Source: Flavobacteriales bacterium
GTDB lineage: Bacteria; Bacteroidota; Bacteroidia; UBA10329
Assembly (NCBI GenBank): GCA_021739695.1
Contig: JAIPBM010000005.1
Span: forward strand, 124,001-188,000
Direction of reading: 5' to 3'
Length of the DNA: 64,000 nt
The position numbers were made by a program, and so were the translations under genes. Below, in pieces: positions 1 through 64,000 of this stretch. The notes beneath the pieces were generated by a model, which saw only the letters and a list, made by a program, of their open reading frames with translations, searched no databases and was not told the origin of the DNA. Position 1 is the first letter of the stretch. Each line of letters starts with the position of its first letter.

Positions 1-213
1 TCGCATGGCCGTTCCTGCCATTCCGATGTTGATTTTATCGGAATTTGAACTCAATGCATCGCGCAACACTTTCACATCCTCTGGAAGCGAATTCGGAAGT
101 TTTACATCTTTTCCTGCAAGCGCTGCAATAATCTGATAACGATTGGCAATGCTTTTCGAAATCGGAAGTTCCACTTCTCCCGTCAACGGTCCATTTGGCA
201 CAAGCAATTTCAT
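1..213 (-). CDS. aroA: 3-phosphoshikimate 1-carboxyvinyltransferase (EPSP synthase), N-terminal part only
   Basis: Only the first 71 codons are inside the window; the gene runs off the left edge. The frame starts at the ATG at 213 and reads MKLLVPNGPLTGEVELPISK, followed by SIANRYQIIAAL and, near the edge, GMAGTAMR. The SKS-x-x-NR segment and the GxAGTAMR loop are the phosphate and PEP-binding signatures of the EPSP synthase family. The enzyme joins shikimate 3-phosphate to PEP in the cytoplasm, the penultimate step to chorismate. The start codon overlaps the aroB stop (ATGA, 4 bases), so translation is probably coupled. The identity is supported by both the motifs and the aro operon context. 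Confidence 0.88.
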   Translation of the reverse strand, partial: MKLLVPNGPLTGEVELPISKSIANRYQIIAALAGKDVKLPNSLPEDVKVLRDALSSNSDKINIGMAGTAMR

Positions 214-1223
214 GACCGCGTTGAGTAGAAATGGAACGCTTGGTCCAACAATTCTTCCGAAACAAATTGATCGGTCACTGCATCGCCAATGGCTCGTAGC
301 AGCACAAATTGAACCTGTCCATCGCGATTCTTCTTATCGTAGATGAGTAATTTCTTGACGGATATCCAGTCGATTTCCGAGATAGAAATTTTTGAAAAAA
401 TCGAATCAATTGCTGTGCAAATTGAATTCAACTCCACATTAGAAAGACCTGCTACTTTGTGCGAAATCCAAGATTCCAAAATCATACCTGCCGCAATGGC
501 TTCACCATGCAAAACGGATTTATCAGTTTCCAAAAAATGACTTTCAATGGCATGTCCAACCGTATGCCCGAAGTTCAGTTTCTTGCGTTCGCCCGTCTCA
601 AACTCATCGCGCTTTACAACATCCAACTTCACCTGCACCGAGCGAGATATCAGCTCGTCTTCATTGGCATCCATCAGATTGAGAATGGAACTATCTGAAA
701 TGAAGGCGTGCTTCAACACTTCCGCCAAGCCATTTCGGTATTGGCGCGCTGGCAACGTCTTCAAAAAATTGGAATCAATGAGAACGGCTTCAGGCTGAGT
801 AAAAGTTCCAACCATGTTCTTCAAACCACCAAAATCGACTCCCGTTTTTCCTCCAATGGCCGCATCGACCATTCCCAAAAGCGAAGTGGGAATATTTACA
901 AATCGGATTCCTCGCATGAACGTGGAAGCCGTAAAACCACCAAGATCGGTAACCACACCGCCACCGATATTTAGCAAAATTGTATTGCGATCGGCACCGA
1001 ATTCGGTAAGTTGATACCAGACCATTTCGCAGGTTTTCAGCGTTTTATGCTGCTCACCAGCTTCCATTTGAATGATGGGTAATTCAGCCGTTTTCGGGCA
1101 CGCCACATGCAGATATTCAAAACATTGATCCGTGTTGGAATCGCAAAGAATGATTGCCTTCTCGTTTGCCAACAGATCCGTCAGAAAACGCCACGCTTGC
1201 TCTCTGAACAGCACTGGACTCAT
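210..1223 (-). CDS. aroB: 3-dehydroquinate synthase
   Basis: This 337-residue cytoplasmic enzyme converts DAHP to 3-dehydroquinate, the second step of the shikimate pathway. The NAD-binding GGGVVTDLGG lies at about residues 87-96, and the PTSLL and DAAIGGKTGV segments follow at 112-129. By family comparison the zinc ligands are Glu168 in GLAEVLKH, His220 in NFGHTVGH and His239. Length is typical or slightly short for the family. The ATG overlaps the stop of the upstream DAHP synthase gene (ATGA), and its own stop overlaps the aroA start, so it sits inside a tightly coupled operon. No key residue is missing. Confidence 0.95.
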   Translation of the reverse strand: MSPVLFREQAWRFLTDLLANEKAIILCDSNTDQCFEYLHVACPKTAELPIIQMEAGEQHKTLKTCEMVWYQLTEFGADRNTILLNIGGGVVTDLGGFTASTFMRGIRFVNIPTSLLGMVDAAIGGKTGVDFGGLKNMVGTFTQPEAVLIDSNFLKTLPARQYRNGLAEVLKHAFISDSSILNLMDANEDELISRSVQVKLDVVKRDEFETGERKKLNFGHTVGHAIESHFLETDKSVLHGEAIAAGMILESWISHKVAGLSNVELNSICTAIDSIFSKISISEIDWISVKKLLIYDKKNRDGQVQFVLLRAIGDAVTDQFVSEELLDQAFHFYSTRS

Positions 1224-2290
1224 GCGTTTTTGGATTTGGATGAATTCATTACTTGCGTTTGTTGCTGAATGCTTTCCTCATGGATCGCTTCCAAAAACTT
1301 GTGCAAAAATTTCAATGAAAGGTCTTTCCCTTGAACGTGCGCTTCGCGATCGTGGAGAATTTCATTCCAACGCTGATGCTGCAAAATGGTGATGTTGTGC
1401 TCGCGCTTGTATTCGCCAATGCTGCGAGAAACGGATAATCGCTCAACGAGTAGATCAAGAATGTCTCGATCAAGTCCATCAATGGTGGCGCGAAGCTGCT
1501 CCAATTTAGCCTTCACTTCAAGATCGAGCGAATTGGGATTTCGCCAAACCAATTCAGACAGAATTCTTTCCAATTCCTGTGGCGTGACCTGCTGATCGGC
1601 ATCGCTCCAAGCTTTAATTGGGTCTCGATGGGTTTCCAGCATCAAACCATCCATGTTCAGGTCGATGGCTTTCTGCGCCACTTCCGACAATAATTCTCTG
1701 TTTCCGCAAATATGACTCGGGTCGCAAATGATCGGCAATTCGGGCATTCTACGCTTCAATTCAATCGGAATATTCCAATTGGGACTGTTGCGAAAAGGCG
1801 ATTTTTGAAATGTTGAAAACCCGCGATGAATGGCTCCCAATTTGGTTAACCCGACAGATTGTAGGCGTTCAATAGCTCCAATCCACAACTCAACATCGGG
1901 ATTCACGGGATTCTTCACCAAAACGGGAACGTTTGTTCCTTTCAACGCATCGGCAATTTCTTGCACCATAAATGGATTTACTGTTGTCCGTGCTCCGATC
2001 CAAAGCACATCCACACCGCCCTTCAGCGCCATTTCAACATGCAATGTATTTGCAACTTCAACCGAAATCGGCTTCCCGATCTTTTCGCCTGCCTCCTTCA
2101 ACCACGCAATTCCCTCTTCTCCTACTCCTTCAAAATTCCCTGGACGCGTACGTGGTTTCCAGACGCCTGCTCGAAGCAGATCAACGTTTAGATTCTTCAA
2201 TCCGTCAGCCGTTTCCAACACTTGCTCGCGCGTTTCTGCACTGCAAGGCCCAGCAATCACAAACGGTCGGTGTTTTCTTCTGAATTCCAT
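1220..2290 (-). CDS. bifunctional DAHP synthase / chorismate mutase
   Basis: The 356-residue protein has a KDPG-aldolase-like (type I, AroF/Bacillus-type) DAHP synthase domain at about residues 1-250. It shows GPCSAE at 14-19, KPRTRPGNFEG and the GARTTVNPF segment. A helical chorismate mutase domain follows at about 262-345 (RATIDGLDRDILDLLVERL). This fusion is common in Bacteroidota and links entry into the shikimate pathway to the branch toward Phe and Tyr. The open frame extends upstream to 2386 but lies inside aroC there; the ATG at 2290 overlaps the aroC stop as TGATG and gives the expected [19 protein letters not shown] start. The mutase part may act as an allosteric sensor of prephenate; that is family knowledge, not visible here. 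Confidence 0.93.
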   Translation of the reverse strand: MEFRRKHRPFVIAGPCSAETREQVLETADGLKNLNVDLLRAGVWKPRTRPGNFEGVGEEGIAWLKEAGEKIGKPISVEVANTLHVEMALKGGVDVLWIGARTTVNPFMVQEIADALKGTNVPVLVKNPVNPDVELWIGAIERLQSVGLTKLGAIHRGFSTFQKSPFRNSPNWNIPIELKRRMPELPIICDPSHICGNRELLSEVAQKAIDLNMDGLMLETHRDPIKAWSDADQQVTPQELERILSELVWRNPNSLDLEVKAKLEQLRATIDGLDRDILDLLVERLSVSRSIGEYKREHNITILQHQRWNEILHDREAHVQGKDLSLKFLHKFLEAIHEESIQQQTQVMNSSKSKNA

Positions 2291-3372
2291 CAACCGTTCT
2301 GTTGCGTTCTGTTTCTCAAATAATGATCTGCAAGCACGATTGCGGCCATCGCTTCTACAATCGGCACTGCGCGCGGAACAACACACGGATCGTGGCGACC
2401 TTTTCCCTCTAAGGTTACTTCGTTGCCATCAGAATTGACACTCAATTGCGACTGCATAATGGTGGCCACAGGTTTGAAGGCCACGTTGAATGTGATGTCC
2501 ATCCCATTGGAAATGCCTCCTTGAATTCCTCCGCTATGGTTTGTACTGGTATTGATTTTCCCTCCTTCAGAAGTAAAAATATCGTTGTGTTCGGAACCTC
2601 GCATTTTGGTGGAAGCGAATCCAGAACCGATTTCAAATCCCTTCACAGCATTTATGCTCAACATGGCTTTACCAAGATCAGCATGAAGCTTATCGAAGAC
2701 TGGTTCGCCCAAACCTGCGGGGACATTTCGTACCACACACCGGATGATTCCGCCCACAGTATCTCCCTCTTTTCGAACCGAATCGATGAGTTTTTCCATT
2801 TCGGACGATGCTTTTTCATCTGGGCAACGGACGAGACTTTTCTCCACATCATTCAAAGAAACTGTTTGATCATTGACCGTTGCACGAACATCGGCAACCG
2901 AAGAAACGTAGGCAACAATCTCAATTCCCGCTTGCTGAAGTAGCATTTTAGCAAAGGCGCAAGCCACCACACGCGCAGCAGTTTCTCTAGCCGATGAGCG
3001 CCCACCACCTCGATGGTCGCGATGGCCATATTTTGCCTCGTACGTGAAATCAGCATGCGATGGACGGAAGGTTTTTTCGAGATGCGCATAATCTTTGGAA
3101 CGCGCATCTGAGTTCGGAATTGTGACGGCAATTGGCGTTCCGAGCGATTTCCCTTCAAAAACACCTGAAAGAATCTGAAATTCCTCCGTTTCCTTGCGTT
3201 GCGAAGTCAGCTTGGATTGTCCTGGCCGTCTTCGCTGTAGGTCCTGATGAATCAACGCTTCATTCACTTCGATTCCCGCAGGAAATCCATCGATGACCAC
3301 GCCAATACTTGGCCCATGGCTTTCGCCAAACGTGGTGATTTGAAACAATTTTCCGAATGTGTTTCCAGCCAT
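2290..3372 (-). CDS. aroC: chorismate synthase
   Basis: This 360-residue enzyme makes chorismate from EPSP using reduced FMN. The family signatures are clear: FGESHG at residues 15-20, [20 protein letters not shown] around 105-124, [10 protein letters not shown] at 122-131, and [12 protein letters not shown] near the C-terminus. It is the first gene of the aroC > DAHPS/CM > aroB > aroA operon and ends in TGATG with the next gene. A promoter-like TACCTTTG box lies only 8 bases ahead of the ATG, which would make the mRNA nearly leaderless. Placing the last enzyme of the pathway first in the operon is unusual compared with scattered aro genes in enterobacteria. Confidence 0.96.
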
Positions 3373-3379
3373 AGCGTTG

Positions 3380-3387
3380 CAAAGGTA
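3380..3387 (-). promoter_or_regulatory. Bacteroidota -7 promoter box for the aro operon
   Basis: Read on the minus strand the site is TACCTTTG, an exact match to the Bacteroidota -7 consensus TAnnTTTG. It lies 8 bases before the aroC ATG, so the transcript would have almost no leader. No convincing -33 TTG was found at the usual spacing. Confidence 0.5.
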
Positions 3388-3408
3388 CTAAGCCCAAAGC
3401 GGCTTCCT

Positions 3409-3416
3409 TACATTTG
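3409..3416 (+). promoter_or_regulatory. Bacteroidota -7 promoter box for the M1 aminopeptidase gene
   Basis: TACATTTG matches TAnnTTTG and sits 22 bases ahead of the chosen ATG at 3439. It supports that start over the longer open frame, whose first codons lie inside aroC. It is back to back with the aroC promoter box, with 21 bases between them. Confidence 0.5.
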
Positions 3417-3438
3417 TGCCAACCACAACACGAATAGA

Positions 3439-5823
3439 ATGTTCCGACTTCTCGTCTTCAGTTTATTGTTCAGCTCAATTTCATCGTCTGCTCAACAGCT
3501 CGAGGCTGGTTTTGGCTGTAGAATGAACAAACAGCACAACCTTGCTACTACGGCTGCTGCGGCAACGAACAGCGAAGACAGCGTTCATATTCAGCATTAC
3601 GATATTCGCATCGATTCGTTGAATTTTGGTCAACAACAGATCTGGGGCGTCACGCAACTTACGATTGAATCGAAAGTAGACGGACTTTCAGTACTGCGTC
3701 TTTCGCTCGATGGATTTGTGGTTGATTCGGTTTTAGATGGAAATGGTCAGGCGATAAGCCATTCTTACGATAATTTGAATCTTGCCATCACGCTGCCAAA
3801 TACACTGAATCTTGCCGAAACCGACACCGTTACAGTCGTTTATCATGGTAATCCGGCAGAAGATAATTCGTGGGGTGGATTTTACTGGAATGGTAGCAGC
3901 TATGCATTCAATATGGGTGTCGGATTTGACGAAGATCCGCACGTTTTCGGTCGAGCTTGGTTTCCCTGTCTCGATGTCTTCACCGATCGTGCAACCTATG
4001 ATTTTCACATACGAACCGTAGGCGATTATCAAGCATTTTGCAATGGCGAATTGACGCAGGTTGAAGATCATGGCAATGGAACGAGAACATTCCATTGGGA
4101 ATTACTCGAAAACATCCCCACTTATTTGGCTTCGATGGCAGTGGCAGAATATCATTTCCTCGAACGAACCTATTCTGGAATTCCAACCGTTTGGGCCGCA
4201 TTGCCGCAGGATACGGTAAGTGTATTGAATACGTTCTTGCATTTGCCAGAAGCGTTGGATGCCTTCATTTCGTCTTACGGACCATATCGATGGAATAAGG
4301 TTGGTTATGCATTGGTTCCCTTCAATGCTGGCGCGATGGAACATGCATCAAGCATTCACATCGGTAAACCGTTCGTGAACGGCTCATTGACCTACGAAAC
4401 ACTCTGGGCGCACGAGCTTTCGCACATGTGGTGGGGCGATCTGGTCACATGCAAGAATCAGGAAAACATGTGGTTGAACGAAGGCTTTGCTTCGTATTCT
4501 GAAGCATTGTTCACTGAGGCCGTTTATGGTGTTGATGCATACAAGGATTGGATCCGCGAAAATCACCGAAAAGTGTTGCAGTTCTCCCATATTTCTGATG
4601 GCGCATACTATGCGATGAATGCGATTCCAGGAAACGTAACTTACGGAAGTACTGTTTACGACAAGGGCCCAGAAGTGATCCACACATTGAGGAATTTCAT
4701 GGGTGATGAACTGTTTTTCGCAGCATGCAACCACTACATGGATTCATTGGCCTTTGGCAATGCAGATAGCTATGACCTTCGTGATGTTTTTGCGGCTTCT
4801 TCCGGTCTCGACCTCGAACCGTTCTTTGACGGTTGGGTTTTCCAACCTGGGTTTCCGCATTTTCAAATAGATAGCTACACCGTAACTCCAATCCAAAATT
4901 CTTATGAAGTAGAAGTGCATCTTCGGCAAAAACAACGGGCCAACAGCCATATTTACGGAATGAACATTCCCATCAACCTAAGTAATGGAACTGATAATGT
5001 TGATCAGGTCGTTCAAATGAATGAAGAAACGCAGAATTTCACAATCACCTGTCCATTCGAACCAAGTATGGTAACAATTGACAGATGGGAACAGATGAGC
5101 GATGCCGTTGCTGATTTTGAAATGGATCTATCAACCACTGGAAATCACACCTTCAACCAAACCAATGTTTCGGTTGATGTGCAAAATGTAGGAACGGAAA
5201 CGAGTATTGTCCGAATTGAAGACCATTTTGTTCAACCAGATGGATTCATTGGAGTAAACCCAGGAATCGCGATTAATCCTTATCACTACTGGTCTGTTGA
5301 TGGCGTTTTTGCTCAAGGATTTGCCGCTGAGGCAACTTTCAAATACAATGGCTCCAACAATACGAGCCAAGGGTATATGGACAATGACCTTATAATCGAA
5401 ACGGAAGACAGTCTGGTTTTCCTGTATCGTGCTGGTGTTGGCTCCGAATGGCATGAAGTGAATGGTTATGAATTATTGACAGGTGTATCAGTAACCAACA
5501 AACTTGGCACTGTTCATATTGACACGCTCAAGAAAGGTGAGTATGTGCTAGGACGGAAAGACTTTACCGCTGGCATTGATGTACCGAAGCACAACAAGGA
5601 ATCGGCCTTTGTCTATCCAAACCCGAACTCAGGCGTTTTCAACCTAATTCTTCCGGAAGGAAGATGGGATTTAGAACTATTTGATGTTTCAGGAAAGCGC
5701 ATTGCAAATTGGAACGTAACCAATGGACAGGAAATCAGGACAAACAATCTGGCGAATGGCCAATATTTGATCAGCGCCACAAAAGGAAACCAGCGCATTT
5801 CTCAGTCACTGATCATTCAGTAG
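3439..5823 (+). CDS. secreted M1-family metallopeptidase with T9SS sorting domain
   Basis: The 794-residue protein begins with a Sec signal peptide (MFRLLVFSLLFSSISSSAQQ) and is predicted to be exported. The gluzincin zinc site is HELSH at 325-329 with the third ligand Glu348 in LNEGF, giving HExxH-x18-E. The substrate-binding loop is GAMEH at 298-302, a variant of the classical GAMEN. From about residue 725 (VYPNPNSG) to the end is a type A T9SS C-terminal sorting domain, so it should cross the outer membrane and be surface-attached or released. It probably trims N-terminal residues from peptides. The frame is open back to 3247 inside aroC, but the signal peptide and the upstream promoter box favour 3439. 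The last 11 bases overlap the convergent DUF1295 gene. Confidence 0.92.
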   Translation: MFRLLVFSLLFSSISSSAQQLEAGFGCRMNKQHNLATTAAAATNSEDSVHIQHYDIRIDSLNFGQQQIWGVTQLTIESKVDGLSVLRLSLDGFVVDSVLDGNGQAISHSYDNLNLAITLPNTLNLAETDTVTVVYHGNPAEDNSWGGFYWNGSSYAFNMGVGFDEDPHVFGRAWFPCLDVFTDRATYDFHIRTVGDYQAFCNGELTQVEDHGNGTRTFHWELLENIPTYLASMAVAEYHFLERTYSGIPTVWAALPQDTVSVLNTFLHLPEALDAFISSYGPYRWNKVGYALVPFNAGAMEHASSIHIGKPFVNGSLTYETLWAHELSHMWWGDLVTCKNQENMWLNEGFASYSEALFTEAVYGVDAYKDWIRENHRKVLQFSHISDGAYYAMNAIPGNVTYGSTVYDKGPEVIHTLRNFMGDELFFAACNHYMDSLAFGNADSYDLRDVFAASSGLDLEPFFDGWVFQPGFPHFQIDSYTVTPIQNSYEVEVHLRQKQRANSHIYGMNIPINLSNGTDNVDQVVQMNEETQNFTITCPFEPSMVTIDRWEQMSDAVADFEMDLSTTGNHTFNQTNVSVDVQNVGTETSIVRIEDHFVQPDGFIGVNPGIAINPYHYWSVDGVFAQGFAAEATFKYNGSNNTSQGYMDNDLIIETEDSLVFLYRAGVGSEWHEVNGYELLTGVSVTNKLGTVHIDTLKKGEYVLGRKDFTAGIDVPKHNKESAFVYPNPNSGVFNLILPEGRWDLELFDVSGKRIANWNVTNGQEIRTNNLANGQYLISATKGNQRISQSLIIQ

Positions 5824-6589
5824 ATTTCTTCGGAAACCAAGGAATAAACGCACTGGTTGTCGCAATGTAATCCGCGTACTTCGGATTGCCTTTATACTTC
5901 TTTTCGAGCAACGCCACGCCCGAAACTTTCACCAAAAAGAAGTGCATGACGGCTGGTCCAATGGCCGCGATGTACCAATAAGGCGACATCAGCGCCAAGA
6001 GGAAAACGCCCCACCATTGCGTTGCATCACCAAAGTAATTTGGGTGTCGCGTGTACTTCCAAACGCCTTGACGCATCACAATTCCTTTATTGGCAGGGTT
6101 TGCCTTAAACTGCTTCATTTGGTAGTCCCCCATAGCTTCAAAGTAGAAACCTATCGCCCAAACAAGGATTCCTAAATAGACGTTCCAAGTCAATTCAAGC
6201 GGTTGCGAGAATAGCACGTACAGTGGAGATGCTACAATCAGCATAATTGCTCCTTGGAGCATAAATACTTGAAAGAAAGCACGAATGACCACATTCTTCC
6301 CCCATTCTTCGCGCCACTGCGCGTAGCGGTAATCTTCTCCATTGCCCTTGTTACGTCCGTAGATATATCCAGCCAAACGCAAGCCCCAAATTGCAATGAG
6401 GGACACTCCGATCCATTGCGCAGTTGTTTGTTCAGATTGCAGAAAGCTAGAAACGGCAATCAGTACGAAGCCGATTCCCCAGCCAATGTCAACAATGCTG
6501 TTGTCTTTCAATCGCTGCGCGATGAGAAACATCACCACCATGAAGACGAAAACGATAAGTGCGGAATTTTGAAGGAGTAGCCAGTTCAT
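5813..6589 (-). CDS. DUF1295 / steroid 5-alpha-reductase-like membrane protein
   Basis: This 258-residue integral membrane protein has about six to seven hydrophobic segments. Its C-terminal half has the family pattern GVWKYTRHPNYFGDATQWWG followed by a conserved Lys/Tyr-rich end (EKKYKGNPKYADYIATT). DUF1295 proteins are related to isoprenylcysteine methyltransferases and NADPH-dependent steroid reductases; the substrate here is unknown. It is the last gene of the minus-strand run that begins in the large envelope cluster, 22 bases after the FAH-family gene. Its stop overlaps the end of the aminopeptidase gene by 11 bases, so no intergenic terminator fits between them. Confidence 0.85.
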   Translation of the reverse strand: MNWLLLQNSALIVFVFMVVMFLIAQRLKDNSIVDIGWGIGFVLIAVSSFLQSEQTTAQWIGVSLIAIWGLRLAGYIYGRNKGNGEDYRYAQWREEWGKNVVIRAFFQVFMLQGAIMLIVASPLYVLFSQPLELTWNVYLGILVWAIGFYFEAMGDYQMKQFKANPANKGIVMRQGVWKYTRHPNYFGDATQWWGVFLLALMSPYWYIAAIGPAVMHFFLVKVSGVALLEKKYKGNPKYADYIATTSAFIPWFPKKSTE

Positions 6590-6611
6590 GAAGTATGAAC
6601 AACGAATTGGC

Positions 6612-7223
6612 TTATTTGATGTGGAAATCCATCATTTTTTTGCCTTCAATAAAGGCTTCGAGATGGTCTCCTGCATTCAGTTTTCCCACCCCGGCAGGCG
6701 TTCCTGTAAACACAACATCTCCTATTTTGAACATGAAGTACTTAGAAGCCTCCGCAATGATCTGATTCACATTGAAGATCATATCGCCAGTAAATCCTTT
6801 CTGAACCACTTTTCCGTTAATGTGCAATTCAAAGTTAATGGCGTTCACATCTTCAAAATCTGAAAGCGGCAAGGTTTTACTCATTGGTGCTGATCCGTCA
6901 AAGCCTTTGGCTTTTTCCCACGGCAGGCCTTTCTCCTTACATTTCTGCTGAATATCTCGTGCCGTAATATCGATTCCTATTCCTATCTCCTTGTAATAAG
7001 TCGGTGCAAATTTCTCCTGAATATTCTTTCCCTTCTTATGGATTTTCACATAGATCTCTGCCTCGTAATGCACGTCATTCGAGAAATCTGGCAAATAGAA
7101 ATCGTCATTATTCGGAAGAACGGCCGAATCGGGTTTGATAAAAAAAAGTGGTTCTGTTGGAACGGGATTGTTCAGTTCCTTAGCGTGCTCAGCGTAATTA
7201 CGCCCAATGCAAACAATTTTCAT
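6612..7223 (-). CDS. fumarylacetoacetate hydrolase (FAH) family enzyme
   Basis: This compact 203-residue FAH-fold protein is close in size to the YcgM/FAHD1 group. It starts with MKIVCIGRNYAEHAKEL. Likely metal ligands are Glu54 and Glu56 in HYEAEI and Asp85 in GIGIDITARD. The region KAKGFDGSAPMSKTLPL and the C-terminal DVVFTGTPAGVGKL are strongly conserved features of this family. Members act as acylpyruvases or oxaloacetate decarboxylases or in aromatic catabolism; the sequence does not tell which. Its ATG overlaps the stop of the upstream exonuclease gene (ATGA), so the two are co-translated. Confidence 0.9.
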   Translation of the reverse strand: MKIVCIGRNYAEHAKELNNPVPTEPLFFIKPDSAVLPNNDDFYLPDFSNDVHYEAEIYVKIHKKGKNIQEKFAPTYYKEIGIGIDITARDIQQKCKEKGLPWEKAKGFDGSAPMSKTLPLSDFEDVNAINFELHINGKVVQKGFTGDMIFNVNQIIAEASKYFMFKIGDVVFTGTPAGVGKLNAGDHLEAFIEGKKMMDFHIK

Positions 7224-7993
7224 AGTAATCCTTTGTTGAATGCGTCAACGCGAATTTCGGTCAAAACCTTTTTGGTGTAGCTAGGAAATTGCGCATCCAT
7301 CATCCAAGAATAATATCCTGGTTGCGTTTTCAGTACTTCAACCACAGATTTTCCTTTGTTCTTACCGAAGTTGAAAACTGGTTCGCCCTTTTCGTTCTCT
7401 ACGATGTGTCCTGCAAAATCGACTGCTTTACCCCGTCTCGAAAAATCATGGAGCATCTGAACATCGCCTTCTAGCTCGTCATACTTCTCAACCTGAGCTT
7501 TCAAAACTTCCATCGTGGCACGAGTATCGGCTTCAGCACTGTGGGCATTTGTCAGGTCGCCATCGCAATAGAACTTGTAAGCAGCCACCAAGGTCCGCTG
7601 TTCCATTTTATGGAAGATATTCTGCACATCGACCACTTTTCGGCCTTTCATTCCAAAATCGACATCATTCCGAAGAAATTCCTCCACCATCAATGGCACA
7701 TCAAATTTCAAACAATTGTAGCCTGATAGATCTGCGTTACCAATAAACTCCTTGATCTTTGGAGCCAATTCTTTGAAAGAAGGTTTATCGGCAACCTTAT
7801 CGTCCGTTATTCCATGAATATCAGAACTTTCCTTCGGAATTGGCATTCCTGGATTGACCAATTCGGTCATTACCTCCTCCGATCCATCTGGATTGAGTTT
7901 AATCACAGAGATTTCGACTATGCGGTCTTCGGCAACATTCACGCCAGTGGTTTCAAGGTCGAAAAAGGCAAGCGGACGTTTTAGTTGGAGCAT
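7220..7993 (-). CDS. DEDDh 3'-5' exonuclease with C-terminal DUF3820-like domain
   Basis: The 257-residue protein has a DnaQ-type exonuclease domain over about residues 8-180. The catalytic set is Asp12 and Glu14 (FFDLETTG), Asp98 (YNCLKFDVP), His151 and Asp156 (AHSAEADTRAT), which is the complete DEDDh constellation. The last 50 or so residues (FNFGKNKGKSVVEVLK, then GYYSWM) resemble the DUF3820 module often attached to such nucleases. It could serve as a proofreading or repair nuclease, but it is not fused to a polymerase. It starts 5 bases after the end of the TPR/PD40 gene upstream and overlaps the FAH gene downstream. Confidence 0.92.
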   Translation of the reverse strand: MLQLKRPLAFFDLETTGVNVAEDRIVEISVIKLNPDGSEEVMTELVNPGMPIPKESSDIHGITDDKVADKPSFKELAPKIKEFIGNADLSGYNCLKFDVPLMVEEFLRNDVDFGMKGRKVVDVQNIFHKMEQRTLVAAYKFYCDGDLTNAHSAEADTRATMEVLKAQVEKYDELEGDVQMLHDFSRRGKAVDFAGHIVENEKGEPVFNFGKNKGKSVVEVLKTQPGYYSWMMDAQFPSYTKKVLTEIRVDAFNKGLL

Positions 7994-7998
7994 CTATT

Positions 7999-9906
7999 TT
8001 ACTTAGATGGTACTTCAAGACCTTGCTCAACCAGCAACCATTTTTTGTTGATGATCTTCTGATAATCGCCAAAACCCATGATGTTCACCTTTTCCTTGAT
8101 AGGCTGAAACCCTGGAGCTTCTACTGTGAATTCGTAAGTCTGACCTGGAAAAAGTGCAAAGACGATTTTGCCAGAATTATAATTTGGCAGATACGTACCA
8201 ACCATTTGACCCGATTTATCCGTCACAGTTGCTGTAATTTCCAAATTGGTTAAGCCAATGATCGGAGATTTCTTTGGTTCAACCTTTTTCGGTGGAACTG
8301 CCACTTTCTTTACCCGAGTATCAAGCCATTGAAATGCTCCTCCTTTGGGAAAATTGGCTTGAGTGAATTTCGAAACCTCACCTCCATCAACAGAGCCAAT
8401 TATAGTAATCTCGTAAGATTCTCCATTTTTTATCTCCACGTTCTTCGTTTCAACGAATTCCCATTCAGGTTTATCCATTGGTTGATATTCGTCCGTAAAC
8501 CATTTGACATTCCCGTCTCCAGTGTTTTTCCACTCATGAAAAACGATGAACTCCTTTTCTGAACCCATCATAATCTCAAGATCAACAACAACAGCTGTCT
8601 GCTGCTCTTCAAAATCCTCGAAAACCACCCGATAAACATCAAGATCACCCAATCCACCTTTCCGTAACTGTGCAGTATAACCGTATCGTGGATCGTCTGT
8701 TGGACAGAAAGTAAAGTTGTCCATCGTGTTGTTTATGGGGTAGCAGAGCCCTTCTGGACGTTCCCATCGATTGAACTGCTCATTCCATTCACTCTTGTAT
8801 ATGTCGTAACCTCCCATGCTTTTGTGGCCTTGAGAAGCAAAATAGAGTGTTTTCCCATCAGCTGAGATCACAGGATACATCTCATCATACTGCGTATTGA
8901 TGGTAGGCCCGAGATTAACTGGAATAGACCATTCTCCCGTTGGTAGAAGTTTAGCCATAAAAATGTCGAGACCACCAAAACCGGGTTGTTCAATTGGCAA
9001 CCGGGCAATGAAAAGTGTTTGACCATCGGGTGTGCATGTAGCTGCCATTTCTGGCTCTTCGGTATTTATGGATTCGCCCAACGTTTTTCCCTTCTCCCAT
9101 CTTCGGCCACTGAATTCACTCATCCAGATGTCATCAAATCCATCCATGTTATCTATCATGTAAAAGATATGATCGCCATAGGCAGACATTCCAACAAATT
9201 CCTCCACAAATTCAGTATTGATGGTCATACCAACACCTTTTGCCTTTTTAAATTCGCCATACTTGGATTGTGTCCAAAATATATCGGCCGGTTTATACCC
9301 ATCAAAGTCCAAATTTTGTCCAGCAACTCCTTTGTCTCGTTTTGTTGAAAACACCAAAAACGACTGGTCCAAAGGCACAAAAGGATGCATATCAGGACCA
9401 TCAGAATTTATGTCATCACCTAAATTCTCGAACCTCACGTTACAGGAGTTCTTCATGAGTTTTCGAGCATTCTCACAGAATTCAATCTGCCTGGTGGCGT
9501 CAATAATTCGTTCCGGTTTTGTGACGGTGAGTTTATACTTATTAAGAAACAATAATGCACTGTCCACCTGCTCATTATACATATATGCGATACCAAGATC
9601 ATAGTAGACTTCGTTGTCGCACTTTTCCATATTGCTAACTTTTCGGAGATACGGAATTGATCTGCTTTTATCGATGTTCTGATAAAGATGACATAAGCCA
9701 ACACGCCAATTTAGAAAAGCATCTTCTGGACTTTCGGCTAGAAGTTTCACATACTCGGTAAACGCATTCTTGTAATCCCCAAGATCGAATAGATTCTTAG
9801 CCCTTGCTATAGGAGTTGCCCCCTTTACATCTTCAACTTGGGCGTATGCATTGAAATTGCAGAGAATGACGACAATCCAAATCGATATGCTTACAATCTG
9901 TCTCAT
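7999..9906 (-). CDS. periplasmic TPR and PD40 beta-propeller protein, PorE-like, no OmpA domain
   Basis: The protein is 635 residues if started at the ATG at 9906, which gives a clean signal peptide (MRQIVSISIWIVVILCNFNA, cut after AQ). An in-frame ATG at 9939 would add 11 charged residues. TPR-like helices follow (about 25-135), then PD40/WD40-like propeller blades with motifs such as LVFSTKRDKG and GHKSMGGYDIYKSEW. A C-terminal beta-rich part ends in a CRD-like fold (YEFTVEAPGFQ). It is the third gene of a C > B > A set whose members are 4-10 bases apart. The same layout occurs in three neighbouring proteins. By comparison with P. gingivalis PorE it may belong to an envelope scaffold, but it lacks a peptidoglycan-binding domain of its own. 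Confidence 0.8.
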   Translation of the reverse strand: MRQIVSISIWIVVILCNFNAYAQVEDVKGATPIARAKNLFDLGDYKNAFTEYVKLLAESPEDAFLNWRVGLCHLYQNIDKSRSIPYLRKVSNMEKCDNEVYYDLGIAYMYNEQVDSALLFLNKYKLTVTKPERIIDATRQIEFCENARKLMKNSCNVRFENLGDDINSDGPDMHPFVPLDQSFLVFSTKRDKGVAGQNLDFDGYKPADIFWTQSKYGEFKKAKGVGMTINTEFVEEFVGMSAYGDHIFYMIDNMDGFDDIWMSEFSGRRWEKGKTLGESINTEEPEMAATCTPDGQTLFIARLPIEQPGFGGLDIFMAKLLPTGEWSIPVNLGPTINTQYDEMYPVISADGKTLYFASQGHKSMGGYDIYKSEWNEQFNRWERPEGLCYPINNTMDNFTFCPTDDPRYGYTAQLRKGGLGDLDVYRVVFEDFEEQQTAVVVDLEIMMGSEKEFIVFHEWKNTGDGNVKWFTDEYQPMDKPEWEFVETKNVEIKNGESYEITIIGSVDGGEVSKFTQANFPKGGAFQWLDTRVKKVAVPPKKVEPKKSPIIGLTNLEITATVTDKSGQMVGTYLPNYNSGKIVFALFPGQTYEFTVEAPGFQPIKEKVNIMGFGDYQKIINKKWLLVEQGLEVPSK

Positions 9907-9945
9907 CCGCTCTTCGATATGGCTTTTCCAAGTTCTCATTTCTGC

Positions 9946-12900
9946 TTAGTACTTACCGATTTCAAGCTTATAAATAGCTTCAGTAATTGCGATGTCAGCA
10001 TTCTTGAAGTAGAAAACTCCTCCCCAATCCCAAGTCTTCTTTTCGTAAATGGTCACAACATTGCTCTCGTTGATGACGTGCCGTACTAAGACAAAGTTCT
10101 TTCCCTGAACTGTTTCCTTGGTTAAACCTTCTGGATAGATCTTTGCCAACTCAGAAAGGAATGCCTTACGCTGCTCATCCTCAGTCAGATCCATTGATTT
10201 AAGTGATTCTTGTAGCTTCTCATACTTCTCTATACGCTCCTTCTCCAACTCGGCAACAGTTTTCTGCTGTTGTGCCTTATTCTCATCTACCTTACCTAAA
10301 GCAGCTAATCTAGCTTCTTGTTCTTTTAGAACCAGAGCAGCCTCCTGATCTTTCCTTATGCGTTCTGCTTCTTGCTGATCAGCAAACTTCTTTTCAGCTT
10401 CTTTCTCTCTGCGTTTTTTTTCTTCGGCAGCAGCGGCAATTTCTGATTTTAGACCTTCAATTTCCTTCAACTTGGCAATCGGCTCTGCATCAGTTGGCTT
10501 CATGCTTCTAGCCTCTTCATATTTGCTCTGCGACTCGTCCAATTTGCCTGACTCCAATAACTTGGCAGCTTCTTGCATCACTAGCACAAAACGTCTTTCG
10601 GCTTCTTGCTTCGCTTTTTGTTCCGCCGCTAACTGAGCAACTTTCTTGTCGATGTCAGCAATTTTCCTCTGGATATCCTTCGACTCAGGTTTTAACTCTC
10701 CTGCCTTAGTCAATTTAGCTTTAGCGGCATCAAAATTCTCACTTGCTAACTCTTCATCCGCTTCGCTCAGGAGAACATCATAACGTTGGTCAATCGCCAA
10801 TTTCGCTGCTTCCTCTTTTTCCACCCTTCTGACTTCAGCTTCTGCCTCTCCCAATTTCTTAGTAGCATCCTTATTTTCTGGATACATCGCCAAGGCCTCT
10901 TTGTATTTGCTTGCACTGGTTGAATAATCCTTTTGGGCCAATGCCTGATCTCCAATACTGATTAACTTGTTATAATTTGCTTTCCGGTCTTGTTCCAATT
11001 GAGCAGCTTTCTGTTGGGCCAATTCTATTTCGCGCTGATCAGCGAGTTTCTTAGCCTCTTCCGCAGCCTTAGCATCCGCAATTTCTTTTGCTAATCGGGC
11101 TTTTTCAGCCTCTGCTAACAATCGTTGTTCTTCCTTAATTCTATCTTGTTCTGCTTTCTGTGCAGCAAGTGCCTCTGCTTTTTGCTTGTTTGCCTCATCC
11201 TCTAAACGCTTTCGTTCAGCATCTGCGGCTTGAGCCTGAGCAACTTCCTGTTCCTTTCTGATTTTTTCCTGATACGCGAGATCTTTCTGTTCCTCTTTCA
11301 GACGATCCGCTTCCTGTTTTTTTGCTGCAAGTTCTTGAGCCTTCCTGTCAGCTTCTGCCGCCTGATCTGCTTCTTGCTTACGCTTTTCTAACAGAGCAAG
11401 CTGTTCTCTGGCTGCTTTAGCGGCAGCTTCAGCCTCTTTGTTCTTTCGTTCTGTATCAGCTGCTGCCAAAATTTCAGCTTCCTTCTTCTCTTGTTCTAGC
11501 CGTCTGGTACGCTCCTGCTCCACTACAGCCAATTCTTCCGCTGCTCGTTCTTTTTCCAGAACCTCGCGTTTCGCCTGCTGCATCGCAAGTGTTTTTTCTA
11601 ACTCCTCCTCCTGTTTTTTCTGTTCTGTCAAACGTTCCTGACGTTCAATTTCAACTTTGTGAAGAGTTTCCTCGTAAGCAACAGCGGCTTGCTCAGCTTC
11701 TTGTTCGGCTCGTTTTTGTTGGACCTTTGCAATATCAATTGCCTTCTCTGTTCTTTGTTCCTCGTACTTGGCCAACTTCTGATCCTCTTGCGCTTGTTTT
11801 TGTTGAAATTCTCTTTCAAGCTTCGCTAGCTCAACTCCGTCAGCGGCAGCAAATAGCACACTGAAATCTATCTTCGAACCCGTATTTCCCGACTTTTTAA
11901 TTCGTTCACTTTCCAGTAGATAAGCATCAAATACGGCTTCCGCCCTTTCTCTGTCCATTTCCTTGTCGTCCGTTTGAGGCAAGGCTTTTTGAATTGCTTC
12001 GACACTTTTATCTCTATCACCGGCTCCTTTTTCAATTGCCGAAGCCAAATCAGACTCTTTTTTGTTTTTCGACTTGGCTAACTCTGCCTGATGCACATCT
12101 TTCACCTGTATCTCAGCAGCTACCGCAAGTTCTGACTTCTCCTTTCGAATATCTTCACGTTTAGCCTCTAATTCTTGTTGGGCTTTTAGTTTTTCTAAAG
12201 CATTCTTCTCTTTAGTTTCTGCCTGAGCTGTTTCTGCTGCTCTGTCGGCCACCATGAATAGCGAGCCAAAGTCCATAGCAATGGCTCCTGTGCCTCCTTG
12301 TGCTTGTTTGCTCTGAACATAATCATCGTACATTCTTTGAGCGACCCCATCTCTATCAGGAGTGTCATCAGGAAGTGCATTATAAAAAACTGCCAATTGA
12401 GATTCTTTATCAGGCGCAGCGGTTTTCAATTGCACTTCAATCTGTTCGATTGACTTTTTCTGCTTCACATAATGCTCATACATAGCATTTGCTTTCTCTT
12501 CCTTGTATGGGTCATTCTTAGGAAGCGCGTCTTTAAAAATGGCGACCTGGCTTGCTCGATCACGAGGAGCATCCTTTAACCCTGTCTCAATCTTTCCAAT
12601 TATCTGTTCCTGCTCCCTTTCCTTTTGCTCAGCAACGCGTTCTTTGAATTCGTCCAATGCCGTTTTTCCTTTCGAACGATCCTTTTCCAACTCTTTTTGA
12701 ATGGCTGCCTGCTCAGCAATATCTGCTGCCTTAAATAGGTTTCCGAAATTCATATTAGAAAGCGTAGTGCCAGTAAGCCTTTCTTTTTCATATGCTTCAA
12801 AAATGGCCTTCGCCTTCTCCTCTTTATAAGGATCTGTTTTCGGAAAGGTCTTTACAAGGTTTTGTATTGCAACTGCGCTTTCCCCATTAGAATTGAATAT

Positions 12901-13989
12901 GGCATAATATACCTTGTCCTTTTTCTCAATTTCTTCTTGCTTTTTCTTAACCTCTTCATTTGCAATGGCAGTTGCTAACTTCTCTTGAGCCTGAAGTTCA
13001 ATTGCTTTTTGCTGAATCGCCATTACCTCCTTGGACTTTTGGGCAGCTTCTTCCTTTTCTGCCTTTAGCACAGCAACTTTGGCCTCTCGCTTCTCTTCTG
13101 CCTCCTTTACTACTTTATCCTCAACAATTTTTGCCGAAGCGAAAATGGCTTGAAAGTTCAACTTTGACCCAGTTGCTTTTGACTGTTTTCTTTCTTCCAA
13201 CAACTGATCATACATGGCTTCGGCCTTCTTCTGTCTTAGCGTGTCAACCTCAGGAAAAACCTCCAAAAACCCTTTAATCGTTTTATCCTTGTTTCCATCT
13301 CCAACAGTAATTGCTGCTGCAATTATCTCTTGCGCAGAAGCATTTTCCTTATCCAAAAGCATCTTAGCAGCTTCTTCGAGTGCTTGCTTCTTCTCGTAGG
13401 CCTGCTGGGCCATACGTTCCTTTTCCTGTCTTTTTCTTAGTTCAATTTCCTCATTCTCCATATCTTCCTTGGAGTAATCAAGCTGATAATCGAACTCATT
13501 TCTTTTGATCTGGTAGAAGACAGCTGCAACAGCTCGGGTAAAGGCAAGACCATCGAGATCCTGAACCATATCAACTTGAAACTCGAATTTCGGGACCGTT
13601 GTATATTGCTCTCGCGCTAGTGTTACATCAGTATCAAAATCAACCATTTTAGTGGTATAGCCACCTTTCTCTACAGAGAGAACAAAAAATTTATTGATTT
13701 CTAATTTGAACTCAAACTCACCATTTCCTGGAGACACGGTTTTATAGATCTCAGTCAAATTCTCATGAGAGCCATCTGGCGATTCATAAAGTGTAATTAT
13801 TGCACCTTTTAGCTTTTTTGATAATTCTATTACGTAGCCTTTGAATTCCAAAGGTCCTTTGATCTTTGACTGATTCAGTAAGGTATCCGAATAGTTGTCC
13901 GTTACCTGCGCAACAACTACTGTGTCTATTGAACACAATACCACAAATGCCGCGAAAAAGAATCTTGATATTTTCTTGATCAATGCCAC
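9946..13989 (-). CDS. large periplasmic coiled-coil protein with an unrecognised five-copy repeat and TPR-like tail
   Basis: This 1347-residue protein has a signal peptide (cleavage near residue 28) and a small beta-sandwich at about 43-140. It has five copies of a roughly 70-residue unit near residues 223-290, 362-425, 464-512, 517-584 and 650-718. Each copy has a Phe/Leu-Pro turn (ALPxxD), then A-x-A-M-Y-D/E-x-Y, and in four copies an NFxxLFxAAD-type helix. A highly charged Lys/Glu/Ala/Gln coiled coil fills about 720-1045, and three TPR-like helical pairs follow at about 1045-1200. I do not recognise the repeat. The gene starts 4 bases after the OmpA/WD40 gene and ends 6 bases before the in-frame ATG at 9939 of the next gene, so it is in the same operon. 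A long periplasmic rod or tether is inferred. Confidence 0.75.
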   Translation of the reverse strand: MALIKKISRFFFAAFVVLCSIDTVVVAQVTDNYSDTLLNQSKIKGPLEFKGYVIELSKKLKGAIITLYESPDGSHENLTEIYKTVSPGNGEFEFKLEINKFFVLSVEKGGYTTKMVDFDTDVTLAREQYTTVPKFEFQVDMVQDLDGLAFTRAVAAVFYQIKRNEFDYQLDYSKEDMENEEIELRKRQEKERMAQQAYEKKQALEEAAKMLLDKENASAQEIIAAAITVGDGNKDKTIKGFLEVFPEVDTLRQKKAEAMYDQLLEERKQSKATGSKLNFQAIFASAKIVEDKVVKEAEEKREAKVAVLKAEKEEAAQKSKEVMAIQQKAIELQAQEKLATAIANEEVKKKQEEIEKKDKVYYAIFNSNGESAVAIQNLVKTFPKTDPYKEEKAKAIFEAYEKERLTGTTLSNMNFGNLFKAADIAEQAAIQKELEKDRSKGKTALDEFKERVAEQKEREQEQIIGKIETGLKDAPRDRASQVAIFKDALPKNDPYKEEKANAMYEHYVKQKKSIEQIEVQLKTAAPDKESQLAVFYNALPDDTPDRDGVAQRMYDDYVQSKQAQGGTGAIAMDFGSLFMVADRAAETAQAETKEKNALEKLKAQQELEAKREDIRKEKSELAVAAEIQVKDVHQAELAKSKNKKESDLASAIEKGAGDRDKSVEAIQKALPQTDDKEMDRERAEAVFDAYLLESERIKKSGNTGSKIDFSVLFAAADGVELAKLEREFQQKQAQEDQKLAKYEEQRTEKAIDIAKVQQKRAEQEAEQAAVAYEETLHKVEIERQERLTEQKKQEEELEKTLAMQQAKREVLEKERAAEELAVVEQERTRRLEQEKKEAEILAAADTERKNKEAEAAAKAAREQLALLEKRKQEADQAAEADRKAQELAAKKQEADRLKEEQKDLAYQEKIRKEQEVAQAQAADAERKRLEDEANKQKAEALAAQKAEQDRIKEEQRLLAEAEKARLAKEIADAKAAEEAKKLADQREIELAQQKAAQLEQDRKANYNKLISIGDQALAQKDYSTSASKYKEALAMYPENKDATKKLGEAEAEVRRVEKEEAAKLAIDQRYDVLLSEADEELASENFDAAKAKLTKAGELKPESKDIQRKIADIDKKVAQLAAEQKAKQEAERRFVLVMQEAAKLLESGKLDESQSKYEEARSMKPTDAEPIAKLKEIEGLKSEIAAAAEEKKRREKEAEKKFADQQEAERIRKDQEAALVLKEQEARLAALGKVDENKAQQQKTVAELEKERIEKYEKLQESLKSMDLTEDEQRKAFLSELAKIYPEGLTKETVQGKNFVLVRHVINESNVVTIYEKKTWDWGGVFYFKNADIAITEAIYKLEIGKY

Positions 13990-13993
13990 GCTA

Positions 13994-16900
13994 TTATTTG
14001 CCTTCAGTGGTTATTATTTGTTCTCCGCCAACCCCGATTATAGTAAGCTCAATACGTCTATTCATCTGACGTCCTTCTGGATTATCTGTTCCATCAGGAT
14101 TTTCGTTAGGTGCTATGTGTTTGGTCTCACCGTATCCTTCTGCCACCATTTGCTTACTCGCGATCTTCCTTTTCTTGAGCCAAGCTACTACACTTTTCGC
14201 CCTGTTCTTAGAAAGTTTCATGTTGTAATCGTCAGAACCTCTTGAATCAGTATGCCCTGAAATCTCAACAATCACACCAGGATTCTTGTCCAAAAAGACC
14301 AGCAATTTGTTCAGCTCTACCACAGATTCATCCCGAATATCATACTTATCGAAGTCGAAGTAAATTCTTTCGAGGATTATTTTTTGTCCGACCTTAAATT
14401 CTTTTTGATTGTACAGGTCGGCATCTAGCAACGTTGGGTCATAACCAAGATCCTTTTGAGCTTCAATAGCTGCCAATTCTTTCTCCAATCGCTCAATTTC
14501 ACTTTCAAGAACTTCTGGTTTATCCTCTGTCCTTCTAACAATTTCCTCTTCCTTTTCTGGGAATTTGATGTACGGAGAAAAGCAAACATCATTTATACTT
14601 GAAGTATGGCCTGTCAATTGGGTTACTTCATCACCTGAATTATAATCCCAAACAATTGGATCACGTTCCATACTACCCGATATGATATACTTGGAATCCT
14701 TCGATTCGAAAACGGAGGAAACCGATTTGTCGTGTCCCAAAAGGACATGCTTCACATCGCCAGTGGTAGCATCCCAGACGTAAACAAAGCCATTATCGCT
14801 ACCAGAAATAATGGTTGAGCCATCAGGGGAAACTTCAACACTATTAACTGATGAACTATGGAGCTTGAAATCCAATAATTCCGCTGATGTCGAAGCGTCC
14901 CATTTCTTTACAGAACCATCCTTTCCGCCAGTGACGATGTAGTTACCGCGAGGAGAGAACGTTGCGCTGCGAACAGGACCTGTGTGTCCTTCGAACAAAC
15001 CAACCAGCTCTTCGGTCATCATCTCCCACATGAGCACATTTCCATCATCAGAACACGACACAAAATAATTACCATCAGGAGATACGGAAACTCCATTTAC
15101 TTGAGCTAGATGCCCAACGTAAATTTTTTCCATAAGTCCAGTCTCAACATTCCAAAGTCGAACAGTTGAATCTGCACTTGCCGACAGTACATATTTACCA
15201 TCATTGCTAAACACAGCTTGAGTCACGCGCTTGTTGTGTCCTTTAAGCGTTTTTTCCTGAATACCACTAGGCATCAACCACAAATTAATATCTCCTTTAT
15301 CAGTGGCAGACAATGCTCTTCGTCCATAAGGGTCAAAAGCCACACTAGTAACCTTTTGTTTATTGTCCAACGACAGAATCTGACGGCCTGTAGGCAAATC
15401 CCAAACCTTGGCCTTTCCATCGTCACTTCCCGACATGGCATAAATGAGTCCACCGTATTTTTCTCCTGTTCGCTTGCGTCTAATTGCCTCTGGATCCGGA
15501 CGGAGTGTATAATCTTTGATGATTTCAGTGACATAGGATGCTTTCCCCATCACTTCAACAACATCGGAAGTATCAAAATAAAGCTCGCCTTCTACGTACA
15601 CACAATACTCACCCGGCTCAAGCACTTGAACGTAATTACTCGATGCCATATTAGGGCGATATGTACCGATAAACTTGTCCGTATTCATGTCGGTAACTGT
15701 CATTTCAAAGGATCCAATATCCATGGTTGGATCAATCAGCATGGAATCTTTAATATTGGTAATTGAACCTCGAACAATAGTATAGACAGGGTCAACATCA
15801 TTAAAAGTTATCCTGTAGATATCGCGTTCACCGAAACCTTCGTCTCTTCTGAACTGAGAAATATAACCGTATCTCCCTGTTGTAGAAAGCGATAAGTTAA
15901 AATCATCATCAACAGTGTTTATTGGGTAACCTGCGTTTTGAGGAGGTGAAAATGTATTGGTCATTTCATCCCATTCAGAAATGAAAATATCAAAGCCTCC
16001 CATCGAAGCATGTCCTTCCGAACAGAAATAAAAGGTCCTCCCGTCAGCCATCAGATGAGGAAAACTTTCATTGAATCTTGTATTGATTATGTCTGGCAAT
16101 TTTTGTGGAATTCCCCAAGATCGGTTGGGCAATCTTCGGGACATATACAGGTCAGTGCCAGTTCGACCCTTAGCTGTTTCTCGTGAGAAGAAAATCAGAT
16201 TCCCATCCGTACTCAAACTAGCCGTAGTCTCAATTTCGTCTGAATTGATATTTCTACCAAGGTCAAGATAATCATCAAAAAAACGACCTTTTCTTGGCGA
16301 CACGTAGATATCATCGTAGCCATCGAAATTGTCGATGTAAACAAGCAACTCTTGCCCATCGGCAGAAATCCCAACAACTTCTTCGTACCATTCCGTATTT
16401 ACGGCAGACCCGATGTTCCTAGCCTCCATGAATTCACCACGATATTCTCTAGACCGAAAAATATCGGGGGTCTTGAATCCATCATAATCAAGTTGAAGAC
16501 CTAAACAATCAGGCCTTTTAGTGGTAAAAACCAAAAAAGACTCATCTTCCGGAATGAAAGGGTTGAACTCAGGATAGGCAGTGTTTACGTTCGAACCCAA
16601 ATTTTCGAAAGTAGCGTCAAGCGGATATTTAACTAGCTGCTTTGCATTAAAGCATTGCTCTATCATTCGCCCACCAGTAATGATATTGTCATTGTCGCCC
16701 CTTGAAATGTCTTTGTACTTATTGAATGTGGTTATCGCCTCATCAAAACGATGTTCGAACATGTAAGCACGACCTAACTGATAAATAGCCTCTTTCGGGA
16801 ACTTTTCTTGCTGAACCACGAATTCTAAATAGCTGATAGCCTTGGATTTATCGATGTTGCTCTCAAGATAGGAAGCTCCGATATAAAAGTTGATATCAAC

Positions 16901-17158
16901 GTCAGTTGGATTGTCAATCAGAAGAATTAGAAGCTCATCAAGGGCCGCACGGAAATTACCGTTCCAGTAATGATCCATTGCAGTACGCTTGGTAATCTTC
17001 AGTCTTCTTTTTGCTTTTTCTTCTTCAGTTTCTTGTATCTCCTTATTGAACTCCTCCTCAGTAACGGCCCTAATGTCTCCAGACTGAGCAAAAACTTTGA
17101 CCTCCGCGATCAGCAATAAAAAGAAGAAAGAAATAAGCGCGGTACTATTTCTGATCAT
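13994..17158 (-). CDS. PorE-like OmpA protein with TPR, PD40 propeller, CRD and seven WD40 repeats
   Basis: The 1054-residue exported protein (signal peptide ending near VFAQ) is organised as follows. TPR-like helices lie at about 40-170 and PD40 blades at about 180-440 (GHASMGGFDIFISEW, GYPINTVDDDF). A carboxypeptidase-regulatory-like beta domain spans about 450-545. Seven WD40 repeats lie at about 570-860, each ending in a Trp dipeptide such as KVWD, RLWN or YVWD. An OmpA C-like domain at about 925-1048 has SGHTDSRGSDDYN and ends in NRRIEL, the peptidoglycan-binding signature. P. gingivalis PorE, a T9SS component, combines TPR, propeller, CRD and OmpA-like domains in the same way; two propellers in one chain is an elaboration. 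It is the first gene of the C > B > A set. No PorP/SprF-type barrel is adjacent, so orthology to PorE is not claimed. Confidence 0.82.
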   Translation of the reverse strand: MIRNSTALISFFFLLLIAEVKVFAQSGDIRAVTEEEFNKEIQETEEEKAKRRLKITKRTAMDHYWNGNFRAALDELLILLIDNPTDVDINFYIGASYLESNIDKSKAISYLEFVVQQEKFPKEAIYQLGRAYMFEHRFDEAITTFNKYKDISRGDNDNIITGGRMIEQCFNAKQLVKYPLDATFENLGSNVNTAYPEFNPFIPEDESFLVFTTKRPDCLGLQLDYDGFKTPDIFRSREYRGEFMEARNIGSAVNTEWYEEVVGISADGQELLVYIDNFDGYDDIYVSPRKGRFFDDYLDLGRNINSDEIETTASLSTDGNLIFFSRETAKGRTGTDLYMSRRLPNRSWGIPQKLPDIINTRFNESFPHLMADGRTFYFCSEGHASMGGFDIFISEWDEMTNTFSPPQNAGYPINTVDDDFNLSLSTTGRYGYISQFRRDEGFGERDIYRITFNDVDPVYTIVRGSITNIKDSMLIDPTMDIGSFEMTVTDMNTDKFIGTYRPNMASSNYVQVLEPGEYCVYVEGELYFDTSDVVEVMGKASYVTEIIKDYTLRPDPEAIRRKRTGEKYGGLIYAMSGSDDGKAKVWDLPTGRQILSLDNKQKVTSVAFDPYGRRALSATDKGDINLWLMPSGIQEKTLKGHNKRVTQAVFSNDGKYVLSASADSTVRLWNVETGLMEKIYVGHLAQVNGVSVSPDGNYFVSCSDDGNVLMWEMMTEELVGLFEGHTGPVRSATFSPRGNYIVTGGKDGSVKKWDASTSAELLDFKLHSSSVNSVEVSPDGSTIISGSDNGFVYVWDATTGDVKHVLLGHDKSVSSVFESKDSKYIISGSMERDPIVWDYNSGDEVTQLTGHTSSINDVCFSPYIKFPEKEEEIVRRTEDKPEVLESEIERLEKELAAIEAQKDLGYDPTLLDADLYNQKEFKVGQKIILERIYFDFDKYDIRDESVVELNKLLVFLDKNPGVIVEISGHTDSRGSDDYNMKLSKNRAKSVVAWLKKRKIASKQMVAEGYGETKHIAPNENPDGTDNPEGRQMNRRIELTIIGVGGEQIITTEGK

Positions 17159-17287
17159 TCGAATTGGTCTATCTAGATTTTCAATCTCAAAGCTTACTCC
17201 AAAAAGCTAGAGAAAATACGGCTAAATATATAGCTTCCGTACGTAAATCACATAAGAAAATAAGAGGAAATCAACACTCAAATCGAG

Positions 17288-20200
17288 TTACCGTATCTGA
17301 GCGCTTTTGGGAACGTTGATTTCTTCGACCTCAACACCATTCACTTTTCCTTCCGGTATACTGATCTCAATCCTTCGATTTAACTGTCTGCCAATAGGAT
17401 TATCAGTAAGATCAGCATTTTCGTTTCGAGCGATAGGACGAGTTTCACCGTATCCAACAGCGGTTAACCGTTTAGATGAAATACCGTTTCGAATAAGATA
17501 ATCAACCACAGCTTGAGCACGATCTTTGGACAACCTCATGTTGTAATCATCATTTCCACGAGAGTCTGTGTGTCCAGAAACCTGAATTTGAATTCCCGGA
17601 TTTTCATTCAAGAACTCGAAAAGTTTATTCAATTCATGGATTGATTTTGACCTCAGCACAGCTTCGTTATAATCAAAGAATATATTTCTCAGAATAAGAC
17701 GTTTCCCTTCCTGAAGATTCTTCATTGTAGAACTCATCGGAATATCAACTTTTTCTCCATCCGGTGCATAATCCAATCTAGCAAGAATCAAATCCAACTT
17801 TCTGTTCAATTCGGCAAGTTCCTTTCTTAGATCTAAATTATCCTGAATCAATTTCCTGTTCAGATTCCGCAACTCATCCAAGGTGGCAGCATTCGATAAA
17901 ATCTCCTCTTTGCTGTAGGCGTCCTTCTCTGCAGCTTCAATCACTTTTTTCTTCTTCTCTTCCGCCTCCAAAGCCGCCTGAACTTGTCTTTGTTGTTCAG
18001 CAACTGCTTCAAGCTGAATCAGCTCACGTTTTGTACGTTCAGCCTCTTCTCTCTGCTCCTTCTGTTGCTGTTCTGCCGCTAAACGTTCTTGTTCAATTCG
18101 CTTTTGCTCCAATGCTTCCAACTCTTTTATCTGACGAGCCGCTTCATCGGCTTCTTGTTGTTTAACCAATGCTTCTTGTGCAATACGTTTCTCCTCTTCA
18201 ATATCACTTGCAACCTTTTCTTGTGCAATAACCACTGCGGATTTCGCCACTTCAACTTCTTTTTCAGCGGTTATAACTTGCTTTTCAACTACGGCCAACT
18301 GACTCTGTAATGCAGCAATTTCTTCTTTGGTCTGGTCAGATTTTTTCACCAACTCCTGCTTTTTCTGCAAAGCCAGCTTTTCCTTTGCTGAGGCTTCAGC
18401 TACAGCGGCCTCATCAACCACTTTCTTTTTCTCGACCTCTACTTTGCTCTTCTTAAGCTGTTCGATTCGAGCCATCATTGCGTCACGCTTAGCTTTGATG
18501 GCATCTGCATCGATAGCTGCCGCAGGTTCTTGAGTTGTCATCTTCTGCACAGCCACTTCTTTCACTGGTTCTTGCACTATTTCCAGTTCTTCCTGTTTCT
18601 CCTGCTCTTGCTGCTTCGCTTTTAGCGCATCAATTCTTTTCTGAAGTTCCTTTTTCTTCAGTTCAGCCTCGGCTAAGCGCTTGGCTTCAGACTCTGCCGC
18701 AGCGGCCGCAAGCTGTTGCGCCAATTCATTGTCTTCCTCAGTTTCTACATTCGATGTTTGTTCAACCGATGGTGACTTCCCGTCTGCATCAACTACAACA
18801 TTCTCATTTACCGTTTCCTGTTCAACCTTGGCTGAAGCTTCTTCTTTCGCTTTTTGTTCAGCAGCCTCGAACTCCTTTCGTATCTGCGCTTGTTCATCAG
18901 CCTCGGCCAACTCTTCCTGCTGCGATGTCTCTTGCGAAGCTTCTTGCTGAGCAACCTCTACTACTTGCAACTCTCCTTGTTCAGGCTCTGAAGTGACTGA
19001 CTTTTCGGACTCAACAACTTCTGTTTGAGGTTGTGAAACTTCTTCGTTGAGTTCAACAATTGGTTCCGACTTCACTTCTTCAGCAGCTTTAGCCATTGCC
19101 GAAGCCTCTTCTTCTGTCTTCTTTTCTGCAGCTTCTTGTTCCGCTTTCTCCTTTGCTAGAGTTTCCTCTTTAACTCTGGCTTCCTCTTCAGCTTTTGCCT
19201 TCGCTACATTCTGCTCTTCTTGCAACCTCGCTACCTCCTCAGCTTTTGCACTTGCTAGATTCTGTTCTTCTTGTAGTCTAGCCTCCTCTTCAGCTTTTTT
19301 CTGAGCTAGCTCAGCTTCTAGTTTCAACTTTGCTTCTTCCTCTGCATTCTGTTTGGCAGCTTGGGCTTGCTGCGCTTCGAACTTTGCTTTTGCCTCTGCT
19401 TTTCTTCTATCTAATTCCGCTTTTTTAGCTTTTTCCTCTTCTAAAGCCAATGCTGCAGCAGCATCGTCTTTTTCTTTAGCTGCTAGTTGTTCTGCCTTTT
19501 TCCGTTCGGCATCCTTTTCTTGTGCCAGCGCTAACTCTTCGGCCTCCTTCTTGGCTTTGGCATCAGCTTCTTGCGCTAACCGTTCTTGCTCCGCCACTTT
19601 TGCAGCCGCAATCGCTTTTTCCTCTTCAAGTACTTTGGTTTCTTTCTGAATAGCAAGAATGTCCTTTCCGAACACTACTTCTTCCAGCTCAACAACACCA
19701 TCATACTCCGCGTAAACTTCACCTTCTGCAACGGGTAGTTTCGAAACAACTGTTTCATATCCATCTGCTTCGTACGAAACGGTGTAGGTTTCTCCTGGTT
19801 TAAGAATGAGTACATAATACCCCGTAGTTGGGTTTGGATGATATGTTCCTACTTGGGCACCGCCTTCGTCTGTTACAACGATCTGAGCTTTGATATCGGC
19901 ATAAGCCATTGCAGGAACTTTCATGATTCCACGCGCAACAGCTGCTCCTTCTGTTTTCTTGACTTCCAAACGAAGTTTGTAAAGGTCTGTGTCGCCAAAA
20001 CCACCATCCATTCGCGAACTGTAGTATGCGTGCCTTCCATCTGGCGTTAAGACAAAGAATACATCATCTTCAGCTGTATTTATCGGGTATCCAATATTCT
20101 CTGGAAGTGTCCATGATCCATCTTCAAATTCTGACCTGAAAATGTCAAATCCTCCCATCGAGGTATGACCTTGTGAACTGAAGATAAGTGTCTGTCCATT

Positions 20201-21277
20201 TGCAGAAAGAAAGGGAGAATCCTCTTCAAACTGCGAGTTGATGACACTACCCATGTTGATGGCAAGTCCCCATTCTCCATTCGGCAATTTCTTGCAATAC
20301 CAAAGATCGCGGCCACCATAACCGCCATCGCTTCGGTTCGACACGAAAATGAGCATGTCTTGTGTAGCATTCACGGTGGCATGCGTTTCCCAAGAGCTCG
20401 TATTTATATCTGAGCCCATTGGCTCAGGCTTGGTCCAATCATCACCACTCCTTTTACTGTAATAAATGTTGCCATCGCCATTATCGTCTTTATAGATGAA
20501 CAACAATTGGCCATCAGGAGATAGACCAATTGCAGCTTCGTGTCCTGGCGTATTAATATTTGAACCTATACTTTTTGGCCTGCTCCACGTTCCATCACCT
20601 TGCTTAGAACAGACATAGATATCGTCATAGTAATTTCCGTTTTCATCCTTTGCATCGCCAGTTCCCCCTTCTCTTCTGGAGGTAAAAATGAGCACACGGT
20701 CATCGGCAGATACAACAGGACAGTAATCTGGATACTTCGTGTTGATGTTCGCGCCCAGATTGGTGATTTTAACTCCGACAGGTGTTTTTATCAACTCCAT
20801 CGCGTTTTCAGCGTACTGAATCTGTTGCCTAACCTGATTATAGGTTTCAACATCATCCATTTCGATGAATGACCGATAATTGTAATAATTGGTTACCGCT
20901 CTATCGAACAGATTCTTGAAATGATAAGCACGACCTAAAACGTAATATGCTTTTCCGGGCGCTTTACGTTCCTTCCAATTCGCTTCTTGGTATTCTAAGG
21001 ACACATCTCTTGTTGCACTTTCCAACCTTCGAATAGCCAACGTATGATTTTTGCTACCCATAAGGTAACACACGCCAAGCAGGTAATTAAGATTAGCATT
21101 GGTACTATCGTCCGCATACATTTCTTCCAAAAGCGGCAACGCTTCCAGATAAGCGCCATCAAAAACCAAGGCATCTGCCTTATTGAATTTTTGCTTGAAT
21201 TTTGGGTCGCCATAAGGCTGTGCTATGCAAGCCACAGACAATAAACAGAGCAACCCGCACGAGATCAAATACTTCAT
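17288..21277 (-). CDS. PorE-like OmpA protein with TPR, PD40 propeller, CRD and very long coiled coil
   Basis: The 1329-residue protein has a signal peptide (MKYLISCGLLCLLSVACIAQ). TPR-like helices lie at about 25-160, PD40 blades at 170-430 (GHTSMGGFDIFRSEF, GYPINTAEDDVFF) and a CRD at about 442-530. A Glu/Lys/Ala/Gln-rich coiled coil of some 600 residues covers about 540-1165. An OmpA C-like domain at about 1196-1312 contains SGHTDSRGNDDYN and NRRIEI. The OmpA end should bind peptidoglycan while the propeller end reaches toward the outer membrane or partner proteins. The ATG has a good purine-rich site ahead (AGGAAAAGGGAA) and its own promoter box at 21358-21365. The long coiled coil between the two ends is unusual for the family and could act as a spacer. 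Confidence 0.82.
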   Translation of the reverse strand: MKYLISCGLLCLLSVACIAQPYGDPKFKQKFNKADALVFDGAYLEALPLLEEMYADDSTNANLNYLLGVCYLMGSKNHTLAIRRLESATRDVSLEYQEANWKERKAPGKAYYVLGRAYHFKNLFDRAVTNYYNYRSFIEMDDVETYNQVRQQIQYAENAMELIKTPVGVKITNLGANINTKYPDYCPVVSADDRVLIFTSRREGGTGDAKDENGNYYDDIYVCSKQGDGTWSRPKSIGSNINTPGHEAAIGLSPDGQLLFIYKDDNGDGNIYYSKRSGDDWTKPEPMGSDINTSSWETHATVNATQDMLIFVSNRSDGGYGGRDLWYCKKLPNGEWGLAINMGSVINSQFEEDSPFLSANGQTLIFSSQGHTSMGGFDIFRSEFEDGSWTLPENIGYPINTAEDDVFFVLTPDGRHAYYSSRMDGGFGDTDLYKLRLEVKKTEGAAVARGIMKVPAMAYADIKAQIVVTDEGGAQVGTYHPNPTTGYYVLILKPGETYTVSYEADGYETVVSKLPVAEGEVYAEYDGVVELEEVVFGKDILAIQKETKVLEEEKAIAAAKVAEQERLAQEADAKAKKEAEELALAQEKDAERKKAEQLAAKEKDDAAAALALEEEKAKKAELDRRKAEAKAKFEAQQAQAAKQNAEEEAKLKLEAELAQKKAEEEARLQEEQNLASAKAEEVARLQEEQNVAKAKAEEEARVKEETLAKEKAEQEAAEKKTEEEASAMAKAAEEVKSEPIVELNEEVSQPQTEVVESEKSVTSEPEQGELQVVEVAQQEASQETSQQEELAEADEQAQIRKEFEAAEQKAKEEASAKVEQETVNENVVVDADGKSPSVEQTSNVETEEDNELAQQLAAAAAESEAKRLAEAELKKKELQKRIDALKAKQQEQEKQEELEIVQEPVKEVAVQKMTTQEPAAAIDADAIKAKRDAMMARIEQLKKSKVEVEKKKVVDEAAVAEASAKEKLALQKKQELVKKSDQTKEEIAALQSQLAVVEKQVITAEKEVEVAKSAVVIAQEKVASDIEEEKRIAQEALVKQQEADEAARQIKELEALEQKRIEQERLAAEQQQKEQREEAERTKRELIQLEAVAEQQRQVQAALEAEEKKKKVIEAAEKDAYSKEEILSNAATLDELRNLNRKLIQDNLDLRKELAELNRKLDLILARLDYAPDGEKVDIPMSSTMKNLQEGKRLILRNIFFDYNEAVLRSKSIHELNKLFEFLNENPGIQIQVSGHTDSRGNDDYNMRLSKDRAQAVVDYLIRNGISSKRLTAVGYGETRPIARNENADLTDNPIGRQLNRRIEISIPEGKVNGVEVEEINVPKSAQIR

Positions 21278-21357
21278 TTCCCTTTTCCTCAGAACTACTG
21301 TTGCAGTGAGTGTTCTTACTTAACGGATGCCCATTTAACGGTCAATCCATAATCTCG

Positions 21358-21365
21358 CAAAGATA
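21358..21365 (-). promoter_or_regulatory. Bacteroidota -7 promoter box for the coiled-coil OmpA gene
   Basis: On the minus strand the site reads TATCTTTG, an exact TAnnTTTG. It lies 80 bases ahead of the ATG at 21277, inside the 143-base gap after the upstream TPR/PD40 gene. It suggests the OmpA gene has its own transcript; no clear -33 element was seen. Confidence 0.4.
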
Positions 21366-21420
21366 TAAGAATTAGAAAGCGGCAGAATATTATGGCGATT
21401 ACCCAAAGCTGCGATGCGAA

Positions 21421-23052
21421 TTACTTATTCAGAGCAACACTTTTTAGCTGAACAGCCCGGTTGATTTCGAAGTAAGAACTGTTTTCTGGAACATATAGTT
21501 TCTCTGATTTGTAGAGATAACCGTCCGCTTCATAGGAAATGTTGTAGTTCTGTCCTGGATGAAGAATGAGAACGAATCGGCCATTATCCTGTCTTGGTTT
21601 GTAGACTCCGAATAGTTCGCCTGTTTCGTTATCGGTTACCTTGATGGAAACGTCCTCTGGTCGCTTGCCTGTCGCATCTGGCACTATCTCGCCTTTGTAA
21701 ACTGTCAACGGAATCTCGCGATCTGTGTCCAAATTGACCAGATAAATATCCTTACCACCTAAACCTTGTCCGCTAGAAGATGAATAATAAGCCCGCTTAC
21801 CATCCGCAGACATAACGAAGAAGTATTCGTCATCAGCGGTATTCATTGGTTGACCAACATTCATTGGAGTTGACCATTTTCCGTTCTCTTCAATGGAGAA
21901 GAAAATATCATAGCCTCCCATGCTATTATGTCCTTTGGAACTGAAAAAGAGCGTTTTCCCGTCAGGGTGAATGAATGGCGCCTCTTCATCATATTTTGTA
22001 TTAACCACATCTCCCAAATTTTCGGAAACGGACCATTCACCAGTTGGTAATCTGCGACTACGGAAAATGTCCATACCGCCTAATCCAGATTTATCCGAAG
22101 TGTAATACAGCGTTTGTCCATCGGCCGAAACGGTAGCATGTGTTTCTCTAAATGGAGAATTGATATTGCTGTTTAACAGTTTCGGTTCGCTCCATGAACT
22201 TCCTTTAAATTCAGAAACATAGATATTTCCATCTCCAAAATCATCTCGGTAGATGTAAAGTTCTTGACCATCCGCAGAGAGACCGATCGTTGCTTCATGA
22301 CCTTCTGTATTGATCGTACTACCAATGCTTACAGGCTTGCCCCAGGTTCCGTCTTTCTGTTTCTGCGACACAAAAATGTCTTCGAAATACTTGTCGTCCA
22401 GATCCAACAAACCACCTGTGCTTGTAGGCCTTCTAGATGTAAAAATGAGCATCGACTCCGTGGCATCTACCACAGCAGAGTATTCGTCATAAATTGAATT
22501 GATGTTTTCTCCCAGATTCTCAATCGTTGCGCTAATTGGAGATTCAACGATCAACTTGCCATTGAGGCACGTTTGTATCATCCATTCAATTTCCTCGATC
22601 CTGTCTTTGGCCAACGATTTATCAACTTCCATGTACTTACGATATGCTACAATCGCGTTGTCGAACTGCGAATTGAGATGATAAGCACGTCCCAAATAGA
22701 AATAGGCATCCAATGGCGCCTGAACTTCTTTGTAACTGTCCTTTGATTTTGCACTGGCCTTCGAAACAGCCTTTTCCAAATATGGTACTGCCTCACTTTT
22801 CTTTCCATTCATCAACAGTAAACATCGCCCCACCTTGTAGCTCAAGAAAGCATTGGTTGGGTCTATAGTAAGCATGTCTTGGAAATTCTTGACCGCCCTT
22901 TCTGGCCTTTTGGCTTCCAACTGTTCGTTCGCAACTGGGTAAACACGCTTAAAATGCGCCTCTTTATTCACCTCGCGTTGGGCAAAACCAGCAGAACTGC
23001 ACAGAAAAAGAATGGCAATTACTAAGAGTAAGAGTCGACTCATTTGGTACAT
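21421..23052 (-). CDS. periplasmic TPR and PD40 beta-propeller protein with CRD, no OmpA domain
   Basis: The 543-residue exported protein starts MYQMSRLLLLVIAILFLCSS and is cut after GFAQ; the second ATG, at 23043, is an equally good start. TPR-like helices occupy about 30-180, PD40 blades about 185-440 (GHNSMGGYDIFFS, GQPMNTADDEYFF), and a carboxypeptidase-regulatory-like domain the last 90 residues. It matches the N-terminal half of the next gene (17288-21277) domain by domain but lacks the coiled coil and OmpA part. A duplication followed by loss or gain of the C-terminal half is the likely history. It is the most upstream member of the five-gene envelope cluster. Confidence 0.8.
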   Translation of the reverse strand: MYQMSRLLLLVIAILFLCSSAGFAQREVNKEAHFKRVYPVANEQLEAKRPERAVKNFQDMLTIDPTNAFLSYKVGRCLLLMNGKKSEAVPYLEKAVSKASAKSKDSYKEVQAPLDAYFYLGRAYHLNSQFDNAIVAYRKYMEVDKSLAKDRIEEIEWMIQTCLNGKLIVESPISATIENLGENINSIYDEYSAVVDATESMLIFTSRRPTSTGGLLDLDDKYFEDIFVSQKQKDGTWGKPVSIGSTINTEGHEATIGLSADGQELYIYRDDFGDGNIYVSEFKGSSWSEPKLLNSNINSPFRETHATVSADGQTLYYTSDKSGLGGMDIFRSRRLPTGEWSVSENLGDVVNTKYDEEAPFIHPDGKTLFFSSKGHNSMGGYDIFFSIEENGKWSTPMNVGQPMNTADDEYFFVMSADGKRAYYSSSSGQGLGGKDIYLVNLDTDREIPLTVYKGEIVPDATGKRPEDVSIKVTDNETGELFGVYKPRQDNGRFVLILHPGQNYNISYEADGYLYKSEKLYVPENSSYFEINRAVQLKSVALNK

Positions 23053-23132
23053 ATCAGTTTATTGACCTATTGATCAGACAGGTTTAATTATCCCGAATTC
23101 TACTTCGGATTCAAGCCGATACGCAAATAAAC

Positions 23133-24467
23133 CTAAATGGTTCTATTGATGTCCCAATTCTCTAAATAATCGGCTACTCTACGAACAAATGAACCACCCA
23201 AAGCACCATCAACAATACGATGATCGTATGAATGGGAAAGAAACATCATGTGGCGGATGGCAATGGCATCGCCCGTTGGTGTTTCTATGACAGCTGGTTT
23301 CTTGCGAATGGCGCCAACAGCCATAATGGCGACCTGAGGTTGGTTGATGATGGGTGTTCCCATCACGTTTCCAAACGTTCCCACATTGGTCATGGTATAG
23401 GTTCCTCCTTGAATCTCTTCTGGCTTCAGTTTATTTGCCCGAGCGCGTTCAGCAAGATCATTTACGGCTTTAGTAAGTCCGAGCAAACTCATTTGGTCTG
23501 CGTTTTTGATAACAGGAACAATCAAGTTGCCCGATGGCATGGCCGCAGCCATTCCCATATTGATCGATTTACGCTTGATGATATTCTGACCATCCAACGA
23601 TACGTTGACGCCCGGCATGTCTTTTATCGCTCGGACGAGACACTCGATGAAAATCGGGGTGAAGGTGAGCTTCTCACCTTCCCTTCTTTGGAAGTCATCC
23701 TTCACCTTATTTCTCCACATGACCACATTGGTCAAATCGGCTTCTACATAGCTGGTAACGTGTGGTGATGTATGTTTGCTCATCACCATGTGTTCGGCAA
23801 TGATCTTACGCATTCGGTCCATTTCCACGATCTCATCTCCTGCCATCAACGGAATGGAAGCATGTCCTACAGAAGCCGTTGCGTGAACTTTAGCTGCTGG
23901 CTTGGCCACCACTGGCTCTGGTGTTGCTTGTGTCTGCGTTCCTCGGTTAGGTAGATAGCTAAGTATATCTGCTTTGGTTACTCTTCCACCTTGACCACTA
24001 CCCGAAATTGATTCCAATTCTTTGAGGGAAACGCCTTCTGTCTGTGCAATGGTTCTTACCAATGGCGAATAGAATTTACCTGAATCGGAGCGTTTAGGAA
24101 TGTCGCCAACCTCCGTTGCTCCATTTGATGAAGAGCCATTAGAATACGCTGGCTCTGCAATTACTTGAGTTGATTCGTTCTTAACAGGTTCTGGAGCTGT
24201 AGGAGTTGATTCTACCTTTGCTTCTGCCTCGGTAGAAATGTATGCTACTGGGCTTCCTACCTGAACCACGTCATCGGCTTGGCAGCATTGCTCGGCAAGC
24301 ACTCCACTTACAGGCGATGGAATCTCAGAATCCACCTTATCGGTAGCAATTTCCATGATCGGCTCGTCCATTTCTATGACATCGCCAACCTCTTTTAGCC
24401 AACGGATAACCGTTGCTTCTGCAACACTTTCGCCCATTTTGGGCATCAACACTTCAACTTTAGCCAT
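23133..24467 (-). CDS. 2-oxo acid dehydrogenase E2 component (dihydrolipoamide acyltransferase)
   Basis: The 444-residue protein has one lipoyl domain (lipoate Lys44 in EIATDKVDSEIP), a flexible linker, and an E1/E3-binding domain at about 133-171 (SPLVRTIAQTEGVSLKELES). The catalytic acyltransferase domain ends in SYDHRIVDGALGG, where His416 and Asp420 belong to the HRxxDG active site. It transfers acyl groups to CoA in a pyruvate or branched-chain 2-oxo acid dehydrogenase complex. No E1 or E3 gene is next to it, so the substrate cannot be fixed. A TACCTTTG promoter box lies 19 bases ahead of the ATG, which suggests separate transcription from the neighbouring glycosyltransferase gene. Confidence 0.92.
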   Translation of the reverse strand: MAKVEVLMPKMGESVAEATVIRWLKEVGDVIEMDEPIMEIATDKVDSEIPSPVSGVLAEQCCQADDVVQVGSPVAYISTEAEAKVESTPTAPEPVKNESTQVIAEPAYSNGSSSNGATEVGDIPKRSDSGKFYSPLVRTIAQTEGVSLKELESISGSGQGGRVTKADILSYLPNRGTQTQATPEPVVAKPAAKVHATASVGHASIPLMAGDEIVEMDRMRKIIAEHMVMSKHTSPHVTSYVEADLTNVVMWRNKVKDDFQRREGEKLTFTPIFIECLVRAIKDMPGVNVSLDGQNIIKRKSINMGMAAAMPSGNLIVPVIKNADQMSLLGLTKAVNDLAERARANKLKPEEIQGGTYTMTNVGTFGNVMGTPIINQPQVAIMAVGAIRKKPAVIETPTGDAIAIRHMMFLSHSYDHRIVDGALGGSFVRRVADYLENWDINRTI

Positions 24468-24486
24468 TGCTTCAATTTTGGGTGCG

Positions 24487-24494
24487 CAAAGGTA
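24487..24494 (-). promoter_or_regulatory. Bacteroidota -7 promoter box for the E2 gene
   Basis: The minus strand reads TACCTTTG, an exact TAnnTTTG, 19 bases before the E2 ATG at 24467. It lies in the 53-base gap after the glycosyltransferase gene. Confidence 0.5.
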
Positions 24495-24520
24495 ATCGAT
24501 TGCAACGATCGGAATAAACC

Positions 24521-26506
24521 TTACCGACCAAGTTCTCTGAAGCCTTTGAACACAATATTCAAGTCGTTCGCTACGCGATAATCCTTTGCATACAGCATAT
24601 TCAATCTCGAAAGTCCTTCTTCATCCGGTTCTCCGGCCTCCAATCCATCCAAGGGATTGAGCACCGATGATGCGATCTTGGGAAGGTGAAAATTCTGATC
24701 GGCATTGTGCTGTTTTATGTAACCGACCCATGTTCGTTTTCCAATTAGCACGAATACGATATTCCTCAATAAACCAAGTGGACTTTTCATAAACCACATG
24801 ATGAGCGGACTGAACAACAGAAAGATCAAGGACAACACAAAATCCAACAGTCGTTTCATACGCTGGTTGGTTGGTTTTGTGATGGCATTGATGCCAAAAG
24901 CGTAAAGATCGCCAGCGGTATTGATGGAATTACTTCCTATCAAGAACATCGATTCTGTTGGTGCTATCTTGAAATCAACCTCCGGAAATTTGGTCTGGGT
25001 CATGCAATCAATGATTCGCTGCGCGGGAATATCCTTCGCACAGAAAATCACTTCGCCCACTTTATTTATCCGAATAAAATCATCCAACTGCGAAAGGTCG
25101 TTTACATCAGCCACTTCGTACCGACCAATGAATCCCGGTGTTTTAAATGTGTCTTTCAACAGATTCTCAACCCGACCGATTTCATCTGATTTTCCGACTA
25201 CGAGAAAGCGCTTTGTCTTTTCGCTATTCAGATTAAAGCCTTCCACTTTTAGCAGATGAAGCACAAACCGCAGTACGGGAATAACAATCAAAGCCCAAAT
25301 CGAACCGAGCAAAATGACCGCTCGACTGAAGCGCACTTCTTCGCCCATCAATCCGTAACCGATAAGGATAATGGCCGAACCTACAAACAGTCCGCGCATC
25401 ACATTGGTGAGTTTCGTTGGCTTGTCGTAGCCGCCAGAAAAATGCATGGAAACGAGCCAAACCAGCACGTATGCAGGCAAGACGAACAAAAAGAACTCTA
25501 GGGGATAATGTAATCCTTCGCCTGCTTTTACGGCAAACTCCCAATAATTGGAGATGACGAAAAGACCCGCATAGATCAGTGCTCCATCCAAAATGGGCAA
25601 GGCAATGCGCTTGGCAAAACGATGCACCACCGAAATGGAAGCGCGCAACAGAATGGCAAAATTGATGAGCAGCGAGAACATCCTTGCCCGCTCTTTCGAA
25701 AAGTGCTTTCGGGCAAAAATGGCCATCGCGTTATAGAACACGAAAACGTAATTCAGACTGCCCTTTTTGGTGCTTTCTCCTTTATAATGAATGATGCGCG
25801 CTTCGGGATAGTAGTAATTCTTGTAGCCGCCCAGAATAATGCGGTATGAGAGGTCGATGTCTTCTCCGTACATAAAGTAATCCTCATCCAAGAGCCCTAC
25901 TTTATCCAAGGCTTCTTTGCGCATGAGCATAAAAGCGCCCGAAAGCACTTCAATCTCATGCGTTTCGTCCTTATCTAAAAACGTAAGATGATACTTCCCG
26001 AATCGCTTGGATTTTGGGAACAACCAGCTCAAGCCAAAAATCTTGTAAAACGCGACTTCGGGCGTTGGCAGACTGCGCTTGCTTTCAGGTAGAAAGTTGC
26101 CTTTTCCATCCACCATATTAATACCCAAACCACCGGCATCAGGATGCTCATCCATGAATTTGACCACCTTTTCAAATGTGTCTTCCTCCACTAATGTGTC
26201 GGGATTGAGCAGCAACACGTATTCTCCTTTGGCAATTTTCATTGCCTGATTGTTGGCCTTGGAAAAGCCACCATTGTCCTTATTGGCAATCAGTTTTACG
26301 TTCGGAAACTTGGTTTCTACCATCGCAACCGAGCCATCAACCGAATTGTTATCGACTACAAAAACCTCCGCTTCGATATTCTGAATGGCCACCATGACCG
26401 ATTGCAAACACTGCTCTAAGAAGTGCTGCACATTATAATTGACGATGACGATGGAGAGTTTCAGAACCGTGGTTTTGGTTTCGCGAATATCCGAAACGAA
26501 GTTCAT
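24521..26506 (-). CDS. family 2 glycosyltransferase fused to a degenerate polyprenyl sugar-phosphate transferase
   Basis: The 661-residue protein has an N-terminal GT2 domain (about 17-250) with SIVIVNYNVQHFL, VVDNNSVDGS, LLNPDTLVEED and a GEDIDLSYR segment typical of rhamnosyl-like transferases. Several membrane segments follow (about 305-420). A nucleotide-fold domain (about 430-530, FLVVGKSDEIGRVENLL) like that of polyprenyl sugar-1-phosphate transferases comes next, then a final membrane part (RMKRLLDFVLSLIFLL). In ordinary sugar transferases a catalytic block with an Asp-Glu pair and KFRSM-like motif lies between that helix and the VGPRP-like motif. Here the helix runs almost directly into GKRTWVGYI, so the block seems to be missing. 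The GT2 part is probably the active enzyme for surface glycan synthesis. The extra C-terminal part may act in membrane docking. Confidence 0.82.
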   Translation of the reverse strand: MNFVSDIRETKTTVLKLSIVIVNYNVQHFLEQCLQSVMVAIQNIEAEVFVVDNNSVDGSVAMVETKFPNVKLIANKDNGGFSKANNQAMKIAKGEYVLLLNPDTLVEEDTFEKVVKFMDEHPDAGGLGINMVDGKGNFLPESKRSLPTPEVAFYKIFGLSWLFPKSKRFGKYHLTFLDKDETHEIEVLSGAFMLMRKEALDKVGLLDEDYFMYGEDIDLSYRIILGGYKNYYYPEARIIHYKGESTKKGSLNYVFVFYNAMAIFARKHFSKERARMFSLLINFAILLRASISVVHRFAKRIALPILDGALIYAGLFVISNYWEFAVKAGEGLHYPLEFFLFVLPAYVLVWLVSMHFSGGYDKPTKLTNVMRGLFVGSAIILIGYGLMGEEVRFSRAVILLGSIWALIVIPVLRFVLHLLKVEGFNLNSEKTKRFLVVGKSDEIGRVENLLKDTFKTPGFIGRYEVADVNDLSQLDDFIRINKVGEVIFCAKDIPAQRIIDCMTQTKFPEVDFKIAPTESMFLIGSNSINTAGDLYAFGINAITKPTNQRMKRLLDFVLSLIFLLFSPLIMWFMKSPLGLLRNIVFVLIGKRTWVGYIKQHNADQNFHLPKIASSVLNPLDGLEAGEPDEEGLSRLNMLYAKDYRVANDLNIVFKGFRELGR

Positions 26507-26542
26507 CGAAGCTAATTAGCGCAATAAGCCGACAAACCTCGT

Positions 26543-26589
26543 GATGCTGAATTTATTTCAGCATCTAGAACCTGAAACAAGTTCAGGTT
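26543..26589. repeat. paired hairpin element between recR and the glycosyltransferase gene
   Basis: Two perfect inverted repeats lie 3 bases apart. The first is GATGCTGAA with TTCAGCATC and a 5-base loop (26543-26565). The second is AACCTGAA with TTCAGGTT and a 5-base loop (26569-26589). Neither has a T-run, so this looks more like a small intergenic palindromic repeat (REP-like) than an intrinsic terminator, though it could protect the 3' end of the recR mRNA. Confidence 0.6.
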
Positions 26590-26597
26590 GACGCTCG

Positions 26598-27218
26598 CTA
26601 TTTATTGACCAGCGAATTCTCGTACGGAACGCGATTGATGAGCGAACGGCCAAGCGTGAGTTCGTCTGTGTATTCCAAACCACCGCCAACGGAAACACCG
26701 CGTGCCAAGGTGCTCAACTTTACATTGTATTTCTGTAGCTGCCGCGATAAGTAAAAGGTAGTGGTATCGCCTTCCATGGTGGTAGTGAGTGCGAAAATCA
26801 CCTCACTTACTTCACCTGTTTCCAAGCGTTCCATCAATGGTGGAATATTGAGGTCTGATGGACCCACGCCATCCAATGGCGAAATGATGCCGCCAAGCAC
26901 GTGGTACAATCCTTTAAACTGCTCGGTATTTTCAATAGAAACCACATCGCGAATATCTTCCACCACGCAGATGGTTGTGCGGTCGCGTCTTTGGTCGGCA
27001 CAGATATCGCAGATTTCGCTATCGGTAATATTGAAACACGTTGCGCAATACTGAACCTGCTCTTGCAATTGTAAAAACGTATTGCCGAATTTCTTCAGTT
27101 CATCTGGATTTTTCTTGAGCAGATGCAGCACAAACCGAAAGGCCGTTTTATGACCTACGCCCGGCAATTGAGCAAATTCATCTACCGCTTGCTGAAGAAC
27201 TTTGGAAACAAGATTCAT
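26598..27218 (-). CDS. recR: recombination mediator RecR
   Basis: The 206-residue protein is close to the usual 200. It has the N-terminal helix-hairpin-helix (FAQLPGVGHKTAFRFVLHLL), a four-Cys zinc finger (CATCFNITDSEICDIC) and a Toprim domain (ICVVEDIRD through GGIISPLDGVGPSDLNI). It works with RecF/RecO to load RecA on gapped DNA. The frame is open to 27338, but the first 40 residues of that extension have no family counterpart and would run through the divergent promoter region; the ATG at 27218 gives the standard MNLVSKVLQQAVDEFAQLPG start. Confidence 0.95.
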   Translation of the reverse strand: MNLVSKVLQQAVDEFAQLPGVGHKTAFRFVLHLLKKNPDELKKFGNTFLQLQEQVQYCATCFNITDSEICDICADQRRDRTTICVVEDIRDVVSIENTEQFKGLYHVLGGIISPLDGVGPSDLNIPPLMERLETGEVSEVIFALTTTMEGDTTTFYLSRQLQKYNVKLSTLARGVSVGGGLEYTDELTLGRSLINRVPYENSLVNK

Positions 27219-27245
27219 TGGGGCGAAGATAGGATTGAAGGCCTT

Positions 27246-27253
27246 TATCTTTG
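27246..27253 (+). promoter_or_regulatory. Bacteroidota -7 promoter box for the frameshifted zinc-finger gene
   Basis: TATCTTTG is an exact TAnnTTTG, 29 bases ahead of the ATG at 27283. It lies between the divergent recR start and the zinc-finger gene. Confidence 0.45.
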
Positions 27254-27282
27254 ACATTCTACAATATTCGAAAGAACATATA

Positions 27283-28072
27283 ATGCAGACCTGTCGACTT
27301 TGCCAAAAGAAAAAATCGTTAATCAAGCGGACACACATTATCCCTGAATTCTTTTATACAGATCTCTATGATGAAAACCACCGCATGATTAGCTTCAGCG
27401 TCACCGAAAGAGCCAAAGGGGACACCAAAGTATCCAGACCTCCTAAAGGAGAATACGAGGGGGGGATTGCTTTGTAAGGAATGTGATGGCGACATACTAG
27501 GCTCGTATGAAAGCTATTTAGGTAGATTGATTCACGAGTATCGAACGCAACAACCTTTATCCATTAAATGTGAATCCATTAAAACTGAAAGCGGAAGCGA
27601 ATTCTGGAGGTTGGAAAATCTAGATTACATAAAAACCAAACTTTGTCTCATCTCTGTTCTTTGGAGAGCAAGCATCTCCAAGCGACCAATGTTCTACGAA
27701 GTAGATTTGGGTCCGTATGAAGAAAAATTACGAGTGCAGCTTTTTGATGGTAGTTTTTCTGGTGATGAAGAAATTGAGATTACGGTACTTTCATGGAGAA
27801 ATGACCCAAGTGTTGCGACAGACATTGTTGGGCAACCTCGTAAGCACAGAAAAGACGGTAAAACTTCTTATTCATTTATGTTGGATGGATTTATCGTGAT
27901 GTTTGGTATCTCTGAAAAATCAGCTCCCGCCATGTTCAAGCCTTTCAGGCTTAAGGACGATGGAACCTTATCAATAGTGCACCTACCAAAAGGATATGTG
28001 AATGAGTTTTTAGTCAACTATAGTGGAGCATCAGAAATTCTAAGAAAAACATTTGGTTCAAACACTCAATAA
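27283..28072 (+). pseudogene. HNH/zinc-finger-like protein gene interrupted by a frameshift at a G7 tract
   Basis: Two overlapping frames together encode one protein of about 262 residues. The first part (ATG 27283) has CRLC and THIIPEFFYTDLYDENHR and stops at 27477. The second frame carries on from 27467 as LLCKECDGDILGSYESYL to 28072. The paired CxxC motifs and the HIIPEF motif are a zinc-binding, HNH-nuclease-like N-terminus, and they only come together if the frame is corrected. The break is at seven Gs (27459-27465); six Gs would restore GEYEGGLLCKECD. The cause could be a real mutation, a phase-variable tract or a sequencing error. The function of the roughly 190-residue C-terminal part is unknown. 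It sits between recR and the mobile mystery pair, in a region that looks acquired. Confidence 0.75.
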
Positions 28073-28123
28073 CGAACGACCCTTCGATTCAAGGATAGAA
28101 ACACCAACAAGTCAATCTATTCA

Positions 28124-28195
28124 TTTACTTACATACTATTAAAGTAAACTTATAATTTTACTTAAAACAATATACGTCAAGTTATTTATTTACTT
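28124..28195 (+). promoter_or_regulatory. three spaced TTTACTT sites upstream of mobile mystery protein A
   Basis: TTTACTT occurs at 28124-28130, 28157-28163 and 28189-28195, with starts 33 and 32 bases apart, about three helical turns. An inverted copy AAGTAAA lies at 28142-28148, forming a 7-bp palindrome with the first copy. The last copy overlaps the -7 box at 28191-28198. This could be an operator for the HTH protein encoded just downstream. The stretch is AT-rich, so chance is a real alternative. Confidence 0.4.
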
Positions 28196-28198
28196 TTG
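28191..28198 (+). promoter_or_regulatory. Bacteroidota -7 promoter box for the mobile mystery pair
   Basis: TACTTTTG matches TAnnTTTG exactly and ends 18 bases ahead of the ATG at 28217. It overlaps the last TTTACTT repeat, the arrangement expected for autorepression. Confidence 0.5.
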
Positions 28199-28216
28199 TT
28201 TCAATTAGTGGTCGTT

Positions 28217-28678
28217 ATGGCAACTCGAAACAAACTCATATTGGAACAACTGGGGCGGAAGATGGAGCCTTTCCGTTCGGCCAACGGCATTCCTGCACCC
28301 GAGAAGGGTTGGCTGCACGCCATCCGCACGGCCTTGAACATGACCTTGGAGCAGTTGGGCAATCGGCTTGGCACATCCAAGCAATCGGCCAAGGCCATTG
28401 AATTACGAGAGGCGAATGGTAGCATTTCGCTGAAGAACTTACAGGAAGCTGCAAACGCCATGGACATGAAATTGGTATATGGTCTTGTACCGAAAAACGG
28501 CACATTAGACCAATTAGTGGGGCAAAAAGCACGTGCATTGGCTGAGAAGATTGTGAAGCGCACGCACCAAAACATGCAACTGGAGAATCAAGGCAACAGC
28601 GAAGAGCGAATTGCTTCAGCCATTGACGAACTAACTGATGAAATAAAGCGCGAACTGAGGCGATCGATATGGGATTGA
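28217..28678 (+). CDS. mobile mystery protein A (HTH regulator / antitoxin-like)
   Basis: The 153-residue protein matches the mobile mystery protein A family. It has an N-terminal EQLGRKMEPFRSANGIPAPE segment and then a Xre-like helix-turn-helix (MTLEQLGNRLGTSKQSAKAI). The frame is open from 28196, but ATG 28217 follows the promoter box. The family always travels with mobile mystery protein B, and the two are found in variable chromosomal sites. The expected role is a DNA-binding antitoxin and repressor of its own operon; that is inference from the toxin-like Fic partner. Its last 10 bases overlap the start of the Fic gene, so translation is coupled. Confidence 0.88.
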   Translation: MATRNKLILEQLGRKMEPFRSANGIPAPEKGWLHAIRTALNMTLEQLGNRLGTSKQSAKAIELREANGSISLKNLQEAANAMDMKLVYGLVPKNGTLDQLVGQKARALAEKIVKRTHQNMQLENQGNSEERIASAIDELTDEIKRELRRSIWD

Positions 28679-29265
28679 AACTCGAATACCATGACGGCCA
28701 AACGCCTTTGGACGAAACGGAGAAGGAAGGTCTTCGCATCGCCTCGGTTTCTACTCATGCCGAATTGGACGAGCTGGAGCAGTTGAACTTGGAAAAGGCT
28801 TTGGCTTGGGTCATTCAGACCAAGTTGAAACCCAACCAGATACTTACCGAAAAATTCCTGAAGAACGTTCACAAACGCATGTTCGGTGATGTGTGGAAAT
28901 GGGCAGGCGAATTCCGAAAAACGGATAAGAATATCGGCACAAAATGGACGCAGATACCCACGGAACTGAAACAATTGCTGGACGACACGAACTATTGGGT
29001 TGCCAACGAAACGTATTCGGCAGATGAGATTGCCATCCGCTTCAAACATCGTTTGGTAAGCATACATTGCTTCGCAAACGGAAACGGGCGGCACTCGCGG
29101 ATGATGGCTGACATCATTATCGAAACCATTTTCAAATCTGAGGTTTTCTCATGGAGTCATTCGCGAATGGGCAAACCTGATGAGGTTCGCAAAACGTACA
29201 TTGCCGCTTTGCGAGAAGCCGACAACGGTAATATCGAACCTTTGATAACCTTTGCTAGAAGTTAA
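28669..29265 (+). CDS. mobile mystery protein B (Fic-domain protein)
   Basis: The 198-residue protein carries a Fic domain with HCFANGNGRHSR, a close match to the HPFxxGNGRxxR active site; the Pro and acidic positions are replaced by Cys and Asn. Fic proteins usually transfer AMP or a related group to target proteins, and such pairs behave as toxin-antitoxin systems. The Asn in place of the usual Asp/Glu before GNGR could alter Mg2+ binding and therefore activity. It ends 3 bases before the symporter ATG. That tight junction suggests the pair inserted just ahead of a resident gene, or that the symporter is now read from its promoter. Confidence 0.9.
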   Translation: MGLKLEYHDGQTPLDETEKEGLRIASVSTHAELDELEQLNLEKALAWVIQTKLKPNQILTEKFLKNVHKRMFGDVWKWAGEFRKTDKNIGTKWTQIPTELKQLLDDTNYWVANETYSADEIAIRFKHRLVSIHCFANGNGRHSRMMADIIIETIFKSEVFSWSHSRMGKPDEVRKTYIAALREADNGNIEPLITFARS

Positions 29266-29268
29266 GCT

Positions 29269-30729
29269 ATGTCACCAACTCTCATCCTCTCCATCATCGC
29301 ATGCTATTTCGTAGTGCTTTTCATTATCGGAAAAGTAACCTCGAAAGGCGCTGACAACGATTCTTTCTTTACGGGCAACAAGAACTCGCCTTGGTGGGTC
29401 GTAGCCTTCGGAATGATCGGTACCAGTTTGAGTGGCGTTACCTTCATTTCAGTTCCGGGATGGGTGGGAACATCGCAGTTTAGTTACATGCAAATGGTGC
29501 TGGGCTATTTGGTCGGTTACACCGTGATTGCCACAGTACTGATGCCCTTGTATTATCGGCTCAATCTCACTTCCATTTACACCTATTTGGATGACCGTTT
29601 TGGGAAATACAGCTACAGAACCGGAGCTTCCTTCTTTCTACTTTCGCGCACCATTGGCGCATCTTTTCGGCTGTACTTAGTAGCAGGTGTTTTGCAACTC
29701 ACCATTTTCGATGCGTGGGGCGTTCCGTTCGTGGCAACAGTTATCGGCACCATCGTTTTCATTTGGCTTTACACTTACGAGGGAGGCATCAAAACCATCA
29801 TCTGGACCGACACGCTCCAAACACTTTTCATGCTTTTGGCGGTTATTCTTACAGTCGGAATTATCAGTCAGGAACTCGGATTCGGATTCAGTGAAATGGT
29901 TTCAACCATCAAACAAAGCGATTATTCCAAAATGTTCTTTTTTGAGGATATGAATCATCCGAAATATTTCTGGAAACAGTTTATGGCTGGAGCATTTATC
30001 TCCATTGTAATGACAGGTCTGGATCAAGACATGATGCAGAAGAACCTGAGCTGCAAAAACATTGGCGAAGCGCAGAAAAACATGTTCAGCTTCAGTTTTG
30101 TGCTAGTGTTTGTCAATCTGTTTTTCCTTGCTTTGGGCGCATTGCTTTACCTGTTCGCAACTGCAAAAGGAATTGAAATTCCCGCTAAAACGGACGACCT
30201 CTATCCGTTGCTAGCAACAAGCGGAGAACTCCCTGTAATAGTCGGTGTTCTATTCATTCTTGGTTTAGTAGCTGCTGCTTATTCTAGTGCTGATTCGGCA
30301 TTAGCGGCCTTGACAACTTCAGCTTGTGTGGACATTCTGGACGTTGAGAAAAAGCCGAAAAACGAACAGGTTAAGCTTCGAAAGAAAGTGCATATCGTAA
30401 TGTCAGCAATACTTGTCCTAACCATCATGATATTCAAATGGGTGAACGATGAAAGTGTAATCAGTGCTGTTTTCCGCGTAGCGGGATATACTTATGGTCC
30501 GTTGCTCGGGCTTTACGCTTTCGGGCTTTTCACGAAGTTGAATGTGCGCGACAAACTCGTTCCGATAATCTGCTTGGCTTCGCCTGTTCTCACATACGTC
30601 ATCAATGCCAATTCGGAAGCTTGGCTAGGCGGTTATAAATTCGGTTTTGAACTCTTGATTCTTAACGGAACAATCACCTTTATCGGATTGCTGCTGGTCT
30701 CTAAGAAATCAGAATTGAAGCTCGCTTAA
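29269..30729 (+). CDS. sodium:solute symporter family (SSS) transporter
   Basis: This 486-residue inner-membrane protein has about 13 hydrophobic segments. Family features include SFFTGNKNSPWWVVAFGMIG and GTSLSGVTFISVPGWV near the N-terminus, which form part of the Na+ and substrate path, and AAYSSADSALAALTTS near residue 345, matching the conserved Na+ site on TM8. The substrate could be a sugar, amino acid or organic acid; I cannot tell which. Its last 21 bases overlap the convergent phosphatase gene. Confidence 0.9.
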   Translation: MSPTLILSIIACYFVVLFIIGKVTSKGADNDSFFTGNKNSPWWVVAFGMIGTSLSGVTFISVPGWVGTSQFSYMQMVLGYLVGYTVIATVLMPLYYRLNLTSIYTYLDDRFGKYSYRTGASFFLLSRTIGASFRLYLVAGVLQLTIFDAWGVPFVATVIGTIVFIWLYTYEGGIKTIIWTDTLQTLFMLLAVILTVGIISQELGFGFSEMVSTIKQSDYSKMFFFEDMNHPKYFWKQFMAGAFISIVMTGLDQDMMQKNLSCKNIGEAQKNMFSFSFVLVFVNLFFLALGALLYLFATAKGIEIPAKTDDLYPLLATSGELPVIVGVLFILGLVAAAYSSADSALAALTTSACVDILDVEKKPKNEQVKLRKKVHIVMSAILVLTIMIFKWVNDESVISAVFRVAGYTYGPLLGLYAFGLFTKLNVRDKLVPIICLASPVLTYVINANSEAWLGGYKFGFELLILNGTITFIGLLLVSKKSELKLA

Positions 30730-31791
30730 TCGCACTTGGTGCTTTCGAACTTCTTCCCCATTCACATCAATCAATTTGAATTGAATGAGCGGGTCAGTCT
30801 GTTCCCAATCAATTTCAATGATGCCCGCATTGTTTGGAGCAAAAGCTTCGCCAACGCGATTGTCGTTCGGTTCGATATGGCTCCATTCCTGCGTGATACC
30901 GCTTGAAGTGATATCATACAACGGATAGCAGCCATCAGCTTTCAACTTGGAGATTTCGCCCCAATGCACATCGCCCGAAATGAATAAGATGCCGTTGGCT
31001 TTGGTCTTTTTAATAAGCTCAACAAATTTCTCCTGCTCGCGCGGCATGTTTGCCCAAGCCTCATATCCGTTGTAGCTGATACCGAATTGACTGCTCGACA
31101 TTACGATGCGGACATCGGCAGGTTCCTTCAACACCTTCTCCAGCCAAGCCCATTGTTCCTTACCAAGAAAGGTTGCAGACTTCCGCTGAATGGGGATGTA
31201 ATCGTTCTTCCACTTTTTCTTTATTCCGAACAGATGTCCGCCAACATTCAATCGCAATGGATCGCGAAATGTTCGCGTGTCGAGCATGATGAACTGAACC
31301 CGCTGTCCGTCTGGCCCAATAGTGGTTGAGTGATAGATTCCTGGATGATTTTTGCGCTCTGAATCCTGCGGTTCGCACCAGAATTCAAGGAATAATTCTT
31401 TCGACTTTTTCTTCTTCGTGTAGAATTTCCCGCCATCATTCTTGCCGAAATCGTGGTCATCCCAAACGGCCAGAAAATAGCTTTCTTCATTTAGTTTCCT
31501 GAATTCTTCATGACAACCCAATTTGGTGTACTTCTCGCGAAGCACCTTCATGTTCTGAGAATCACCATAAATGTTATCGCCCAACCAGCAGAAAACATCG
31601 GGTTTGCGTTCCGCAATTTTCAGCAGCACAGGATAAGGTGCATTCTGATTGGCACACGAACCAAAACCGATGGTCGAAACCGTTTTCAGTTCCTTGCCTT
31701 CGTTCACTTTTCCGCAAAATGGTTGATCCGCATTCTGTGCTACCGCGATGGAGCAAATGAAAAAGGATAAAAGGAAAAACGTGGCTTTCAT
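30709..31791 (-). CDS. exported PhoD-like alkaline phosphatase / phosphodiesterase
   Basis: The 360-residue protein has a signal peptide (MKATFFLLSFFICSIAVAQ) and the metal-binding motifs of the PhoD family: GFGSCANQ, WLGDNIYGD, VWDDHDFGKND and FISGDVHWGE. It should hydrolyse phosphate esters or diesters outside the inner membrane. There is no Tat twin-arginine motif, unlike classical B. subtilis PhoD, and no T9SS sorting domain. The ATG overlaps the stop of the GMC oxidoreductase gene by 4 bases (ATGA). Its 3' end overlaps the symporter gene by 21 bases on the other strand. Confidence 0.9.
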   Translation of the reverse strand: MKATFFLLSFFICSIAVAQNADQPFCGKVNEGKELKTVSTIGFGSCANQNAPYPVLLKIAERKPDVFCWLGDNIYGDSQNMKVLREKYTKLGCHEEFRKLNEESYFLAVWDDHDFGKNDGGKFYTKKKKSKELFLEFWCEPQDSERKNHPGIYHSTTIGPDGQRVQFIMLDTRTFRDPLRLNVGGHLFGIKKKWKNDYIPIQRKSATFLGKEQWAWLEKVLKEPADVRIVMSSSQFGISYNGYEAWANMPREQEKFVELIKKTKANGILFISGDVHWGEISKLKADGCYPLYDITSSGITQEWSHIEPNDNRVGEAFAPNNAGIIEIDWEQTDPLIQFKLIDVNGEEVRKHQVRLSELQF

Positions 31792-33404
31792 GCTGCAGAA
31801 TTAGTAGCCATTTGTTGCTCCAATGTTTGCCTTGTGTTACCTTTTTTCGCTGGAACATGACTCATGGCATATTCGCTCAACGCGGTGATGGTCAAACTCG
31901 GATTCACGCCCAAATTGCACGGAATGACGGAACCGTCCAGCACGCGCATGTTTGGGTATCCGTGCACTTCGAACTTATCGTTTACAACACCTGTTTCATT
32001 TGTTTCTCCCATCGGGCAACCACCCAAAATATGCGCGGTTGAAGACATATTGAACAGCACTTCCGTAGTCGCATTCATGGCCGTTCCTCCAGTTTTCTCT
32101 GCGTAGCGATGCATTACATTTTGACCTACTTCGATGTATGCTGGAACTTGGGCGTTGTCTCCACTCGTGGCGGTCAAACTCCCACCAAAAAGACCTTTCT
32201 TCCACTTCATCTGCAAGGCATTGTCGAGCGATTGCATCACTAGAAGGATAATGGAATGATGCGCAAATTCTCTTCGAATCACATTCCACGCCTTTCGCGG
32301 ACTGGTGATGAGATTCCAAAGCATTTTGAGTATTCGGACAATGGCTGGACCATCGCCAGCAGCCATCACGGAAAGTAATCCCATCGCACCAGAACCATCT
32401 CCATATTTAACCAATTCGATGTGCGTGTTATCATCTGGATTGAACACGCGACTGATGGCCAATCCGTAGTTCATCTTCTTATCAATGCCCGCAATTCCGC
32501 AAAGTGATTCTGAGTTCGTCCGAAGGTTCGCTCCCAGTTTATCCGACAAATTCGGAAGTGTTTTGAATTCTTCCTTCTGACGGAAAAGCAGCTTCATTGT
32601 GCCCAAAACTCCAGCGGAAAAAACGATTCCACGGCTTTTAAAAACCCTTTTCTTTTTCCCGAAAAGCGAAGTGGAAGATTCTGTGTGAACGTGGTAAATA
32701 TCGTCCTTGAATTCAACCTTGGTTACACGTGTTTCGGCTTCAATCTTCGTTCCCCATTTTTCGGCAAACCAGAGGTAATTCTTATCCAGCGTGTTCTTGG
32801 AATTGTACCTACAACCCACCATGCAATTGGCGCATTCGATGCAGCCTTTGCGCATTGGCCCCAAACCATTGAAATAAGGGTCTTTCTCTACTTTTCTGTC
32901 TCCGAGATAAACCCCTACGTGGTCAACCGGTTTGTAGGTGTCCAATTTTCCCATGTCGATGGCAATCTGCTTCAACACCTCATCTTCTGGACCTTCTTTC
33001 TCATACTTCGAACTGCCGAGCATGAAGCGCGCCCTTTCATAAAAAGGTTGCAGCGTAGATTTCCAATCTCGAATGCCTGACCAAACTGGATTATTGAAAA
33101 ATGCATCAGGCGGAAACATGTGCGTGTTGGCGTAAACCAAACTTCCGCCTCCAACTCCGGCACCGCCAAGCACCATTATTTTATTCAGGAAGTTGATTTT
33201 CTGAATTCCGAAGGCTCTGAGAACAGGCGCCCACAGGAACTTTTGCACGTTCCAATTGCTTTTCGGAAAATCTTTCGATTCCCAACGTTTGCCCATTTCC
33301 AGCACTAAAACGTCATAACCTTTTTCAGAAAGACGCATAGCAGAAACACTACCTCCGAAACCCGAACCAACCACGATGTGATCGTAAATCTTCTCTTCTG
33401 CCAT
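31788..33404 (-). CDS. GMC-family FAD oxidoreductase (cholesterol-oxidase-like) with a four-Cys insert
   Basis: The 538-residue flavoprotein has the FAD dinucleotide fold GSGFGGS at 13-19. The second GMC signature region is GGAGVGGGSLVYANTH at about 80-95. The C-terminal HILGGCPMG and VNPSLTITALSEYAM elements complete the FAD and catalytic site. At 188-198 it has C-x2-C-x2-C-x3-C (CIECANCMVGC), a spacing reminiscent of an Fe-S ligand set, as found in a subgroup of GMC/cholesterol-oxidase-like proteins. It should oxidise an alcohol or sterol-like substrate; which one is unknown. It is in an operon between a small lipoprotein (TGATG overlap) and the PhoD-like phosphatase (ATGA overlap). Confidence 0.88.
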   Translation of the reverse strand: MAEEKIYDHIVVGSGFGGSVSAMRLSEKGYDVLVLEMGKRWESKDFPKSNWNVQKFLWAPVLRAFGIQKINFLNKIMVLGGAGVGGGSLVYANTHMFPPDAFFNNPVWSGIRDWKSTLQPFYERARFMLGSSKYEKEGPEDEVLKQIAIDMGKLDTYKPVDHVGVYLGDRKVEKDPYFNGLGPMRKGCIECANCMVGCRYNSKNTLDKNYLWFAEKWGTKIEAETRVTKVEFKDDIYHVHTESSTSLFGKKKRVFKSRGIVFSAGVLGTMKLLFRQKEEFKTLPNLSDKLGANLRTNSESLCGIAGIDKKMNYGLAISRVFNPDDNTHIELVKYGDGSGAMGLLSVMAAGDGPAIVRILKMLWNLITSPRKAWNVIRREFAHHSIILLVMQSLDNALQMKWKKGLFGGSLTATSGDNAQVPAYIEVGQNVMHRYAEKTGGTAMNATTEVLFNMSSTAHILGGCPMGETNETGVVNDKFEVHGYPNMRVLDGSVIPCNLGVNPSLTITALSEYAMSHVPAKKGNTRQTLEQQMATNSAA

Positions 33405-33874
33405 CAGTAAACTTTACGATTATAAAGCTTCAGTGGTAATGTTGGCGGATCGATGGGGAGTCCGTGCTTGTTAGATTCAGTTTCCAACAAATAGGTCGTT
33501 TTATCCAATTTTGTGATGTTGAAATCGCCATCCACAAAATCATCAAGTTGCAAGCGCATTACATCCGGTTCCAATAAACTCCAAGTGCCTTCCACTTCGT
33601 ATTGAAGCGTATCGGCAGCATAGTATGAACCAGTACATCTATCGTTATCGTAATAGTGAATCAGGTATCGAAAAGACGGGTCGTTTTCCTTGTAGCCAGG
33701 TAACAGCAGCGTACTCCAATTTAGGTCGCTGTTCGGAAGCCGCGCATCGTACATTTCGAAAGTAGAGGTCTTCAAACCTAAATCGACAAACACTTCGCAT
33801 CCCGAAAAAGAAACGACTGCAGCCATCATTATCACTGAAAAACCAATTACGCGCATGCTACTTTTCAATTCCAT
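33404..33874 (-). CDS. small lipoprotein of unknown function
   Basis: The 156-residue protein starts MELKSSMRVIGFSVIMMAAV and has a lipobox-like SFSGC, so it is probably lipid-anchored. The body looks beta-rich (WSLLEPDVMRLQLDDFVDGD, then TKLDKTTYLLE), as in lipocalin-like or META-like domains, but no family is recognised. The frame is open to 33904, where the first codon is a TTG inside the promoter box, so translation must start downstream; ATG at 33874, 33880 or 33856 are possible. It is the first gene of the lipoprotein > GMC > phosphatase operon. Confidence 0.65.
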   Translation of the reverse strand: MELKSSMRVIGFSVIMMAAVVSFSGCEVFVDLGLKTSTFEMYDARLPNSDLNWSTLLLPGYKENDPSFRYLIHYYDNDRCTGSYYAADTLQYEVEGTWSLLEPDVMRLQLDDFVDGDFNITKLDKTTYLLETESNKHGLPIDPPTLPLKLYNRKVY

Positions 33875-33901
33875 CACCATTATTCTGTATTGCAAGATGC
33901 T

Positions 33902-33909
33902 CAAAAATA
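33902..33909 (-). promoter_or_regulatory. Bacteroidota -7 promoter box for the lipoprotein-GMC-phosphatase operon
   Basis: The minus strand reads TATTTTTG, an exact TAnnTTTG, 27 bases ahead of the ATG at 33874. It decides against a start at 33904, which would lie within the box. Confidence 0.5.
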
Positions 33910-33980
33910 GCGATTGACCCTTTCGTTTTCACCCATATTGCAAAAGAGTGTTAAACCCAATTGAACGCGGGTTATATTTT

Positions 33981-33988
33981 TACCTTTG
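33981..33988 (+). promoter_or_regulatory. Bacteroidota promoter for guaB
   Basis: TACCTTTG (TAnnTTTG) ends 33 bases ahead of the guaB ATG. A TTG at 33961-33963 lies 17 bases upstream and could serve as the -33 element, making this the best-formed promoter in the window. Confidence 0.6.
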
Positions 33989-34021
33989 CACGAATTTTAT
34001 TCTCAAAGGAAAAATTCGCCC

Positions 34022-35491
34022 ATGTCATTAGATTCAAACAAGTTCCAAGGAGAGGGACTTACCTATGACGATGTTCTTCTCGTTCCAGCTTACTCCGAAG
34101 TCTTGCCGCGTGATGTGAACATCAGCAGCAAATTCACCCGAAACATCAGCATCAATGTCCCGATAGCATCTGCTGCGATGGACACTGTAACCGAAGCTGC
34201 CATGGCCATTGCCATTGCCCAAGAAGGTGGAATCGGAGTTATTCACAAGAACATGAGCATCGAACAGCAGGCACTCGAAGTCCGAAAGGTGAAACGTGCT
34301 GAAAGTGGAATGATCTTGGATCCTGTAACGCTGAAGGCTGATGCCTTGGTCGGAGATGCAGAGAACATGATGGCCGAATATAAGATCGGTGGAATTCCTG
34401 TGGTGGACGACAACCGAAAACTGGTCGGCATCATCACCAATCGCGACCTGCGCTTTGAAAAAAACATGAAGCGCCCGATCAGTGAGCTGATGACTTCAGA
34501 AGGGCTGATCACTATCACTGATGTGAAGGATGTTTTGAAAACCGAAGCCATGTTGCAAAAACATCGCATCGAAAAACTTCCTGTTGTTGATAAGGACTAC
34601 AAATTGGTAGGACTAATCACCTACAAAGACCTTATCAAAACCAAACTAAGACCCAATGCTTGCAAAGACGAGCATGGCCGGTTAAGAGTTGCTGCGGCAG
34701 TTGGCGTAACTCCGGATATGCTTGAGCGCGTCACCGCATTAGAAGCTGTAGGGGTTGATGCGATCATCATTGATACCGCACACGGCCATTCAAAAGGAGT
34801 AGTCAACTCGTTGAAGATTGCGAAGGATGCTTTTCCAAACTTACAGGTGATTGTTGGAAATATTGCCACCGCAGAAGCTGCACTGATGCTTGTGAAGCAT
34901 GGAGCGGATGCTGTGAAAGTTGGCATTGGTCCTGGGTCAATCTGCACCACGCGAATCATTGCAGGCGTTGGTGTTCCTCAACTTACCGCAGTAATGGATG
35001 TTGCCAATGCATTGAGAGGAACTGGTGTTCCAGTAATTGCTGATGGCGGCATAAAGTTTACAGGCGATATTGTGAAAGCTGTGGTTGCCGGTGCTGATGT
35101 GATCATGGCCGGAAGCATGTTTGCAGGAACCGAAGAATCTCCGGGCAGAACGATTATTCTGGAAGGAAGAAAATTCAAAACGTATCGAGGAATGGGTTCG
35201 ATTGAAGCCATGCAAAAAGGCTCGAAAGACCGTTATTTCCAAGATGCGGAAGACGATATCAAAAAACTTGTTCCCGAAGGAATTGTTGGTCGAGTGCCTT
35301 ATAAAGGAACATTGACAGAGGTCATGTACCAGATAGTTGGTGGACTTCGTGCCGGTATGGGATATTGCGGAGCCGCCACCATTACCGACCTTCAGAACGC
35401 CAAGCTAATCAAGATATCTCCAGCAGGATTCAGAGAGAGCCATCCGCATGGTGTTACCATTACTAGCGAAGCACCAAACTACAGTCCTTAG
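34022..35491 (+). CDS. guaB: IMP dehydrogenase
   Basis: The 489-residue enzyme oxidises IMP to XMP, the committed step to GMP. It has the TIM-barrel start [20 protein letters not shown], two CBS domains inserted at about 95-215, and the catalytic loop [11 protein letters not shown] with Cys308. The flap region ends in [11 protein letters not shown] and [11 protein letters not shown]. Length matches the bacterial norm. The frame is open from 33986, but that start lies in the promoter box; ATG 34022 gives the conserved [20 protein letters not shown]. It stands alone, with its own promoter, upstream of the chaperone genes. Confidence 0.97.
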
Positions 35492-35519
35492 TCGGTCAAT
35501 TTTGGCATGCTCATTTTTC

Positions 35520-35527
35520 TATTTTTG
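35520..35527 (+). promoter_or_regulatory. Bacteroidota -7 promoter box for the chaperone operon
   Basis: TATTTTTG matches TAnnTTTG and ends 27 bases ahead of the ATG at 35555. A TTTG at 35501-35504 is slightly too close to be an ideal -33 element. Confidence 0.45.
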
Positions 35528-35554
35528 CGACCCTTATTAAAAACACTTTAAACT

Positions 35555-37516
35555 ATGAAGAACAATTTCTTTAAAACGACCCTGCTTGTGGCCTTGCTAA
35601 TTGGTAGCGTTGATCTTTTCGGCCAAGAGAAGGACGCTGTTCTCTTAACTGTTGACGGGCAGAACATTTCATTATCAGAATTTGAAGCGGTTTATAAGAA
35701 GAACAACCGAGATGAAACGATTGACCAGAAAGATCTGGAAGATTATCTTGACCTCTACATCAATTTCCGATTGAAAGTGCGCGAAGCTGAATCCTTGGGA
35801 TTGGATACGGTGAAAAAATTCATTGAAGAGCTGAAAGGCTACCAAAAACAATTGGCAAAACCTTATCTAACCGATAAAAAGGTGTCTGAGAAACTTGTTC
35901 AGGAAGCCTACGAAAGAAGTTTGAAAGACATGCACGCCAGCCACATCCTTATAAAGGTTGGGCCAGATGCCTTGCCAAAAGATACGCTTGCTGCCTACAA
36001 TAAGATTGAAGGCATCCGCAAGCAAGCATTGAAAGGCGATTTTTCTGCCTTAGCAAGAAAATATTCTGAAGATCCATCTGCCAAAGAAAACGGTGGTGAT
36101 CTAGGTTGGTTTTCTGTGCTTCGAATGGTGTATCCATTTGAAAGCGCTGCCTACACTACACCAATTGGTGAAGTAAGCATGCCTGTTCGTACACGATTTG
36201 GCTACCATATCATTAAAGTTTTAGGAAGTCGTGAAGCACAAGGAGAGATCAGAGCTGCTCACATCATGATCAAAACTCCACCAGAGGCTACCGATGAAGA
36301 CCGTCAAAAAGCGGAAGCTAAGATCAAAGAAGTAAAAGACCTACTAGATAAAGGTCAGAGTTTCGAAGAGCTTGCGAAGAAATATTCGGAAGACAAAGGT
36401 TCATCTACTAAAGGTGGCGAACTTCCAAAATTCGGAACAGGTAGAATGGTTCCTCCATTTGAAGTAGCCGCTTTTGGATTGAAAGCTGATGGCGATTACT
36501 CTGAACCGGTTCTTACAGATTATGGCTGGCACATCGTAAAACGATTGGAACGTTACTCAGTTCCAACATTCGAAGAAATTGAAAAAGAATTGAACTCGAA
36601 GGTTGCTAAAGACAGCCGTTCTGAAATGAGCACGACTTCGGTCCTAAATCGAATCAAAAAAGATTATGGATTCAAGGAAAATCGTGCTGCAGTTGATCAA
36701 CTAAGCAGTTACTTGACTGACGCGATCATCGAAGGAAAATGGAACGCTGATACTGCCAAAGGGCTTAGCGCAGTTGTATGCGAGATTGGCGACAAAAAAT
36801 TCACTCAAGAAGACTTGGCCAACTACATTGGCACACATCAGGTTAGAAGAAAAGCAGACGACCTGAAAGTGGTGCTTTATGCTATGTTCAATCAATTTGT
36901 GGACGAGAACCTGCTTGCTTATGAAGAGAGCAAACTAGCTGGTAAATACCCTGAATACAAAGCTTTGCTGAAGGAATACAGAGATGGAATTCTCTTGTTT
37001 GACCTTACAGACGACAAAGTGTGGTCTAAGGCTGTAAAAGACACTTCTGGATTGAAGGCGTTCCACGAGAAAAACCGTGATAAATTCATGTGGGAAAAAC
37101 GATTGGATGCAGAAATCTACTATTGTCAGAAAGATTCTGTAGTTGAACCGCTGAAGAAAATATTACTTAAGAAATTGAAGAAAAAGAAACCAAGCAAAGA
37201 GGAAATTCTTAAGGAATTCAATGCGAATTCTCAACTCAATCTTCGAGTAGACCAAGGGATGTACGAGGCAAATGACGAGAAACTGTTGGAGAACGTTACT
37301 TGGGAAAAAGGCGTCTTTGGTCCGTTCAAAGATGGAGAGAATCAAGTGCTGATCTTGGTGAAAGCGGTTTCGGCTCCAACACCAAAAACATTGAAAGAAG
37401 CGAGAGGATTGGTTACTGCAGAATATCAGAACTATCTTGAAAAAGAATGGATCAATGAACTTCGTGGTAAATACAAGTTCAGCGCTAACCGCGACTTACT
37501 TCTACAGATCAAATAA
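35555..37516 (+). CDS. periplasmic peptidyl-prolyl isomerase with two parvulin domains
   Basis: The 653-residue exported protein has a signal peptide (MKNNFFKTTLLVALLIGSVD, cut near FGQ) and a SurA-like helical N-terminal chaperone segment. Two parvulin (PpiC) domains lie at about 125-222 and 228-335. Both carry the family pattern: ASHILIKV, KYSEDPSAKENGGDLGWF and GYHIIKV in the first, and AAHIMIKT, KYSEDKGSSTKGGELPKF and GWHIVKRL in the second. The C-terminal 300 residues are helical and unassigned. It should help fold outer-membrane and secreted proteins. It is the first of three related chaperone genes that follow one another closely. Confidence 0.9.
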   Translation: MKNNFFKTTLLVALLIGSVDLFGQEKDAVLLTVDGQNISLSEFEAVYKKNNRDETIDQKDLEDYLDLYINFRLKVREAESLGLDTVKKFIEELKGYQKQLAKPYLTDKKVSEKLVQEAYERSLKDMHASHILIKVGPDALPKDTLAAYNKIEGIRKQALKGDFSALARKYSEDPSAKENGGDLGWFSVLRMVYPFESAAYTTPIGEVSMPVRTRFGYHIIKVLGSREAQGEIRAAHIMIKTPPEATDEDRQKAEAKIKEVKDLLDKGQSFEELAKKYSEDKGSSTKGGELPKFGTGRMVPPFEVAAFGLKADGDYSEPVLTDYGWHIVKRLERYSVPTFEEIEKELNSKVAKDSRSEMSTTSVLNRIKKDYGFKENRAAVDQLSSYLTDAIIEGKWNADTAKGLSAVVCEIGDKKFTQEDLANYIGTHQVRRKADDLKVVLYAMFNQFVDENLLAYEESKLAGKYPEYKALLKEYRDGILLFDLTDDKVWSKAVKDTSGLKAFHEKNRDKFMWEKRLDAEIYYCQKDSVVEPLKKILLKKLKKKKPSKEEILKEFNANSQLNLRVDQGMYEANDEKLLENVTWEKGVFGPFKDGENQVLILVKAVSAPTPKTLKEARGLVTAEYQNYLEKEWINELRGKYKFSANRDLLLQIK

Positions 37517-37523
37517 GCTGCTG

Positions 37524-38381
37524 TTGCGCACCTTATCATATGCATTACTTCTCACCCTGCTATGGACCATAGCAGGGTGCGATTTTTTTAAAAAGGAAGA
37601 AAATCGCACTGTGGTTGCCAAGGCAAAAAACCACGAATTGTATCTAGATGAACTGGCATCGGCCCTTCCAACAGGCATCACGCCAGAAGACAGTTCAAGC
37701 TTTGCAAACAGCTACATCAAAACTTGGGCAACGCAGATGCTATTGCTTGATAAGGCAGAACTGAACCTGACTGAAAATGCCAAAGATGTAAGCGAGCAGT
37801 TGGAGGAGTACCGAAGATCGCTGATCATCTATCAATATGAAAAGCAACTGATCAACCAGCGGCTTGACACGACAATCTCTGCTAAACAAATTGAAGAATA
37901 CTACAACAATAACAAGGACAATTTCGAGTTACAGGACAACATTGCGAGAGCCCTGTTTGTGAAGCTGGATAAGAATAGCAAGGACGTAGAGAAAGTGAGG
38001 AAACTGTGCCGGTCGGAAAAGCCAGAAGACAGACAAGAACTGGAAGAATACTCTAGTCAGCATGCAATGTCGTTTCATCTGAACGACCAGCAATGGGTTC
38101 CCTTCAGCGAATTATTGAACCAAATGCCGCACACGAATTACCTGAACGTAAATTATTTTTCGAGCTACAATTTTGCGCAATTGGAAGATTCCACAGCGCA
38201 TTATTTACTTGAAGTGAAAGAACTTAAATACAAAAACAGTGTTTCGCCAATTGAGTTTGAAAAGCAGAACATCAGAAGTATACTTTTGAACCAGCGTAAA
38301 CTGGAGCTCATTCAACGCTTGGAAAGAGACATATTTGAAGAGGCGGTTTCGAAGAACCAATTCGAAATCATGAATGAATGA
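37524..38381 (+). CDS. SurA-N-like periplasmic lipoprotein lacking a parvulin domain
   Basis: The reading frame ends at 38381; the start is uncertain. A TTG at 37524 gives MRTLSYALLLTLLWTIAGC, a clean lipoprotein signal with lipobox TIAGC and 285 residues. ATGs at 37437 and 37455 lie inside the preceding gene and would give an overlong N-region. The body has the helical AKNHELYLDELASALP and ISAKQIEEYYNNNKDNFEL patterns of SurA/PpiD chaperone segments. No parvulin active-site block is seen, so it is likely a chaperone without isomerase activity. It lies between two parvulin proteins and the next gene begins 1 base after its stop. Confidence 0.78.
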   Translation: MRTLSYALLLTLLWTIAGCDFFKKEENRTVVAKAKNHELYLDELASALPTGITPEDSSSFANSYIKTWATQMLLLDKAELNLTENAKDVSEQLEEYRRSLIIYQYEKQLINQRLDTTISAKQIEEYYNNNKDNFELQDNIARALFVKLDKNSKDVEKVRKLCRSEKPEDRQELEEYSSQHAMSFHLNDQQWVPFSELLNQMPHTNYLNVNYFSSYNFAQLEDSTAHYLLEVKELKYKNSVSPIEFEKQNIRSILLNQRKLELIQRLERDIFEEAVSKNQFEIMNE

Positions 38382-38382
38382 T

Positions 38383-39732
38383 ATGAAGAATACATTACTT
38401 ACGCTTTTCACTCTCATCTTTTCCTTCAGCAGTTTTGCTCAAGAAGGACAAACCATAGACCGCGTGATTGCGGTTGTTGGCGGAAGCATCACACTGCAAT
38501 CTGAACTGGAAACGCAGTATTTGCAAATGCTGGCTTCTGGCTATGAACCCAATGATGATAGCCGATGCATCGTATTTGAAGAGCTTCTTTACGGAAACCT
38601 GCTGTTGCACCGCGCCAAGGTAGACAGTCTTGAGGTATCTGACGGTGAAGTGGAAGACGAACTGTCGCGCAGGTTAGAGTACTTCATTGCGCAGCTAGGT
38701 TCGCAAGAAAAATTGGAGGAGTATTACGAGAAATCAATCCTCGAGATCAAAGATGAATTCCGCGAATTGATCAAGGAACAATTGCTTACCCAAAGGATGC
38801 AGGCCAAAATCTCTGGCGACATTAAGGTGACTCCGGCCGAAACACGTGCTTATTTCAATCGGATACCGAAAGACAGTCTTCCATTCATCAACACCGAAAT
38901 TGAACTCGGAAGGATCATGCGTAGACCTGCCATTACCAAAGAACAGAAAGCAGCTGCCAAAGCTGAAGCTGAGGAATTAAGACAGCGTGTATTGAATGGC
39001 GAAAGTTTCCGTGCATTGGCCATTCTGTATTCTAAAGATCCTGGCTCTGCCAAAAAAGGTGGCGACCTCGGTTTCTTTGAGCGCGGAATGATGGTTCCCG
39101 AATTTGATGCCGTTGCCTTCCGACTGAAAGAAGATTCGGTTTCCGAAGTTTTTGAAACGAGCTATGGCTTCCACTTCATGGAAATGCTTGAAAGACGTGG
39201 CGAACAGATCAATATTCGCCACATTCTGATTCAGCCTAAAACCTCCATTTTAGATCTTGAGCTATCGCGAACATTTCTCGACAGCATACACGAACTGATT
39301 ACCGAAAAGAAAATGACATTTGCTGAGGCAGCAGAGAAATTCTCTGATGACCCTGAAAGCAAATCGAATGGCGGAATGATGTTTAACCCGATGACGGGTG
39401 CGCCTGCTTTCGACATGGATCAGCTTGGTTCCATTGATCAACGCCTCTTTCTTACAATCGAGAACATGCAAGCAGGCGATATTTCGAAAGCTGTTAAAAC
39501 CCAGTCGCCTGATGGTAAAGAAGCCTACAATCTGTTTTATCTGAAGAAAAAATCTGAGCCGCATATTGCCAATATGCAAGACGATTACCAACGGATTCAG
39601 CAAGCTGCCTTGGCAGAAAAAAAGAACAGAGCCGTTGAGAAATGGATCAACGATAAGGCCGTAAAAACATACATTCGAATTGACGATGACTTTAAGGATT
39701 GTCCTTTTACTCATCATTGGACCAAGAACTGA
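38383..39732 (+). CDS. periplasmic SurA-type peptidyl-prolyl isomerase
   Basis: The 449-residue protein starts with MKNTLLTLFTLIFSFSSFAQ and then IDRVIAVVGGSITLQSELE, the N-terminal strand-helix of SurA. One clear parvulin domain is present (about 175-270: LGRIMRRPA, YSKDPGSAKKGGDLGFF, SYGFHFMEML) and a second, weaker one follows (NIRHILIQPK, KFSDDPESKSNGGMMF). It is similar in length and order to E. coli SurA (428). An in-frame ATG at 38374 overlaps the previous gene; 38383 directly precedes the signal peptide. The role should be delivery of outer-membrane proteins to the BAM complex. The gene name surA is plausible, but two paralogues here make strict orthology uncertain. Confidence 0.9.
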   Translation: MKNTLLTLFTLIFSFSSFAQEGQTIDRVIAVVGGSITLQSELETQYLQMLASGYEPNDDSRCIVFEELLYGNLLLHRAKVDSLEVSDGEVEDELSRRLEYFIAQLGSQEKLEEYYEKSILEIKDEFRELIKEQLLTQRMQAKISGDIKVTPAETRAYFNRIPKDSLPFINTEIELGRIMRRPAITKEQKAAAKAEAEELRQRVLNGESFRALAILYSKDPGSAKKGGDLGFFERGMMVPEFDAVAFRLKEDSVSEVFETSYGFHFMEMLERRGEQINIRHILIQPKTSILDLELSRTFLDSIHELITEKKMTFAEAAEKFSDDPESKSNGGMMFNPMTGAPAFDMDQLGSIDQRLFLTIENMQAGDISKAVKTQSPDGKEAYNLFYLKKKSEPHIANMQDDYQRIQQAALAEKKNRAVEKWINDKAVKTYIRIDDDFKDCPFTHHWTKN

Positions 39733-39734
39733 TC

Positions 39735-40706
39735 ATGACAACATTTAAGAGTGATGTAGAAGCGATGGAAGCGTTGCAAAACGCTTACAAGAATCTGACA
39801 AAAGAGATCGGGAAAGCCATTGTTGGACAGGAAACGGTTGTAAAAAATGTGCTTATTTCCATCTTCAGCCATGGCCACTGCCTGCTGATCGGTGTGCCCG
39901 GTTTGGCAAAAACACTTCTTGTGAATAGCATTTCAGATGCCTTGGGCTTGAGCTATAATCGTATTCAGTTCACCCCGGACCTTATGCCATCTGACATTAT
40001 TGGCACTGAAATTCTGAACGACCAACGCCAGTTTCAATTTGTAAAAGGACCGTTGTTTGCCAATATCGTATTGGCTGATGAGATAAACCGTACGCCACCT
40101 AAAACACAGGCTGCATTGCTTGAGGCGATGCAGGAAGAAGCGGTGACAACAGGCGGTGTCCGTCACGAATTGCCACATCCATTCTTTGTATTAGCCACGC
40201 AAAACCCGATTGAACAGGAAGGAACCTACCCGCTACCAGAAGCACAATTGGACCGTTTCATGTTCAACGTTTGGTTAGATTACCCTTCATACCAAGAAGA
40301 ATTGAACGTAGTAAAACTGACTACGACTGATAAGAAGGTAAAACTGAATCCGGTGCTAAGCGCTGAAGAGATCGTTTTCTTTCAGCAGTTGATCCGTAGA
40401 GTTCCTGTTCCAGAAAACGTGTATGAATATGCAGTAAAACTGGCCACCAGCACTAGACCGAACACCGAAATGGCCAACGCCAAGGTGAATGAATATGTGA
40501 ACTGGGGAGCTGGTCCGCGTGCATCACAATACCTAATTATCGGAGCCAAATGCCATGCTGCCATCAATGGCAAATTCTCTCCTGATATTGCTGATGTACG
40601 AGCCGTGGCAGAACCGATTTTGCGCCACCGAATAGTGCGTAACTATAAGGCCGAAGCAGAAGGCATTACGGTAGAAGACATCATTGCCGAATTGGTGAAA
40701 GCCTAA
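39735..40706 (+). CDS. MoxR-family AAA+ ATPase
   Basis: The 323-residue ATPase has Walker A GVPGLAKT at 53-60 and Walker B LADEINR around 113-119. Other family landmarks are FTPDLMPSDIIGTEI, KTQAALLEAMQEEAVTTGG and ATQNPIEQEGTYPLPEAQLD. MoxR proteins act as chaperones for von Willebrand-type and DUF58 proteins and metalloproteins. Those usual partners are not adjacent: the gene follows the chaperone genes by 2 bases, and the next gene is on the other strand. Translation from ATG 39735 rather than 39699 avoids an overlap with the SurA-type gene. Confidence 0.93.
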   Translation: MTTFKSDVEAMEALQNAYKNLTKEIGKAIVGQETVVKNVLISIFSHGHCLLIGVPGLAKTLLVNSISDALGLSYNRIQFTPDLMPSDIIGTEILNDQRQFQFVKGPLFANIVLADEINRTPPKTQAALLEAMQEEAVTTGGVRHELPHPFFVLATQNPIEQEGTYPLPEAQLDRFMFNVWLDYPSYQEELNVVKLTTTDKKVKLNPVLSAEEIVFFQQLIRRVPVPENVYEYAVKLATSTRPNTEMANAKVNEYVNWGAGPRASQYLIIGAKCHAAINGKFSPDIADVRAVAEPILRHRIVRNYKAEAEGITVEDIIAELVKA

Positions 40707-40720
40707 AGGCTGAATGCCTC

Positions 40721-40743
40721 AGGTTGATGTGTAGAATCAACCT
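40721..40743. terminator. hairpin between convergent moxR-type and tlpA-type genes
   Basis: AGGTTGAT and ATCAACCT form an 8-bp stem with a 7-base loop. The tail on the plus side (TTCAGTTC) is only weakly T-rich. It lies exactly between two converging genes and could end transcripts from both sides. Confidence 0.4.
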
Positions 40744-40757
40744 TTCAGTTCAAAAGT

Positions 40758-42212
40758 CTACTGTCCTGCCAATTTCTGCAGGATCTCTAATAATCTCGGG
40801 TCGCTTGGGCGCGGAGCGTTTGGATCGACAACTTTGCCTTTCTTATCAAAAATGAGGTAACGAGGAATGCTGTGGACACCAAACTTGGCAGTAACCTCAG
40901 AACCCCAACCTCCTTTTGACAGGCCATGCACGCCTTCAATCCCTAATTCTTCGATCGCCAATTTCCAAACTGTTTCTGTGTTGTCGATGGAGATGTATAG
41001 AAATTCGATCTCCTTCAGTTCCTTCTTGCTTAGCTTCTCTTTAAGTGCCTTTGAAAATGGGAATTCCTTTCGGCATGGTCCGCACCAACTTGCCCAAATA
41101 TCCAAGTAGACAACTTTGCCTTTCAGCTCGGAAAGTTTGAAGGTCTTGCCGTTGATTCCTTGTAATTCCACATCAACCTCATCGTGTGTGGATTTAATGT
41201 CGTTCACCGCAATTTCCACTTCGTCATCTTTCGCTTTCAGTCTTTCGGCCAAGCTATCTTCCACCAATTTCACAAACACTTCGGAACCAGAGGTTCCAGC
41301 CAGTTGATCGCGCATTTGGCGTAATAACGATGGTTGTACGTAAATCGAATTGGCAAGCAAGGTTTGTGTTAGAAAATACTGAAGCGCCTCGCCTTTCAGG
41401 TTTTCTCTGGCCACATTGAATGCCTCTTGAACCTGCGCTTGCTTGTCTGCAAACTTCATGAAATCGTAAGCTTCCAAGGCCTTGTAATCCACAAATTGAA
41501 GCAGCAATTCGCGAAAAAATCTGCTATCCAATTCGGAGCTTTTATTCATGCGTTCCCAATTCAAGCCCTCTATAAGCACTTTCGGAACCTCTGTTGCCTT
41601 TGGGATGGAACTACCAGCGGTTTTAGCTTCCGAAAACTTGAACAACGAAAGGAAATAATAGTAGCCAATGTGATTTTTGTAGGCTTTCGAAAATGCTTCT
41701 GGAAGCTTGGGATCAAACTTTTCCATGGCGGAAATAACATCATTTCTCAACCTGAATGACTCCATTTCCATGGCATCGATGTTGGTGGCGTCTTTTGCCT
41801 GTCCATCCAACCATTCCATCGTGAGTTTTGAGCCGAACTTCTCCTTTATCTGCGAAGCGAACGCATGAATATTACCTCCATCGCCACTGAATTTTACCGT
41901 TTTATCATCCTCCAAAAAGTCAGCTTCGAATTCGATATTCAGCGAGTCTGCGTACTTCCATGCAAACACACTTCTGTCTTTGCCTTTGTAGCTCAAGGTC
42001 ATCCAACCCGAAGCTGGAATTGTAACCGTTTTGGAAAACGAAGCATTTTCAACCGGAATTTCTTCTTGCCAAGAACCATCGAAGAAATCCTTTGGGAATT
42101 GCGCCACTAATTTCTCGTTGGCCAACCCACTGATGGTGCCGGTAAAATGAAATTGCTGCGCCCAAGCGGTGTTTACCAGCAGGAACGCAGCAATGATCAA
42201 AATTCTCTTCAT
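40758..42212 (-). CDS. TlpA-like periplasmic thiol-disulfide oxidoreductase
   Basis: The 484-residue exported protein has a signal peptide (MKRILIIAAFLLVNTAWAQQ). A beta-rich domain of the kind common before Bacteroidota TlpA proteins (about 20-110) is followed by a long helical middle part. A thioredoxin-like C-terminal domain has the active site WASWCGPCRKEFP, with CGPC at about 377-380. The conserved cis-Pro is in HSIPRYLIFD. It should reduce or exchange disulfides in the periplasm. Its ATG is 3 bases beyond the stop of the phosphatase gene, so the two form an operon. Confidence 0.9.
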   Translation of the reverse strand: MKRILIIAAFLLVNTAWAQQFHFTGTISGLANEKLVAQFPKDFFDGSWQEEIPVENASFSKTVTIPASGWMTLSYKGKDRSVFAWKYADSLNIEFEADFLEDDKTVKFSGDGGNIHAFASQIKEKFGSKLTMEWLDGQAKDATNIDAMEMESFRLRNDVISAMEKFDPKLPEAFSKAYKNHIGYYYFLSLFKFSEAKTAGSSIPKATEVPKVLIEGLNWERMNKSSELDSRFFRELLLQFVDYKALEAYDFMKFADKQAQVQEAFNVARENLKGEALQYFLTQTLLANSIYVQPSLLRQMRDQLAGTSGSEVFVKLVEDSLAERLKAKDDEVEIAVNDIKSTHDEVDVELQGINGKTFKLSELKGKVVYLDIWASWCGPCRKEFPFSKALKEKLSKKELKEIEFLYISIDNTETVWKLAIEELGIEGVHGLSKGGWGSEVTAKFGVHSIPRYLIFDKKGKVVDPNAPRPSDPRLLEILQKLAGQ

Positions 42213-42215
42213 GTA

Positions 42216-43901
42216 TTATTCAACCTTAATAATGCGTGCCACTGCTGGACGCTTATCAGTTATCACACGAATTAAGTATGCACCTTTTGCCAATCCAAGA
42301 TCTGAGGCGCTTACCGCATACTTTTTCGTGCCTGGGGTCATTTTCCCTTTATAGAATTCGTGTAAAATCCGGCCTTTTAGATCAATGAGTTCCACATTTG
42401 CCCAAAGATCTTGATAGACTTCAAACTGTACCGTTGCCTCGTTATTGAACGGGTTAGGATAAACATCAATACCAGAAACAGGAAACGCTGTTCCATCCTC
42501 TACACTACTATTTGGGTCAGATTGCTTAATGATGGTCCATTCGTCCAAAATCTCACCGTCTTTGGTCAAATATTCTCCAGATAAAGTATCTCCATGAATG
42601 TATAGCATGGTAGATCCTACACACGTATCGCATCCATGGCCGTAGTACATAACCGGGTGTTCCAGACCAGCGTCAGATTCCGAACTACCAGAGTTCCCTT
42701 GAACTATATACATTGTACCCAAGTTCTGATTGGGGCCATCCTTGTACTTGATATAAGGCGTTCCTTCAGATAGCTTACCGCTAGAACCATCAACCAAATG
42801 TTGACTCGGGTTAAAATCACTGGACACACCGAAAAACCCATTCACCAGATAAGAACGTTCATAAACATGGCTATGACCCGCAATGAGCAAATCAACACCA
42901 TAACTTTCAAGTACGGGAGCAATGTTTTCTCGGACAGCCTTCATATATACTTCGTAAAACGTTCCTGATTCATGTGACCCATCTGTGTGTGGCGGCTGAT
43001 GAATGAAAGCGACTACCCATGGCTTGTCATTGGCCTGCAGGTCGGCATGCATCCAATCAATGAACGGAGAACCATCGAATGAAAAAATGGGACTTACACC
43101 CGTCCAATCCCACATTTCATTTAACGGATTGCCTATTTCTGAGTTCAACGACATGAAATGCACATTTCCATAGTCGAAAGAATAATACAACTCGTAACCT
43201 GACGGCACACCTCCGATCTCTCCATTGGTAGGTACATCTATGACATCGTAATAAGGGCCATCGTGCGTTGTAGGGTCGGCACCTGGCACGATACTCGCTA
43301 CTGATCCGTAGTCATGATTTCCTGGTGTTGCCATGAAAGGAACTCTCGGCAAAACTTCTGGATAACCATACTGTGTCTCAAAAACTGTCTCTGTGTACTC
43401 AGCATCCGTGCCATCTGGATAAGCATTATCACCCAACCAGAACCACATATCGGGCATATCATCCCCAATACGATTCAAATAGGCATCCTTAACAGCCACT
43501 TGTTTGGAGTTCCCTTTTCCAAAATCGCCAATTGCCCAGATGTTTATGGGCTGCACTGTGCCAATTTCAGGAGAGGTTTTGAAGCGATGGTTTTCGTCTG
43601 CACCGGCCAAAACCGAACTACCATCACTCACCGCATAATAGTATTCGGTGTATGGATCGAGGCCGGTTATGTTTACCGTGTGATCGGTAACAGATGCCGA
43701 AACATCAACCTGATTATCCATTACGGTGGCCAAACTTGAACCGTAATATACACGGCCTGGTGTTGGCGAGTCTGTTCGCCACATCACTTTCATGCTGCTT
43801 GAGGTTGGAAACTGCAAGTATGGTCCGCGTGTAACCAATTGTGCCTGCGATTCGGCACATGCCAGAGCAGAAATAATCAGAAATAGAAATGTCTTTTTCA
43901 T
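42216..43901 (-). CDS. T9SS-exported purple-acid-phosphatase-like metallophosphoesterase
   Basis: The 561-residue protein has a signal peptide (MKKTFLFLIISALACAESQA) and a fibronectin-like N-terminal domain (RGPYLQFPTSSSMKVMWRTD). The dinuclear metallophosphatase motifs are AIGDFGKGN, WLGDNAYPDG, TPGNHDYG and IAGHSHVYER. A type A T9SS sorting domain covers about the last 80 residues (IDVYPNPFNNEATVQF to the end). It is probably a cell-surface phosphatase involved in phosphate acquisition. The longer frame to 43913 would need a TTG start, so the ATG at 43901 is preferred. It has its own promoter box and is followed closely by the thioredoxin-like gene. Confidence 0.92.
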   Translation of the reverse strand: MKKTFLFLIISALACAESQAQLVTRGPYLQFPTSSSMKVMWRTDSPTPGRVYYGSSLATVMDNQVDVSASVTDHTVNITGLDPYTEYYYAVSDGSSVLAGADENHRFKTSPEIGTVQPINIWAIGDFGKGNSKQVAVKDAYLNRIGDDMPDMWFWLGDNAYPDGTDAEYTETVFETQYGYPEVLPRVPFMATPGNHDYGSVASIVPGADPTTHDGPYYDVIDVPTNGEIGGVPSGYELYYSFDYGNVHFMSLNSEIGNPLNEMWDWTGVSPIFSFDGSPFIDWMHADLQANDKPWVVAFIHQPPHTDGSHESGTFYEVYMKAVRENIAPVLESYGVDLLIAGHSHVYERSYLVNGFFGVSSDFNPSQHLVDGSSGKLSEGTPYIKYKDGPNQNLGTMYIVQGNSGSSESDAGLEHPVMYYGHGCDTCVGSTMLYIHGDTLSGEYLTKDGEILDEWTIIKQSDPNSSVEDGTAFPVSGIDVYPNPFNNEATVQFEVYQDLWANVELIDLKGRILHEFYKGKMTPGTKKYAVSASDLGLAKGAYLIRVITDKRPAVARIIKVE

Positions 43902-43924
43902 TGCTTGATTCAATTAAAGGGACT

Positions 43925-43932
43925 CAAATTTA
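43925..43932 (-). promoter_or_regulatory. Bacteroidota -7 promoter box for the phosphatase-thioredoxin operon
   Basis: On the minus strand the site reads TAAATTTG, matching TAnnTTTG, 23 bases ahead of the ATG at 43901. Confidence 0.45.
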
Positions 43933-44007
43933 GTCTTTCAGGATTGAATCAAATACGCTAGCGTAAACCTTAATCAAAAGGTGATATTCCTAATTTCACG
44001 CCCGTTG

Positions 44008-44760
44008 ATGAAAAACCTCCTTTTATGGCTCATGGCCATTGTTCTTAGTTCGTGTACTACGGATGTGCTACTGCCATGCAGCGAAGATGGCGTGGCGGGC
44101 GAACTATGTAGGGAATATCGCTACTTCAACGATTCGCCAGTTGGGTACGTGACCTTTGCACAGGAAGGAGATTCTTTGATGATATCGAAGAGCTACAACC
44201 AAGCTTCCAACTTGGAAAAAACGATGACGGAACAGTTTGATGATGGTAGAACATCCATCATTTCCGAAAAATTCCCAGACAAGGAAAGTCGTGTGCAAAC
44301 TTGGCATTACAACGAAATGGACAGTCTTTGGCTGATCGTGTATGGCGCCAATGACAGTTCGTTGGAAATCTCTTACGAGAATGGGAAGCGCTTGCGTGAA
44401 GTCTATTTCCATCAGGGCGTAATGAAGCGATTTAACGATTACCGCTATTTTGTGGATGACGGGAACCTGTATCGGATCTACAACTATGGAACGGACAGCG
44501 CCTTGCAAGGCTACCGAAGCTTCGAATACTTCAATTCCACCGGGCAGACAAGAGTCTCTTTCTACAGCGCTGAAAACGATCTGGTGGGTAAACGCTTGTA
44601 TAATTCACAGAATGGGTTGATAACTTCAATTGTGTTCTCGGACAATTCAGGTACGGTGACCGAGCGCTCCGATTACATTTATGATGCCTCGCTGCATTTG
44701 GTTGAAAAGACCGAAATGAAGGGCATCGATACCTACAAAAGTGTATTCATCTATCATTGA
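44008..44760 (+). CDS. lipoprotein of unknown function
   Basis: The 250-residue protein begins MKNLLLWLMAIVLSSC, a lipoprotein signal with lipobox LSSC. The rest has repeated beta-hairpin-like segments rich in Tyr, Asp and Gly (YRYFNDSPVGYVTF, YRIYNYGTDSALQGYRSFEY, SFYSAENDLVGKRLYNSQNG). They resemble the YD/MORN-like hairpin repeats of Bacteroidota surface lipoproteins, but no family is claimed. The frame opens at a GTG at 43981, yet the signal peptide fixes the ATG at 44008. It stops 3 bases before the MazG-like gene, so they are probably co-transcribed. Confidence 0.75.
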   Translation: MKNLLLWLMAIVLSSCTTDVLLPCSEDGVAGELCREYRYFNDSPVGYVTFAQEGDSLMISKSYNQASNLEKTMTEQFDDGRTSIISEKFPDKESRVQTWHYNEMDSLWLIVYGANDSSLEISYENGKRLREVYFHQGVMKRFNDYRYFVDDGNLYRIYNYGTDSALQGYRSFEYFNSTGQTRVSFYSAENDLVGKRLYNSQNGLITSIVFSDNSGTVTERSDYIYDASLHLVEKTEMKGIDTYKSVFIYH

Positions 44761-44763
44761 AAA

Positions 44764-45195
44764 ATGAGCAAAGAACATTCTCTAAGAGACAAGATCAATT
44801 CTGTTTACGAGTTCCACGATGCGTTTGGGATTGAGAACAATGACAAACCGGAAAGCACGCTATCCGAAGCAGACGTTCTGCTTCGACATAGGTTAATGCA
44901 CGAGGAGAATGAGGAGTATCTGGAAGCGGCCAAGAATGGCGACCTCGTGGAGATTGCGGATGCTCTTGGCGACATGATGTATATTCTATATGGAACCATC
45001 TGCAAGCATGGTCTGCAAGACAGGATCGCAGAGATCTTTGATGAGATACACCGCAGCAATATGAGTAAGCTTGGTGCTGATGGCAAGCCTATTTACCGCG
45101 AGGACGGTAAAGTGATGAAGGGTGAAAACTACTTCCGACCGAACATTGCCAAATACCTGGCAGAGCAAACTGATGAAGAGCATGTTGGGAATTAG
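44764..45195 (+). CDS. MazG-like / phosphoribosyl-ATP pyrophosphohydrolase-type NTP pyrophosphohydrolase
   Basis: This 143-residue all-helical protein has the alpha-NTP-pyrophosphatase acidic signature. Glu47, Glu48 and Glu51 (HEENEEYLEAA) and Glu63 with Asp66 (VEIADALGD) form the ExxE...ExxD Mg2+ site. The tail PIYREDGKVMKGENYFRPNI is characteristic of a MazG-like subgroup that also occurs in phages. It should hydrolyse a nucleoside triphosphate or related compound to the monophosphate, perhaps as house-cleaning. It is not near his genes, so a role in histidine synthesis is unlikely. Two shorter remnants of its 3' end lie downstream, at 46322-46369 and 47449-47535. Confidence 0.88.
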   Translation: MSKEHSLRDKINSVYEFHDAFGIENNDKPESTLSEADVLLRHRLMHEENEEYLEAAKNGDLVEIADALGDMMYILYGTICKHGLQDRIAEIFDEIHRSNMSKLGADGKPIYREDGKVMKGENYFRPNIAKYLAEQTDEEHVGN

Positions 45196-45221
45196 GTCAG
45201 AATCAATCACCTACTGACAGT

Positions 45222-45716
45222 ATGCGAGTAATCTGCTTGGTTTTTCTTTTCGTCTGCTCAGTATCAGGTAGTTTTTCCAAGGTGCACCCCTTGAAAATGT
45301 CGTTCAGTAACCTTGTCATCGACTCAAAAGGGGGTGTCAACCTTCAGACTCGGATATTTTTGGATGACATTACTGCTCGCATGCAAGAATTGTACGGCTT
45401 AGAGCCAGTCGACTTTTCTACGGTTGAAAGCGATGGCACAAAGGCATTGCAGCAATACTTGGGCAATCACTATTATTTTGAGCAGAATGGAAAGAAGGCG
45501 ATCCTCAGGATCAATACCGTTTCCTTTTCTAAGAACCGACTGGCGTTGGTTCTTCATCTGAGCACAGATGCTCCATTGGATGTGACGAAAGAAGTGTTCC
45601 TGACCAACACATTATTGTGTGATGCTTCCGAAAAACAAAAGAATGACATACTATATATGGAGGAGCATTATCTATTAAGTATGGATAATCCAAGAGTGAA
45701 AATTGAACTCAACTAA
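45222..45716 (+). CDS. DUF6702 family exported protein
   Basis: The 164-residue protein has a signal peptide (MRVICLVFLFVCSVSGSFSK) and a mature part starting HPLKMSFSNLVID, matching the DUF6702 family of Bacteroidota. It is predominantly beta strand with conserved LQTRIFLDDI and YFEQNGKK segments. Function is unknown. The stop codon overlaps the ATG of the HupE/UreJ gene (TAATG), so translation is coupled; the pairing of a DUF6702 protein with a HupE/UreJ protein is common in Bacteroidota and suggests a joint role, perhaps in metal handling at the envelope. Confidence 0.82.
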   Translation: MRVICLVFLFVCSVSGSFSKVHPLKMSFSNLVIDSKGGVNLQTRIFLDDITARMQELYGLEPVDFSTVESDGTKALQQYLGNHYYFEQNGKKAILRINTVSFSKNRLALVLHLSTDAPLDVTKEVFLTNTLLCDASEKQKNDILYMEEHYLLSMDNPRVKIELN

Positions 45717-46282
45717 TGGGGCATTATATTCAACTTGGTATTGAACATATTCTGGACCTAGAAGGGCTGGACCATCTATATTTCATAGTTTCTTTCTGCC
45801 TTTTATACACCATAAAGGATCTGCGTAAAATTGCAGCTCTTGTTACAGCATTTACCGTTGGCCATAGCATAACACTTGCCCTAGCAGCTCTCGACAAGAT
45901 CAATGTGAATGCTGACCTTATTGAGATGCTTATTCCTATAACGATCCTGATAAGTTGCCTACTCAATTATTGGACACTTCTGAAGGAAAGCGAATACCGC
46001 ACGCCAAAGGGCTATCTGATATATTTGATCATACTGTTTTTCGGGCTGATACACGGTCTGGGCTTTTCCAACTTTCTTTCTGCCATGCTATTTGATGGAG
46101 AAAGTATAGTGACTCCATTGCTAGGCTTTAACATCGGAATTGAAGTTGCACAACTGATCATTGTCTTGGCCGTACTCTTGCTTCTTTCGGTAAGTGACCG
46201 ACTTTTACAATGGAAGAAAGCAGTCCGGCTGGTTTTGAACTCTGTGGTTACGCTAATGGTGCTTAAGATGATTTTCGTTTAA
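45716..46282 (+). CDS. HupE/UreJ-family membrane protein
   Basis: This 188-residue inner-membrane protein has about six transmembrane helices. It has the family motifs EHILDLEGLDHLYFIVSF near the N-terminus, TAFTVGHSITLALA in the second helix pair, and FFGLIHGLGFSNFL in the fourth. The His and Asp residues in these motifs are the supposed Ni2+/Co2+ ligands in HupE and UreJ. No urease or hydrogenase genes are present in the window, so the metal and the purpose are open. Confidence 0.88.
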   Translation: MGHYIQLGIEHILDLEGLDHLYFIVSFCLLYTIKDLRKIAALVTAFTVGHSITLALAALDKINVNADLIEMLIPITILISCLLNYWTLLKESEYRTPKGYLIYLIILFFGLIHGLGFSNFLSAMLFDGESIVTPLLGFNIGIEVAQLIIVLAVLLLLSVSDRLLQWKKAVRLVLNSVVTLMVLKMIFV

Positions 46283-46321
46283 TAAGGCTAGACTGAGAAG
46301 CAAAGCAAAACGAAACCATTC

Positions 46322-46369
46322 TACTTCATGCCGAATATTGCCATGTATTTAGGCGAAACTAATAATTGA
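46322..46369 (+). pseudogene. degenerate remnant of the MazG-like gene's 3' end (copy A)
   Basis: The plus-strand frame reads YFMPNIAMYLGETNN and then a stop. The intact gene 1.2 kb upstream reads YFRPNIAKYLAEQTDE, so 9 of the first 11 residues agree. DNA similarity is partial but shares CTACTTC and CCGAA.ATTGCCA blocks. It has no start codon. It overlaps the last 21 bases of the convergent fkbM-type gene, including its stop. Confidence 0.5.
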
Positions 46370-47227
46370 GTTATCTAGCAAACGAGCATGTTTGGAATTT
46401 AGCAACAAGCAGTTCCATTTGGTGGAAGCCATCAGACCATTTGTCTGCCGAATTCCAACATTCTCGTCAATGTCATAGAACCGGTATCCCAAACTAGCTA
46501 CCATTGCCTCCATTTTGGCTGCTCGTTCAGCATCTTTCAACTCAATAAGGATTGATGGCTGCCATCGCTGTAATGCGTCCTTCATCCCTTCAATTACTTC
46601 AATCTCAAACCCCTCAACATCAATCTTGACCAAGTCTAGCGAACTCCAATTTTTCCGAACTAAATAATCGTCCAATCTTATTACCTCGACTTCCACTGCC
46701 CGTATTCCTTCATGATGCTCAACCTCTTCCTTCACTAAGGATGCATGATAATGATGTTCGGCAGGCAGATCATAAATTATCGTTGATCCATTTGAATTGG
46801 AAGCAGCCATTTTCTCCATTGTCACATTCATTCCATTCAAGAGAATGTTTGCCTCCAGCTTTGAAAAAATCCGATCAATCGGCTCAAATGCGGCCAAATT
46901 TGAATTAGGATTGGCAGATTTGGCCACAATGGAATAAACCCCGGTATTCGCACCTATATCTACTATATTCTTGGAATGCTCGCACAGGGCATACCAGATC
47001 TGAAGAGAAGCGCGCTCATCATGAAAAGTGCCTGTCCAGAAAATTGAAGTCTCAAAAGATGAATTGTGATTGATTAGTTTAAGCGTCTGACCATTGAAGT
47101 TGAATGAGAATTCTCCCTGAAAGTAAAGGTGCTGCCAGCTAGATTCTGACAATCCAAATTTTCTAAGCAAACGAAACAGGTACTTTTTACCTGGTATTAG
47201 CTTATATAAATCTCGAAGAAATTGCAT
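46349..47227 (-). CDS. FkbM-family SAM-dependent methyltransferase
   Basis: The 292-residue protein has a Rossmann SAM site (NIVDIGANTGVYSIVAKSA, about 88-106), the acidic motif AFEPIDRIF, and DLVKIDVEGFEIEVIEGMKD, all standard for FkbM methyltransferases. Such enzymes often O-methylate sugars of surface polysaccharides. No glycan cluster adjoins it here. It lies alone on the minus strand between two short remnants of a MazG-like gene, one of which overlaps its 3' end. This suggests it arrived at, or duplicated with, that site. Confidence 0.87.
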   Translation of the reverse strand: MQFLRDLYKLIPGKKYLFRLLRKFGLSESSWQHLYFQGEFSFNFNGQTLKLINHNSSFETSIFWTGTFHDERASLQIWYALCEHSKNIVDIGANTGVYSIVAKSANPNSNLAAFEPIDRIFSKLEANILLNGMNVTMEKMAASNSNGSTIIYDLPAEHHYHASLVKEEVEHHEGIRAVEVEVIRLDDYLVRKNWSSLDLVKIDVEGFEIEVIEGMKDALQRWQPSILIELKDAERAAKMEAMVASLGYRFYDIDENVGIRQTNGLMASTKWNCLLLNSKHARLLDNSIISFA

Positions 47228-47448
47228 TTGAATTACTGTTGAATAAGTTGATTGTTCTCAGCATGGCATGGTGATTAAATACTTGCTTTTTGAGAGGTCT
47301 TTGTTTTCGTCGCTTGATTTAATGGCGAATTATTTGCCAAGTATCAGAAAAATAAATCGTTTCCTAATGTGAATTATTGAGTGGCGATCGGTTTTATGGT
47401 TTCCACAATCAATCGGGGTTCATCTGCGTAGCTTGAGTTTGAGAGGAG

Positions 47449-47535
47449 TCTATCTACTGCGAGGATGGTAAGGTGATGAAGGGTGAGAATTATTTCAAGC
47501 CGAATATTGCGAATTTCCTTACTGAAAAGTTCTAA
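47449..47535 (+). pseudogene. remnant of a MazG-like gene's 3' end (copy B)
   Basis: The plus-strand frame reads SIYCEDGKVMKGENYFKPNI, then ANFLTEKF and a stop at 47533-47535. The intact gene at 44764-45195 reads PIYREDGKVMKGENYFRPNI and then AKYLAEQ. About 20 of 26 residues match, and the nucleotides GGTGA.AA.TA are shared. Upstream of about 47446 the similarity decays, and there is no start codon. This is clearly the tail of a second, now lost, copy of the MazG-like gene. Confidence 0.8.
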
Positions 47536-47758
47536 GCGTTCCTTACATCCCATCTCACTGTGAGCTGGCCGAGGGCTTTTAACATTCATTTCACGCTATT
47601 TATGGATTCTGTCAAAGGACGCGCGGTCAGAGTTACATCATGCATTGACAGACCTGCGGATGGCTTTGTCAATAGCCAAACACCAAAAGAGTAAGGTTAC
47701 TTGTGCTGGTACAATCTGTTGTCAATTGGATTAGACATCTGACTTAGACTTAAAAGAG

Positions 47759-47790
47759 ACGCCCCCGTTCAGCTAACCGAACGAGGGCGT
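47759..47790 (-). terminator. intrinsic terminator of the collagen-like gene
   Basis: A 12-bp stem with one mismatch (ACGCCCTCGTTC pairing with GAACGGGGGCGT on the minus strand) and an 8-base loop lies 22 bases past the gene's stop. It is followed on the minus strand by CTCTTTTA. On the plus strand the tail is TTTATAATT, so it may work in both directions. Confidence 0.8.
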
Positions 47791-47812
47791 TTATAATTAA
47801 GATAGAACGAGC

Positions 47813-50800
47813 CTAGAACTTATAGATATAGCTGAATGAATCAGTACCATTTCTCATGAATGTGGCCACTTCACCAGCGTTGAGAAACACGGAACTGCCG
47901 AAATTATCATAATACACACCTATACTACCTACGCTTGTGTTTTTCAGAACTACTATCAACGATTTCTGGAAGATAGGGTCAACGGCAAGATCAACATCTG
48001 TAGTGGCTTCAGCCGCAAGAGAGATATCTGCACCAAGAGAATTTAAACCAGTTGTTGTGATTGTACCGGCTACTTCTAGGCTTGCAAACCCTGGACCATC
48101 TCCCGTTCCAAGACCAAGGTTGGTGCGGGCCGCACTTGCATCGGCACTGCCCACCAATGAGCGGCCGAACACTGTAAAGTCAGTTACATTGTAAGTGTCG
48201 GAACCTGTGGTGTAGATCATTTTATCAGCCGCTGTGGTAAGGCCGGCTATATATGTAAGGGCTTGACTGAACGGCTGCACATCAGTACCAATGGCAAGGC
48301 CAAGATTGGTTCGGGCATCACTTGCATTGTTTGCGCCAGTACCACCATTGGCCACAGTTATGGCTGTACCGTTCCAAACACCGGAACTCAACGTGCCTAC
48401 CCCTGTGATGCCACTGTAACTGCCAGCCAAACGAGCAGAAGCCACAGTTCCAGATGACAGGTTACTTGCGTTAAGGTTGGTAAGGCCTGAACCGCTTCCT
48501 GAGAAGGCAGCGGCCAGTACTGAACCTTGGTAGTTGCTTGTCACTACACTTGATTCAATGCTGAACTCGGTTCCGTTCAGTGCTAAACCCGTTCCGGCTG
48601 TATAAATGGTTTCATCGACTATCTCGAATCGATTATATTGGTTAGATCTAAGGATTTTCCCTTCACCACCAGCATCGTCAAGCTTGGACAAGGTTACAGC
48701 ACCATCAGCTATATGATTGGTCCATACCGCACCAGTATACATTTTTGACGCGGTGATAGACTGGTTCGCGATCTTGGCACCGTACACAGCACCATCAGCT
48801 AGTTTGGCATTGGTTATAGCACCGTCAGCAATATCGGTTGCAACTACACCGGTTAGCTGACTGCCGTCTCCTAGAAGGGTGTCGGCCGTTACGTTACCAT
48901 TTACCAATAAGTCACCATCTATCCGTGCGCCAGCAAAAACAACATAATCCGAACTACCCAACTCAATGTATGTGCGCATTTCATACCCGTTAATCTTACT
49001 CAGAAATTCGCGGCCAACATATGAAATATCAGTAGTGGCATAAGTATTACTGCCAGTAGTGTAAATCATCTTGCCAGCATCTGTGGTAAGCCCAGCTATT
49101 GATGTAAGTCCTGCATTGTAAGCCTGCACATCAGTACCAATGGCAAGGCCAAGATTGGTTCGGGCATCACTTGCATTGTTTGCACCAGTACCACCATTGG
49201 CCACAGTTATGGCTGTACCGTTCCAAACACCGGAACTCAACGTGCCTACCCCTGTGATGCCACTGTAGCTGCCAGCCAAACGAGCAGAAGCCACTGTTCC
49301 TGATGACAGGTTACTTGCGTTAAGGTTGGTAAGGCCTGAACCGCTTCCTGAGAAGGCAGCGGCCAGTACTGAACCTTGGTAGTTGCTTGTCACTACGCTT
49401 GAATTGATACTGAAGGTGGTACCATTGAGGCTCAGTCCTTCTCCTGCATCATAAGTGGTATCGTAATCGTCTTCTGGAATTCCAAGTCCAACTATGTCGT
49501 TCTTGGTAATATTCAATTTGCTGAATGCGATGGCGGCTGTGGCGGAGACATCTGCATTTGCTATGCTCCCATCAGCAATGGCAGTTGACCCGATGTTGGT
49601 GAGCCCTGAACCGCTGCCGTAGAAACCGACAGCTGTAACGTTACCATTGTAATTAGATGTTACAACGCTGGAGGTAATGTTAAAAAAACCACTGGCCAAG
49701 TCCAAACCTGTTCCAGCATAGTATTCTGGACCAGATGGTCCGGTTGGGCCCTGTGCTCCTGTTGGGCCAACTGCACCAGTTGCTCCTGTTGCTCCAGTTG
49801 GGCCAGCAGCAGCCGATTCCCAAGTGGCAAGTCCATTGGCATCACTGGTAAGCACTTTCCCAATTCCAGGAGTGCCGCCAGTTATTTTAACCTGCCCGTT
49901 AACATCTAATTTAGCACCAGGTGTGTTTGCTCCAACGCCTAGGTTTCCGTTCGGGTCGATTGTCACAAGTTGAGTGCCGTTGTTGTTTCTTACTCTTAGA
50001 ATGTCTTCACTTGCTTTACCATCTATGGTAAGTGCCACGTCTACGTCATGCCCGTGGTTATTTCCACTAGCATCTAGTAAAGAACCAGTAGAACCCCATA
50101 CTACTAAACCACCTCCCCGAACCGTGAGTTTAGAACTGCTGTATCCGGAAGTACCTCCGATCACAATCTGCGAACCATTATGGAAGATATTGGATGTAGC
50201 CACCCAATCAGAACCATCATTATAAAGGGTTTGCCCAGTTGTTCCTACAACTCCGAATGCTCCTGTTGGGCCTTGTGGACCTGTTGGGCCCGTGGCTCCG
50301 ATCGCGCCTGTAGGTCCCGTTGCTCCATCGGCACCGGCCAATCCGTTAGTTCCTGTGGAACCTGTAGCACCTGTAGCTCCTGTTGGGCCAGCGACTCCTT
50401 GAATTCCCTGCGCACCCGTTGCTCCGTCAGCACCTGCAGGTCCTTGGTTATTTGTCCAGATCACAGATCCTCCACTGACCACTGTTATTTGTGTTGCATA
50501 ACTGCCACTGGACGGACTACACATAAATGTTCCGTAATATCCTGTAGTAGCATCATCTCCAGATTCAAAGCTTGCCCCAATGCTGCTGTTGGACACCGTG
50601 ATGTAATATGTAGTGCCAGACGTAACGGACACAGGAGTACTGAACACCCAAGTGTTCCAAGCACTATTGGTGGTCGTAATGGCATCTGAAGTACCCAACG
50701 TGGTAGGGCTGCCACATGAACCGTTAGGACCATCATTGATGATCAGGGATCCCGTGTTGCTTCCGCTGGCGTAAAGCTGTATTTGAGTGATGACACCAGA

Positions 50801-53800
50801 AACGGTAGGTGTAAAGGTCATCTGTTCGTAATCCAGCGCGCCTAATCCACCACCTACAGCGCCATTACCGAAAATAGTTGACGTTTGACCGCCAGATGCT
50901 TCCTGAACCTCATCATCATCCGTATTGAAAATCATCATACCAGCCTCAGCGGTCAGTGCATTGCGCTGCGATGTGGTCAATCGTGGCAACAGCAATGCTC
51001 CGTCCGTTCCGCTCAACTCCAATATGGCATTGTCGTTAACAGTGGATGTTCCGATGGCAGCGTGGTTGGTGGTCTTATCGTAAACGAACTCAGCGTCTGC
51101 ACCTGCATTGCCACCATCATTGAAGTTCACCTGCTTGTCTGAACCTGCAATTGGGCCTGTTGGGCCTTGGGCTCCTGTGGCTCCAGTTGGCCCTGTTGCT
51201 CCATCGGCACCAGCCAATCCGTTAGTTCCTGTGGAACCTGTAGCACCCGTTGCTCCATCGGCCCCATCATTACCGTTTGAACCTGCGGCACCTGTTGGTC
51301 CAGTAACTCCTTGAATACCCTGTGCACCAGTCGGGCCTTGAGCCCCTGTAGCGCCCGTTGCTCCTGCTGGGCCAACTAACGAAGCGGTTGATTGCCATGA
51401 AGCTACACCGTCAACGTCAGAAGTAAGCACATATCCATCGGTAGCTCCGGTGGTCATTTGAAAATCATAGGTCTTTATCGTTCCGGCAACATCCAGTTTA
51501 GCAGTAGCATCTGTTGTTCCGATTCCTACATTTCCTCCACCATAAACCATTCTGATATCTCCATTATTATCATCGTTGAGATATAATACTCCGAGTCCTT
51601 TACTTCTCAATTGTATGCCATTATCATCAGGCACATTGCTTCCGTCAGGATAAATGGTTGAACGTGTTGGTGTATTGATCTGAATATCCACATTGGAGCT
51701 GCTGTTGGAAAGCATCAGGTTTCCTTCTACATGTAGCTTAGCATCAGGTGATGTTGTTCCGATACCGACATTACCGGTTGGCACCAAGATTCTACCGTTT
51801 GCATCATCAACATCAATTCGATGACCATTCCCTTGGTTATCCAAGTCTCCAATTGAAATGGCGGATGAAGAACCATGGAACTTGTTGTACCAGTTGCCGC
51901 CATCATAATGTGCCATCCACAATTCACCTCCACCGCTGGACACAAGAGTTGCATGACCATTGTTCAGCTCAACTCCACTTCCATTATCGAAAGTGCTGTT
52001 CTGGTAAATATTCAACTCACTACCTGCACCTCGGATATCTCCATCTACTACAAGGTCTCCATTCACATGCAGCTTACCGGATGGAGAGGTAGTACCTACA
52101 CCAACGTTTGTTCCATCGTTATATAAGACTGAATTTGCCACCCAATCCGAACCATCGTGTCTAAGCGTTTGCCCTGAAGTACCAGCAACCAAAGGACCTG
52201 TTGCACCTTGAGCTCCTGTCGGACCCTGAGCACCCGTTGCTCCAGTCAATCCTGTTGGACCTTGTGCGCCTGTGTTTCCTGTTGGTCCTTGCGCACCTGT
52301 TGCTCCTATAGCTCCTGTATTTCCTGTTGGACCAGTCAATCCTGTTAGACCCGTTGCTCCTGTGTTTCCTATTGGTCCTTGAGCACCTGTTAAACCTGTA
52401 TCACCTGTTGGCCCTTGTGCTCCGGTTGCACCTGTTGCTCCAACCGCTCCTGTAGCTCCTTGGATTCCCTGTGCGCCTGTTGCTCCTGTTAGACCTGTTA
52501 GACCCGTTGGGCCTTGAGCACCCGTTGCGCCATCGACACCATCGATTCCGTCAATACCATCTGCACCAGCTATGCCTTGGATTCCTTGAGGACCAGTTGC
52601 ACCTGTCAGACCTGTAGGGCCTTGTGCACCTGTGGCTCCATCAAGTCCATCGATTCCATCAATACCATCTGCACCAGCTATGCCTTGAATTCCTTGCGGA
52701 CCTGTAGCTCCGGTCAAACCTGTAGGGCCTTGTGCACCTGTGGCTCCATCGACACCATTAATTCCGTCAATACCATCTGCACCAGCTATTCCTTGTGGTC
52801 CTTGCTGGCCTGTTGCTCCTGTCAGACCTATAGGGCCTTGAGCACCTGTGGCTCCATCGACACCATCAATTCCATCAATACCGTTTGCACCAGCAACGCC
52901 TTGTATTCCTTGCGGACCTGTAGCTCCGGTCAAACCTGTCGGACCTTGAGCACCTGTCGCTCCATCGACACCATCAATTCCATCTATTCCATTTGCACCA
53001 GCAACACCTTGGATTCCTTGTGGACCTGTTGCTCCTGTCAGACCTGTAGGGCCTTGTGCACCTGTGGCTCCATCGACACCGTCAATTCCATCAATACCAT
53101 CTGCACCAGCAACGCCTTGGATTCCTTGCTGGCCTGTTGCTCCTGTCAGACCTGTAGGGCCTTGAGCACCTGTTGCTCCATCGACACCATCAATTCCATC
53201 AATACCGTTTGCACCAGCAACGCCTTGGATTCCTTGTGGACCTGTTGCTCCTGTCAGACCTGTAGGGCCTTGTGCACCTGTGGCTCCATCGACACCATTA
53301 ATTCCGTCAATACCATCTGCACCAGCTATTCCTTGTGGTCCTTGCTGGCCTGTTGCTCCTGTCAGACCTGTCGGACCTTGAGCACCTGTCGCTCCATCGA
53401 CACCATCAATTCCATCTATTCCATTTGCACCAGCAACACCTTGGAGTCCTTGTGGACCAGTCGCACCCGTTAGACCTATTGGGCCTTGAGCACCTGTTGC
53501 TCCATCAATTCCATCGATACCATCGATGCCATTAATACCATTTGCACCAGCTATGCCTTGGATTCCTTGTGGACCTGTTGCGCCTGTTAGACCTGTAGGA
53601 CCTTGTGCACCTGTGGCTCCATCGACACCATCAATTCCATTTGCACCAGCAACACCTTGGATTCCTTGCGGACCTGTTGCGCCTGTCAGACCTGTAGGGC
53701 CTTGCGCTCCGGTTGCGCCATCGACACCATTAATTCCGTCAATTCCATTTGCTCCTGCTATGCCTTGGATTCCTTGTGGACCTGTTGCTCCCGTCAGACC

Positions 53801-55681
53801 TATAGGGCCTTGGACGCCTGTTGCTCCATCGACACCATCGATTCCGTCAATACCATCTGTTCCAGCGATGCCTTGGATTCCTTGTGGACCTGTTGCACCT
53901 GTCAGACCTATAGGGCCTTGAGCACCTGTGGCTCCATCAAGTCCATCGATTCCATCAATACCATTCGCGCCAGCTATGCCTTGGATTCCTTGTGGACCGG
54001 TTGCACCTGTCAGACCTGTAGGGCCTTGAGCACCTGTTGCGCCATCTACACCATCAATTCCATCAATACCATTTGCACCAGCTATGCCTTGGATTCCTTG
54101 CGGACCTGTTGCACCTGTCAGACCTGTAGGGCCTTGGGCTCCGGTTGCACCATCGACACCATCAATTCCGTCAATACCATTTGCACCAGCAACGCCTTGG
54201 AGTCCTTGCGGACCTGTTGCACCTGTCAGACCTGTCGGGCCTTGCGCTCCGGTTGCGCCATCGACACCATCAATTCCATCCATTCCATTTGCGCCAGCAA
54301 TACCTTGGATTCCTTGAGTACCAGTCGCGCCCGTCAATCCTGTAGGGCCTTGCGCTCCGGTTGCGCCATCGACACCATCAATTCCGTCAATACCATTTGC
54401 TCCAGCGATGCCTTGGATTCCTTGTGGACCAGTCGCACCCGTTAGACCTATTGGGCCTTGAGCACCTGTGGCTCCTGTATTTCCTGTTGGACCTTGAGGA
54501 CCTGTTAGACCCGTTGGGCCTTGGACGCCTGTTGCTCCATCGACACCATTAATTCCGTCAATACCATTTGCTCCTGCTATGCCTTGGATTCCTTGTGGAC
54601 CAGTTGCACCCGTCAGACCTGTAGGGCCTTGTGCACCTGTGGCTCCATCGACACCATCAATTCCATCAATACCATTCGCGCCAGTAATACCTTGGATTCC
54701 TTGAGGACCAGTTGCGCCTGTTAGACCTGTAGGACCTTGTGCACCTGTGGCTCCATCAAGTCCATCGATTCCATCAATACCATTTGCACCAGCAACGCCT
54801 TGGATTCCTTGAGGACCAGTTGCACCTGTCAGACCTGTAGGGCCTTGCGCTCCGGTTACGCCATCGACACCATCAATTCCGTCAACACCATTTGCTCCTG
54901 CTATGCCTTGGATTCCTTGTGGACCTGTTGCACCTGTCAGACCTGTAGGGCCTTGCGCTCCTGTTGCTCCATCGACACCATCGATTCCGTCAATACCATC
55001 TGTTCCAGCGGTGCCTTGTATTCCTTGTGGACCTGTTGCTCCTGTTAGACCTATAGGGCCTTGAGCACCTGTGGCTCCATCGACACCATCAATTCCATCA
55101 ATACCATCTGCACCAGCTATGCCTTGGATTCCTTGTGGACCTGTTGCGCCTGTTAGACCTGTAGGACCTTGTGCACCTGTGGCTCCATCAAGTCCATCGA
55201 TTCCATCAATACCATCTGCGCCAGCTATGCCTTGGATTCCTTGCGGACCTGTTGGGCCAACTGGACCGGCCACTACATCGCCAGCGGTTTTCGCATACAA
55301 CGCGTAAGGAACGCTCAACAATTGGCTTGTTCCCAATATTGAATAATTTGTTCCTCCTGTTAGATCGGCCTTTGTGAGAATAAAGTGAGACCCAGCTCCC
55401 CAATCAATCTCTGAGAAATCCCCAAAAAACACATTGCCAGTTCCGATCTCCAAACTCACCAAACCATTGGCGTTGGTCATGGCCGTGTGTGTTTCTATAA
55501 AAACAACTGAACCCGAACTACTCCCCTGAAGGATACGGACCTCCATTCCAATTGCTTGATTTGTGACCAGATTGTTGTTGTCATCTCGTACAACAGCCTG
55601 ATAGCTCATTTTTTCAGGAGCCTGAGCAAAAACTGAGGTGGCAAGAAGTAGTGTTATGAGGAATGCGTACAGTTTTTTCAT
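47813..55681 (-). CDS. giant collagen-like repeat surface protein
   Basis: The 2622-residue protein has a signal peptide ([20 protein letters not shown]) and a conserved Bacteroidota N-terminal domain ([20 protein letters not shown] to [10 protein letters not shown], about 25-135). A main Gly-X-Y tract of about 1020 residues, made of 25 copies of a 36-residue unit plus a less regular end, reaches roughly residue 1165. Shorter Gly-X-Y blocks lie near 1435-1515, 1745-1815 and 1960-1985. Between them are beta-rich head or stalk segments ([36 protein letters not shown]) like tail-fibre and trimeric adhesin proteins, and a jelly-roll-like segment near 1600-1740. A triple-helical fibrous adhesin is inferred. 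No T9SS sorting domain is seen at its C-terminus ([20 protein letters not shown]). It starts 3 bases after a small T9SS-sorted protein gene. Confidence 0.9.
48275..48547 (-). repeat. 273-bp direct repeat, copy 2 (within the collagen-like gene)
   Basis: This stretch is almost identical to 49124-49396; I see only about four base differences. It encodes [20 protein letters not shown] through [20 protein letters not shown]. The copies are 849 bases apart and in frame, so the gene has an internal duplicated module. Confidence 0.9.
49124..49396 (-). repeat. 273-bp direct repeat, copy 1 (within the collagen-like gene)
   Basis: This is the partner of 48275-48547, differing at about four positions. 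The near identity of two coding copies points to a recent duplication or continuing gene conversion. Confidence 0.9.
52480..55248 (-). repeat. 25-copy tandem repeat of a 108-bp collagen unit
   Basis: The unit encodes 12 Gly-X-Y triplets: [19 protein letters not shown], then [18 protein letters not shown] count 25 copies. Copy 7 carries an extra seven triplets, copy 15 lacks one triplet and copy 16 has one extra, so the triplet frame is kept. The 60 bases starting at 52741 are identical to those at 53281, exactly five units away, which indicates block duplication. The final base of each unit drifts little, so slippage or unequal exchange is probably recent. Confidence 0.92.
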
Positions 55682-55684
55682 GTA

Positions 55685-56215
55685 TCAGGTCTTAATGATC
55701 TTGAAGGTTTTTATTGGCTTTTGGCTATCGGCAATGGTCAGATAATAGGTAGCCATAGCGAATTGGTCCATGCGTATTGCTGTACTGGAATCCACGATAT
55801 TTCCATCGAGCAAAAGTTTTCCAGCGACATCGTAAAGCTGATAACTCAGGTCTTCGTAATTATAGTTGCCGATGACGAGATTGAGCACATCGGTTGTCGG
55901 ATTAGGATAAGCTGAAAGTTGTAGGACTATCTCTGGAATATCGATGCCAAGTACAGTGGAGATTTCATACGGTTGTTGAACGCCCTCAGCCATAGAACCT
56001 CCCGGTAGTGAGTTCGTGTGGTATACGACTTGTCCGATAGAATAGCTGATGGTTCCGGTACTTCCAGAAAGTTCAGATCCTGAAGCATTGATGGATTCTT
56101 GTGCTCGAATTTCCCGTAGGCTAGCAAAAAGAATTAGGATACTACAAAAGATGTATCTCACAGATTGGGGGGTCGGATAGGTTTTGACTTGTCTACAGAA
56201 CAAACCTTCCCGCAT
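55685..56215 (-). CDS. small exported protein with T9SS type A sorting domain
   Basis: The 176-residue protein has a hydrophobic export signal (RYIFCSILILFASLREIRAQ, about 20-39). A conserved segment follows (SGSELSGSTGTISYSIGQVV and GGSMAEGVQQPYEI, about 46-82). A T9SS C-terminal sorting domain starts at YPNPTTDVLNLVIG and ends KTFKIIKT. The middle segment is found next to large repeat proteins in many Bacteroidota. It is followed after only 3 bases by the collagen-like gene, so they are co-transcribed and probably work together, for example as an anchor or cap. That role is inference. The N-region is unusually long, so the true start could be a little downstream. Confidence 0.82.
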   Translation of the reverse strand: MREGLFCRQVKTYPTPQSVRYIFCSILILFASLREIRAQESINASGSELSGSTGTISYSIGQVVYHTNSLPGGSMAEGVQQPYEISTVLGIDIPEIVLQLSAYPNPTTDVLNLVIGNYNYEDLSYQLYDVAGKLLLDGNIVDSSTAIRMDQFAMATYYLTIADSQKPIKTFKIIKT

Positions 56216-56351
56216 ACTTGAAAAAGACAGATAGGTTCAACTATTTAGCCCAACATCAGAGAACAGTCGATGAAATAGTTGGTCAGTACCGATAAACTTC
56301 GATGGACAACGATTAGGGCCATCCGATATCCCTTGCGCCCTGTTTAAGGAC

Positions 56352-57590
56352 TCAAGAAAGACTGTAGATCAATAGGCCGCTCAATAGTTTTGGGACCACG
56401 TAGGTGCTTTTAGGCGGCATGGTCTTACCCTGGTCTGAAATGGCATAGAATTCTTGACCCGAAACCGGAAATAAAGAAAACGCCAAACTGAATTTGCCTG
56501 AATCAACAAGTCGCTCCAACTCCTGAGGACCTTTAGTTCCAGGTACAAAACTGATGCGGTCATCATTTCGAAGATCGCGGATACCTAGCAGTGGCGCCAA
56601 AATATGATTGGAAAGAATGCTTACATCCAACGCGGACACTGCTTCTGTACTTCTGCGATGCCTGTACACCAACTTATACCAGTGTCCTCCAAGACACATT
56701 CCGAAGTGCCCTTGTTGCTCTGGCTTTATAGGTATCTGCTCCTTGAAGTAAACTTCAAAATCTTTAGATAGCTCTTCCAAGAATTGTGAAACACCCATGT
56801 TCCCCAGATCTTTTACAATGCGGTTGTACTCATAGATCTTGAGCTGATCGTCTGGAAAAAAAATGCCCAAGAAATAATTCCAAGATTCATCTCCGGTCAC
56901 TTGAGCAGACTGAAGCCATTTATCATGCGCAAGCAACACGGAAGAAGCTGATCGATGATGACCATCTGCAATATAGATGTGTTCCAACAGTCCCAATTTC
57001 TCGGAAAACTTTGCCGTCCAATTTGGGTCACTTACTTGCCATAGCTGATGTTTCTTGCCTTCATCATCCTCAAAATCCAGAAGCGGAGGATTCTGTCGAA
57101 TGATCTCAGTTAACAATTCCAAACTGCCATTTCTGGGATATGTGAAGCAAACTGGCTCGGCATTGATATCGCAAACGGAGAGATACTCCTTCAGGATTTT
57201 CTCTCGACTTGCAATCGTCTGTTCATGTATGCGTATCACTCCACTATCATAATCCTCAACAGAAGCGCAGCCCATAATTCCTGTAAAAGATGCTTTACCT
57301 ATATGCTGGGTATATACATAGAAGCTGGGAGCACCGTCTTTCTGAAAAATTCCTTGATCAAATAAACGCTGGTAGACTTCCTTACTTTGGTTGAAAAGTT
57401 GAGTGGAATTGGCTGGAAACCGCTGACCCGTGAGCACCTCTGGCCTAATAATGTTGAGGAACGACTCTGGGTTAGACCTGAGGATATCTTTGATCTGTTT
57501 CCCGCTATACGAATCATACGAACGACTTACAACTTTCGCTGCAATATCAGGTCGAGGATGAATGCCTCGGAAAGGTCTGACGCGTGCCAT
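56352..57590 (-). CDS. DUF1015 family protein
   Basis: The 412-residue cytoplasmic protein starts MARVRPFRGIHPRPDIAAKV, matching DUF1015 (RPF-G). It has the conserved YVYTQHIGKASFTGIMG, IADGHHRSASSVLLAHD and SFVPGTKG segments. The GHHRSAS motif is the family hallmark and is reminiscent of a phosphate-binding or catalytic centre. The reaction is not known to me. In Bacteroidota it is commonly located just after serC and serA, as here (18-base gap from serA), suggesting a link to serine metabolism. Confidence 0.9.
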   Translation of the reverse strand: MARVRPFRGIHPRPDIAAKVVSRSYDSYSGKQIKDILRSNPESFLNIIRPEVLTGQRFPANSTQLFNQSKEVYQRLFDQGIFQKDGAPSFYVYTQHIGKASFTGIMGCASVEDYDSGVIRIHEQTIASREKILKEYLSVCDINAEPVCFTYPRNGSLELLTEIIRQNPPLLDFEDDEGKKHQLWQVSDPNWTAKFSEKLGLLEHIYIADGHHRSASSVLLAHDKWLQSAQVTGDESWNYFLGIFFPDDQLKIYEYNRIVKDLGNMGVSQFLEELSKDFEVYFKEQIPIKPEQQGHFGMCLGGHWYKLVYRHRRSTEAVSALDVSILSNHILAPLLGIRDLRNDDRISFVPGTKGPQELERLVDSGKFSLAFSLFPVSGQEFYAISDQGKTMPPKSTYVVPKLLSGLLIYSLS

Positions 57591-57608
57591 TTTGTAAATA
57601 TGGATAAA

Positions 57609-58565
57609 TCAGGAGATTGCCGCGATGACCTTCTCGGCCAACTCAATCCCGATTCTTGTTTGAGCCTCATTGGTAGAAGCCCCGATGTGAGGTGTAACAG
57701 AAACTCTAGGATGATCTAACAACGCTTGATTAGGACTTGGTTCATCTTCAAACACATCCAAACCGGCACCGCCAACCTGACCTGATTCCAATGCATCGAG
57801 AAGAGCTTCCTCATCAATTACCCCACCTCGAGAGGCATTTAACAAAACGACTCCATACTTCATTGCAGCCATTGCTTCTTTCCCGATCATCGGACCACCC
57901 TTAGGCTTCGGAACATGAAAGGAAATAATATCAGCCACAGAAATCAATTCTTCGAAGGTGGAAGATTTAAATAACATCTTGAATTGAATGGCATTGGGAA
58001 GGTCAGTCTCTAACTCACATTGCTGAACGAAGGGATCATACATGATGACTTTCATGCCTAAGCCAAGAGACATTTTTGCCAAAGCCTGACCAATTCTTCC
58101 AAAACCAACAATCCCCAAGGTTTTTCCTTGTAATTCCCATCCACCAGCAAAGGCTTTCTTAAGGACATTGAACTCCGTATGTCCTTGCATTGGCATTAGC
58201 CTGTTTGATAAATGAATGAACCGTGCAATGGCAAAAAGATGCGCCAAAACCAATTCAGCCACTGATTGTGACGATGCTGCCGGAGTGTTGATTACCGCGA
58301 CACCATTTGCTTCCGCGGATTTTAAGTCGATATTATCTACTCCAACACCAGCTCTACCGATGACTTTCAAACTGGTTGAACACGACAATTCTAGTTCGGT
58401 AATCTTAGTGGCGCTTCGTACTAATACACCCACAACCTGATTATCTCGGATGAAATCGGCAAGTTGGTCTTGCGGAACTTTTTCTGTTCGGATCTCAAAT
58501 CCTGCCCGTTCCAGAAGTTCTCTTCCCGAAACATCTATGCCATCGTTTGCTAGGATCAGCGCCAT
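57609..58565 (-). CDS. serA: D-3-phosphoglycerate dehydrogenase (D-2-hydroxyacid dehydrogenase family)
   Basis: The 318-residue enzyme has the NAD-binding GFGRIG at 154-159 and the substrate-loop segment RAGVGVDNID. The catalytic Arg is in NASRGGVIDEEALL and the catalytic His in TPHIGAST. It lacks the C-terminal ACT domain of the 410-residue E. coli SerA, so serine feedback through that domain is absent. The gene directly abuts serC (TAA immediately followed by ATG) and is followed by DUF1015, so assignment to the first step of serine synthesis is well supported by context. Confidence 0.93.
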   Translation of the reverse strand: MALILANDGIDVSGRELLERAGFEIRTEKVPQDQLADFIRDNQVVGVLVRSATKITELELSCSTSLKVIGRAGVGVDNIDLKSAEANGVAVINTPAASSQSVAELVLAHLFAIARFIHLSNRLMPMQGHTEFNVLKKAFAGGWELQGKTLGIVGFGRIGQALAKMSLGLGMKVIMYDPFVQQCELETDLPNAIQFKMLFKSSTFEELISVADIISFHVPKPKGGPMIGKEAMAAMKYGVVLLNASRGGVIDEEALLDALESGQVGGAGLDVFEDEPSPNQALLDHPRVSVTPHIGASTNEAQTRIGIELAEKVIAAIS

Positions 58566-59657
58566 TTATCCGTGAATTCGTTCAAACTCCTTCATTACGT
58601 CTACCAACACCTGAACACTTTCCAGAGGCAAAGCGTTGTACATGCTTGCCCTAAATCCACCAACAGATCTGTGACCTTTCAATCCACTGATGTGTGCGGC
58701 ATCCAACATTTTACTGAACAGGTCATTGAGCGAATCATCGTTTAACACAAACGTGGCATTCATTCTAGAGCGATCTTCTTTTTCAGCTGTACCATTGAAC
58801 ATCGGATTTCTGTCTATTTCTCCATAAAGAAGGTCCGACTTCTCCTGATTTCGCTTATCCATCCATGGAATGCCTCCGTTCTTTTTTAACCACTCTAATG
58901 TTAACATAGACACGTAAATAGAATAGACCGGAGGCGTATTATACATGCTTTCTCCTTCAATGTGAACAGCATAATCCAACATGGACGGAATGTCTCGACC
59001 GGTTTTACCAAGTAATTCATCCTTCACAATTGCAAGCGTAACTCCCGCTGGACCTAGATTCTTTTGCGCCCCAGCGTAAATCAATCCATAATCAGCAACG
59101 TTAACAGGTCGACTGAAAATATCAGACGACATATCCGCAATCAAAATGGAATCCGTTTTAGGTATGTCGAAGAACTCTGTACCGTAAATGGTATTGTTGG
59201 TGGTATAATGAAGAAAGTCCAATCCAGTAGGAATGGCATACCCTTTTGGAACATAATTGTAGTTCTTATCCTTTGAAGATGCCACTATATCAATGTTTCC
59301 TAATCGTTTTGCTTCTTTAATTGCCTTGCTAGACCATACACCAGTATCAATGTAGCCTCCTTTTCCGTTTAAGGTCAGGAAATTCAAAGCGCTCATATAG
59401 AATTGAAGACTGGCTCCACCCTGCAAGAAAAGAACGGAATATCCATTTGGAACGTTCAGTACTTCTTTTACAAGGGCAACGGCATTTTCTGCCATCGCAA
59501 CCATCTCCTTACTCCGGTGCGACATTTCCAATATGGAAAGTCCGCTTCCCTTATACTCTAAAACAGCCTGACTCGCTTGTTGAAAAACCTCATTTGGTAG
59601 GATACAAGGACCCGCACTATAGTTGTGAATTTTGAGTGAACTAGAATTATCTGGCAT
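58566..59657 (-). CDS. serC: phosphoserine aminotransferase
   Basis: This 363-residue, PLP-dependent, class V aminotransferase starts HNYSAGPCILPNEVF and has the strong LQGGASLQFYMSALNFL segment. The PLP site is Lys199 in YAGAQKNLGPAGV, and Asp175 in IADMSSD is the expected ring-nitrogen partner. The C-terminal GHRSVGGFRASMYNALPLES is typical of SerC. It makes 3-phosphoserine from 3-phosphohydroxypyruvate and glutamate, and is also used in pyridoxal synthesis. It is the first gene of the serC-serA-DUF1015 operon. Confidence 0.96.
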   Translation of the reverse strand: MPDNSSSLKIHNYSAGPCILPNEVFQQASQAVLEYKGSGLSILEMSHRSKEMVAMAENAVALVKEVLNVPNGYSVLFLQGGASLQFYMSALNFLTLNGKGGYIDTGVWSSKAIKEAKRLGNIDIVASSKDKNYNYVPKGYAIPTGLDFLHYTTNNTIYGTEFFDIPKTDSILIADMSSDIFSRPVNVADYGLIYAGAQKNLGPAGVTLAIVKDELLGKTGRDIPSMLDYAVHIEGESMYNTPPVYSIYVSMLTLEWLKKNGGIPWMDKRNQEKSDLLYGEIDRNPMFNGTAEKEDRSRMNATFVLNDDSLNDLFSKMLDAAHISGLKGHRSVGGFRASMYNALPLESVQVLVDVMKEFERIHG

Positions 59658-59903
59658 CAGTTTAAATTTTATGGTGCGAAAGTCTTAAATTATTGGGAAA
59701 GAGCAGGTAACGCAGAAATGAACATCACAAAAATCTCATTCTCTTGTAGCAATTATCCGCACGAATCGGGTGTTACGATGTTCCATGCGTAGTTGTTCTG
59801 AATCCATCGTTAATAACTTATGAGGAAAATTATTTGTTTTAATCGAGAGTTCGTGTTCATTTGTTCTTACATTTAATCAATTGTTAACCAAAAACTATTT
59901 AAA

Positions 59904-60050
59904 ATGGCTGAAGCTTATTGTGTAAAATGCAAAGCAAAAAGAGAGATGAAAGACTCTAAAGAAGTGGTAATGAAAAATCAACGCAAAGCGTTGAAAGGAG
60001 TTTGCCCTACTTGCGGAACAGGAATGTTCAAGATCTTGGGTAAAGCTTAA
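59904..60050 (+). CDS. DUF5679 zinc-ribbon microprotein
   Basis: A 48-residue reading frame runs from MAEAYCVKCKAKREMKDSKE to GTGMFKILGKA. It has two CxxC knuckles (CVKC near residue 6 and CPTC near residue 34), which should bind one zinc, and many lysines. It matches the DUF5679 family. Too short for many gene finders, it is supported by the intact family pattern and an immediately following terminator. Function is unknown; a nucleic-acid or ribosome-associated role is a guess from its basic zinc-ribbon nature. Confidence 0.88.
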   Translation: MAEAYCVKCKAKREMKDSKEVVMKNQRKALKGVCPTCGTGMFKILGKA

Positions 60051-60128
60051 TTAGCTTAACTTTTTTACTTTGCTGTAATCAGCAGAGTGCTTTGCGGTTT
60101 TGGTTGCAACACCAAAACTTCAGAAACG

Positions 60129-60160
60129 AAAAGCCCTGATGATAATTCATCAGGGCTTTT
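60129..60160 (+). terminator. intrinsic terminator of the DUF5679 gene
   Basis: A perfect 13-bp stem (AAAAGCCCTGATG with CATCAGGGCTTTT) and a 6-base loop end in a T-run. It lies 78 bases past the stop codon and could also work in reverse. Confidence 0.85.
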
Positions 60161-60470
60161 ACTATTTATGGACTACAGCGAGCGACATAAATTTAAACAA
60201 GATCCAATCGGAGAATCTAACCTATCCTGCGCTAAACCCCGAGTATCAAGTATCCCGTTTCATGAATATTTAGAAGTCTGACGATTAGAGACCTTAATAC
60301 TCTTCTTGATGACTAGCGATGTCACGTAAATTAAGGTGACTTGGAAATACTAATCCAGTATTATGGAGAGTATCCGGATTCATAAAATACGCTTGCTGTG
60401 TAAATTCTGACGCTAAGAAAACTCAAGCATTTCAACTTATTGATTTAATGAACTAGGAAATACCAAAAGC

Positions 60471-60503
60471 AAAAAGCCACCATTGAAAGAATTCAATGGT
60501 GGC
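60471..60503 (-). terminator. intrinsic terminator of the gldLMN operon
   Basis: A perfect 12-bp stem (GCCACCATTGAA with TTCAATGGTGGC) and a 4-base loop are followed on the minus strand by TTTTTGCTTTTGG. It begins 22 bases after the gldN stop. Confidence 0.88.
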
Positions 60504-60525
60504 CTATACTCAAAATGCTAAAGAA

Positions 60526-61371
60526 TCAATATTCCCAAAGGTCATGCTCAAGAATAAATATTTCCTCCTTAATTTTTTCTGCCTCCAACAACTGATCGAT
60601 CCCATTCAACATGTACTCAGACACTAAACGGTCGTACACATTCTTTTCTTTGTAAATAAAAGAGCCGAACATCCGTTTCCAAAATATGTCTTCCATCGTT
60701 CGTCTTTCCGCATCATTCTGACGGTTAAACACTTCAGCACTTGCGAAAATGTTACGAGCTTCTGGAAAATAGACCCAAAACATAGGCTCCTTACCTCTTA
60801 CTTCTCCTGTAGTTCGGTCAATATTGTCAGCAACTGGTTGAATCCCAATAATTCTGACATCAAGAATTGACTTTTGTCGATCGAAGAACCAATCTTCCTT
60901 CAAACGAAACTCCTTCACATTTGCAGGCTGAAAATCCTCCTCGATAACAGTCATTTGCAAATCGTATGGTGGATCTGGACTCTCAATATATTGAGTATCA
61001 ATAAAGCTTAACTTTCTTTCGATTTCTGCCTTAGTAAGGGTCATGGTGAACTCATCATCCAGCGGATCATAAGCAGTCAAACTACCTTCTCTAACAGCCT
61101 CAATTATTACTTGTGTAAGGCTTCTACGATTCTTAATCGGTTCAGTTGGATAATATAAGGGATGATTGATTTTCTCTCGTAAGTCAAGTTTTCTCCAAAT
61201 ACGAGTTGACCACATCACATCCGCCTCACGCAAGTGGGTATATGGAATTACCTTTCTAGTAGGGTAATGCTCCTTAACATAAACCCCATCCAAAACATTC
61301 TGGCCAACAGCCCAGTTGCTTGCAAACGCACTTATGAAAACAACTGATAATATGACAAGTAACTTTTTCAT
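60526..61371 (-). CDS. gldN: gliding motility / T9SS protein GldN (PorN)
   Basis: The 281-residue periplasmic protein has a signal peptide (MKKLLVILSVVFISAFASNW, cut near VGQ). The family signature YTHLREADVMWSTRIWRKLD is followed by INHPLYYPTE, and EPMFWVYFPEARNIFASAEV lies in the second half. GldN forms the ring that, with GldK, joins the inner-membrane motor to the outer-membrane translocon. A second in-frame ATG at 61377 exists, but the GGGA site is correctly spaced only for the ATG at 61371. It is the last gene of the gldK-L-M-N order; a strong terminator follows. Confidence 0.94.
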   Translation of the reverse strand: MKKLLVILSVVFISAFASNWAVGQNVLDGVYVKEHYPTRKVIPYTHLREADVMWSTRIWRKLDLREKINHPLYYPTEPIKNRRSLTQVIIEAVREGSLTAYDPLDDEFTMTLTKAEIERKLSFIDTQYIESPDPPYDLQMTVIEEDFQPANVKEFRLKEDWFFDRQKSILDVRIIGIQPVADNIDRTTGEVRGKEPMFWVYFPEARNIFASAEVFNRQNDAERRTMEDIFWKRMFGSFIYKEKNVYDRLVSEYMLNGIDQLLEAEKIKEEIFILEHDLWEY

Positions 61372-61397
61372 GGTCATTCCCTTTTAGTTCAACCAAC

Positions 61398-63122
61398 CTA
61401 GTCCATCTTCAAGCTCACAGGCGAAAGTGGTACTGGAGTAACGCCTTCCGCAGGACGATTATTTTCGTCAAGCATCACAGCCTTAATATTTTCAATATAT
61501 ACCCTAGAACCCTTCTTCAACCTTTTTATCTGATCCAACTCACCGGGAGGTATGGTACTACCTACTACTTGCTTTGTAATAAGGTCAGTTCCTACCTGGT
61601 AAACCAAATCAAACTTTGTCACTTTAAAGAATAATTCGAAGTCGAATCCTTTCATTTTAGGTATCACAGTTGGGGCAGCAGCTAAACGATTTGCAGACAC
61701 CAAACCTTCTTCAACACCAGCAATAGTTGCAACTGGTGGAGGCACATCCTTCACCCTGAACTTAAAGTCCCCCATAGGACGAACTTTCCCATCTATCTCT
61801 GCACTTACTTTCACCGTTGCTTCACTACCACCTTTTACTTCCGCAATGTAATTCCCCTTACCGGCCTTAGAGTCTGCCTGAAGAGTTCCTCCAACCAGCG
61901 ATGGTTTCACCAACTCAGGCGCAACACCTGGAACCGAAATAGAAATAGGGTTCTTCACACCACGATAAAGCACATTCATTTTTGTAGGTGATACAACCAC
62001 TCCAGACTTCATTACCATATATTCGCCTTTGAACGGATATCTCAGGTATTGACCAGAAGGCGCTTTTACTTGAATAACACCTGAGTACTCCTTCAATCCT
62101 TCACTTGTCGCCTTAACAGTGTAAGTTCCTACACCTCGATCCACAACAACTGACGTGGAGTCCACTGAACCAACAATCACGTTTTTCGAAGTATCAACTT
62201 TACCTAATTGAACCTGCGGATTCTGAGTTGTACTGAACGCTGCAACGAAAATCTCGGCTTTGTAATCATCGCCCTGAAACACCAAGTTTGGAGCAATGAC
62301 CTTAGCAGCTAATGTGTCAAACTTAAAATCGCTGGCATCAACTTTTCGAAACAGATACTTAACCACATCTGATTCAGCATTTCTAACATCCGTTTGAATC
62401 TTAGTCAAATTGGTAATAACAGCAGCTAATGGAATATGGTAAAAATTAGCCAAAGGCCATGCCTCTGATTCTGTCTGACTCACTTTTAATTCAGCTTCTG
62501 TATTGAAGTTAATTTGAAGAGCATCCTTAATACTTTGTCCATCTTTATCATCAAGCTTGGTAATTAAGTTATCTCGAAAAGCGTTTATCTTATTAACTAG
62601 TTCACTAACAGTATGAGGACCCTCCTTAAGCTTTCCTTCCTCTCCACCAATGAGAATATTTGTAGGCACGTCATAGTTATCCTTTGAATTCACGTTGGTA
62701 AGTGAAAAAACAGAATCTAAAACGGTAATTGCCGCGTCCCGTTGAATCTCATTAGAAGCATTCTTAACGTTGTCCAACAAGACATTAACTTCAGTAGAAT
62801 CCAGTTTATCAGTACGCATAATCAAATACCTCTTCAGGTCTTCAATATGTTGTACCAGTTCCTCAGATGAAACTTGAACGTCAGTGGCCATATCATACCA
62901 CTTCTGAACCTTCTTTTGATCATTGAGCAACGCAATTTTGAACGCGTCATACTGTGACTCGTTCTTATTTGCGAAGTTCTTATTCGTAACGATCAAACTA
63001 TCATTTATCAAGATGAATGAGTTGAGGATTTCCTTGGATACGTTCAGCGCCAACAGGGCGGTGAGTACCAAGTACATCATACCAATCATCTTTTGTCTTG
63101 GGGTCTCTTTTCCTCCAGCCAT
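61398..63122 (-). CDS. gldM: gliding motility / T9SS motor protein GldM (PorM)
   Basis: The 574-residue protein has a short cytoplasmic start (MAGGKETPRQKMIGMMYLVL) leading into a single transmembrane helix (about 12-32). A long periplasmic part follows: a helical first domain to about residue 230 and then beta domains (AKVIAPNLVFQGDDYKAEIF; LVSANRLAAAPTVIPKMKGF). It is somewhat longer than the 510-520 residues common in the family. With GldL it forms the rotary motor that uses proton-motive force to energise T9SS and gliding; its periplasmic end contacts the GldK/GldN ring. It lies between gldL and gldN with short gaps. Confidence 0.94.
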   Translation of the reverse strand: MAGGKETPRQKMIGMMYLVLTALLALNVSKEILNSFILINDSLIVTNKNFANKNESQYDAFKIALLNDQKKVQKWYDMATDVQVSSEELVQHIEDLKRYLIMRTDKLDSTEVNVLLDNVKNASNEIQRDAAITVLDSVFSLTNVNSKDNYDVPTNILIGGEEGKLKEGPHTVSELVNKINAFRDNLITKLDDKDGQSIKDALQINFNTEAELKVSQTESEAWPLANFYHIPLAAVITNLTKIQTDVRNAESDVVKYLFRKVDASDFKFDTLAAKVIAPNLVFQGDDYKAEIFVAAFSTTQNPQVQLGKVDTSKNVIVGSVDSTSVVVDRGVGTYTVKATSEGLKEYSGVIQVKAPSGQYLRYPFKGEYMVMKSGVVVSPTKMNVLYRGVKNPISISVPGVAPELVKPSLVGGTLQADSKAGKGNYIAEVKGGSEATVKVSAEIDGKVRPMGDFKFRVKDVPPPVATIAGVEEGLVSANRLAAAPTVIPKMKGFDFELFFKVTKFDLVYQVGTDLITKQVVGSTIPPGELDQIKRLKKGSRVYIENIKAVMLDENNRPAEGVTPVPLSPVSLKMD

Positions 63123-63164
63123 TTCTTAATTCCAGTAGGTTTTTAGCTTCTTAAACGAATCTGT

Positions 63165-63962
63165 TTAGCCTTGTGGCCGATTCATGGCAGATAGCATGTT
63201 ACCATAAACAGTATTTAGAGAACTGATGTTTTGTGCAAGTTGAGAAACCTCCTGCTTATATTTCTTAGCATCGTCAACTGATTCATTAAGCGTGCTCATT
63301 AAATCACTCATACCTGAGTATAATGTATCAGATGACTCCAAGAATTGCTTGGTCCCTTGAAGTTGTAACGAATACTGAGAATTCAATTGCGTTATATTCT
63401 CAGCCATCTTCTTCATTTCAGAACCGAAGTCAACACCTTCACCATCAACAACCATCGCACCAAGAGAAGCTGACGCCTTCACGTACGCATCAGATAGGCC
63501 ACCAACTGTTTCGGCAGCTCTTTTCACATTACCAACATATTGCTCAGTTGCAACTGAGGCATCAGTAATATCAGACATCTTTGCAACGTTATCTCCTAAT
63601 GAACGAAGATTATTGCCTAAACTCTCGATCAACTCTGGGCCAATCTTAGCCTCTTCAAGCAAATTATCTAATTCCTGAGATGTAGAAAGACCTTTCGGGC
63701 CTTTATGTCCTCCGTGTCCTCCGTCTCCACCTTCACCAGGAATACCAGCTAATTCTGGATAAACCAAACTCCAATCTGGATCTTCATGAGGCTTCTCAAA
63801 AGCAGAGAAGAAAAAGATGACAGCTTCAGTAGAAAGACCTACAACAAGCATCGGACCTGCACCCGGCCAGTGTTGAATCTTGAACATCGCTCCCACAATA
63901 ACAACTGCCGCTCCGAAGCCATATAACTTCGCCATGAAACTTTTCCACTTTTTCCCTTGCAT
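63165..63962 (-). CDS. gldL: gliding motility / T9SS motor protein GldL (PorL)
   Basis: The 265-residue inner-membrane protein has two transmembrane helices near its N-terminus (about 9-27 and 34-54) joined by the conserved KIQHWPGAGPMLV turn. A Glu in the second helix (LSTEAVIFFFSAFE) is the likely proton-path residue. The cytoplasmic helical tail forms coiled coils. Between the membrane part and the tail is a Gly/His-rich stretch (GIPGEGGDGGHGGHKGPKG, about 72-90). Together with GldM it converts proton flow to rotation. gldK would be expected upstream, beyond the right edge. Confidence 0.93.
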   Translation of the reverse strand: MQGKKWKSFMAKLYGFGAAVVIVGAMFKIQHWPGAGPMLVVGLSTEAVIFFFSAFEKPHEDPDWSLVYPELAGIPGEGGDGGHGGHKGPKGLSTSQELDNLLEEAKIGPELIESLGNNLRSLGDNVAKMSDITDASVATEQYVGNVKRAAETVGGLSDAYVKASASLGAMVVDGEGVDFGSEMKKMAENITQLNSQYSLQLQGTKQFLESSDTLYSGMSDLMSTLNESVDDAKKYKQEVSQLAQNISSLNTVYGNMLSAMNRPQG

Positions 63963-64000
63963 GACTTTAAATGATTAGGTTTTATTTAATTGATTTCGAT

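Follow-up and report, generated by a model that had tools for sequence, protein, structure and literature searches.

Five neighbouring genes of an uncultured Flavobacteriales bacterium encode four PorE-like proteins and one giant rod protein, and we see about even prospects that together they specify a peptidoglycan-anchored periplasmic scaffold of PorE-like subunits. As judged from the sequence, this scaffold is probably linked to T9SS.

The window, that is, the whole stretch of DNA that was analysed, comprises 64,000 nt of the assembly GCA_021739695.1 (contig JAIPBM010000005.1, positions 124,001-188,000, forward strand). An ORF check confirmed the coordinates of the five genes, termed A to E, as first noted, all on the minus strand. 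The features are, in window coordinates:

24521..26506, minus strand: family 2 glycosyltransferase (GT2), slot border (Pfam Glycos_transf_2; synteny)
23133..24467, minus strand: 2-oxoacid dehydrogenase E2 component, slot border (Pfam 2-oxoacid_dh, lipoyl and E3-binding domains)
21421..23052, minus strand: gene E, 543 aa, array position 1; Sec signal peptide, TPR, PD40 propeller, CRD, without OmpA
17288..21277, minus strand: gene D, 1329 aa; Sec signal, TPR, PD40, CRD, Ala/Glu/Lys-rich helix of ~650 residues, OmpA peptidoglycan-binding domain
13994..17158, minus strand: gene C, 1054 aa; Sec signal, TPR, PD40, CRD, seven-bladed WD40 propeller, OmpA peptidoglycan-binding domain
9946..13989, minus strand: gene B, 1347 aa, GTG start; Sec signal, transthyretin/CRD-like N-domain, helical modules, C-terminal domain
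7999..9939, minus strand: gene A, 646 aa, final gene of the array; Sec signal, TPR, PD40, extra segment of ~115 residues, CRD, without OmpA
7220..7993, minus strand: ExoX/DnaQ-type exonuclease, slot border (Pfam RNase_T and ExoX-like_C), 5 bp from A
6612..7223, minus strand: fumarylacetoacetate-hydrolase-type (FAH) gene, slot border, named by resemblance; synteny in most slots surveyed
60526..63962, minus strand: T9SS core genes GldN-GldM-GldL (Pfam GldN, GldM, GldL), outside the array, same strand, 37 kb away

We define an E2-to-exonuclease PorE-like array as a set of tandem TPR-PD40 genes on one strand, reaching from E2 to an ExoX-like exonuclease, and the cluster in the window is such an array. 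The earlier note had described gaps of 4-10 bases around the fifth protein, which holds for C-B (4 bp) and B-A (6 bp), while E-D (143 bp) and D-C (129 bp) are wider. Promoter scans of the sequence returned sites no more commonly than in shuffled controls.

The four paralogues E, D, C and A share a common plan. PD40 was detected in all of them (Pfam, E-values 3e-15 to 1e-29); TPRs are detectable in A and E and are covered in C and D by the PorE and CHU_0125 models. The CRD is weakly seen by Pfam (0.005 in E, below the cut-off) and is assigned by homology to these two models; in A, the extra segment separates it from the propeller. All four carry the motif GHxSMGG[YF]DI (GHKSMGGYDI in A, GHASMGGFDI in C, GHTSMGGFDI in D and GHNSMGGYDI in E), of which the GG and D are invariant across 21 E orthologues. 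The domain order and motif described earlier for four genes are thus reproduced, as are the additions described for individual paralogues. OmpA domains were found by profile search in C (1e-18) and D (9e-22), with the Asp/Asn/Arg residues for peptidoglycan binding intact in both (C: SGHTDSRGSDDYNMKLSKNRAKSV; D: SGHTDSRGNDDYNMRLSKDRAQAV), and Pfam found none in A and E. The seven WD40 repeats belong to C (1.5e-57; blades counted by eye), and the coil put at some 600 residues is the helix of D. D has proline- and glycine-free stretches of 253 and 198 residues and B has one of 294, corresponding to 30-44 nm if they are single helices. All five proteins start with Sec-type signals as judged by eye, and a simple motif test revealed no credible lipobox in A-E; a match in D at residues 4-7 lies at the very start of the signal peptide.

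The fifth protein, B, had been called an unrelated coiled-coil protein. It is indeed a giant rod encoded between C and A, but its CRD-like N-domain and TPR hairpins make "unrelated" too strong. B repeats short helical modules of the form DPYKEEKA..MYE.Y...[DN]F..LF..A, linked by long helices, and further contains three TPR hairpins, a long helix and a C-terminal, mostly beta WGG[VI]FYFKN domain. The hairpins were assigned from AlphaFold2 models and Foldseek, and the transthyretin/CRD-like N-domain by Foldseek on the AlphaFold2 model; the pTM values of 0.43 and 0.32 are low, so only local folds were used. No Pfam family scored above cut-off for B. The C-terminal domain, which comprises about 90 residues and also occurs on other Bacteroidota rod proteins, has no Pfam match, the best PDB sequence hit has an E-value of 0.45, and a Foldseek search with the entire C-terminal model gave TPR proteins alone among its best matches.

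P. gingivalis PorE likewise consists of TPR, beta-propeller, CRD and OmpA domains, and C and D, as the only array proteins with this trait, have the three residues (Asp576, Asn584 and Arg591 in PorE) that touch peptidoglycan in the crystal structure (PMC7192894). PorE forms a complex with PorP, shown by pull-down in P. gingivalis, and links it to the wall (PMC9143113). The array differs from PorE by its tandem arrangement, the absence of lipoboxes, the added coil and WD40 propeller, and the rod partner. Identity of the array proteins with PorE was rejected on three grounds. Scores against the PorE model (NCBIfam NF052230) are 126.9 bits for A, 217.7 for C, 246.7 for D and 181.5 for E, below the cut-off of 600. 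The genome encodes a separate PorE on contig C47 (619.6 bits), which also has no lipobox, so that a lipobox is not universal in PorE. Finally, a quick tree (long branches, no AU test) placed this PorE, together with three more PorE-like proteins encoded in the genome, on the other side of a split from the array genes (SH-aLRT 98). The contrast drawn in the earlier note with a single such gene in P. gingivalis is misleading, as 14 PorE homologues were reported in Tannerella forsythia and more than 20 in Flavobacterium johnsoniae, the latter not predicted to be lipoproteins (PMC7192894). These expansions resemble the present case in the number of PorE-like genes per genome and, for F. johnsoniae, in the lack of lipoproteins; the papers cited here describe neither a conserved positional array nor a giant rod partner, and six porP-like genes of F. 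johnsoniae adjoin porE-like genes (PMC9143113), an arrangement not seen here.

Among NCBIfam models, all four paralogues match CHU_0125_OmpA best (NF053607; A 166, C 266, D 269 and E 194 bits). CHU_0125 is an outer membrane integrity protein of C. hutchinsonii with TPR-PD40-OmpA architecture, deletion of which damages membrane integrity and increases vesicles ~6x (PMC5891637). The array proteins could accordingly be general tethers for outer-membrane stability with no specific secretion role, the size of the array mirroring envelope demands. We regard this as quite unlikely: all matches stay far below the cut-off of 620 bits, E and A are without OmpA, most slot genes elsewhere have only a divergent tail, and T9SS-free genomes lack the wider family.

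The slot GT2-E2-[array]-exonuclease-FAH is conserved, and within it the complete order E-D-C-B-A is kept in seven genomes from two GTDB families; partial contigs of six further genomes are consistent with it, two further families show D-C-B-A, and in two genomes E is separated from D. In every family where the slot was found to contain B (f1, f4, f42 and f46), B sits between C and A. In the remainder of the class the slot holds one to seven related genes and B is absent; the cultured Acidiluteibacter ferrifornacis S-15 has the single-gene form (locus L177). Both borders, E2 and the ExoX-like exonuclease, were found at 26 loci, each with one to four PD40 genes in tandem on the same strand; the exonuclease borders the array in all 26 and E2 adjoins the first array gene in most surveyed loci. 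A further locus, L072, holds seven slot genes, and no exonuclease was found there. Synteny across families rejects the notion of chance neighbours and runs counter to the refuting case named in the earlier note, in which related genomes would not keep the genes together. A further possibility is that a common envelope gene was duplicated in tandem and that this means little for function, as the array size of 1-7 across the class and recent local duplicates (L072 p4/p5, L073 p2/p3) might suggest. It is highly improbable given that the tree resolves positional orthologues kept across families, that the order is conserved, that no broken copies occur in the cluster of the window, and that motifs are conserved, with E orthologues 77-83% identical in six members of the genus and 61% in two more. 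According to the same tree, A is sister to C inside the clade of last slot genes, and both derive from the last gene.

The proteins vary around this order. Complete D orthologues range from 1164 to 1553 aa, and stalks vary in length by hundreds of residues among species, which counts against a precise geometry. The C orthologues of f4, f46 and f42 (745-762 aa) have no WD40, which is limited to one genus (g1), so that WD40 was rejected as an ancestral design element. E has probably lost an OmpA-type tail, since first-position orthologues in other families (mostly 650-690 aa) mostly keep one.

With respect to T9SS, the wider family occurs in 240 of 242 T9SS-positive versus 0 of 5 T9SS-negative genomes (Fisher 3e-9, two gappy MAGs counted as T9SS-positive), a correlation that does not single out the array because the profile also detects PorE, the genomes share ancestry and nearly every member of the class has T9SS. 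Where SprA is absent, the wider family is lacking or almost so, and in the genomes without the family the inspected E2 surroundings are heavily rearranged. G065, without SprA, GldN and GldL, was rejected as a T9SS-negative array carrier; given its at least 150 T9SS sorting tails, these absences are read as an assembly gap. In G037 the slot also holds GldL-like (107 bits, cut-off 68) and GldM-like motor genes with gaps of 17-20 bp, and an unassigned gene after this pair overlaps the first array gene. The cassette was found in five other genomes outside the slot and without PD40 genes; being in the slot of G037 only, it was rejected as a regular slot part. The earlier suggestion of a tie to T9SS or gliding is thus supported indirectly on the T9SS side, by the wider family, by a core operon that shares the window without adjoining the array and by the G037 motor pair; for gliding, the direct support is the presence of GldJ in the genome.

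As the earlier note had claimed, no PorP/SprF barrel adjoins the cluster. The PorP-GldK-GldL-GldM-GldN operon starts 37 kb from the array, with GldK and PorP just past the window end, and this PorP (C5:189518-190387) is the sole one that a profile search found on the contig, more than 40 kb away. For F. johnsoniae, PorP-PorE-like pairs were proposed to anchor type B CTD proteins. Each head of the array might similarly act as a T9SS accessory anchor that pairs with a barrel encoded elsewhere and attaches non-mobile surface proteins of the type B CTD class to the wall. Eight PorP-family (PorP/SprF-like) genes above cut-off in the genome, the co-occurrence of the wider family with T9SS, and the PorE-PorP pull-down and F. 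johnsoniae gene neighbours mentioned above speak for it; yet no PorP-like gene was found in the slot of the window or in other E2-exonuclease slots, contig C31 already carries an adjacent PorP/PorE-like pair, E and A lack a wall anchor, and neither PorE nor the C31 protein falls among the array genes in the tree. We consider this reading unlikely, though credible. More improbable is a periplasmic gliding track in which rods B and D lie along the wall, for which they are long enough, and guide T9SS-driven adhesins. GldJ and GldKLMN are present in the genome, but no carrier has a known gliding phenotype, the proteins carry no lipid anchors, the slot holds a single gene in many lineages, and no linkage to gldJ or sprB was seen.

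The conserved five-gene order, with wall-bound and free PorE-like subunits beside a giant rod, fits the multi-part scaffold suggested in the earlier note. In this scaffold D and C would grip the cell wall via their OmpA domains and have at their opposite end a TPR/PD40 head, which in D would stand on a very long helical stalk and in C beside the second (WD40) propeller. E and A would be heads without anchor that join via TPR/propeller faces, and B would be a rod of tens of nm that bridges or spaces the heads; all five may form one complex. By analogy to PorE holding PorP, the partners held by the heads are probably of the outer membrane or linked to T9SS. TolA/Pal-type trans-periplasmic systems also combine a long Ala/Glu/Lys-rich helix with a peptidoglycan-binding OmpA-fold domain, features resembling those of the array, but the array has no inner-membrane anchor or motor gene, and the sequence matches are generic OmpA ones. 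A bolder and rather doubtful extension is that the slot encodes a modular T9SS-linked periplasmic apparatus, a lattice of wall-anchored PorE-like heads, to which this lineage would have added a second propeller and a giant rod as a bridge. The apparatus would position either T9SS motors or complexes of surface adhesins along the cell.

A search of the open-access literature, outside which most subscription papers fall, found no description of such an array. The multiplicity of PorE is already published and the building blocks are known; the conserved assembly appears to be undescribed and is the new part. It bears on the question of how Bacteroidota fasten T9SS and other outer-membrane machinery to the wall. 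PorE homologues are numerous and mostly unstudied, and the array offers a defined set of partners, including a giant rod with no Pfam assignment. Within it, PorE-like proteins divide into wall-anchored and unanchored heads, a split that the single-gene model of P. gingivalis does not suggest.

The genome is a Bacteroidota assembly of 4.24 Mb that is 98% complete, and the window corresponds to its C5:124001-188000. Five consecutive genes, read in the order E, D, C, B, A, occupy a slot between conserved neighbors:

21421-23052, minus strand: gene E, first of the array
17288-21277, minus strand: gene D
13994-17158, minus strand: gene C
9946-13989, minus strand: gene B, encoding the giant coiled-coil protein
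7999-9939, minus strand: gene A, last of the array
Borders of the slot: GT2 and 2-oxoacid dehydrogenase E2 on one side; an ExoX-like exonuclease and a FAH-type gene on the other

The closest named record of gene E derives from an uncultured 'Flavobacteriales bacterium' (L108; 82% identity). The window also encodes an M1-type peptidase that carries a C-terminal sorting domain for T9SS (Por_Secre_tail; 3247-5823) and a 2622-aa protein (47813-55681) in which collagen triple-helix repeats are very extensive (Pfam Collagen, 5e-168) and a DUF4082 stretch is also present; the latter gene lies in a region of higher GC content (about 0.49-0.53 vs about 0.44).

TPR, a PD40 propeller, CRD and the motif GHxSMGG[YF]DI are common to E, D, C, and A; the CRD assignment relies on homology with the models for PorE and CHU_0125 more than on Pfam. 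D carries about 650 additional residues (Glu 21%, Ala 19%, Lys 13%, Gln 10%) followed by an OmpA domain, and C carries an added WD40 propeller (1.5e-57), again followed by OmpA. Both OmpA domains retain the equivalents of PorE Asp576, Asn584, and Arg591, which contact peptidoglycan (PMC7192894). All five proteins start with a Sec-type signal as judged by eye, and no credible lipobox was found in any of them.

For B, a Pfam search returned no family above cut-off. AlphaFold2 models of residues 24-700 (pLDDT 79, pTM 0.32) and 1000-1347 (pLDDT 83, pTM 0.43) were used for local folds only because of their low pTM. The first starts with a beta-sandwich, for which many transthyretin-like and related folds are among the PDB matches. 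This N-domain is followed by repeated short helical modules ('DPYKEEKA..MYE.Y ... [DN]F..LF..A') linked by helices that reach about 90 residues in length. The second model shows three TPR hairpins within long helices, with TPR structural matches, and, at moderate confidence, a four-stranded C-terminal domain. This domain (9949-10230) has no Pfam family and no PDB match by sequence. It contains the motif WGG[VI]FYFKN and also terminates other rod proteins: at L189, a paralogue of CRD-TPR-coil type encoded by this genome, and at L188, a coil protein with MORN repeats. It comprises roughly 90 residues, of which Y, G, E, WGG, and F are invariant, caps several kinds of long Bacteroidota rods (CRD-TPR-coil, MORN-coil) and was further found at L196, L197, L199, L103, L106, and L107.

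The earlier note described the four head proteins as PorE-like paralogues. An assignment as PorE itself was rejected, as they score 127-247 bits against the NCBIfam cut-off of 600, the genome's PorE is encoded elsewhere (contig C47, 619.6 bits) and the tree separates them; likewise, they reach 166-269 bits for CHU_0125, compared to a cut-off of 620. Further PorE-like genes are located on contigs C21, C31, and C27, the C31 copy being adjoined by PorP (L077, G000:C31:2907-6019, PorP-like and PorE-like neighbors with a 1471-aa protein nearby). A tree of 98 rows splits PorE and the three PorE-like proteins from the array genes with SH-aLRT 98; as it was built by a quick method and contains long branches, it is likely but not proven that the array genes are distinct from the PorE group.

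The complete order E-D-C-B-A was found in G000 (the source genome), G004, G005, G011, G057, G184, and G093 (in the latter as L109 plus L216), and six further genomes (G001, G002, G003, G006, G008, G053) agree as far as their contigs reach. In G007 and G049, E is detached from the remaining array genes. Slot-located B was found only in families f1, f4, f42, and f46, and the WD40 propeller of C is confined to genus g1. Other slots of the class hold from one PD40 gene, e.g., in Acidiluteibacter ferrifornacis (L177), up to seven (L072). The sole slot gene of L177 (L177:10007-13369) shows another lineage-specific elaboration, namely extra carboxypeptidase-regulatory repeats (five Pfam stretches) between propeller and tail.

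In the same tree, the last genes of the slots form a single clade (29 rows, SH-aLRT 100), while first-position and middle genes fall into other, more poorly resolved groups. As the last-gene clade includes both C and A, the last gene was probably duplicated in this lineage, with B ending up between the copies. The OmpA domain of C is absent from last slot genes elsewhere, and E lacks the tail of most first-position orthologues. In many slot genes elsewhere, a divergent tail ('SASxVPT...') occupies the place of the HTD motif; it is labeled OmpA-like on the basis of inspection and a single weak Pfam hit (5e-4). Its fuller form, 'SASxVPTxxYxxN..L...RA', in which the peptidoglycan-binding His-Thr-Asp is replaced, occurs in slot genes of most other families (L117, L123, L133, L160, L165, L185, and others).

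A link to T9SS or gliding had also been suggested. SprA is present in 240/247 genomes of the class sample, and a profile of the first gene (E), which also detects PorE and other family members, gives a strong match in 238/240 of the SprA-positive genomes. In five SprA-negative genomes (G032, G039, G047, G079, G143) matches are marginal or nil, though G047 has GldN. The remaining two, G065 with at least 150 T9SS sorting tails and G186, which is 56% complete, are read as assembly gaps and not as T9SS absence. With both counted as T9SS-positive, Fisher's test of family vs T9SS gives p 3e-9, which is descriptive only because the genomes are related and the array is not told apart from PorE. GldJ is encoded in the genome, and further T9SS genes lie on the same contig as the array:

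60526-63962, same strand as array: GldN, GldM, and GldL, beginning 37 kb from the array
C5:188009-190391 (L079), same strand as array: GldK and PorP, next after GldL

Together, PorP-GldK-GldL-GldM-GldN form a T9SS core operon straddling the right window edge. In the slot of G037 (L070, G037:C5), E2 and the array are separated by a GldL-like, a GldM-like and a third gene, all encoded on the array's strand; the gaps measure 17, 20, and 7 bp, and the first array gene is overlapped by 4 bases. It is a single suggestive example, since the cassette was also found in other genomes at a distance from any array (L251 in G041, L252 in G084, L253 in G292, L254 in G194, L256 in G220). The cassette has no adjacent GldK or GldN and is possibly a second GldLM-type motor; its third gene (425-774 aa) belongs to no known family, and the GldL-like ORF is absent from the listing of L254.

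That genomes encode multiple PorE-like proteins is already published: T. forsythia has 14, and F. johnsoniae has more than 20, which lack lipid anchors (PMC7192894). The open literature searched yielded no description of an array with conserved gene positions, of heads divided into anchored and unanchored forms, or of the giant rod partner; these three features appear to be new, and the function is a prediction. Most likely, the five genes encode a wall-anchored scaffold, in which D and C would be the wall-anchored members, E and A the free heads and B the rod. The nearest tested precedent for the heads is the PorE-PorP-wall bridge of P. gingivalis (PMC9143113). Stretches free of Pro and Gly span 253 and 198 residues in D and 294 in B, corresponding to 30-44 nm if these are single helices (0.15 nm per residue). 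This exceeds the distance from outer membrane to wall, so that the rods would need to pair, fold back or run parallel to the wall. Among orthologues, length varies by hundreds of residues, which suits spacers better than a fixed ruler.
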